DNA from: a virus
Direction: 5' to 3' (one strand)
Virus record (IMG/VR): IMGVR_UViG_3300031974_003126
Location: 1 to 21,586 of that record
DNA length: 21,586 nucleotides
Shown: positions 1-21,586 of the stretch, piece by piece
How the letters are laid out: each line of letters opens with the position of its first letter
How positions within the stretch are numbered: the stretch's first letter is position 1
Program-made: the position numbers and the translations under genes
The notes under the pieces: generated by a model
Database searches by the model: none
What the model saw: the letters and a program-made list of their open reading frames with translations, nothing else
What the model was told of the DNA's origin: nothing

Positions 1-671
1 AAAGTATCAACAACTTTACTCCAAATACTGTTGCCTCTAACTTCTTCGTTGAGCGCACCAACTCCATCTATACTCACAGTAAAATGTACACCTTTACATT
101 GAGACAATAATTGATAATCTTCTTCAACTAATTTATGCATTCCGTTTGTAAAGTATTCTACTTGTAAGTTTTCTAAGGTGTCAAATGACTCCAAGAACTT
201 TCGATGTCTATTAGTCATAAGTGGTTCGCCACCTAAGAATACAACTTTATCTACTGTGTCTGGAATATTTACAAATTCTTCAGTGCTTGTTATTCCTTGC
301 TTAGGTGGCAAGTTTGGATTCTTTTTTGCCCACCATGCACTGCTCCATTCTTCCCAACAACCGTCGCAGGTTAAATCACATATGTTATCAAAGCCAACTT
401 CTAAATATTTTAGTTCAACAGTTTCTGTGCTGTATTCTTCGTTGAATCTTTGTCTTAAACTTTCTTTGCCTAGTATTTCTTCGTGCATACACTTAGCACA
501 GTTTGGATCATTTATACTCCAGTTTTCTCTTAGGCTTTTGTATTCATCGCTGTGTAGTATATTGTCTATATTACCGTCAAATGTCTGTATAGGTTGCTTA
601 TAACGGCAACAGGGATACACACGGTTACCTCCCCTAATATTTGTATGGTTATATAGTGCTTTGCAAGTCAT
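1..671 (-). CDS. Radical SAM enzyme, partial (C-terminus beyond window)
   Basis: The frame opens with ATG at 671 and stays open for about 223 codons to the window edge, so the C-terminus is missing. It carries the radical SAM cluster motif CX3CX2C (Cys98, Cys102, Cys105, in CDLTCDGC) and the SAM-binding GGEP motif (residues 147-150). Upstream of these is a cysteine-bearing N-terminal part (Cys21-Cys22 and Cys58-AK-Cys61) like that of cyanophage-type radical SAM proteins with extra cluster ligands. Such enzymes bind a 4Fe-4S cluster and cleave S-adenosylmethionine to start radical chemistry; the substrate here is unknown. It overlaps the end of the preceding putative glycosyltransferase by 23 bases, so the two are probably co-translated. 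A second, distinct radical SAM gene lies at 15703-16557, also beside a protein of the same putative glycosyltransferase family. The family call is firm and the role is open. Confidence 0.85.
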   Translation of the reverse strand, partial: MTCKALYNHTNIRGGNRVYPCCRYKQPIQTFDGNIDNILHSDEYKSLRENWSINDPNCAKCMHEEILGKESLRQRFNEEYSTETVELKYLEVGFDNICDLTCDGCWEEWSSAWWAKKNPNLPPKQGITSTEEFVNIPDTVDKVVFLGGEPLMTNRHRKFLESFDTLENLQVEYFTNGMHKLVEEDYQLLSQCKGVHFTVSIDGVGALNEEVRGNSIWSKVVDT

Positions 672-1914
672 AGTTTATATTATTGTAATTATGTTTTAAA
701 ATTTCTTCCATCTGTGTATGCGTTTGTTGACATTTTTCTATGCTCCAATCATTAATTTCAAGCATTAAATCAAATATCATTTCTAAACGAGTTTTATGAT
801 TCCATTCTTGATCATAACTTTCGTCCCAAAAGTCACCAAATGTTTTAAATCCATCTTTTCGCATAAGTTCTAAACTACCTGGAGGACCTACTAGTATAAA
901 AGGCCTATAGTTAATAATTGCATTAAGAGGTTTCTCATCGTATACAGGAAAAGGCTCACCAAATGAAGTACTATTTACAATACTCACAAACGTGTTATCA
1001 AATAATTCTTCTGAACTATATTGTAAAATATCTGGACCTGCAGGTGCAGTTTTAGGTCTAATTACCATATCATATATACTTCCTGTAATTTCTTCTTCTC
1101 CTACAGGTAAGTCAATTGATGATGTACGTAGATTAAGATATCCTTTTAACAATTGTTCTTTATGTTTAAAACTATTGTAATCAAACCATATATGAGATAA
1201 AAGATTATTATTGTTATCGGTGTATCCCCAACTATAAAGTGTATCTAAAGTGCTTGCAAATGCTGTTACTAGATGTCTATGGGGACGGTACCCCCAATTA
1301 CCGCACCAAAATCGTTTTTCAATATTTTGACTTTTAAAAATTTGTGTAGGTCTTTTCACTGTGTGCATAATACTAGATAATGCATTAATAGTAGCATCCC
1401 ATCTAATAACATCAAAGGAATAGTTATATAAACTTAATTGATCATAACAACTGACACAAACTTTTACATTTTTTAAATTGTTGTTTTTAACAAATATTTC
1501 TATACTTTCTAATTCAGGTGACCATATAATATCTCCATCTGTGTGTTGAAAGTCTATTTTCATATTAGGCAACTTTTCAAAATTTTCAAGATTTATTTTT
1601 TGTTTCTTTACATTTGTATGTATTATTTGTTCTGTGCAAAAAATATATAAACCTTCTTTGTTGCATATATTTCTTTCGAAACTATTTAATATAAATTTTT
1701 CAAGATAGGGTATGGTTCCCATGTCATGAACAGCAATATAATTTTTATTTAATTTTTTCAAAATTCCATCTTGATATACTTGATTAATACCAATATGCTT
1801 GCTTATATGAGTCTCTTCAAACGTATCTGTAATGAATAACTTATTATTGTTTATATTTACAATAAGCATTCTATCTAAGAATGTATTATATTGTACCTGT
1901 GATTTGGACTGCAT
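649..1914 (-). CDS. Putative glycosyltransferase-like protein (YRPH/EKPL family, 421 aa)
   Basis: I do not recognise this as a named gene. The C-terminal half (about residues 200-370) contains a NWGYRPHRHL segment (206-215) and a region running from a Ser-Thr/Gly-Glu patch (314-320) through a DEKPLNAI stretch to PFILVGPPGSLELMRKDGFK (338-357) and FWDESYD. That layout resembles C-terminal parts of phage and bacterial glycosyltransferases, where an E-K pair is followed by 'P.ILVG...L..L...GF..F.D..DE.YD'. The same landmarks occur in the protein at 14702-15712, so the two are probably distant paralogues. The N-terminal 200 residues are Asn/Lys/Ile-rich and match nothing I know. The ATG at 1914 overlaps the oxygenase gene by 29 bases and is preceded by AGGT. 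The gene is visibly more AT-rich than the polymerase region, which suggests a recent arrival. Glycosyltransferase function is an inference. Confidence 0.6.
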   Translation of the reverse strand: MQSKSQVQYNTFLDRMLIVNINNNKLFITDTFEETHISKHIGINQVYQDGILKKLNKNYIAVHDMGTIPYLEKFILNSFERNICNKEGLYIFCTEQIIHTNVKKQKINLENFEKLPNMKIDFQHTDGDIIWSPELESIEIFVKNNNLKNVKVCVSCYDQLSLYNYSFDVIRWDATINALSSIMHTVKRPTQIFKSQNIEKRFWCGNWGYRPHRHLVTAFASTLDTLYSWGYTDNNNNLLSHIWFDYNSFKHKEQLLKGYLNLRTSSIDLPVGEEEITGSIYDMVIRPKTAPAGPDILQYSSEELFDNTFVSIVNSTSFGEPFPVYDEKPLNAIINYRPFILVGPPGSLELMRKDGFKTFGDFWDESYDQEWNHKTRLEMIFDLMLEINDWSIEKCQQTHTQMEEILKHNYNNINYDLQSTI

Positions 1915-2389
1915 ACCTATCCTTTGTACTTAAATTATAAAATGTATGTGGAGTATTATCTTCCCAACAATACACATCGCCTGCACGCCATCCTGTGTAA
2001 ATACTTCCTGCAATATCTAACATCTGTCCTGGTACATGATCTTCTAACATTATTATGTATCTACTAATTATTTTATCTTCTGTAATACCGTTGTGTTTTT
2101 TATATGCACCATATCTATCAGAATGTATTGGAATATACTGACCAGGCTTGAACAGGTTAACTGCAACTGATATATTTTCTAAATCAGGAAAATAACTTTT
2201 GATATATTCGATGCTGTGTGGCATTGGATTTGGTTCAAAGTAATTATAAAGAGTCAAGGCATCTTTTAGATGCCCTGCGTCAATATAGCGTTGATTATCT
2301 TCTTGTACTTTGTGTATATCTAATTTATAATCTAACGCTTTATATCTGTCCATATTCCATACTGGCGGTATGTTAAAAAGGAGGCTCAT
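1886..2389 (-). CDS. 2OG-Fe(II) oxygenase-like protein
   Basis: This 167-residue protein has the layout of the 2-oxoglutarate/Fe(II) dioxygenase double-stranded beta-helix. An HxD iron pair (His89-Ser-Asp91, in PIHSDRYG) follows the strand NISVAVNLFKPGQ, the distal iron ligand is His148 in DNTPHTFYNLS, and Arg158 about ten residues later is well placed to hold 2-oxoglutarate. Enzymes of this fold hydroxylate proteins, nucleic acids or small molecules; small versions are common in cyanophages and pelagiphages, mostly with unknown substrates. The start overlaps the previous gene by 17 bases and the ATG is preceded by AAGGAGG. The downstream neighbours are a putative glycosyltransferase and a radical SAM enzyme, so a joint modification pathway is possible. 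Family call fairly sure, substrate unknown. Confidence 0.75.
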   Translation of the reverse strand: MSLLFNIPPVWNMDRYKALDYKLDIHKVQEDNQRYIDAGHLKDALTLYNYFEPNPMPHSIEYIKSYFPDLENISVAVNLFKPGQYIPIHSDRYGAYKKHNGITEDKIISRYIIMLEDHVPGQMLDIAGSIYTGWRAGDVYCWEDNTPHTFYNLSTKDRYAVQITGTI

Positions 2390-2726
2390 TGTCTTCTTGT
2401 CTGCCTTTCCAGTCTTGATGAACTAGTGCATACATTGTTTTGAATTTGTCGTATGCTTGTGCTAGTGCTGGATAGTCATTGCACATATCTTCTACTTTTG
2501 AAACATCTGGCATACGATCTTCAAACTCTACAGGATCATTTAGGGTAATAGTTAAATCGTCTATAGATATCAAATCATCAATTGCACTAGTGTCTATTGT
2601 ACTAGTTGTTATATTGCTCACATCCATACTACTTGCGGTTAATGTGTATACGTCCTCACAATTCATTCCTGATTCGTCAAAGTCAGATAAACTAATGGTT
2701 ACTGTATCTCCAGTATGATCACGCAT
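2373..2726 (-). CDS. Hypothetical phage protein with Ser/Thr/Asp-rich N-terminus
   Basis: This 117-residue acidic protein has two parts. Residues 1-72 are a low-complexity Ser/Thr/Asp/Ile stretch with repeated 'ID' and 'DL' pairs (TIDTSAIDDLISIDDLTI). The C-terminal 45 residues (from VEDMCNDYPALAQAYDKF to VHQDWKGR) look like an ordered domain that I associate with conserved proteins of T4-like marine phages. No catalytic motif is visible. The ATG at 2726 overlaps the preceding small gene by 8 bases and the stop overlaps the oxygenase start by 17 bases, so it belongs to the same transcript. Function unknown. Confidence 0.7.
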   Translation of the reverse strand: MRDHTGDTVTISLSDFDESGMNCEDVYTLTASSMDVSNITTSTIDTSAIDDLISIDDLTITLNDPVEFEDRMPDVSKVEDMCNDYPALAQAYDKFKTMYALVHQDWKGRQEDNEPPF

Positions 2727-2949
2727 CTAATGCCTCTCTAATTTGTTCTATATTTGCCATAACTGATGCCCAATCTTCGTCATCTACATATGACTTTTGT
2801 GTAATCCATAATTTTACAAAATCGTCATTAGGATCTAAATCATCTAATATACCGCGGATGTTAGATTCAAAAAGACTGTAGCAACTCATCAAATCACCGT
2901 TGTCCATATGAGTCATAATTTCTCTAGAGTATTTTATAAGTTCATCCAT
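2719..2949 (-). CDS. Small acidic hypothetical protein
   Basis: A 76-residue, strongly acidic, mainly helical protein beginning MDELIKYSREIM. I prefer the ATG at 2949 to the in-frame TTG at 2958: the ATG sits 8 bases inside the epimerase stop region, and a GGAG lies about 10 bases before it. The C-terminal half (FVKLWITQKSYVDDEDWASVM) has regularly spaced aromatic and hydrophobic residues typical of a helical bundle. I see no cysteine cluster, nucleotide-binding motif or membrane segment. It may be a small phage regulatory or host-takeover protein, but nothing in the sequence demonstrates this. Confidence 0.7.
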   Translation of the reverse strand: MDELIKYSREIMTHMDNGDLMSCYSLFESNIRGILDDLDPNDDFVKLWITQKSYVDDEDWASVMANIEQIREALDA

Positions 2950-3814
2950 TTTTACCAATCTCCAATTTATATTGGTCTAAGCACATATCTTCGATACTTT
3001 TTTCTAGTGTAACTAAATCGCTTAGATTATCAACTACGCTTGCAACAGCATCGCCCGCTCTACGACCTGCTTCAACGATATTTAACTTTTTACCAGTTAC
3101 TTGCTCCATAGTACTGATTACTTCTCGTACACTGTATCCAACGTTGCTACCGAGACATTCGTAGTCCGTATTAGCGGGACCACGCTCGACTCCGTTGACA
3201 ATGGCACTAGCCAAATCAACAACATGAATATAATCACGAATACAAGTACCATCCCTAGTATCATAGTCCGTACCAAAGATCTTAATGTTGGGTAATTTCT
3301 CAGCAGCCACCATAGCAGCAACACGAATAAGATGGGTAGGAACGCCCAATTGACGATTATGCCCGTCAGTACCAGATACGTTAAAAAATCTAAAGATAGT
3401 GTATCCATTGGCTTTCTCCTTGATTACATCTTCTGCTGCCACTTTGCTACGTGCATATGGTGATGCCATTTCCCAAGCACTACTTGTACTAGCAAATAGT
3501 ACATGTGGGGTTTCTACACGATCCAACAAGTTAGCAGTACCCATAACATTTACACGATAGTACTCTGTTGGTTCACGTAAACTGTCAGGTACTACACTGC
3601 GTCCTGCTAAATGTACAGCAGCATCGTATATATCAAAAGGTACATGATTACCTGTTATGTCTACTTTGTCGTAATAGTCACAGTATGCAAGCACATCGTT
3701 TGTTTCGCTGTGGATTTCTGTATCCCAACCGAAAACTGTATGTCCGTGCTCTTTTAATAGTTTACAAACATGACTACCAATGTAACCGCTTGCACCTGTA
3801 ACTAATACTTTCAT
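2942..3814 (-). CDS. NAD-dependent sugar epimerase (GalE-like)
   Basis: An extended short-chain dehydrogenase of the nucleotide-sugar epimerase family, 290 residues. The NAD-binding Rossmann motif GASGYIG lies at residues 7-13, the Ser/Thr cluster of the active site at 109-112, and the YxxxK pair is Tyr120/Lys124 (SPYARSK). Downstream are a DGTCIRDYIHVVDLA segment and a GYSVREVI segment, both typical of UDP-glucose 4-epimerases. It is about 40-50 residues shorter than bacterial GalE, mostly in loops, as is common in phage versions. It probably interconverts UDP-hexoses (C4 epimerisation) for the glycosyltransferases in this window; the exact sugar cannot be read from sequence. The ATG at 3814 forms an ATGA overlap with the AhpD-like gene stop. 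Confidence 0.88.
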   Translation of the reverse strand: MKVLVTGASGYIGSHVCKLLKEHGHTVFGWDTEIHSETNDVLAYCDYYDKVDITGNHVPFDIYDAAVHLAGRSVVPDSLREPTEYYRVNVMGTANLLDRVETPHVLFASTSSAWEMASPYARSKVAAEDVIKEKANGYTIFRFFNVSGTDGHNRQLGVPTHLIRVAAMVAAEKLPNIKIFGTDYDTRDGTCIRDYIHVVDLASAIVNGVERGPANTDYECLGSNVGYSVREVISTMEQVTGKKLNIVEAGRRAGDAVASVVDNLSDLVTLEKSIEDMCLDQYKLEIGKNG

Positions 3815-4194
3815 GAAGCGTATCCATTTGCCTTTTGTGTATCTTTTAACATTTCGTCTGATTCGTTTGCTTGTGTAATTCCAAATTCATTGACCAAATG
3901 ATTATACATTTTAGCCACTGCACTAATATAACGTACATTGTTAATCTTGTCAATGTTTTCGTCAACATATGTGTCTTTTGTAAAACTATCATCAAAACCG
4001 AGACTATATGCTAAGTCACTGTGATTTTTTGCACACAATTCACAACCATTGTCTTCACTGATGTAAGCAAAAATCATTTCTCTTTCTGCTCTTGTATAAG
4101 TGTCATCTATTCCTTTGGTAAGCACAGCATCTAAAATAGACGCTGCACTTTTCCAAAAAAACGGTTGTGTTTTAACAAAATCTAAAAAGTTCAT
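3811..4194 (-). CDS. AhpD/carboxymuconolactone decarboxylase-like protein
   Basis: A 127-residue helical protein with the redox motif CxxCxxxH of the AhpD-like family: Cys51, Cys54 and His58, in GCELCAKNHSD, preceded by an acidic residue. In AhpD the two cysteines and the histidine reduce peroxide or recycle a peroxiredoxin through a disulphide. The motif is intact here, so a thiol peroxidase/reductase activity is likely. Length is close to a single AhpD-like domain (about 110-170 residues). It follows the YhhQ-like transporter by 16 bases, with a GGCGGA ribosome-binding site, and is ATGA-coupled to the epimerase. Why a phage carries it is not obvious; protection from oxidative stress during infection is a guess. 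Confidence 0.75.
   Translation of the reverse strand: MNFLDFVKTQPFFWKSAASILDAVLTKGIDDTYTRAEREMIFAYISEDNGCELCAKNHSDLAYSLGFDDSFTKDTYVDENIDKINNVRYISAVAKMYNHLVNEFGITQANESDEMLKDTQKANGYAS
3925..3953 (-). promoter_or_regulatory. Candidate internal sigma70-type promoter
   Basis: TTGACA (3948-3953), 17 bases, TATATT (3925-3930, five of six) on the minus strand, inside the AhpD-like gene. It would serve the GalE-like epimerase and the genes after it. It lies about 100 bases from the next start, so it is only a candidate. Confidence 0.35.
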
Positions 4195-4210
4195 ATTTTG
4201 TTTCCGCCTT

Positions 4211-4810
4211 TTATTGCTCTCTTAGTTTTCCTGATAATGCTTTTAATAGCAATCCGTATGCTGGTAGGAAGATAATCAATCCTACTGCAATCTTTAGTAC
4301 AGTTTGCGATCCTGCAATTTCCATCCAGTTTGCTGCCATATATTCATCTGCGCTATTATGGAATGCAACTGCAAAGAATGTATAACTATCAATTACGTTT
4401 GCAACAATAGTTGACAATGCCGGTGCTAACCACCATGCACGATACTTTTCACGCAAGTATTGGAATACATATACGTCTAGCATTGTACCAACTGCATATG
4501 CTGTAGCACTTGCAAAGCCGATACGTAGTGCAACACTCTGCGGTGCACCTTCTAGCAATACTACTGCAATACTACCAATAATAGCAAGCGGATAGGCTGC
4601 TGCGATAGTTGCTCGTGCAATGTTCTTACCTAGCATACGCACTGTAAGATCTGTTGCAAGAACAACAATAGGGAATGTAAATGCAGCCCAGGTTAGTTTT
4701 ACTCCAAAAAATTCAACTGGAATACTAACCAAAGCATTACTTACTATGACGACAACAACATGCAATAAGGCAAGTTTAATCATCATACTTTTATCAATAT
4801 CTTTAAACAA
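4211..4810 (-). CDS. yhhQ: YhhQ-type queuosine precursor (preQ0/preQ1) transporter, TTG start
   Basis: A 199-residue polytopic membrane protein of the YhhQ/DUF165 (queuosine precursor transporter) family, with about six hydrophobic segments. Family landmarks are a strand-to-helix stretch PIVVLATDLTVRMLGKN (47-63), LDVYVFQYLREKY (111-123), and NVIDSYTFFAVAF (138-150), which matches the conserved Asp/aromatic segment near the pore. E. coli YhhQ imports preQ0 and preQ1 across the inner membrane. The start is TTG at 4810: a strong AAGGAG lies 6 bases before it, while the first in-frame ATG (4786) has no ribosome-binding site. With a DpdA-like transglycosylase and a QueD-like gene nearby, it probably feeds 7-deazaguanine base to DNA modification. 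A role in host tRNA queuosine salvage is the alternative. Confidence 0.88.
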   Translation of the reverse strand: MFKDIDKSMMIKLALLHVVVVIVSNALVSIPVEFFGVKLTWAAFTFPIVVLATDLTVRMLGKNIARATIAAAYPLAIIGSIAVVLLEGAPQSVALRIGFASATAYAVGTMLDVYVFQYLREKYRAWWLAPALSTIVANVIDSYTFFAVAFHNSADEYMAANWMEIAGSQTVLKIAVGLIIFLPAYGLLLKALSGKLREQ

Positions 4811-4816
4811 TTATTT

Positions 4817-4822
4817 CTCCTT
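4817..4822 (-). promoter_or_regulatory. Strong Shine-Dalgarno deciding a TTG start
   Basis: AAGGAG on the minus strand, 6 bases before the TTG at 4810, in the 18-base gap after the glycosyltransferase. No comparable site precedes the later ATG at 4786, so translation of the transporter should begin at TTG. Confidence 0.7.
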
Positions 4823-4828
4823 CTTGTT

Positions 4829-6004
4829 TTAATACTTTGCAACCGCTACTTGATCTCTGTAACGATTGCTATCACGGCGCCACTGCTCACCATTACCTTG
4901 CATTATGTCAATGTAACGATCAATAGTTGCACTGGTCCAATCAGAAATTTTGCCTAAGTCTTTGTGTGGTGCGTTTAGCAAAGGTGTCAATTTATTCATT
5001 GCATCTTCTATACTCCACGGAACATACATACGTGTATGATCATTGGCAAAAATTTCTGGAAAACTGCGATAAGCAGGGAATAACACATTGCATCCTAGTG
5101 CGTCTGCTTCACTCACAGTATTACTTGTCCAATCCTGCAATGCACAATTAAACAATACTTTACTATTATTTACAATATCGTAGTAATTATTCTTTTGCAA
5201 GTTTTCATAAATTGTAAGTAATCCAAGTTCTTCCATCTTACGAGCACGTTCGATGTATTGTGGATTATTACTACGCAAAGGTCCGCCCTGGAGTATACAA
5301 AACTCTACATCTGCTGTACCAGGTGTTCCATACCATTCTTCAATCATATCCATGTAAAAGTCTGGTTGTTTTTCTTGATCAAAACGTGCTGCAAACACTA
5401 CACGATTGTCACGCTTTTCCCAATTGTTTATTTCTCCAACACGTAAAGCAACTTCTGTTTTATCAAATGCAAGTCCGCTGATGTTGTAGATAGGCGCTTT
5501 CCAGTTTGCAATCTTCATGTTAGCAACCATTTCTTCATTACTTGCTAGTACGCCAGTAACAAACTCGTTGCACATTTCTTCATACAAACTCATCCACTTG
5601 CCCATACCCCAAACATGCACAAAGTCATCTGGGTCAACTGCTTGTGCTAAACAACGAATCCAAACTTGCGGCTGTTGTTCTGCTGGAATCTGATCCATAA
5701 TGTAAGGCAACGACTCCATACCAGGTTGAAACATATCTTCAAAGAAGATAACGTCTTCGCCTGTTACTTCACCGTTGCGCATCATTTGCACCAAGTTCAT
5801 CATTTGCGACATCGCAAAGTAGGAACGGCCATGTGCATCTAGCACTTGACCTACTTGAATTGCTTTTGTGTTATCAATAGTTGTACCTGGAACAATTGTG
5901 TAATCAATACCACGTGTCTTGAATACACGTTCACTCCAGTCTTGCAACTGAAGTGTGTAACGTCCTTCGTAAGGCTCCAAGCCCATGTAAAATAGTTTAC
6001 GCAT
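4829..6004 (-). CDS. GT-B fold glycosyltransferase (GT4-like)
   Basis: A 391-residue protein. The C-terminal half has a classical GT-B donor-binding layout: RVVFAARFDQEKQPDFYMD (201-219, the strand-loop-helix start of the donor domain), a middle strand AL.IYENL, then VSEADALGCNVLFPAYRSFPEI (297-318), whose Glu-Ala-x-x-x-Gly resembles the E/G element that binds the nucleotide sugar in GT4 enzymes. The N-terminal half (MRKLFYMGLEPYEGRYTLQL) would bind the acceptor. It starts on a TAATG junction with the 68-residue gene and precedes the YhhQ-like transporter by 18 bases. Acceptor unknown: its place inside the 7-deazaguanine cluster makes DNA a possible target, while virion or cell-surface glycan is the alternative. 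No signal peptide or membrane anchor is visible, so it acts in the cytoplasm. Confidence 0.78.
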   Translation of the reverse strand: MRKLFYMGLEPYEGRYTLQLQDWSERVFKTRGIDYTIVPGTTIDNTKAIQVGQVLDAHGRSYFAMSQMMNLVQMMRNGEVTGEDVIFFEDMFQPGMESLPYIMDQIPAEQQPQVWIRCLAQAVDPDDFVHVWGMGKWMSLYEEMCNEFVTGVLASNEEMVANMKIANWKAPIYNISGLAFDKTEVALRVGEINNWEKRDNRVVFAARFDQEKQPDFYMDMIEEWYGTPGTADVEFCILQGGPLRSNNPQYIERARKMEELGLLTIYENLQKNNYYDIVNNSKVLFNCALQDWTSNTVSEADALGCNVLFPAYRSFPEIFANDHTRMYVPWSIEDAMNKLTPLLNAPHKDLGKISDWTSATIDRYIDIMQGNGEQWRRDSNRYRDQVAVAKY

Positions 6005-6210
6005 TATCTACGTCCTTTAAAACGTTGTTTGTTACGTTGCCAATTCCGCCATTTTTTGTATGCATTCCAAGTCCACGATTTATCGTTGTACATATTGGCT
6101 TCATTAAATGGAATTGGATTGCCAAAACGATCCAATTCTGTTGTACAATATTCTTTGAAATCTTCAAGATCGTTGAACACTTTATTTACTACCGGATTTT
6201 TGATAGTCAT
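6004..6210 (-). CDS. Small basic conserved phage protein
   Basis: A 68-residue protein with an acidic helical N-terminal half (KVFNDLEDFKEYCTTE), a central 'FNEANMYNDKSW' segment, and a strongly basic C-terminus (KKWRNWQRNKQRFKGRR). Short proteins with the 'DLE.F.DYC...FNEA.LYN' pattern recur in T4-like marine phages, but I know no function. The basic tail suggests nucleic-acid contact. ATG at 6210; the stop shares a TAATG junction with the downstream glycosyltransferase. Confidence 0.7.
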   Translation of the reverse strand: MTIKNPVVNKVFNDLEDFKEYCTTELDRFGNPIPFNEANMYNDKSWTWNAYKKWRNWQRNKQRFKGRR

Positions 6211-6229
6211 TTACCTTATTCCTTCTTAA

Positions 6230-6685
6230 TTATGGGTAAACAATTTGACAGCCGTTTTCGCCATCTTCGGCGACATCAATAACAACAAACCGGCCGGGAT
6301 ATTTGTCGTTAATCTGTAAGTACAAATCATCTGCGATCATTTCGCATGACTTGTAATCTAATTGTAGTACATCATCTTTGTACAAGTTTTCCAACCAACG
6401 TTTGAATTGAATAAATTCAATATCTCTGTCATTGTGTGTTACTTGAATTTGTACTTTAAAGTGAAATGTATGACGATGCGGATATCCTAAGAAACTTACA
6501 TCGTATTCATCACCTGTTGCCAACGCAGGATCGTCAAGTGCTGCTGGATATTTGTGAATACCTTCTTTAGTAAAGGTTACCCAGATACTTCGTTTTGCGT
6601 TGTCTAATCTATGTGTAATACTCAATTTAGCGTCCTCTTCTCTCATGCGCCTTTGCATATATGTATAATAACGTTCTTGTGACAT
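6230..6685 (-). CDS. QueD-like (6-carboxytetrahydropterin synthase fold) protein
   Basis: About 151 residues from the ATG at 6685. The order of elements fits the 6-pyruvoyl-tetrahydropterin/6-carboxytetrahydropterin synthase fold: ITHRLDNAKR (His25), PHRHTFHFKVQI (His70, His72) in place of the zinc-binding HGHxY, DRDIEFIQFKRWL (87-98) in place of vDFxxlK, SCEMIADDLYLQI in place of pTxEnlA, and a final VAEDGENGCQIVY strand. QueD makes 6-carboxytetrahydropterin on the way to preQ0. The usual catalytic Cys just before HGH is not seen, so activity may differ. A TTG at 6697 is possible but poorly supported. A promoter at 6665-6693 would instead make the in-frame ATG at 6646 (MREEDAKLSI) the first start on its transcript, and the protein from there still contains all the landmarks. 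Confidence 0.6.
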   Translation of the reverse strand: MSQERYYTYMQRRMREEDAKLSITHRLDNAKRSIWVTFTKEGIHKYPAALDDPALATGDEYDVSFLGYPHRHTFHFKVQIQVTHNDRDIEFIQFKRWLENLYKDDVLQLDYKSCEMIADDLYLQINDKYPGRFVVIDVAEDGENGCQIVYP

Positions 6686-6693
6686 ATTGTCAA
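6665..6693 (-). promoter_or_regulatory. Sigma70-type promoter before or within the QueD-like gene start
   Basis: On the minus strand a perfect TTGACA (6688-6693) is followed after 17 bases by TATTAT (6665-6670, five of six matches to TATAAT). The start of transcription would be near 6658, about 12 bases before the in-frame ATG at 6646. This copies the spacing seen in front of the clamp and polymerase genes. Two alternative starts for the QueD-like protein (6685 from read-through, 6646 from this promoter) follow from it. Confidence 0.55.
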
Positions 6694-7214
6694 GCAATTA
6701 CTTCATCTGTGGTGTATTTAGACCAATCTGTAAAAACAGCCTTCTCTTTTAAATCATGCAGTCTATGAACCCATACGCCTGGGTTACTTGCATCAAAATC
6801 TTTGTCATCTACTTTTAGACAAGCATTGTATCCAAGTTGATCAATATATGGCAATCTAACACTGATCATCGGAATAAAGCGATTGTATTCAGTAAATCCA
6901 CTTTCTAGCAATCCTTCAATCTGCGAAACATCGATATCCAATGTTACCCAATATCCTTCTTTCAACAATGGAAATACCATGGATTCCCAAGGTTCCCATT
7001 GACTTGCAGTGTTGCTAGTAACATTGAAACTCATGTTTGCACCACAGTAAATATGCTTACATCCATATTCGTCTGCAATACTCATAATTTCATCAACATT
7101 TTTTACACCTACAACAAACAGCGTTTTCTTTCCATACTGTGGTGTATGTTCTACTTCAGTACCTATAAACATAGATACATCGTCTTTTGTTCCTTGGTCA
7201 TAAATTCGTTTCAT
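6690..7214 (-). CDS. Conserved phage protein of unknown function, TIM-barrel-like, paired with QueD-like gene
   Basis: A 174-residue protein with alternating hydrophobic strands and helices: KTLFVVGV, then EIMSIADEYGCKHIYCGANMSF, then PLLKEGYWVTLDID, then RFIPMISVRLPYI, then ACLKVDD. This looks like a partial (beta/alpha) barrel. It ends just before the QueD-like gene (4 bases before its ATG) and starts on an ATGA overlap with a 57-residue gene, so it lies in the 7-deazaguanine cluster between DpdA and QueD. The missing pathway step there would be QueE, a radical SAM enzyme of similar fold and size. However, this protein lacks any radical SAM cysteine cluster (only three scattered Cys), so it is not a normal QueE. 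I assign no function. Confidence 0.65.
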   Translation of the reverse strand: MKRIYDQGTKDDVSMFIGTEVEHTPQYGKKTLFVVGVKNVDEIMSIADEYGCKHIYCGANMSFNVTSNTASQWEPWESMVFPLLKEGYWVTLDIDVSQIEGLLESGFTEYNRFIPMISVRLPYIDQLGYNACLKVDDKDFDASNPGVWVHRLHDLKEKAVFTDWSKYTTDEVIA

Positions 7215-7384
7215 AAGTTTTTCACTTTATATTGTTCGTTCCATAAGTCCCAACGTTTTTTATAATATTCGTTGATTTGTTCTTTAGGATAGCACTTTTC
7301 TTCCATTGTGTCAATGATTTTATTAACCTCTTCGAGTGCCATTTCTAAATTTTCTAAACGTGCTTTCTTTTCAGTGATATCCAT
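7211..7384 (-). CDS. Small coiled-coil protein (57 aa)
   Basis: Reading from the ATG at 7384 gives 57 codons to a TGA at 7211-7213. The protein begins MDITEKKARLENLEMALEEV and ends in a basic, aromatic tail (YYKKRWDLWNEQYKVKNL). The first 30 residues have heptad-like leucine/isoleucine spacing and charged flanks, as in a coiled coil. Both junctions support it: it overlaps the end of the previous small gene by 14 bases and forms an ATGA overlap with the next gene, filling what would otherwise be a 156-base gap. No function recognised. With its similar-sized helical neighbour it could form a small hetero-complex, which is speculation. Confidence 0.7.
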   Translation of the reverse strand: MDITEKKARLENLEMALEEVNKIIDTMEEKCYPKEQINEYYKKRWDLWNEQYKVKNL

Positions 7385-7589
7385 TGATACTAGTTTCCCC
7401 TAGTGATATTAGTTGTCTTTCTATTCTGTATATTTCATCTTTAATCCAAAGTTTTTTTGTTTTCATTTTTCGGAGTTCTGCACTTATATGATGAGTAGAA
7501 AGCATATCAATTTCTTCGTCTAACTTTTTATGTTTTTTTCTTAATTCATCTAAATGTGCTTTAAGTTTTTCTATATTGGTATCTGACAT
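7371..7589 (-). CDS. Small helical protein resembling YdcH/DUF465
   Basis: A 72-residue charged helical protein: paired helices IEKLKAHLDELRKKHKKLDEEI and ELRKMKTKKLWIKDEIYRIERQL joined by STHHIS. The 'L...H..LD..I..L.........L..LK..KL.LKDEI' pattern is that of YdcH-like (DUF465) proteins, short two-helix proteins of unknown function common in proteobacteria and their phages. It begins at 7589 on a TAATG junction with the DpdA-like gene and has the clearest ribosome-binding site of the window (GAGGAGGT, 5-6 bases before ATG), so it is probably made in quantity. Role unknown. Confidence 0.72.
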   Translation of the reverse strand: MSDTNIEKLKAHLDELRKKHKKLDEEIDMLSTHHISAELRKMKTKKLWIKDEIYRIERQLISLGETSINGYH

Positions 7590-9046
7590 TATACCTCCTC
7601 AAATAGTTCTCCAAACTTTGTGCTGGCGTTTACTGTCTTTTTACCAACATTAAGTCTTGTTCCAATAACTTGCATCCAGAACTTTGAATATTTAGTAATT
7701 AGATCTAAACTTTTTTGTCTATCATTAAGACTAAAAATTTCATCAACTACTTGTTTAAATTCGATGCGTTCAAAACGTTCGTCAATCAACATATACGGAA
7801 ACTCTCCTGTGTCATAACGTTCGTTTGCACGTTGCGTACTTTCAATGTGCATCCATACATTGTGACCCATTTGCAGTGCATAACTGAATGAGTCCCACGA
7901 TGTTCTACCTTCTTTACCAATCTTGTTCAAATCGCCTGGTTTATAATAACATATATCGCTAACTTTACATTCTTTACTGATTGGGGAATCTTCAAATGCT
8001 TTTAGTATGCCATCTGCTTCTAGTGTATCTTTAAACATACGTGAATCAGTTGCATATTTCTTATCATCAGCACCTGGAGACATCATGTAACTCCATTTGC
8101 CACGATCTTCAATACGTATAGTATGATACACTTGTCCATTTGCTGTTGCTAAAAAAGGGCTTGCACAGTCATATGTAATCATAAAGTTTTTGTTGTGATA
8201 CTTGCGTACTGCACGTTGGATATCTGTAAGCAACACAGCCCATTCTAATTTACTTGTGCCTAAGAAATGCATAACATCATGCACACCTTCTTCAAGTAAA
8301 CCGTCATGTATTTGATGCACAAGTCTACGCAATATTAAGTCAACATCACACATGTTCTGACCACCCATTGCCCAGCCATTAAAGTGTGTGTCTGGATACT
8401 TTGCAGGATCACAATAGTCTTTGAATTCTTCATACCAACTGTCTGCATCAGCATGATTACTGCCTTGCAATACGTTTAGCACTTTGAAGTTGCCACGTCT
8501 ATTAGCCATGTAATACTTTGCATTGATGTGTGTTGCATCTACAGCATCTTGATAACTGTGAATGTTTGCTGCTTTTGCTGCTTTAGGATCTTGGAATGTC
8601 CAAGTTGGAATATCCAACATCATTCCGTAGTCCATATACTCTTCCATCCAGTTTACAACCAGTTCACGTTTCTTTGCTGCCTTTGGACAATTAGGATCTG
8701 TCCAATCACCTTCCCACAAACCTTTTGCAATCTGGAATCCACCACTATCACCTAGCAACCATGAATTATCTCTATCTCGGTTGCGTAGCATATCTTCTTT
8801 TTCTACGTGTTTGTTTACATCTAAATCAGCATGTCCTGCAGAATAGAGCGCCCACTTGTAGTGAAACGCTCCTTCTTTAGTATTTAAAAAGTTAAGACCT
8901 TCTACGCCATTTAATCCAGGTGGAACACGATTGTAATCAACGTATTCTCCAAAACGTTGTTTGCCTACAAACGTAGCATAAAAGCCACTAATACTAGGCA
9001 AAAATACAGCATAATCTTTTTGTGTTTCAGTAAGATTAGTCTTCAT
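7589..9046 (-). CDS. dpdA: DpdA-type DNA guanine transglycosylase (TGT family)
   Basis: A 485-residue member of the tRNA-guanine transglycosylase superfamily. Visible landmarks are DSGGFQ (100-105, base-recognition and general-acid Asp), MMLDIPTW (Asp145 in the region of the TGT 'DECTP' motif), VLNVLQG (189-195, matching TGT 'iVQGG'), GWAMGG (224-229, matching 'GFAIGG'), and YDCASP (292-297), where Asp293 matches the nucleophile in TGT 'FDCV.PTR'. The TGT zinc site (CxCxxC) is not evident and the length exceeds bacterial TGT (about 370-380), both of which fit DpdA, which swaps guanine in DNA for a 7-deazaguanine such as preQ0. It follows the clamp gene on a TAATG junction without its own ribosome-binding site, so it is translationally coupled. 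With YhhQ-like and QueD-like proteins nearby the assignment is strong; archaeal-type TGT is the less likely alternative. Confidence 0.87.
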   Translation of the reverse strand: MKTNLTETQKDYAVFLPSISGFYATFVGKQRFGEYVDYNRVPPGLNGVEGLNFLNTKEGAFHYKWALYSAGHADLDVNKHVEKEDMLRNRDRDNSWLLGDSGGFQIAKGLWEGDWTDPNCPKAAKKRELVVNWMEEYMDYGMMLDIPTWTFQDPKAAKAANIHSYQDAVDATHINAKYYMANRRGNFKVLNVLQGSNHADADSWYEEFKDYCDPAKYPDTHFNGWAMGGQNMCDVDLILRRLVHQIHDGLLEEGVHDVMHFLGTSKLEWAVLLTDIQRAVRKYHNKNFMITYDCASPFLATANGQVYHTIRIEDRGKWSYMMSPGADDKKYATDSRMFKDTLEADGILKAFEDSPISKECKVSDICYYKPGDLNKIGKEGRTSWDSFSYALQMGHNVWMHIESTQRANERYDTGEFPYMLIDERFERIEFKQVVDEIFSLNDRQKSLDLITKYSKFWMQVIGTRLNVGKKTVNASTKFGELFEEV

Positions 9047-9774
9047 TATTTTTGTTGTGCCGGTAGGATGTAGTCATACTTTGCCATACCGCTGTCTACA
9101 CTAATCTTCATAGCGCCTTGGTCTGTGATGCTCATTGTTTTGTCACCATCCAAGTTCAAGATAGCAATAGTTTGTGCAACTGGCCAAGCCCAAGTATGTG
9201 TTAGTGTTCCACCTATACCGTGTTCAAATGTAAATGAACCTGCATGTGTTGCTTCGTCACCAAAGTAAAAGTTTAGATTGCCGTCTTCGGTTTTTACTTG
9301 GAATACCGCTTCCTCGCTATGTGCTCCTGCCATTAACTTCATACGTGCAATTGCTGCCATATTTGGTTGAATTTCAACATCAAAAGTGTTTACTTTAAAT
9401 TTAGCACTTTTTAGTTTTTCTTCAATAATTGCTTTGTTCATAAAACGATAATCGTTTTCAAAATCGCCTGCTTTATTTTCAAAGTGAATATGCGTTGGCA
9501 TAACTTCTCCGTTACGCTCTGCTTGTACAACTTCAATAGTTGCATTTTCTCTATATTCTGGATTTTTCAAATGATAATCTAATTTGCCTAAGTCAGGCAT
9601 ACCAAAAGTGCCTGTAAATTCACCTACTGGTGAATGTGTTGTAGCAAACATAATAACGCTACGATCATCTGCCATACTTTCAATTTGTGTATCTTGTTCC
9701 GCTGTAACTTTTAGTGTTGTAATAAAGCCAAGTTTGTGTGTATGGCTTACAATGTCTTGTAGAATATCTTGCAT
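9046..9774 (-). CDS. 45: T4-type DNA polymerase sliding clamp
   Basis: A 242-residue protein with the character of the T4 gp45 processivity clamp (228 residues), which forms a ring that tethers gp43 to DNA and also activates late transcription. Seen in the sequence: an acidic protein with repeated beta-strand patterns, a 'DRSVIMFATTHSPVGEF' segment, 'NEPxxxxMAAIARMKLMAG' like the domain linker, and 'GMAKYDYILPAQ' at the C-terminus as in phage clamps. I start it at ATG 9774 because a GGAG lies 6 bases before it, and a strong promoter (9794-9822) lies just upstream and overlaps the in-frame TTG at 9822, which would therefore not be on its transcript. It is separated from the polymerase by a sugar-nucleotide cassette rather than by 62/44. 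Confidence 0.88.
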   Translation of the reverse strand: MQDILQDIVSHTHKLGFITTLKVTAEQDTQIESMADDRSVIMFATTHSPVGEFTGTFGMPDLGKLDYHLKNPEYRENATIEVVQAERNGEVMPTHIHFENKAGDFENDYRFMNKAIIEEKLKSAKFKVNTFDVEIQPNMAAIARMKLMAGAHSEEAVFQVKTEDGNLNFYFGDEATHAGSFTFEHGIGGTLTHTWAWPVAQTIAILNLDGDKTMSITDQGAMKISVDSGMAKYDYILPAQQK

Positions 9775-9793
9775 ATTTGTCTCCGTTTTAAGT

Positions 9794-9822
9794 ATAATAC
9801 TGCCTTTATTTGTCTTTGTCAA
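9794..9822 (-). promoter_or_regulatory. Sigma70-type promoter for the sliding clamp
   Basis: A perfect TTGACA at 9817-9822, a 17-base spacer, and TATTAT at 9794-9799 (five of six) on the minus strand. Predicted start near 9787, 13 bases before the ATG at 9774, leaving just room for the GGAG at 9781-9784. It overlaps the 3' end of the UDP-glucose dehydrogenase-like gene (stop 9806). Likely read by host RNA polymerase with its housekeeping sigma factor, giving early expression of clamp and DpdA. Confidence 0.75.
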
Positions 9823-10567
9823 GTTTTAATTTTGTGTTGTAGTACACTGCTGCACTTAGTGTATTTAGATTTATTTTCTTTTCTGCTGCCATTTTTAATA
9901 GCGCACTAGTATCCTTTGGAAAGCAAAAACCTCCCCAGCCTCTTATACCATCTTCAGGATACACCAAAGTATGGCTATTTGTAATACGATTATCTGCACC
10001 TACGCCGGCTCTAACATTATCAAAGTTGATGTCGTATGCATTACAGAAATCGTATATTTCATTAAAGAAACTAACTTTTGTAGCAAGGAATGCATTACGG
10101 AAATATTTGATTGCAATTGCTTCTTCTGGTTGTACAATAGTTAATTTCATTTTAGGCCAATTATAACTTACTTGATCACGCCAATAATCTGTATCGCCAC
10201 TTAGTATAATATGATCTAATTCTTTAATATCATTCATAAAGTTTGCTGCTCGCAAAAATTCTGGGCTAAAACATAGTCTATGTTCTGGAAAGCGTTCTTT
10301 TAGTTCCTGCCAACCTTGCAAACTTATTGTACTTTTGATTAATATTGGTGTTGTATTACTGCATTTAGAAACAACATCAAACACTGCACTCATATCACAA
10401 GTACCGTCATCGGCTTGCGGTGTTGCTACACATATAATAACTGCACTTGTATTGTCAAAGTCTGCATTATATCCTTTTGCAGGATCGTGTATTATAATTT
10501 CTCTTCTATGATTCTTGAATAATAATTCATGTGCTTTTCCTACAAAGCCATACCCTGCTATAATCAT
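9806..10567 (-). CDS. UDP-glucose/GDP-mannose 6-dehydrogenase-like protein, short form
   Basis: A 253-residue member of the nucleotide-sugar dehydrogenase family. The N-terminal NAD-binding motif is GYGFVG (5-10); next come VICVATPQADDGTCD (43-57), KSTISLQGW (78-86), CFSPEFLRAANF (99-110), and the active-site cysteine motif GGFCFPKDT (212-220, Cys215). The catalytic cysteine and lysine are therefore intact. Full-length enzymes are about 390-440 residues; this one ends after the central helix and lacks the C-terminal UDP-binding domain. It may use another nucleotide sugar or need a partner. It normally oxidises UDP-glucose to UDP-glucuronate. It is ATGA-coupled to the phosphomannomutase-like gene, so it acts in the same sugar pathway. 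Confidence 0.85.
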   Translation of the reverse strand: MIIAGYGFVGKAHELLFKNHRREIIIHDPAKGYNADFDNTSAVIICVATPQADDGTCDMSAVFDVVSKCSNTTPILIKSTISLQGWQELKERFPEHRLCFSPEFLRAANFMNDIKELDHIILSGDTDYWRDQVSYNWPKMKLTIVQPEEAIAIKYFRNAFLATKVSFFNEIYDFCNAYDINFDNVRAGVGADNRITNSHTLVYPEDGIRGWGGFCFPKDTSALLKMAAEKKINLNTLSAAVYYNTKLKLDKDK

Positions 10568-11277
10568 GCTGCTATCTTTGCCTCTTGAAAGTGTTGTAAT
10601 CTTTCCATTGTGTCACGCCAGTCTTTAACATTAAAACAACCTTTTTTGTGTAGTTTTGCTGCTAACGGCCAATCGTTGCCGCCTTGTTCTATTTTATCTC
10701 CAAAGAAATAAATTTTATCATTTTGATTAAAGTCTTCTAGTATTTGACTTTTATCACATCCTTTGCGATAGATATCAATACCTGTTTCTCCACCTACTGT
10801 TGCAGTTATATCAGGAAACTCGCTGTTAATTTGATGAGCGATAGTTTCTCGCTCTCGCATATTTTCATCATGCTTAACATATAGTTTGCGTTCTCCTATT
10901 GTACAGTTACGGCCTACAATACTAAAGTTAATTGTACCCATACGTTCTTCGATATGATTACCTGTACGTAGTGGAAAACTACTACCCTGTAGCCAACCTT
11001 GCATTAAATCGTATAGTTCTTTTGGTGCTTCGAATGACTTTGCATTTACACGTTTGCCCTTAAGGTATACATCATTGCCTGAACAGTTATAAACAGTAAC
11101 AACTGATTCGCAGATTTCTTTGCCAAGTTGCTCTACAGTTTTAGCATAGTCACTACCAGTTACTAGCCATACTTTGTTGTCTTTTATAAATTGTAAGAAA
11201 AACTCTTTAAACGTAGGATCAATGACTTGTCTACTAGGAGTAAGTGTTCCGTCAACATCAAAAATAAATTTATTCAT
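10564..11277 (-). CDS. HAD-superfamily phosphomannomutase-like protein (eukaryotic PMM type)
   Basis: A 237-residue HAD hydrolase. The N-terminal motif FDVDGTLTPSRQ (6-17, nucleophile Asp7 and acid/base Asp9) closely resembles eukaryotic-type phosphomannomutase; motif II is LVTGSD (38-43), and the C-terminal motif is IYFFGDKIEQGGNDWPLA, which matches the PMM 'FFGDKT.PGGND.EI' metal-binding loop. The size equals that of PMM (about 245). The probable reaction is mannose-6-phosphate/mannose-1-phosphate interconversion or a related sugar phosphate step. It lies between a cytidylyltransferase gene and a UDP-glucose dehydrogenase-like gene and overlaps both neighbours, so a nucleotide-sugar pathway is likely. 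A simple sugar phosphatase is the alternative. Confidence 0.8.
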   Translation of the reverse strand: MNKFIFDVDGTLTPSRQVIDPTFKEFFLQFIKDNKVWLVTGSDYAKTVEQLGKEICESVVTVYNCSGNDVYLKGKRVNAKSFEAPKELYDLMQGWLQGSSFPLRTGNHIEERMGTINFSIVGRNCTIGERKLYVKHDENMRERETIAHQINSEFPDITATVGGETGIDIYRKGCDKSQILEDFNQNDKIYFFGDKIEQGGNDWPLAAKLHKKGCFNVKDWRDTMERLQHFQEAKIAA

Positions 11278-11428
11278 GTACGCATACTACCTTTTCGTCT
11301 TCTGTAAATGTTTTTTCCAACACTGCTTTATTAATTTCACATTGCTGGCTAGTGATATAACTGTTAAACTTTGTAACTTTGTACTCGTCAAAGTCTGCAA
11401 CAAAACTAATAATAAAAAGTGTCCACAT
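11270..11428 (-). CDS. Small hypothetical protein with hydrophobic N-terminus (52 aa)
   Basis: Reading from the ATG at 11428 gives 52 codons to a TAA at 11270-11272. The N-terminus MWTLFIISFVADFDEYKV is hydrophobic, followed by a hydrophilic part with two Cys (FNSYITSQQCEINK and VVCVHE). It could be a short signal-anchored or exported protein, although the hydrophobic run (about 10 residues) is short. The junctions support it: its start shares TAATG with the cytidylyltransferase stop, its end overlaps the phosphomannomutase-like start by 8 bases, and it fills an otherwise empty 150-base gap. Small proteins of this plan, with 'MWTL' starts and a late Cys, are frequent in marine myoviruses. Function unknown. 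Confidence 0.65.
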   Translation of the reverse strand: MWTLFIISFVADFDEYKVTKFNSYITSQQCEINKAVLEKTFTEDEKVVCVHE

Positions 11429-11835
11429 TATACTTCACATACCCTTCGTCTAAGATCGCTTGTGCTAAAGCGATGGTCACGTTTGTTGAAATACAGATCT
11501 ATTTCACGTTTACGGCAAATATCCTTGCCAGTAAAATCTTTGTCTCTGTATTCTTCTCCTAGTATTCTAACATCTATATGATACATTGTCAATATATCTT
11601 CTAGGTCTTTTTCGGTGCCATATGGTATAATTTCATCTACATATTTTACACCTTTGAGTTGTGTATAACGCTCTACAATGGTTTGCACAGGAGCATTCTT
11701 TTCTTCTCTATCTACACTTGGATCCATTTGCAATGCACATATTAAATAATCGCATTGTTCTTTTGCTTCACGTAACATTTGTATATGTCCTGCATGTAAC
11801 AAATCAAATGTACTACATGTAAATCCTACTTTCAT
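11428..11835 (-). CDS. Cytidylyltransferase (TagD/RfaE-C-like nucleotidyltransferase)
   Basis: A 135-residue nucleotidyltransferase. The signature is STFDLLHAGHIQML (8-21) with the HxGH pair His14/His17, and the C-terminus has FNKRDHRFSTSDLRRR (the 'STS.LR.R' motif that binds the triphosphate). Length fits glycerol-3-phosphate cytidylyltransferase (about 130). It would transfer CMP or another NMP to a sugar or polyol phosphate. Together with the neighbouring phosphomannomutase-like protein this suggests synthesis of an activated sugar or polyol; the true substrate cannot be told. The ATG at 11835 forms ATGA with the zinc-protein stop. Confidence 0.85.
   Translation of the reverse strand: MKVGFTCSTFDLLHAGHIQMLREAKEQCDYLICALQMDPSVDREEKNAPVQTIVERYTQLKGVKYVDEIIPYGTEKDLEDILTMYHIDVRILGEEYRDKDFTGKDICRKREIDLYFNKRDHRFSTSDLRRRVCEV
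11564..11592 (-). promoter_or_regulatory. Candidate internal sigma70-type promoter
   Basis: TTGACA (11587-11592), 17 bases, TAGAAT (11564-11569, five of six) on the minus strand, inside the cytidylyltransferase gene. It could serve the 52-residue protein and phosphomannomutase-like genes downstream, but it lies about 130 bases before the next start, unlike the close promoters of clamp and polymerase. Confidence 0.3.
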
Positions 11836-11999
11836 TGCTGTTTTCTTTCAAACTTAATATCACAATAGTTACAAACTGCATAACCTTCATGCGGTACTTT
11901 TATATATACTAGTGGATGATCATTATTATCACCACTACACTTTGCAGTGTCGCCATCTACTTGTACTATACGTTCTTTATATCCTTCAATTCTTTCCAT
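11832..11999 (-). CDS. CHCC zinc-finger protein
   Basis: A 55-residue protein beginning MERIEGYKERIV. It contains the CHCC zinc-binding pattern: Cys21 (KCSGD), His28 (DHPLVYIKV), Cys43 and Cys46 (VCNYCDIKF), closely like the zf-CHCC domain of mitochondrial NDUFS6 and its small alphaproteobacterial relatives. I choose the ATG at 11999 over the TTG at 12014: the GGGG just before the polymerase stop lies 5 bases upstream, and the ATG comes one base after that stop. It sits directly after the polymerase, the place of the translational repressor regA in T4, but shows no RegA similarity. An alphaproteobacterial host is compatible with this gene. Function in phage unknown. Confidence 0.75.
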   Translation of the reverse strand: MERIEGYKERIVQVDGDTAKCSGDNNDHPLVYIKVPHEGYAVCNYCDIKFERKQQ

Positions 12000-12000
12000 A

Positions 12001-14682
12001 TTAACCCCATTCAAATAGCGTGTTAAATGTGTTGTTTTGTTTTGTGCTTTCTAAGTCATAGTTCAGCACACCAATAAGGTTGCCTAATTTGTTGTCAATA
12101 ATAACTTCTTCCATTGCATCGCCATCAAACGGCAGTTCTTTGAACCAATCCGGAATACGGAGTTCATCTGTTGGATACGCAACACTAGTATATTGTAACG
12201 GATTTTGCTTTAATTTGCAAACAATAACTTTCATACCATCTACAATGTCTTGCGAATACTTGTCGCCATTCATACGCTTGAGTGTATTCCAATTAATACT
12301 TGCTCTAACGTGTCCTGGCATATTTGCTTTGCCTTGCTTTTCTTCAAGACGTTGATAATGTCCAATTTTGTTTGCACGTTTAGGTGAACCTTTTTCAAAG
12401 CCTGGGCGTTCTTTGAATTCACGTCTAAAGTCTGTAATGCTTTCTAGCAATTCTTTTTCTGGCTTTAGATCTAACACCATGTCTAGTAACGTTTTCAAAT
12501 AGTCTTGCATAAACACAGGTGTATCACTGCGTTTCAAGTCCAAGCCCATTGCCTTAACTTTACCTAAACTACCTTCTTTGTCTTTTCTATCGCCTTCTAA
12601 GTCATAAACACGCACTGCATAACGTTTCTTTGTAATAAACAAGCCTGTGTCTGCAACAACTTCTCTTGCTGCTGCAATAACTTCGCTTCGTGGACGTGGG
12701 CAATGGAATGCATCACGCATAAAGTCTGGGAATGTTGTGTTTGCTTGTTCACAAAGTTGGTCATACAATGTAATAACATTGTCTTTGCCCCAAGGCACTG
12801 TTCCTGCTGCAATCTCATCTTTGAGTACAGGATATGCACTAAAATAAACAGAGTCTGTATCGCCATATATAATTGCTTTGCCTACATGATCATACGTACC
12901 TGTAATAATCTTGTTAACTTCTGCACTCATATGTTTTGCAATCTGTCTACCAGTAAGCGTAGTTGATTGTCCAATACGTTTATCAAAGAATCTACAACCA
13001 GGATTCAAAATAGCGCCATACAAACTGTTCAAGTTAATCTTTTTAACCAACTGACGTTTATCCCAAAACGCTATTTCTGTACTGTTGTTTGCATCAATTG
13101 CTTTACGCATCTTTGCTTGTAGTTCTTTACGTTCAGCATACCAACGTTTTAGCAACCCCGGAATCACACCTTCAATTTCTGTAGTGAAGATTGTACCATT
13201 AGCACTAAGCATCCATGGTTGATTGCTGTCAAAAATAAGTTTGTAAATCTCTGCACCACTTAACACATGGCTACTACCATCTTCCAAGTCCAAGTGCAAC
13301 GATACATCTTTGCGTTGTTCCATTACAGCATCATATTCTAGTGTAGCAAATTTGCCTTCCCAAGCACCTGCAAAACTTTTCTTTTCCAGTGTGGTTGCAT
13401 TATGCAAAAACTCATCTGTCAAGTCAGGACGTATTTGTCCTACAATAGTTTCTGGAGCCATATTCATTGCACGAATAATACTTGGATATAGACTGTTCAA
13501 ATCCATGCTGCCAATCCACTCGTGTACGCCTTTTTTTGGAAATGCTACATATGCACCTGCGGCGGCTGTGTTGCCCTCGTGATTCGCTCTATTAGGAACC
13601 TGCATACCACGTCTGTGTGCTTCATTAACAATAGCCTGCTCAGTAACTGCAACTGCGCCTGCTGTTGTTTGTAATAGCACTGTGTTGTCGTGTGCAATTT
13701 CATTTGCAAGATCAATGAAACGTAGTTTCTTATCCAGTTTATCAAGCAATGCAACGTCTTGTCTATTATATTCAATAAATGTTTCAAAGTCATTGTTGTA
13801 AAGTTGATCAAGTGTACCTTCATACACAGTCTTGTTTTCACCAACTTCCATTTCACCAATAGCATCTAGTCTATATGTGTGTCGTTCTTCATATGTGTAC
13901 TTGCGATACAAGTTGAGATAGTCCATATGCACTCTACCAATAGTATCATATGTTTCGCTCATCTTGCCAAACTTTTCATATTCTCTACGCTTGGGCAACT
14001 GTCCCCATAAACAAAAACGTCTTGTGTCATCCTTGCTCAACACACGTTGTATTCTGTTAATTGTGTATGGAACATCATAACCTTCACTGTTCCAACCACT
14101 GTGAATATCTGCATCCTCAATCAAGTCAAGGAATGCTTCAAGCATTTGTCCTTCGCCTTGTTTACTATTAGGATATAATATACAATTATCGCCCCAACGT
14201 TCTTTACACATTGCTGCTGCTTCTTCCATTGGAAGGCCTTTGGGCGGCATAGCAACTGTAATCAACATATCAAGCCATTGCAAATGCACTGTAATTGCAG
14301 TGATTGGCATAAACGGATCTTCGACTGGAGCAAAGCCACGCTCTGGATCAAAGTCTGTCTCGATATCCCAAAACGCCACGTTCAACTTTGGTGCATCTTG
14401 GTTCAAGTAATTTTCACTCAAGCATTGGAATATTGGATTTACATCCGATTCGAACATCTTCTTGCCTTTGTTTATAGCAAGTTCTTTGCGGAAGTCTTTT
14501 GTGTTTTTACACACTACACGTTGCAGTTGATCACCAAAGATGCTTTTGTATTTGCCTCGTGGGTCTTCATAATACCAAGTGTATTTTGCTTGATATTCGT
14601 TATACAGACGCTTTCCGTCTTTGCGTTCTACTGCACGAATAATATCAGCGTCTCTGTCAAAAAATGCATCTACGTATGGCAT
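12001..14682 (-). CDS. 43: T4-type family B DNA polymerase
   Basis: A complete 893-residue replicative polymerase (T4 gp43 has 898). The 3'-5' exonuclease motifs are present: Exo I WDIETD (Asp106, Glu108), Exo II in SGWNSEGYDVPY (195-206) and Exo III EYNRQD (304-309). Polymerase motifs follow: A at MDLNSLYPS (393-401), B at KKINLNSLYG (547-556) and C at YGDTDS (606-611, Asp608 and Asp610). A KKRYAVRVYD segment and MGLDLKRSDTP lie in the thumb region as in T4. The C-terminus NTLFEWG carries aromatic/hydrophobic residues suited to clamp binding. It synthesises phage DNA with proofreading. The ATG at 14682 has AAGGAG 5 bases upstream and its own promoter (14701-14728). No intein or split is seen. 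The regA/62/44 genes that follow 43 in T4 are absent here. Confidence 0.97.
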   Translation of the reverse strand: MPYVDAFFDRDADIIRAVERKDGKRLYNEYQAKYTWYYEDPRGKYKSIFGDQLQRVVCKNTKDFRKELAINKGKKMFESDVNPIFQCLSENYLNQDAPKLNVAFWDIETDFDPERGFAPVEDPFMPITAITVHLQWLDMLITVAMPPKGLPMEEAAAMCKERWGDNCILYPNSKQGEGQMLEAFLDLIEDADIHSGWNSEGYDVPYTINRIQRVLSKDDTRRFCLWGQLPKRREYEKFGKMSETYDTIGRVHMDYLNLYRKYTYEERHTYRLDAIGEMEVGENKTVYEGTLDQLYNNDFETFIEYNRQDVALLDKLDKKLRFIDLANEIAHDNTVLLQTTAGAVAVTEQAIVNEAHRRGMQVPNRANHEGNTAAAGAYVAFPKKGVHEWIGSMDLNSLYPSIIRAMNMAPETIVGQIRPDLTDEFLHNATTLEKKSFAGAWEGKFATLEYDAVMEQRKDVSLHLDLEDGSSHVLSGAEIYKLIFDSNQPWMLSANGTIFTTEIEGVIPGLLKRWYAERKELQAKMRKAIDANNSTEIAFWDKRQLVKKINLNSLYGAILNPGCRFFDKRIGQSTTLTGRQIAKHMSAEVNKIITGTYDHVGKAIIYGDTDSVYFSAYPVLKDEIAAGTVPWGKDNVITLYDQLCEQANTTFPDFMRDAFHCPRPRSEVIAAAREVVADTGLFITKKRYAVRVYDLEGDRKDKEGSLGKVKAMGLDLKRSDTPVFMQDYLKTLLDMVLDLKPEKELLESITDFRREFKERPGFEKGSPKRANKIGHYQRLEEKQGKANMPGHVRASINWNTLKRMNGDKYSQDIVDGMKVIVCKLKQNPLQYTSVAYPTDELRIPDWFKELPFDGDAMEEVIIDNKLGNLIGVLNYDLESTKQNNTFNTLFEWG

Positions 14683-14687
14683 GGAGT

Positions 14688-14693
14688 CTCCTT
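14688..14693 (-). promoter_or_regulatory. Shine-Dalgarno of DNA polymerase gene
   Basis: AAGGAG on the minus strand, 5 bases before the ATG at 14682. It lies almost at the predicted 5' end of the mRNA made from the promoter at 14701-14728, so the leader is only about 10-12 bases. Confidence 0.7.
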
Positions 14694-14700
14694 ATTATTC

Positions 14701-14728
14701 ATTATACTATATTTTTTCCTTTTGTCAA
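14701..14728 (-). promoter_or_regulatory. Consensus sigma70 promoter for DNA polymerase
   Basis: Perfect TTGACA (14723-14728) and perfect TATAAT (14701-14706) separated by 16 bases, on the minus strand. The -10 box overlaps the TAA stop of the upstream putative glycosyltransferase (14702-14704). It is the best promoter in the window and should drive early transcription of the polymerase operon. Confidence 0.85.
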
Positions 14729-15712
14729 CTGTTTTGCTTGTTCTACTGCTTTGTTTATTACGGCAATTATTTTTTGTGCGTCTGGTGTAAATTCTGCTTC
14801 CATACTGATTACATCGGGTTTGTCACCATATGCAATATCATTTACAAATTTGTTGTGATTATATTCACAAACCTCTGCCATTTGTTCTGCTGCACCTTTG
14901 TAATCTTTGATTTTTTGTAACTGTTCTATTAAAACTTCTATACGCTGTTCCATTGTATTTAGGCTATCAAACTCATAATCTATTACATCATGGAACAATT
15001 TATAACCTTTGTCTTCTAGTGTGGTATTTAGATCCTTTGCGCCAACAAGTATGCTAGGCATTTTCCACAACATAGGCATCCATGTTTTTTCTGTGTGCAA
15101 CACGATTTCATCTGTGCTTTCTGGTGTAATAAGGAATAAACTACGCTTCCAAACATCCACAGGCGGTGGAGGATTTGTATCACTGTCAAACACAAAGTCT
15201 GGATCAAAGTCTTTGCTTTCTACAAATCTATCTACCTGTTTGTGCCAATCAGGAGTATTAGGTATCTTGTCCCAAATATCTTCTAATCGTTTGTAGTATA
15301 TTTCGCCATCTAAATCTGCGTTGAGCAACCTTTCTACTAGCGTGTCTTTGTGGGGCCTATATGTTAGTGTTTGCAAATGATACAACTGTTCGGGTGTATG
15401 TGGTACTTCTTTGTATTCTTGCCAGCCTAAAAACTGATCAAATTCTGGCCAAGGCTTATGAAAACTACTATCATTGTGTCTTGGATGAATAATGTTACAA
15501 TGATATATTAATCTATTGCTTGTATATAAATCGTGTAGTATCTCACGCTCTTCGTCATCACGCAATATCATATGACGTATAAATTCATATGCTACACCTT
15601 CTTCGCTCCAGCCTAATACGTGCAGTTTATCAAATTGTTTGTCTTTTAAACTTTTAATATCAATATCCAAACGTACTGTTGGTTCAAATATTGTACTTGT
15701 CACTAGATCCAT
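14702..15712 (-). CDS. Putative glycosyltransferase-like protein (YRPH/EKTW family, 336 aa)
   Basis: I choose the ATG at 15712 (MDLVTSTIFEP): a strong AAGGAG lies 5 bases before it, whereas the GTG at 15781 has no such site and lies deep inside the radical SAM gene. Landmarks shared with the 421-residue protein at 649-1914 are TYRPHKDTLVERL (117-129), FLITPEST (193-200), an acidic/His patch followed by HTEKTWMPML (206-215), PSILVGAKDL (219-228) and GYKLFHDVIDYEFD (236-249). The EKTW.P...P.ILVG core is typical of phage glycosyltransferase-like C-terminal domains. The C-terminus from about 290 is a charged helical tail. It overlaps the radical SAM gene by 10 bases. Sugar and acceptor unknown, and glycosyltransferase activity is inferred only. 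Confidence 0.65.
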   Translation of the reverse strand: MDLVTSTIFEPTVRLDIDIKSLKDKQFDKLHVLGWSEEGVAYEFIRHMILRDDEEREILHDLYTSNRLIYHCNIIHPRHNDSSFHKPWPEFDQFLGWQEYKEVPHTPEQLYHLQTLTYRPHKDTLVERLLNADLDGEIYYKRLEDIWDKIPNTPDWHKQVDRFVESKDFDPDFVFDSDTNPPPPVDVWKRSLFLITPESTDEIVLHTEKTWMPMLWKMPSILVGAKDLNTTLEDKGYKLFHDVIDYEFDSLNTMEQRIEVLIEQLQKIKDYKGAAEQMAEVCEYNHNKFVNDIAYGDKPDVISMEAEFTPDAQKIIAVINKAVEQAKQLTKGKNIV

Positions 15713-16557
15713 GCACTCTCCTTCTTTGTAGCAAGTGGCGCAATACAATGTGTTTTTGCACTTTGCGGACATAATGTACACTGTGGCATAGGCTTGTGTA
15801 GTTTTTCAAAAAATTCTGTCAAGTCGTCATCTGGATGTGCCGGCTTGTACTGTTGCAATAAATCTATTGCATGATCTTCTAAAGGAAACTGTTGTATTAA
15901 ATCTGCACTTACACTAGTTAAATGACATTGATACATAAGTCCTTTGTTAAAGTGTGTACAAGGCGGTTCTCCTCCTAAACATACTTTGTGTGCTAATGTA
16001 CTGTTACTTCTATGAAACTGCCATTTATTGTTTTTAACGCCTTTTTTGGCGCTGCTTATAAAATCTGTAGTTTGGTACAATATAAAGTATGGATGATTGC
16101 TATTATGTGCTACATATCGTACCTCATCCTCAAAATTTACAATTTTATAAGGTTTTTCATTTAAAACCTCTTTTATGCTGTTTTCGATGTCTTTTGTTAA
16201 ATTAGTGTCATGTATACTTATATCAATATACCAACCTAAATCTAATAATTGTTTTGCAGTATCTATGTGATTTTTTAACAAACTACCGTTGCTGCTAACA
16301 TAGTGCTTCACAGCATCGGGCCACAAATGTTTTAATCCAGCAGCCCAGTTTAAAATATCAGGATTAGTAAAAGGTTCACCACCATGTAATGTAATTACAT
16401 TTATACTTACTATTTCACTCCAACGTTTGTATAAGTCTTTGTAATCGTCAAAACGAAAATGATTGCGAAAGTTAAAATTGTTAAAACTTTCGCAACCACT
16501 GCAAGTTAAATTACAAACATTGGTGATGTTAAACGCACCGTCAAATATACGGTACAT
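15703..16557 (-). CDS. Radical SAM enzyme with C-terminal cysteine cluster
   Basis: A 284-residue radical SAM protein. CX3CX2C is at Cys15, Cys19 and Cys22 (VCNLTCSGC) and GGEPF at 59-63, with a SSNGSLL strand further on that fits the barrel. Beyond the core there are further cysteines: two with HLTS-flanking Cys around residues 195-215 (CLGGEPPC and YQC) and a C-terminal CTLCPQSAKTHC. These resemble the auxiliary Fe-S cluster ligands of SPASM/twitch enzymes, which act on peptides and proteins. The substrate is unknown. It begins on a TAATG junction with the DsbA-like gene and overlaps the next, putative glycosyltransferase gene by 10 bases. It is too different from the 1-671 protein to be a recent duplicate. 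QueE is unlikely because the cysteine spacing and length differ. Confidence 0.87.
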   Translation of the reverse strand: MYRIFDGAFNITNVCNLTCSGCESFNNFNFRNHFRFDDYKDLYKRWSEIVSINVITLHGGEPFTNPDILNWAAGLKHLWPDAVKHYVSSNGSLLKNHIDTAKQLLDLGWYIDISIHDTNLTKDIENSIKEVLNEKPYKIVNFEDEVRYVAHNSNHPYFILYQTTDFISSAKKGVKNNKWQFHRSNSTLAHKVCLGGEPPCTHFNKGLMYQCHLTSVSADLIQQFPLEDHAIDLLQQYKPAHPDDDLTEFFEKLHKPMPQCTLCPQSAKTHCIAPLATKKESAWI

Positions 16558-16823
16558 TAGGCGTCTTTATCGTATCCTGTTGTAGCAACAAGTGTTTCTA
16601 GATCTTCAAACTCATCTGCAACACGGCTCCAATCACGTTTCTGTGCAACTTTGATTGCTTTGTTAATCAAACTCGGTTTTACACTTAATTCTTCTGCAAC
16701 TGCTTTGATTGTTTCTTTTAATCCGCCCTGCAAATCTTCAATTTCTTGTAATACAGTAACACCTTCTTTCACCAGGCGTTCTAGTTTGGCCTTTTCTTCT
16801 TGGCCATACACTCTATCGCTCAT
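16557..16823 (-). CDS. dsbA: DsbA-like dsDNA-binding protein (late transcription)
   Basis: An 88-residue acidic helical protein, the same size as T4 DsbA (89), a double-stranded DNA-binding protein that helps late transcription. The central and C-terminal parts can be laid against T4 DsbA: a helix LKETIKAVAEELSV with a following KPSLINKAIKVAQKRD and VADEFEDLETLV, corresponding to T4's 'AKDELGVDGKMFNRLLALYHKD....EAETEEVVEL'. The N-terminal EKAKLERLVKEGVTVLQEIEDLQ looks like a coiled coil. The ATG at 16823 has AAGGAG 6 bases before it in a 30-base gap, and a possible promoter lies at 16848-16876. The call rests on length, helix pattern and context, so it is moderate. Confidence 0.62.
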   Translation of the reverse strand: MSDRVYGQEEKAKLERLVKEGVTVLQEIEDLQGGLKETIKAVAEELSVKPSLINKAIKVAQKRDWSRVADEFEDLETLVATTGYDKDA

Positions 16824-16847
16824 ATATTACTCCTTAGTTATCTGTTA

Positions 16848-16876
16848 ATATTACTATGTTTCTGACTCTTCGTCAA
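16848..16876 (-). promoter_or_regulatory. Candidate promoter for the DsbA-like gene
   Basis: TTGACG (16871-16876, five of six), 17 bases, TAATAT (16848-16853, four of six) on the minus strand, at the end of the upstream gene. The predicted start lies about 18 bases before the DsbA-like ATG, leaving room for its AAGGAG (16830-16835). Weaker than the clamp and polymerase promoters but in the same type of position. Confidence 0.4.
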
Positions 16877-17498
16877 GTGTTTTATACTGCCATTCGTCAG
16901 TATGTCCTACGCTCCATTTAGGTTCTGTTTCAACTTTGTAATTTTGTGTGCAAACTTTGAAATCAGGTGTTAATAAGTTTTCTGGTGTTAAGGAACTATC
17001 ACGCCAGATAACTCTATTGTTTGGCTGAGCAGCAAATTGACCGTTGTCTAATTTTATTATGTTGAAAGTTTTATGTTCAGGATCGTGTTCACTAAAATTA
17101 CTGTCAAGATAATTTTTATCTCTATGTGCATTGTCTATTGTAAAACAATATTCTCCTGGATGCATACGTCTGTCCTTACCAAAAAATTCGCATCGTGACA
17201 ATAATGGTTTTTGGATAACGGTGATGTCGTAATCAAAACAATCCCACAACTGAAGAACATCAAGCGGAAGTAGTTCGCCGTGATCAGTTTTCCATACAAA
17301 CGCTGAGATAGGTAGTTTATCATACAATGCTCCATAATCTGTCAATAGTGTTTCAAAGTATAATGCTTTTGCTTCGGTGCTTTTTACACTCACCCAAACG
17401 CCTGGTGTAAACTCTCCGTGCCCACGTTCGTGATCGTACAAAAACTCTTTACGTACATATACACTTTGAAGCGGTAAATTATGTACTAAAAATGCCAT
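16854..17498 (-). CDS. Conserved marine-phage protein, unknown function (214 aa)
   Basis: A 214-residue protein that I recognise as a type conserved across T4-like cyanophages and pelagiphages but without an assigned role. It begins MAFLVHNLPLQSVYVRKEFL, followed by HERGHGEFTPGVWVSVKS, a DKLPISAFVWKTD segment, DVLQLWDCFDYDITVI, and DNGQFAAQPNNRVIW. Strands alternate with polar turns, as in an all-beta fold. I see no catalytic motif, signal peptide or membrane segment. The ATG at 17498 is preceded by GAGG and overlaps the previous gene by 20 bases. Its strong conservation and position between the virion-like block and the DsbA-like gene suggest a core phage function. Confidence 0.8.
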   Translation of the reverse strand: MAFLVHNLPLQSVYVRKEFLYDHERGHGEFTPGVWVSVKSTEAKALYFETLLTDYGALYDKLPISAFVWKTDHGELLPLDVLQLWDCFDYDITVIQKPLLSRCEFFGKDRRMHPGEYCFTIDNAHRDKNYLDSNFSEHDPEHKTFNIIKLDNGQFAAQPNNRVIWRDSSLTPENLLTPDFKVCTQNYKVETEPKWSVGHTDEWQYKTLDEESET

Positions 17499-17931
17499 CC
17501 ATACCTCTTTCTATTATTTCATAACCTTGTAGTTCTTCTTTGTACTTATCAGGATCTCCTAATATAAAATATTTAAATCCTTGCGATTTGTAATAAGCAC
17601 ATTCACTACGTATTGATTTATAACCTAGTTTTAATTTTGGATTAGAATAATTCCATGCAAATTGATCTGCTATTACTGTTTGTTTACTTGGAAATTTATA
17701 AGTCAAACTCCATGCAACAAGATCATCGTTATCATAATATCCTATAACGTCTGCATTGTATTTGGCTTCAGTATTCCATTCTTCTTCAAATACAGGATGC
17801 GGATTTTCTATATCATTGTGTTCTATATATTGCTTGTATATCTCTTCGCACTTAGGAAAGTCCTGTAAACCAAGTAGCACAAAATCAATTTGTTTGTATT
17901 TTATTTTTGTTAAATCTATTCTACATATCAT
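17479..17931 (-). CDS. Putative GNAT-like acyl/aminoacyl transferase-like phage protein
   Basis: A 150-residue protein from the ATG at 17931 (the TTG one codon earlier is less likely). The order of elements suggests an acyltransferase-like (GNAT) fold: IGYYDNDDLVAWSLTYKF (central strands), TVIADQFAWNYSNPKLKLGYKSIRSECAYYKSQGFKYFILG (helix then strand, similar to the C-terminal part of arginyl-tRNA-protein transferase-like enzymes), and DPDKYKEELQGYEI. No classical acetyl-CoA loop (Q/RxxGxG/A) is evident, so I leave the function open. It overlaps the previous gene by 11 bases and the next by 20 bases. Confidence 0.6.
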   Translation of the reverse strand: MICRIDLTKIKYKQIDFVLLGLQDFPKCEEIYKQYIEHNDIENPHPVFEEEWNTEAKYNADVIGYYDNDDLVAWSLTYKFPSKQTVIADQFAWNYSNPKLKLGYKSIRSECAYYKSQGFKYFILGDPDKYKEELQGYEIIERGMDGIFST

Positions 17932-18421
17932 CAACTACTTCTTTATAATACTCTTCAGTCCAGTATTTATAGTAGTCTTGTTTTTGTAAAATTTTTCTTG
18001 CACGTTGTAGTTTGTCACGTTCTTGTAATAATACAAGTGCATACTTGCCTTGATTTACACAAACGTCTAAAACTTTTTCTTCTGCATCAGGATGATCTTC
18101 TAATGCAATATAACCTCTAGTTTTTAAGAATATTGAGGTAGCACGTTCTACCGACAGTGATAATTCTTCGGATGAAATATATTGTGGATGTGTGCCTATT
18201 ACAACAACTTCTTTACCCTTTGGCCAATGGTAACTAAAGTTTTCTAGTTCTGCTACAAAATAATCACCCATTGGTAAATGTATAGGTTGTAGTTCATGAT
18301 AAACTATTTTATCATCTAACATTGCTTGCTTTGCAAATGGACAAGGCGGCATATTGTTAAATGCAATATTATCTTTGCATAAAAAGTTTTCTATCCAGTC
18401 TTGTATTGACTGAGCAAACAT
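17921..18421 (-). CDS. Conserved phage protein with PPCPFAK motif (unknown function)
   Basis: A 166-residue protein. Near the N-terminus is a two-cysteine element (IENFLCKDNIAFNNMPPCPFAKQAML) that recalls DUF1415-like proteins, where a 'LCPFA' motif follows a tryptophan-rich helix. The middle (KGKEVVVIGTHPQYISSEELSLSVERATSIFLKTR) looks like an alpha/beta core. The C-terminal third is a charged helix (LLQERDKLQRARKILQKQDYYKY). The ATG at 18421 is three bases after the large upstream gene's stop and has only a weak ribosome-binding site, so coupling is likely. Function unknown. Confidence 0.7.
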   Translation of the reverse strand: MFAQSIQDWIENFLCKDNIAFNNMPPCPFAKQAMLDDKIVYHELQPIHLPMGDYFVAELENFSYHWPKGKEVVVIGTHPQYISSEELSLSVERATSIFLKTRGYIALEDHPDAEEKVLDVCVNQGKYALVLLQERDKLQRARKILQKQDYYKYWTEEYYKEVVDDM

Positions 18422-18423
18422 TT

Positions 18424-21009
18424 TTAATCAAACCACCCTGCAAAGTTTTTCCACCAGCGTTCATAGAACCATTTATCATACCACTCGTCGTCTTTTACTC
18501 TAACAATCTCAGCAACTTCATTGACAAATTCTTTAAGTTCTTCTCTTACTTCTGGCTCAACTTCTTCGCCACGTTCATTGATAATAATGTCTATATATTC
18601 TAATATAATCTGTGCTTGATTACGATCCAATTCTTTAATAGAATTAGTTCTTGTTCTTAGGATTTTTGCGTGTTCTAATGTTGGTTCTTCCTGTAAGTTT
18701 CTTAAACTGTCAATTACTGCTGGCGGCAGTTCACTTCTACGTATATCTAATTCAAGTTCTTTACCAATTTTTTTAGCCAATTGTTTTGCTAATGAATTAT
18801 TAAACCAACCAAATCCTGTTGCTAGTGTATTTTCTTCTTCATATAAATCTTCCAATAAATCTTCTGCTCCACCAAGAGATCTATATTCTTCGTTTATTCT
18901 ATCGTAATCTGCTTTGTTTCTAATTTGAGCGATTATTTGTTTCATTCTATCTCTGTCGCCGCCACTTTGCCATCCATCGATTGAATCTTTAAATAGTTTT
19001 GCTATGGTTATTGTAGCAATCATCGGTAATGTTACATCTGCTACACCTAACAATTTGTTCATTGGTGCGTCTGGTTCCAGTGTTCCTTCTAACACTCTGA
19101 TAACAGCATCTTCACCTCCAAATGCATTCTCAAAAGGCTCGCCGTGTAAACTATCATATGTTCTATACATATCTTCAATGCGTGAAGCAGCATCAGGCAG
19201 AGATACTAGTTCTTCGACTGCATCATTAAATTCTTCTTCGTCATTTGTATGTAATCTATCAATAAGATCCATTTCCTCTTCTGATACTTCTGCCTCGTCA
19301 TCTAATGTTGTAGTAAATATTCCTGCTCTTCCTCTAGCACCTTCTGATTCATACTTAGGATCAAAATAAATATTGACTGCTGCTGAATCAGGATCATCTG
19401 CTGTTCCGATCAAAAATTCTCTGTCTTTTTTAACTTCTTTTTCATACCATATTTTTAAGTTGGCTTCGGTCATGCCGTTTTGTAAATATTTTGCACCTCT
19501 TAGTGTTTTTGCAATTGCCATTCTATCACCAAATGGAACAGCAATCATTTCATCAAATGGAGCCTGATTAGTATACCATGCTACCATTTCTGGATACTGT
19601 GTATCTAATACATCTACAAATAAAAACTTAGCATCTTCTAAAGTAATATCATCTACTTCAATGTTTAAATCTGGAACAGTACCGCCAGTTTGTTGTATAC
19701 CTACTTTTAAAATTGCATCTTCTAAAATAGCATTTTTTATTGGTTTATTGTTTAACAATACAACAACAGCATTGTTTTGTAATTCTTTGTTTATAGTGTA
19801 ATTTTTATTTACATGAGTTACTTCTATCGATGCTTGTTCTCCAAACTGAATATTATCTAACATTGCAATTGGAGCAATTCTATTAATAGACTCTAAACTT
19901 AGTCTAACAATTCTCAAATATTCATCATCATCCAATTCTTCAACTAAACGTTCTTGTAAATCTTCGTTAAACTGCTGTTTGTATGCTGCTTCTACAGCAT
20001 CATAATCTGCTGCTGTTTTAAGTTGCATAAACAATTGATTTACACTATCTATATCATTGTCTACATCTCTAGATGTTACTATTGCAATAAATTTATTTTC
20101 CAATGCTTCATGCATTGCTTGCGCCCAAGCAGTATGATTTGCTGCATTCATTTGAGGCTGGTTAGCAGACACTGATTGTTGCTGTGCTATTTTTTCTTGT
20201 CTTTGTTGTTCTTCTAGTTGAAATAATCCAACTGCCATTTTACTGAAATAATCATACAAAGCCTTTGCTGCTCTTTCCGGTCCACCTGAAACAACAGGAG
20301 GAACAAAAGACATTGTTTCACCTGTACCTAATGTTGCTTTTGCTTGAGTTTGACTACGAACAACTTCTTGCACCCAACGGTTACGCCACTTGTCTGGAAA
20401 AAGTTGATAACTACTTTCTACTATTGGCATCATACGTTTTATTTCAGTTTCTCTTTGGGTAGGTTTTTCGTATTTTTCCATTGCTAAATGATTCAATATA
20501 ATCATCCAACCACTAAAACCAATTCCTTCAATAAAACTTTTTGTATCAATTACATCTTCACGCTTAACATCGCCCAGTTTTCCATGTTGATATGTTCTAC
20601 CTTTAAAACTAGGTGCTTGACTAGGATCACTTCTTATGTTACCTTGATTGTTTATTGCTAGGGTACCGTTATTGCTGAGTCTTTTATAAAGTAAAAAATC
20701 TATGTCGTTGGAGCCTTGTATACTCGGACCTACTGACAGTATAGGACGTCCTACTTGTCTGTTAATACTTTTTTTCCATTCTACAATTGCGTTATCTAAA
20801 GCAGGTGTCCATTCACCATTGATAGGTCCTGTCCATGCCGAGCCACCTACTCTTTTAGGATTCATGCTTATTACCAACGCATGTCTTGCTAAAGAACGTT
20901 TTAATTCAATAACTGCTGCGTCATTATAATCTTGAGCATTCAAACTTAAACGTAATTGTGTTCTATATATGTCTAGAACACCTTCAATAAGCAATTCGGT
21001 AAGTTTCAT
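18424..21009 (-). CDS. Large putative virion-associated protein with annexin-like internal repeats (861 aa)
   Basis: An 861-residue acidic protein starting MKLTELLIEG, an N-terminus style common to large proteins of T4-like marine phages. Residues 63-118 (NGEWTPALDNAIVEWKKSI to DIDFLLYKRLSNNG) resemble a peptidoglycan-binding-like helical module, weakly. Residues 262-290 are Gln-rich, probably a linker. Three helical segments at about 316-372, 582-642 and 674-730 share the layout 'hhxxLxxLxxxADYDxhxxxYxxxxGxxLxxxLxxE' (for example LKTAADYDAVEAAYKQQF and IRNKADYDRINEEYRSLG), like annexin-type repeats. The C-terminus has aromatic and charged residues (DDEWYDKWFYERWWKNF). No enzyme motif is visible. 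It follows the 21010 gene immediately (TAA then ATG). A structural or ejected internal head/tail protein is an inference. Confidence 0.75.
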   Translation of the reverse strand: MKLTELLIEGVLDIYRTQLRLSLNAQDYNDAAVIELKRSLARHALVISMNPKRVGGSAWTGPINGEWTPALDNAIVEWKKSINRQVGRPILSVGPSIQGSNDIDFLLYKRLSNNGTLAINNQGNIRSDPSQAPSFKGRTYQHGKLGDVKREDVIDTKSFIEGIGFSGWMIILNHLAMEKYEKPTQRETEIKRMMPIVESSYQLFPDKWRNRWVQEVVRSQTQAKATLGTGETMSFVPPVVSGGPERAAKALYDYFSKMAVGLFQLEEQQRQEKIAQQQSVSANQPQMNAANHTAWAQAMHEALENKFIAIVTSRDVDNDIDSVNQLFMQLKTAADYDAVEAAYKQQFNEDLQERLVEELDDDEYLRIVRLSLESINRIAPIAMLDNIQFGEQASIEVTHVNKNYTINKELQNNAVVVLLNNKPIKNAILEDAILKVGIQQTGGTVPDLNIEVDDITLEDAKFLFVDVLDTQYPEMVAWYTNQAPFDEMIAVPFGDRMAIAKTLRGAKYLQNGMTEANLKIWYEKEVKKDREFLIGTADDPDSAAVNIYFDPKYESEGARGRAGIFTTTLDDEAEVSEEEMDLIDRLHTNDEEEFNDAVEELVSLPDAASRIEDMYRTYDSLHGEPFENAFGGEDAVIRVLEGTLEPDAPMNKLLGVADVTLPMIATITIAKLFKDSIDGWQSGGDRDRMKQIIAQIRNKADYDRINEEYRSLGGAEDLLEDLYEEENTLATGFGWFNNSLAKQLAKKIGKELELDIRRSELPPAVIDSLRNLQEEPTLEHAKILRTRTNSIKELDRNQAQIILEYIDIIINERGEEVEPEVREELKEFVNEVAEIVRVKDDEWYDKWFYERWWKNFAGWFD

Positions 21010-21586
21010 TTAGTCTTCCAGTTTTTTATTAAGTGCATCGTATAAACGATTTTTTATACTGCTCATATCTATGCTTGCTGTCTGTGTCGTTTTCTTGTTC
21101 TTTGCATTTTTTGTTGCTGTTGCATACATGACTGCTTCTGCATCATCGCCGTAACGATCTTTGAAATCGTCTTTGTTTTTCTTCATACCTTTAACAAGAC
21201 GCTCTTTTTCTTTTTCTTCTGGTTTAGTAAGTTCACGTTCACTAAGCATTGCTTCTAATGCTTCGATCCTGCGCTCTAATGCACTAATACGATCTTCTTC
21301 GCCTTCACCTACAAGTTTATCTTTTAATGGATGAGGTTGTTCTCCTGAAGCACTAGGTGTGCTTGTTTTAGGCATAGGATCCTTGCCTTTTGCTTGACCT
21401 GCGCTACCTGTTTTTTGTCCTTCACTTACACCAGCAAGTGCAGCGAAGTCGCTGACACTATAGTTTCTATCCATTTGTAATGAACCTTCTGGTACACTTG
21501 CACTTTCTGCTATATAGTCAACTTGTGGTGCTGGTGCGGGAGCATTGCCACCTGCTTGTGCTCTAAGTTTTGCTAAATCTTCTGCT
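21010..21586 (-). CDS. Phage protein with coiled coil, partial (N-terminus beyond window)
   Basis: The frame is open past the first internal ATG (21474) to the window edge, adding residues such as LAKLRAQAGGNAPAPAPQVD, so the true start lies outside and the gene is cut at its 5' end. Visible parts are an Ala/Pro-rich linker, an SDFAALAGVSEG motif, a short disordered Gly/Ser/Pro segment, a coiled coil (EEDRISALERRIEALEAMLSE, leucine/isoleucine heptads), and a basic helical tail (ERLVKGMKKNKDDFKDRYG to DAEAVMYATATKNAKNKK). The 'DRYGDDAEAVMYATATK' element recurs in structural or assembly-related proteins of marine T4-like phages. Function unknown. Confidence 0.7.
   Translation of the reverse strand, partial: AEDLAKLRAQAGGNAPAPAPQVDYIAESASVPEGSLQMDRNYSVSDFAALAGVSEGQKTGSAGQAKGKDPMPKTSTPSASGEQPHPLKDKLVGEGEEDRISALERRIEALEAMLSERELTKPEEKEKERLVKGMKKNKDDFKDRYGDDAEAVMYATATKNAKNKKTTQTASIDMSSIKNRLYDALNKKLED

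Follow-up and report, generated by a model that had tools for sequence, protein, structure and literature searches.

A divergent DpdA-type transglycosylase in a truncated phage gene cluster for putative, possibly glycosylated, 7-deazaguanine DNA

Introduction

What base would a phage insert into its DNA with a guanine transglycosylase, is that base made or imported, and does a neighbouring glycosyltransferase (GT) decorate it? A virus record of 21,586 bases, analysed in its entirety and called the window here, raises these questions. A preliminary description had found in it a DpdA-like protein, a QueD-like protein, a YhhQ-type transporter and an interleaved GT. Every named gene is encoded by the minus strand with the coordinates first given, and strand, positions and motifs stood up on re-examination; the identity of the QueD-like protein did not. 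Overall, the observation is partly confirmed and its interpretation partly supported. The cluster is not a chance assembly, since relatives of the 485-aa transglycosylase are encoded on 167 IMG/VR stretches and the arrangement of their neighbours is conserved. The reading that we somewhat favour is a phage 7-deazaguanine DNA-modification cluster, truncated at the contig end, in which a divergent DpdA inserts a base derived from 7-carboxy-7-deazaguanine (CDG) that is probably glycosylated. Within this reading, a deazaguanine system acting on DNA is very likely, while the sugar on the base is more finely balanced, leaning slightly against.

The guanine transglycosylase

The gene at 7589..9046 (minus strand) encodes a protein of 485 aa that we assign, from its predicted structure and conserved residues, as a DpdA-type guanine transglycosylase. 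The motifs DSGGFQ (residues 100-105) and YDC (292-294) are present as reported. Comparison of the predicted structure with TGT structures, proposed earlier as a check, placed the protein in the TGT fold. The model (pLDDT 88.9) had 12 Foldseek matches in the PDB at E ≤ 0.001, all to TGTs, and a VIA search identified the (beta/alpha)8 TGT fold with a Z of 19.0 over 304 residues, with TGTs making up 50/50 of the matches listed. D100 and D293, which we take to be the two catalytic aspartates, are kept in all 214 aligned sequences of the family.

This fold is also that of tRNA-acting TGTs, and the retained aspartates would equally suit an enzyme that modifies phage or host tRNA, as the queuosine and archaeosine TGTs do. 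We consider such an activity highly improbable. An intact tRNA-binding zinc site had been named at the outset as a mark of the tRNA-acting enzymes, and the CxCxxC zinc motif occurs in 0/214 sequences of the family, whereas it is present in a control phage TGT-domain protein (GR7B). Moreover, the gene adjoins a DNA polymerase gene, in an order conserved among relatives. A homologue in Vibrio phage 2.275.O (30% over 98%) lies less than 6 kb from genes annotated as 7-cyano-7-deazaguanine reductase, vitamin-uptake transporter, queuosine biosynthesis protein and GTP cyclohydrolase I, a neighbourhood that resembles those of the DNA-modifying phages in PMC6884629. From this genomic context, DNA is the putative substrate. 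With a TGT fold and no zinc motif, the DpdA character first proposed is supported.

The 485-aa protein matched none of the Pfam, PHROG, NCBIfam or PADLOC models, the PADLOC search yielding nothing useful, and a PDB sequence-profile search with the DpdA alignment found no TGT. Alignment of the family profile to DpdA2 of phage nt-1 (hhalign) spanned the catalytic motifs and was not significant (E 0.24). The window-type sequence would provide a means of finding a DpdA type that escapes these profile libraries.

The QueD-fold paralogue

The product of 6230..6697 (minus strand, 155 aa) matches phrog_17812 (9.3e-35, PHROG). Its kinship with QueD is distant: hhalign with large alignments gave 95.4% and E 1.7e-8, profile-profile comparison with small alignments only 59.9%, and a PDB sequence-profile search with its alignment found no convincing QueD relative. 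Together with three histidines present in 241/241 sequences of its family (His48, His74 and His76), this profile similarity places it within the QueD fold (T-fold).

We rejected the further identification of this protein as QueD itself, the CPH4 synthase. The catalytic cysteine of QueD, four residues before the His motif, is replaced by Leu in all 241 family members and is present in 9/9 aligned phage QueDs. In addition, each of the nine named phages tested has a separate QueD gene besides the paralogue. The earlier label 'QueD-like' therefore holds for the fold and fails for biosynthetic function; judged by these residues, the protein belongs to a paralogue family separate from QueD and is not a synthase. 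If so, phage genes of this type annotated as QueD-like would not encode precursor synthases.

The paralogue probably acts on CDG, decarboxylation being the most likely reaction. It may be the DpdL of Cui et al. 2023, which is reportedly a CDG decarboxylase. Two long paralogue ORFs (Bakedbeans gp176 and L373) showed no fusion to DpdA or GT. TubG was considered as a precedent for the decarboxylase and rejected, as it is a Nudix hydrolase according to the parts of PMC6112128 available; there, the proposed decarboxylase is TubF, of the UbiD family, and TubE is a CDG phosphoribosyltransferase. By analogy, TubE is a possible parallel to the phosphoribosyltransferase (PRTase) conserved in relatives of the window.

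A glycosyltransferase linked to the paralogue

Between the transporter and the paralogue lies 4829..6004 (minus strand), encoding a GT-B-type glycosyltransferase of 391 aa. Searched as a single sequence against Pfam it gave a match of only 0.007, below the cut-off, but its family profile matched solved group-1 GTs at E 2.2e-4 to 2.6e-3. The GT-B group-1 motif consists of R-x4-K and acidic residues; R207, K212 and E299 are invariant in 8/8 aligned sequences. Profile similarity and motif residues together place the protein in GT-B group 1.

The preliminary description had suspected this enzyme of further decorating the base, and the linkage we found supports that suspicion far more strongly than could be seen at first. 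In a search with the GT alone, the paralogue lay within 8 kb at 69/80 GT loci; conversely, 80/80 and 68/80 paralogue loci in two scans carried the GT. The gap between the two genes is below 1 kb in 275/345 loci, and the pair stands beside three DpdA types (window-type, DpdA2-type and DpdA1-type). Among 50,697 phage records 20 have the GT, 16 of them together with the paralogue and four with no paralogue found; at E 1e-3, no GT was detected in 10/26 phage records with the paralogue. The GT is a dedicated partner of the paralogue.

What does the GT modify? The DNA modification could be the same and carry no sugar, with DpdA inserting 7-deazaguanine or CDG while the GT decorates a virion protein, a cell-surface glycan or another base. 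We give this alternative appreciable weight while thinking it on balance doubtful. It draws on the DpdA3-type loci, where the paralogue occurs without GT in 5/5, so that the base pathway can run GT-free, and on the genes for an epimerase, a UDP-sugar dehydrogenase, a PMM-like protein and a nucleotidyltransferase found nearby in the window's lineage. However, the GT accompanies the paralogue across the three DpdA types at close range, whereas the NAD-dependent sugar epimerase (2942..3814, minus strand, 290 aa; Pfam Epimerase 4.3e-35) is present in 53/80 loci of the first scan and only 7/80 of the GT scan; it accompanies the GT within the lineage to which the window belongs and is no fixed part of the cassette. 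Also against this alternative, ACP17, X1 and BUCT-ZZ01 carry the GT and no gene of the thymidylate-synthase/hydroxymethylase family, such a gene being present in 4/13 records.

We retain glycosylation of the 7-deazaguanine as the putative role of the GT. Counted against it is that, with CDG decarboxylated by the paralogue, the point at which a sugar would attach is not evident. The open-licence literature covered, including passages of PMC6884629, PMC13329287, PMC12783734 and PMC6112128, describes no phage DNA with a glycosylated 7-deazaguanine.

Precursor synthesis and the transporter

A profile search found no FolE, QueD, QueC or PRTase in the window. A 16-bit match to the QueE profile at 3-674 belongs to a generic radical-SAM gene. 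The reported absence of FolE, QueE and QueC thus holds for the window; extended to the phage, it probably fails for FolE and QueE, which relatives carry past the point where this contig ends. FolE is present in 9/11 large relative contigs; PA5oct, 2.275.O and Phosso have it too, and in relatives a QueE-like gene adjoins it. From the spacing in relatives, the window stops about 4-5 kb short of the expected FolE.

The gene at 4211..4810 (minus strand, 199 aa) encodes the YhhQ-type transporter, as first described. It matches Pfam Vut_1 (2.7e-24) and the TIGR00697 'queuosine precursor transporter' model (112.8 bits; cut-off 50.95), and scores 193.3 bits with the stricter NF008406, below its cut-off of 252. 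A phage importing preQ0 or preQ1 through YhhQ in place of most of the synthesis genes, as the preliminary description had envisaged, would fit this transporter and a window without FolE, QueD, QueC or a QueE-type gene, yet we judge it very unlikely. FolE is found on 10/12 YhhQ-bearing contigs, the exceptions being fragments of 16.8 and 19.7 kb. Of three relatives with YhhQ 95-97% identical, two carry PRTase, FolE and QueE, and the third is the 19.7-kb fragment without FolE. FolE and QueE thus appear absent because the contig ends, and import is no substitute for synthesis. YhhQ occurs in 18/265 distinct GT loci and is accessory.

Other steps are patchier. QueD was not found in 8/11 relative contigs, one of them 330 kb long. 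QueC exceeded the cut-off in 0/9 named phages with the paralogue, partial QueC-like matches did so in 3/11 relative contigs and 1/14 others (one of these is a PP-loop protein whose tail is rich in cysteine), and QueF in 1/28 records (2.275.O). Canonical QueC thus seems, from these searches, to be missing from the group, which suggests that the pathway ends at CDG and that preQ0 is probably not the product.

Proposed pathway and relation to known systems

In the pathway that we favour, phage FolE and QueE, encoded beyond the left end as seen in relatives, and a phage or host QueD would convert GTP to CDG. The QueD paralogue would alter CDG, most likely by removing its carboxyl group, and the DpdA-type enzyme would exchange guanine in phage DNA for the product. 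The GT-B enzyme would attach a sugar to the 7-deazaguanine, as the free base or within DNA, and YhhQ might serve as an optional aid to uptake or salvage. We count against this reading the records with paralogue and no GT (10/26) or GT and no paralogue (4/20), the contigs in which QueD was not found (8/11), the partial QueC-like matches, and the lack of significant similarity between the DpdA profile and DpdA2.

The DpdA phages 9g and nt-1 (Hutinet 2019, PMC6884629) share with the window group a TGT-fold inserting enzyme and FolE/QueE-type synthesis genes, and some DpdA phages there also have YhhQ. The window group differs from them in three respects: its DpdA has no match in the libraries used, canonical QueC seems to be lacking, and the cluster has two fixed partner genes, the QueD paralogue and the GT. 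Phage 2.275.O has YhhQ and FolE in common with the group but carries its own QueC (172 bits) and QueF (52.8 bits), and neither paralogue nor GT was found in it. Cellulophaga phiST, a CDG-stopping phage, has FolE, QueD, QueE and the paralogue adjacent and no QueC over the cut-off; it differs in a small enzyme that we label DpdA3-type and has no GT match.

In T-even phage DNA, alpha- and beta-GTs glucosylate 5-hydroxymethylcytosine. The likeness is that a phage GT would decorate an already modified base, here a 7-deazaguanine. The gene set, of which the window carries part, is widespread in phages, and replacing guanine by a 7-deazaguanine, possibly with a sugar, could shield phage DNA from bacterial defences. 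More tentatively, and somewhat short of likely, we suggest a large phage group whose DNA contains glycosylated 7-deazaguanine, derived from CDG, processed by a QueD-fold protein, inserted by at least three DpdA types and served by a dedicated GT-B enzyme. If this is true, the 7-deazaguanines so far described in phages represent the small end of a family with sugar-bearing members as well. Such bases would occur in numerous phages known only from uncultured material, and among isolates in Synechococcus phage BUCT-ZZ01 (host S. elongatus PCC 7942) from a lake, Sinorhizobium phage Phosso from soil and X1 from cave sediment, and this multi-step hypermodified guanine analogue would be a guanine-side counterpart to glucosylated 5-hydroxymethylcytosine. 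The family of 4829-6004 provides a named candidate glycosyltransferase.

Other genes of the cluster

Between DpdA and the paralogue lies a conserved protein of 174 aa (6690..7214, minus strand), found in 76/80, 75/80 and 70/75 loci in three scans and in 12/80 of the GT scan. Its model (pLDDT 92.7) had no Foldseek match in the PDB at E ≤ 0.001 and a best VIA Z of 6.6; matches to two chains of QueE scored 6.2 and 5.9, all of them too weak for an assignment. In BFVD its single match at E ≤ 0.001 was the ACP17 homologue. Directly after DpdA, 7371..7589 (minus strand) encodes a small DUF465 protein of 72 aa (Pfam PF04325, 3.2e-8, over the cut-off).

A DpdA-type enzyme missed by profile libraries

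The window (G000, a virus record of 21,586 bases) holds a real 7-deazaguanine cluster of known kind, with DNA as its putative substrate. It has a DpdA missed by the profile libraries used, a corrected role for its QueD-like protein and a strongly linked glycosyltransferase (GT). The cluster genes lie on the minus strand of window 4211-9046, as first described, and the 485-aa protein of window 7589-9046 contains the DSGGFQ and YDC motifs then ascribed to it. Searches of Pfam, PHROGs, NCBIfam and PADLOC returned nothing for this protein. Its predicted structure, built with 35 sequences (pLDDT 88.9, pTM 0.89), has the fold of tRNA-guanine transglycosylases (TGTs), which made up 12 of 12 Foldseek matches in the PDB at E ≤ 0.001 and all 50 matches listed in a second comparison, with VIA (Z 19.0 across 304 residues). 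D100 and D293 are kept in 214/214 aligned sequences of the family, none of which (0/214) has the zinc-site signature CxCxxC of TGTs; a phage TGT-domain protein, used as a control, does have it. An intact zinc site of the tRNA-acting type, which the preliminary description named as counting against DpdA, is thus absent, and the protein is a TGT-superfamily enzyme without the CxCxxC motif, as expected of DpdA.

DpdA2 (phage nt-1) is a type name from the accessible text of PMC6884629; 'DpdA1-type' and 'DpdA3-type' are working labels of this analysis. As a profile comparison of the 485-aa family with nt-1 DpdA2 and three relatives was not significant (E 0.24), we would place the window DpdA, from its sequence, beside DpdA2 and not inside it. 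The protein matched 28 phage records; the best named ones were PA5oct-like phages of Pseudomonas (35% identity across 84%), Vibrio phage 2.275.O (30% across 98%) and the Sinorhizobium phage Phosso (27% across 94%). Within 6 kb after its homologue, 2.275.O carries an annotated 7-cyano-7-deazaguanine reductase, vitamin-uptake transporter, queuosine biosynthesis protein and GTP cyclohydrolase I.

Gene order and the end of the window

A scan by DpdA kept 80 IMG/VR loci out of 167 relatives, many interrupted by contig ends, with the QueD-fold family of window 6230-6697 (phrog_17812, here the paralogue) in 68, GT (window 4829-6004) in 67, w174 (window 6690-7214) in 76 and FolE in 26. Loci typically run from DNA polymerase through sugar genes, a 258-aa gene (a possible sliding clamp) and DpdA to two small genes, followed by w174, paralogue, GT and epimerase and then by accessory genes, phosphoribosyltransferase (PRTase), FolE and QueE. 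The epimerase, found in 53 of these 80 loci and in 7/80 of a scan by GT, is a feature of the window lineage rather than of the cassette. Window 9806-11835, which lies between DNA polymerase and DpdA, encodes a UDP-sugar dehydrogenase, a PMM-like HAD protein and a cytidylyltransferase-like gene, a putative nucleotide-sugar route of the window lineage.

The conserved w174 (174 aa) had no clear fold relative in structure searches of PDB, VIA and BFVD. Its model was confident, and its best VIA rows, all weak, included two QueE structures.

Synthesis genes had not been seen in the window, and a profile search of it indeed found no FolE, QueD, QueC or PRTase. This absence is best read as truncation: relatives carry FolE, and the window ends, within a radical-SAM gene, short of its place; the homologue of that gene lies ~5 kb before FolE in locus L065 and ~4 kb in L018. 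FolE was found in 9/11 large relative contigs, as well as in PA5oct, 2.275.O and Phosso, and a nearby ~298-aa gene is QueE-like (phrog_2076, 1e-50). Three relatives have a YhhQ 95-97% identical to that of the window; the contigs of L065 and L075 contain PRTase, FolE and QueE, and that of L052, a 19.7-kb fragment, no FolE. Among 113 loci with enough flank, 57 have a PRTase no more than 4 kb from FolE. Two guesses at its role are salvage of guanine released by DpdA and action on 7-carboxy-7-deazaguanine (CDG) like that of TubE (accessible text of PMC6112128). The window itself has two radical-SAM genes, 3-671 (clipped by the contig end) and 15703-16557, neither of which is QueE.

A QueD paralogue and a predicted pathway to CDG

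The 'QueD-like' label held as to homology (profile-profile 95.4%, E 1.7e-8 with large alignments; 59.9% with small ones), but the paralogue is not the biosynthetic QueD. All nine named phages having it (PA5oct, Phosso, phiST, ACP17, RHph_I1_18, X1, Bakedbeans, Ahp1_CNU-2021 and BUCT-ZZ01) also carry, at another place in the genome, a separate PF01242 match over the cut-off. So do 3/11 IMG/VR relatives; the remaining 8, one of 330 kb, showed none. The nine aligned phage QueDs keep a cysteine four residues ahead of the histidine motif. Because Leu replaces it in 241/241 paralogue sequences, while His48, His74, His76, Glu119 and Glu144 are invariant, the paralogue is probably an enzyme that binds metal and has kept the ability to accommodate a guanine- or pterin-like ring, but whose chemistry is not that of QueD.

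QueC over the cut-off was absent from all nine phages, and QueF was present in 1/28 records, namely 2.275.O. With FolE, QueD and QueE present and canonical QueC absent, the predicted pathway should end at CDG. Partial QueC-like matches over the cut-off occurred in 3/11 relative contigs (22.9-24.7 bits) and 1/14 other contigs; that of contig G004 comes from a PP-loop protein whose tail is rich in cysteine and which may have a role. A QueC-like PP-loop gene is present at L090 and L091 (relatives G004 and G005), in L090 between two radical-SAM-like genes and distant from the deazaguanine cluster.

A CDG decarboxylase, DpdL, was reportedly proposed by Cui et al. 2023; that the paralogue is this enzyme is our assumption and a lead only, which its place in phiST, adjoining FolE, QueE and QueD, fits. 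If the paralogue removes the carboxyl, C7 of the ring might carry a putative sugar; if it does something else, the carboxylate itself might. In Streptomyces specialis (L465), a QueD-paralogue remnant adjoins an apparent DpdA3-type fragment, perhaps in a prophage remnant.

YhhQ as an accessory gene

The 199-aa protein of window 4211-4810 matches above the TIGR00697 cut-off, in agreement with its reading as a YhhQ-type transporter, and below the stricter NF008406 cut-off. YhhQ is an accessory gene, as its low counts show: 3/80 loci in the DpdA scan, 10/80 in a paralogue scan among the matches listed, and 18 of 265 distinct GT loci. Its varying position (behind GT, between paralogue and GT, or behind FolE) suggests repeated recruitment. 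The earlier idea that import takes the place of missing synthesis genes was not borne out: FolE is present in 10/12 YhhQ contigs (in one of them matched only in part, where the contig stops), which argues that import would supplement synthesis. The accessible text of PMC6884629 already records YhhQ in phages, uncorrelated with any group.

The glycosyltransferase as a probable partner

Searching 50,697 phage records for GT gave 4 with the window query and 19 with the PA5oct query, together 20. Sixteen of them, from five lineages (PA5oct-like, Phosso, ACP17, X1 and BUCT-ZZ01), belong to the 26 records that carry the paralogue; GT was not found in the other 10 of the 26. In IMG/VR, a scan by GT alone gave 194 relatives, with the paralogue within 8 kb in 69 of the best 80 (56/67 without duplicates). 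Conversely, among the matches listed, GT was present in 80/80 loci of a first paralogue scan and 68/80 of a second, where 5 of the 12 loci without it encode a DpdA3-type enzyme and the record of one (L413) contains GT at another place. Pooling five scans, four of them picked by DpdA or by paralogue, the paralogue accompanies 254/265 distinct GTs and GT 241/256 distinct paralogues, the gap being <1 kb in 275/345 loci (duplicates counted).

The pair accompanies the window-type DpdA and also a DpdA2-type (ACP17, X1 and BUCT-ZZ01, 27-30% to nt-1). A DpdA1-type protein cluster is common to 52/58 loci with the pair and without other DpdA types; its one tested member matched phrog_887 'queuine tRNA-ribosyltransferase' (3.1e-24), and a single-sequence profile matched in 42/80 GT-scan loci. 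Because GT accompanies the base pathway whichever of three inserting enzymes is present, it is best read as part of that pathway. A thymidylate-synthase/hydroxymethylase-family gene, found in 4/13 records examined, is absent from the GT-bearing ACP17, X1 and BUCT-ZZ01. The open-licence literature consulted gave no description of glycosylated 7-deazaguanine in phage DNA, nor of a GT as its partner; the strong linkage makes a sugar-bearing 7-deazaguanine directly testable.

In the remaining four GT records (PhiXhv-12, -15, -16 and Ep032), GT is distant and DpdA matches only weakly; the two lie far apart in the one examined. In Xanthomonas phage PhiXhv-12 (L282/L283), a distant TGT-like gene is ~94 kb from the distant GT, which adjoins an annotated glutamine-fructose-6-phosphate aminotransferase and N-acetylglucosaminyl-malate deacetylase, possibly an amino-sugar cassette.

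Follow-up and report, generated by a model that had tools for sequence, protein, structure and literature searches.

A compact set of nucleotide-sugar genes lies between the genes for the family-B DNA polymerase (polB) and the sliding clamp of a large marine virus of bacteria. We tentatively propose, at what we judge to be close to an even chance, that this cassette supplies activated sugar within an early DNA-modification cluster, feeding a DpdA-linked glycosyltransferase that would give rise to glycosylated 7-deazaguanine DNA. The window, by which we mean the whole 21,586-nt stretch analysed (IMG/VR record IMGVR_UViG_3300031974_003126, positions 1-21,586, itself a fragment), carries the genes on its minus strand in the order polB, zf-CHCC, nucleotidyltransferase, 52-aa protein, phosphomannomutase (PMM)-type HAD, UGD-like enzyme, clamp and DpdA-like TGT (Table 1). 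The first-pass annotation had placed a sugar cassette between polymerase and clamp, and all the genes it named are present on that strand in that order; the interval it gave, 9,806 to 11,835, encloses the cassette genes but leaves the CHCC gene outside. A 1-nt gap separates polB from the CHCC gene, which joins the nucleotidyltransferase gene through ATGA; the latter is coupled to the 52-aa gene by TAATG, and this overlaps the PMM gene by 8 nt. PMM and UGD-like genes again share ATGA, a 31-nt gap precedes the clamp, whose start is the ATG at 9,774 and not the TTG at 9,822, and the clamp and TGT genes meet at TAATG.

Table 1. Features of the window and the evidence for their assignment
Feature	Coordinates	Strand	Evidence
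DNA polymerase family B (gp43-type), polB	12001..14682	-	PF00136 124 bits; phrog_262 634 bits
zf-CHCC zinc protein, 55 aa, optional	11832..11999	-	PF10276 40 bits
HIGH-superfamily (cytidylyl/adenylyl) nucleotidyltransferase, 135 aa	11428..11835	-	PF01467 57 bits; phrog_7878 (HldE-type) 122 bits; PDB: ECT, TagD
52-aa protein, optional, no family match	11270..11428	-	Pfam/PHROG search
PMM-type HAD enzyme, 237 aa	10564..11277	-	PF03332 107 bits; phrog_29277 270 bits; PMM 5ue7 E 1.4e-31
UDP-glucose/GDP-mannose dehydrogenase-like (UGD-like), 253 aa	9806..10567	-	PF00984 82 bits; PF03721 38 bits; no PF03720
Sliding clamp, PCNA fold, 242 aa	9046..9774	-	AF2 model; phrog_12062
Probable DpdA-like guanine transglycosylase (TGT fold), 485 aa	7589..9046	-	AF2 model; catalytic Asp motifs
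g6690, small conserved cluster protein	6690..7214	-	found in most cluster relatives
g6230, small conserved cluster protein (phrog_17812)	6230..6697	-	adjoins glycosyltransferase or dpdA in bacteria too
Putative GT-B-type glycosyltransferase, DpdA-linked family	4829..6004	-	relatedness to phage homologues; PF00534/PF13692 sub-threshold
QPTR/YhhQ-family transporter (preQ0/preQ1 uptake)	4211..4810	-	PF02592 86.7 bits, cut-off 27.2
SDR nucleotide-sugar epimerase of glycosyltransferase slot	2942..3814	-	PF01370 122 bits; phrog_540 129 bits
Promoter-like site upstream of polB, perfect sigma70 consensus TTGACA-16-TATAAT	14701..14728	-	
Sigma70-type promoter of clamp gene, TTGACA-17-TATTAT	9794..9822	-	

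The neighbourhood of the cassette is probably a 7-deazaguanine DNA-modification cluster, in which guanine in phage DNA would be swapped for an altered base. The TGT-like protein encoded after the clamp has no Pfam or PDB match by sequence; its AlphaFold2 model superposes on T. maritima TGT (2ash) with a Z of 19.8 and 306 residues aligned. D100 (DSGGFQ) and D293 (DCASPF) are invariant across 25 sequences, the catalytic Asp being assigned by motif and not by active-site superposition. Based on the model, the protein is probably a DpdA-like guanine transglycosylase, with DNA as its predicted substrate. Genes for preQ0 synthesis or uptake are clustered with it: QPTR in the window, and FolE, QueE, QueF and QueC in relatives, where FolE occurs in 8 of 10 large records and FolE and QueE follow the glycosyltransferase. 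Since QueC is clear in 2.275.O alone, the identity of the base is uncertain. The small protein g6230 was considered as a QueD homologue and rejected, an hhalign identity of 35% over 38 columns giving no support.

The glycosyltransferase belongs to a family that includes PA5oct gp167, a protein of Sinorhizobium phage Phosso deposited as 'glycosyltransferase', ACP17 gp124 and members from X1 and BUCT-ZZ01. The last of these, from a Synechococcus phage whose host is S. elongatus PCC 7942, is of the window's type at 70% identity and is accompanied by QueD, QueE and FolE. Outside the family, several members match PF00534/PF13692 with E values of 0.001-0.09, phrog_4356 is reached at E 0.002, and the PDB gives either nothing or E 0.04-0.05; we call the product a putative glycosyltransferase solely from such sub-threshold Pfam matches and depositor annotation. 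In bacterial genomes the family sits beside a DpdA-type gene at 20 of 23 loci; of the remaining three, two carry FolE or QueE. QPTR, glycosyltransferase and DpdA genes are adjacent in Azospirillum and Shimia. Among cultured phages it occurs in 19 of 50,697 records, 15 of them with it beside a TGT-like gene and/or queD/folE/queE, and all 20 viral loci outside the clade with full flanks have dpdA and folE; the ACP17 protein, queried against viral contigs, returned ACP17 itself and nothing else. Because PA5oct, Phosso, ACP17 and X1 combine the glycosyltransferase with a TGT-like gene or preQ0 cluster and have no cassette, the glycosyltransferase appears able to work without one.

We propose that the PMM-type enzyme would convert hexose-6-phosphate into hexose-1-phosphate, which the HIGH-superfamily nucleotidyltransferase would couple to a nucleotide. 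The sugar would then be tailored by an NAD-dependent third enzyme (the short UGD-like protein here, an SDR epimerase/dehydratase in others) and by the SDR of the glycosyltransferase slot. Alongside this, preQ0 or a related 7-deazaguanine would be imported through QPTR or, in relatives, made with FolE and QueE, and the DpdA-like transglycosylase would exchange it for guanine in phage DNA. Transfer of the sugar onto the 7-deazaguanine base by the DpdA-linked glycosyltransferase would be expected to leave the DNA resistant to host nucleases. The computation bears out which genes are present, their folds, catalytic motifs and order, the promoter pattern, and the tie of the glycosyltransferase family to dpdA in phages and bacteria; the enzyme activities, the nature of the sugar, its delivery from the cassette to this glycosyltransferase and a deazaguanine acceptor in DNA are predictions.

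Sugar on a 7-deazaguanine derivative has a precedent in mannosyl- and galactosyl-queuosine tRNA, made by a glycosyltransferase from a nucleotide sugar; there, however, the setting is eukaryotic, the acceptor is the cyclopentene-diol of queuosine in tRNA, and no queuosine-specific enzyme was recognised here. Phage 7-deazaguanine DNA modification, as covered in the sections of PMC6884629 drawn on here, involves DpdA with FolE, QueD, QueE and QueC in phages such as 9g, nt-1, CAjan and Rosebush, and those sections report no sugar on the base. The present cluster likewise unites a TGT-fold DpdA-like enzyme, a YhhQ-family transporter, FolE and QueE, but is extended by a putative glycosyltransferase that is conserved and, within this clade, by the sugar-nucleotide cassette, and QueC is mostly not found. 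T4, RB69 and Thanatos carry glycosylated or pentose-modified cytosine, and Thanatos encodes its own UDP-xylose pyrophosphorylase, TH1_063 (PMC12838424). The predicted logic here, a phage-made activated sugar and a glycosyltransferase acting on phage DNA, is the same, whereas their target is (hydroxymethyl)cytosine and our cassette has dpdA as its neighbour; the dCMP hydroxymethylase/thymidylate synthase family (PF00303) gave no match in 9 of 10 large relatives, which are fragment records, and is present in the tenth (G010) and in cultured jumbo phages.

Phages are known to protect their DNA in two separate ways, with 7-deazaguanine bases and with bases that carry a sugar, and the cluster would join both. 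It is conserved from marine jumbo phages to phages of Pseudomonas, Sinorhizobium, Acidovorax and Synechococcus and to alphaproteobacterial loci, and it predicts a new DNA nucleoside. Under this proposal, 'hypothetical proteins' linked to dpdA would also gain a function that can be tested, and the position of sugar enzymes next to a phage polymerase would be explained. In its general form the proposal states that glycosylated 7-deazaguanine is present in the DNA of phages and of some alphaproteobacteria, produced by DpdA and a dedicated glycosyltransferase, and that marine jumbo phages have built a nucleotide-sugar pathway of their own into the polymerase transcription unit; we regard this as possible, if somewhat doubtful. 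The literature searched contains no description of glycosylated 7-deazaguanine in DNA.

Activated sugars could instead remodel a host outer polysaccharide or secreted glycan during infection, for example blocking superinfecting phages, with the dpdA cluster unrelated. Clusters of sugar genes in jumbo phages and cyanophages, comprising HIGH nucleotidyltransferases, epimerases and glycosyltransferases, have been read in this way (PMC7824862), and those of P-SSM2 and S-SSM7 share with ours a HIGH nucleotidyltransferase, NAD-dependent epimerases, glycosyltransferases and HAD enzymes. Homologues of the PMM-type enzyme 48-52% identical to it occur in the cyanophages S-SSM7 and P-TIM68, the S-SSM7 gene lying near nucleotide-sugar epimerases, and further glycosyltransferase-like and radical-SAM genes, variable among relatives, flank polB in the window. 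The cyanophage clusters are, however, large and variable, whereas here a compact set is tied to polymerase and dpdA: in 112 of 118 distinct cases the nucleotidyltransferase falls inside the polB-dpdA-glycosyltransferase-folE cluster, where it uses three different slots, and the closest glycosyltransferase family is linked to dpdA even in bacteria. We consider host-surface remodelling unlikely, though deserving of weight. The early annotation had left modification of the DNA and of the host side by side, preferring both to a late virion glycan; the DpdA-like enzyme, the preQ0-transporter homologue and the DpdA-linked putative glycosyltransferase, to which it did not refer, make DNA modification the likelier of the two.

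Comparisons among relatives used lists of 80 loci comprising best matches only, so that the fractions describe near relatives and not all phages. Among relatives with distinct clamps the slot between polB and clamp is occupied in 66 of 71 and empty in five, and the occupied slots contain the nucleotidyltransferase in every case (66/66), PMM in 59 and UGD or SDR in 60, most of them combining nucleotidyltransferase and PMM with either a UGD-like dehydrogenase or an SDR epimerase. With this occupancy, and a nucleotidyltransferase in every occupied slot, the cassette is not there by chance. Its conserved core is nucleotidyltransferase plus PMM; the CHCC gene (6 of 88 intervals) and the 52-aa gene (16 of 88) are optional. 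Nor is the same cassette found at random places in relatives: 97 of the 118 distinct nucleotidyltransferases occupy the polB-clamp slot and 15 others lie elsewhere in the same cluster, and in a lineage whose slot is empty the enzyme (~70% identical) is encoded behind the glycosyltransferase, before FolE. These regularities bear on the idea that the junction is a permissive insertion site ending a transcription unit, and the cassette cargo, unconnected in function with either replication or modification of DNA. The slot does sit directly before the clamp promoter, accepts cupin, 2OG oxygenase, PsiE-like and flavin oxidoreductase genes in relatives, and is empty in PA5oct, 2.275.O and locus L068; but its content is much more regular than cargo, and nucleotidyltransferase and SDR recur in other slots of the same cluster, making the cargo explanation improbable. 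In 57 of 61 clusters of the window's type the SDR gene follows shortly after the glycosyltransferase gene, against 29 of 36 with the SDR in the polB-clamp cassette; it never takes both positions. SDR position and glycosyltransferase type switched together in two independent instances, and a phylogenetic sign test agrees in 2 of 2, too few for significance.

Motifs of the cassette enzymes are well conserved. The HxGH motif of the nucleotidyltransferase reads HAGH, with H14, G16 and H17 invariant in 93 relatives, and its closest family differs by database, being HldE type in PHROG and TagD/ECT in the PDB; from sequence, its substrate could be a sugar-1-phosphate, glycerol-3-phosphate or ethanolamine-phosphate, with CTP or ATP. 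In the PMM-type enzyme, DVDGTLTP, IEER and VGRN align with 5ue7 (nucleophile motif DxDGT and sugar-phosphate arginine motifs), and D7, D9, R112, R123 and R130 are invariant in 65 sequences. The UGD-like enzyme has an NAD domain and the catalytic Cys motif GFCFPKD (compared with GGxCFPKD), C215, K218 and D219 being invariant in 27 sequences; the protein ends after its central domain, with no match to the C-terminal UDP-binding domain PF03720, and is 246-261 aa long in all complete relatives. As that C-terminal domain is nucleotide-binding in known UGDs, and is missing here, we name the dehydrogenase UGD-like only. No other sugar-nucleotide pyrophosphorylase (PF00483) was found in 13 large records. 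The ethanolamine-phosphate and glycerol-3-phosphate cytidylyltransferases that head the PDB matches would fit synthesis of CDP-glycerol or CDP-ethanolamine, a CDP-alcohol destined for membrane or teichoic-type polymers, the other two enzymes serving separate sugar reactions. This is very unlikely, because the top phage family is an HldE-type sugar-1-phosphate adenylyltransferase, the gene is found together with PMM and an NAD enzyme of the nucleotide-sugar type, and no polymer-making gene was recognised in the window.

Expression of the cassette can be approached through promoters. The perfect sigma70 site upstream of polB is peculiar to this phage, only 6 of 94 relatives having a site there with 11 or more of 12 matches, and the clamp promoter is conserved (at least 11 of 12 in 64 of 73 relatives, against 0.3% of shuffles). 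Since no conserved promoter was found ahead of any cassette gene and the upstream promoters are of sigma70-consensus, early type, the cassette is probably read from upstream within the polB transcription unit, early in infection. Insertion into the replication operon and early expression with the polymerase, as first suggested, thus hold computationally for the polB unit; a single operon running through the clamp does not, because a conserved promoter serves the clamp by itself, leaving the cassette at the end of the polB unit and not in the middle of one operon. Phage sugar genes can also serve virion glycans, but decoration of fibres or capsid is hardly probable here, where the promoters are of early type. 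In a 256-kb relative (G001) such sites reach their highest density in the polB-clamp-dpdA region, with gp23 over 100 kb away from the cassette, and the window shows no recognisable structural gene. The T4 late promoter TATAAATA is not enriched in any piece of G001, and tail sheath (PF04984) gave no match above cut-off.

As in the T4 43-regA-62-44-45 cluster, a family-B polymerase is followed in one direction by a PCNA-fold clamp. The clamp has no Pfam or PDB match by sequence; its AlphaFold2 model (pLDDT 88.5) adopts a PCNA fold over its full length (Z 18.2 over 223 residues), and by this model it is of the PCNA/gp45 fold. Unlike in T4, no regA, 62 or 44 gene separates polymerase and clamp, either in the window or in the jumbo phages that are its closest cultured relatives, although a search for regA (PF01818), with 0 matches in 18 records, was one in which the positive controls were likewise silent. 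The gp44-type clamp loader is absent from the window's fragmentary record. That the cassette replaces regA/62/44, as the first-pass annotation had it, is rejected on the cultured intervals and the position of the loader in G001. The closest cultured polymerases are those of the jumbo phages Phosso, Atu_ph07, Vibrio 2.275.O and 121Q, and in these polB and clamp are 75-560 bp apart with no cassette genes inside; with PA5oct included, the interval is empty or below 600 bp. In G001 a gp44-type loader (phrog_168, 261 bits) lies ~25 kb upstream of polB. The cassette is thus an insertion into an arrangement that was already unlike that of T4.

All recognised genes of the window, a 21.6-kb fragment of the virus record, lie on the minus strand, and the five genes that the first-pass annotation had placed between the family-B DNA polymerase gene (polB) and the clamp-like gene are found there in the order it gave. 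A 1-nt gap separates polB from the CHCC gene, which meets the (CTP) nucleotidyltransferase gene in an ATGA overlap; TAATG joins the latter to a 52-aa gene, which overlaps the PMM-type HAD gene by 8 nt, and a further ATGA leads into the UGD-like gene, 31 nt from the clamp ATG at 9774. The observation of a packed sugar cassette beside polB stands. Because sequence searches of Pfam and the PDB found nothing for the clamp, it was modelled structurally, and the AlphaFold2 model (pLDDT 88.5) has a PCNA fold (223 residues, Z 18.2).

The proposal that this cassette replaces the T4 genes regA, 62 and 44 is not borne out. T4 is the wrong reference for gene order between polB and clamp, the nearest cultured relatives here being jumbo phages. 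Among cultured phages, Phosso, Atu_ph07, Vibrio 2.275.O and 121Q have the polymerases most similar to that of the window; in these phages and in PA5oct, polB and clamp adjoin, 75 to 560 bp apart, and regA, 62 and 44 are absent from the interval. A gp44-type clamp loader lies about 25 kb upstream of polB in a 256-kb relative. The sugar genes are inserted into a junction that was already free of loader genes, and nothing was replaced. At two compared loci, the gp44-type loader gene overlaps at its end with a 4Fe-4S ferredoxin-like gene.

We compared the slot gene by gene in the best 80 relatives of the polymerase and the best 80 of the nucleotidyltransferase, so that the fractions describe near relatives. 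Of the 71 with distinct clamps, five leave the slot unoccupied: the marine locus L068 and four cultured jumbo phages. Every one of the 66 occupied slots contains the nucleotidyltransferase, and a PMM is present in 59; in third place stands an SDR epimerase alone (35), a UGD-like gene alone (21), both (4) or neither (6). Cupin and 2OG oxygenase genes, like the CHCC and 52-aa genes, are optional additions. The Vibrio phages pv27, Va1 and phiTY18 (~191-195 kb; also locus L001) carry a nucleotidyltransferase 75% identical in DNA and 84% in protein outside any polB or dpdA context, likely a transfer.

The cassette probably makes a nucleotide sugar. Its 135-aa nucleotidyltransferase has an HAGH motif and matches HldE-type phage proteins and ECT/TagD enzymes in the PDB. 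Since a search of 13 large records revealed no PF00483 pyrophosphorylase, this HIGH enzyme is the remaining candidate for sugar activation. Most of the PMM-type enzyme can be aligned with eukaryotic phosphomannomutases, and it retains the DVDGTLTP and sugar-phosphate arginine motifs. In the third enzyme, the NAD domain and catalytic GFCFPKD of UDP-glucose/GDP-mannose dehydrogenases are present and the C-terminal nucleotide-binding domain is missing, in the window as in all complete relatives (246-261 aa); it is therefore named UGD-like, and UDP-glucose is not assigned as its substrate.

The gene directly after the clamp encodes a protein without a Pfam match, whose model resembles tRNA-guanine transglycosylase (Z 19.8, 306 residues aligned) and in which the DSGGFQ and DCASPF aspartates are invariant; by its modelled fold, we take it to be a DpdA-like enzyme. 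A QPTR/YhhQ transporter, from the family that takes up preQ0, is encoded in the window as well. FolE and QueE are encoded a few kb downstream in relatives, and QueF, QPTR, QueC and FolE at the corresponding position in 2.275.O. YhhQ homologues occur in some phages, according to PMC6884629.

Coordinates of features in the window and at compared loci
Feature	Position	Strand
Glycosyltransferase-like protein	649-1914	
QPTR/YhhQ transporter	4211-4810	minus
Putative glycosyltransferase	4829-6004	
DpdA-like protein	7589-9046	
Site TTGACA-17-TAGAAT in nucleotidyltransferase gene	11592-11564	minus
Glycosyltransferase-like protein	14702-15781	
Radical SAM protein	15703-16557	
g16557 protein	16557-16823	
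861-aa protein	18424-21009	
Ferredoxin-like gene, locus L162	695-1036	
Ferredoxin-like gene, locus L158	2295-2636	

Beside the transporter lies a putative glycosyltransferase (GT), an assignment that is the weakest step of our argument, with sub-threshold domain matches as its basis; its family members in Phosso and PAC2 carry a glycosyltransferase annotation. One branch, present in 19 of 50,697 cultured-phage records, adjoins dpdA in the PA5oct group and folE/queE in Phosso; in Acidovorax phage ACP17 it is flanked by queD/folE on one side and queE on the other, and in Xanthomonas phage X1 its neighbour is annotated as a queuine tRNA-ribosyltransferase; four weaker matches (Xhv-12/15/16, Ep032) are located in an amino-sugar cluster instead. 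The window's branch, connected to the other by BLAST, is 70% identical to a Synechococcus phage BUCT-ZZ01 protein, also inside a QueE/QueD/FolE cluster. Among 84,980 bacterial and archaeal species genomes, 23 loci were found, mainly in Alphaproteobacteria, with a DpdA-type gene nearby in 20, usually adjacent, and FolE or QueE in two of the other three. Azospirillum and Shimia have the QPTR-GT-DpdA trio as in the window, the Shimia transporter matching slightly below the Pfam cut-off. The alphaproteobacterial GT-DpdA pairs (L297, L299, L303, L308 and others), some with QPTR or QueD, are possibly prophages or host DNA-modification islands. Metagenome-assembled contigs L292 (PBPT01000016.1, 335 kb), L293 and L294, binned as Neomarinimicrobiota, Euryarchaeota and Pacearchaeota, hold the phage cluster; L292 is probably a misbinned jumbo phage.

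The cassette is tied to this cluster by position. A second lineage, whose polymerase is ~56% identical, leaves the polB-clamp slot empty; its nucleotidyltransferase (~70% identical) is found between the GT and FolE, in most cases with an SDR epimerase preceding it. The slot accounts for 97 of the 118 distinct nucleotidyltransferases, and 15 more lie in other parts of the cluster; the other six lie elsewhere or on contigs too short for placement. The SDR never occupies the slot in clusters with the window-type GT, of which 57 of 61 have it close behind the GT; for the other GT type the pattern is the opposite, as 29 of 36 have it in the slot and none behind the GT. Because this co-variation amounts to only two independent switches on the polymerase tree, it is suggestive, not significant.

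We lean slightly toward a cassette that serves the DpdA-linked putative glycosyltransferase, and suggest more tentatively that the acceptor is a 7-deazaguanine base in phage DNA; counting any DNA acceptor, whether the cassette feeds DNA glycosylation is close to evenly balanced. The strongest competing reading is that the cassette's sugars remodel glycans on the host surface, as has been proposed for other jumbo-phage sugar clusters, themselves already known (PMC7824862). Virion glycosylation is the least likely use. Phage DNA glycosylation (PMC12838424) and phage 7-deazaguanine modification (PMC6884629) are known; the literature searched, mostly open-access, yielded no study that links a glycosyltransferase with dpdA.

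Sigma70-type sites with at least 11 of 12 consensus bases precede the clamp in 64 of 73 distinct relatives (45 perfect; shuffled controls 0.3%) and g16557, the small gene before polB, in 74 of 90; in the window, an additional perfect site lies directly before polB. The cassette genes have almost none (nucleotidyltransferase 2/100, PMM 0/73, UGD-like 0/27), so the cassette would most simply be transcribed from upstream together with polB, up to the clamp's own promoter. In the 256-kb relative, the 20-kb piece with polB, clamp and dpdA has eight such sites on the coding strand, and pieces from 20 to 180 kb, gp23 included, have 0 to 3 each; no late promoter motif was identifiable there. The promoter type suggests early timing. 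Of the early expression with the polymerase that had been proposed, the link to polB agrees with this pattern, but the clamp has its own promoter and the cassette ends before it. The nucleotidyltransferase gene itself contains an 11/12 site, shared with the 256-kb relative (G001, ~217555), that may act as an internal promoter or simply reflect conserved codons.

The g16557 protein matches phrog_639 (transcriptional regulator); even PA5oct and Phosso keep its gene ahead of polB, and in most relatives a strong sigma70-type promoter of its own precedes it. The stretch between it and polB, highly variable among relatives, includes the radical SAM protein and one of two weakly related GT-like proteins, which share a C-terminal ILVG...G[YF]K.F. 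The 861-aa protein shows little conservation (26-33%), even where relatives are otherwise close.
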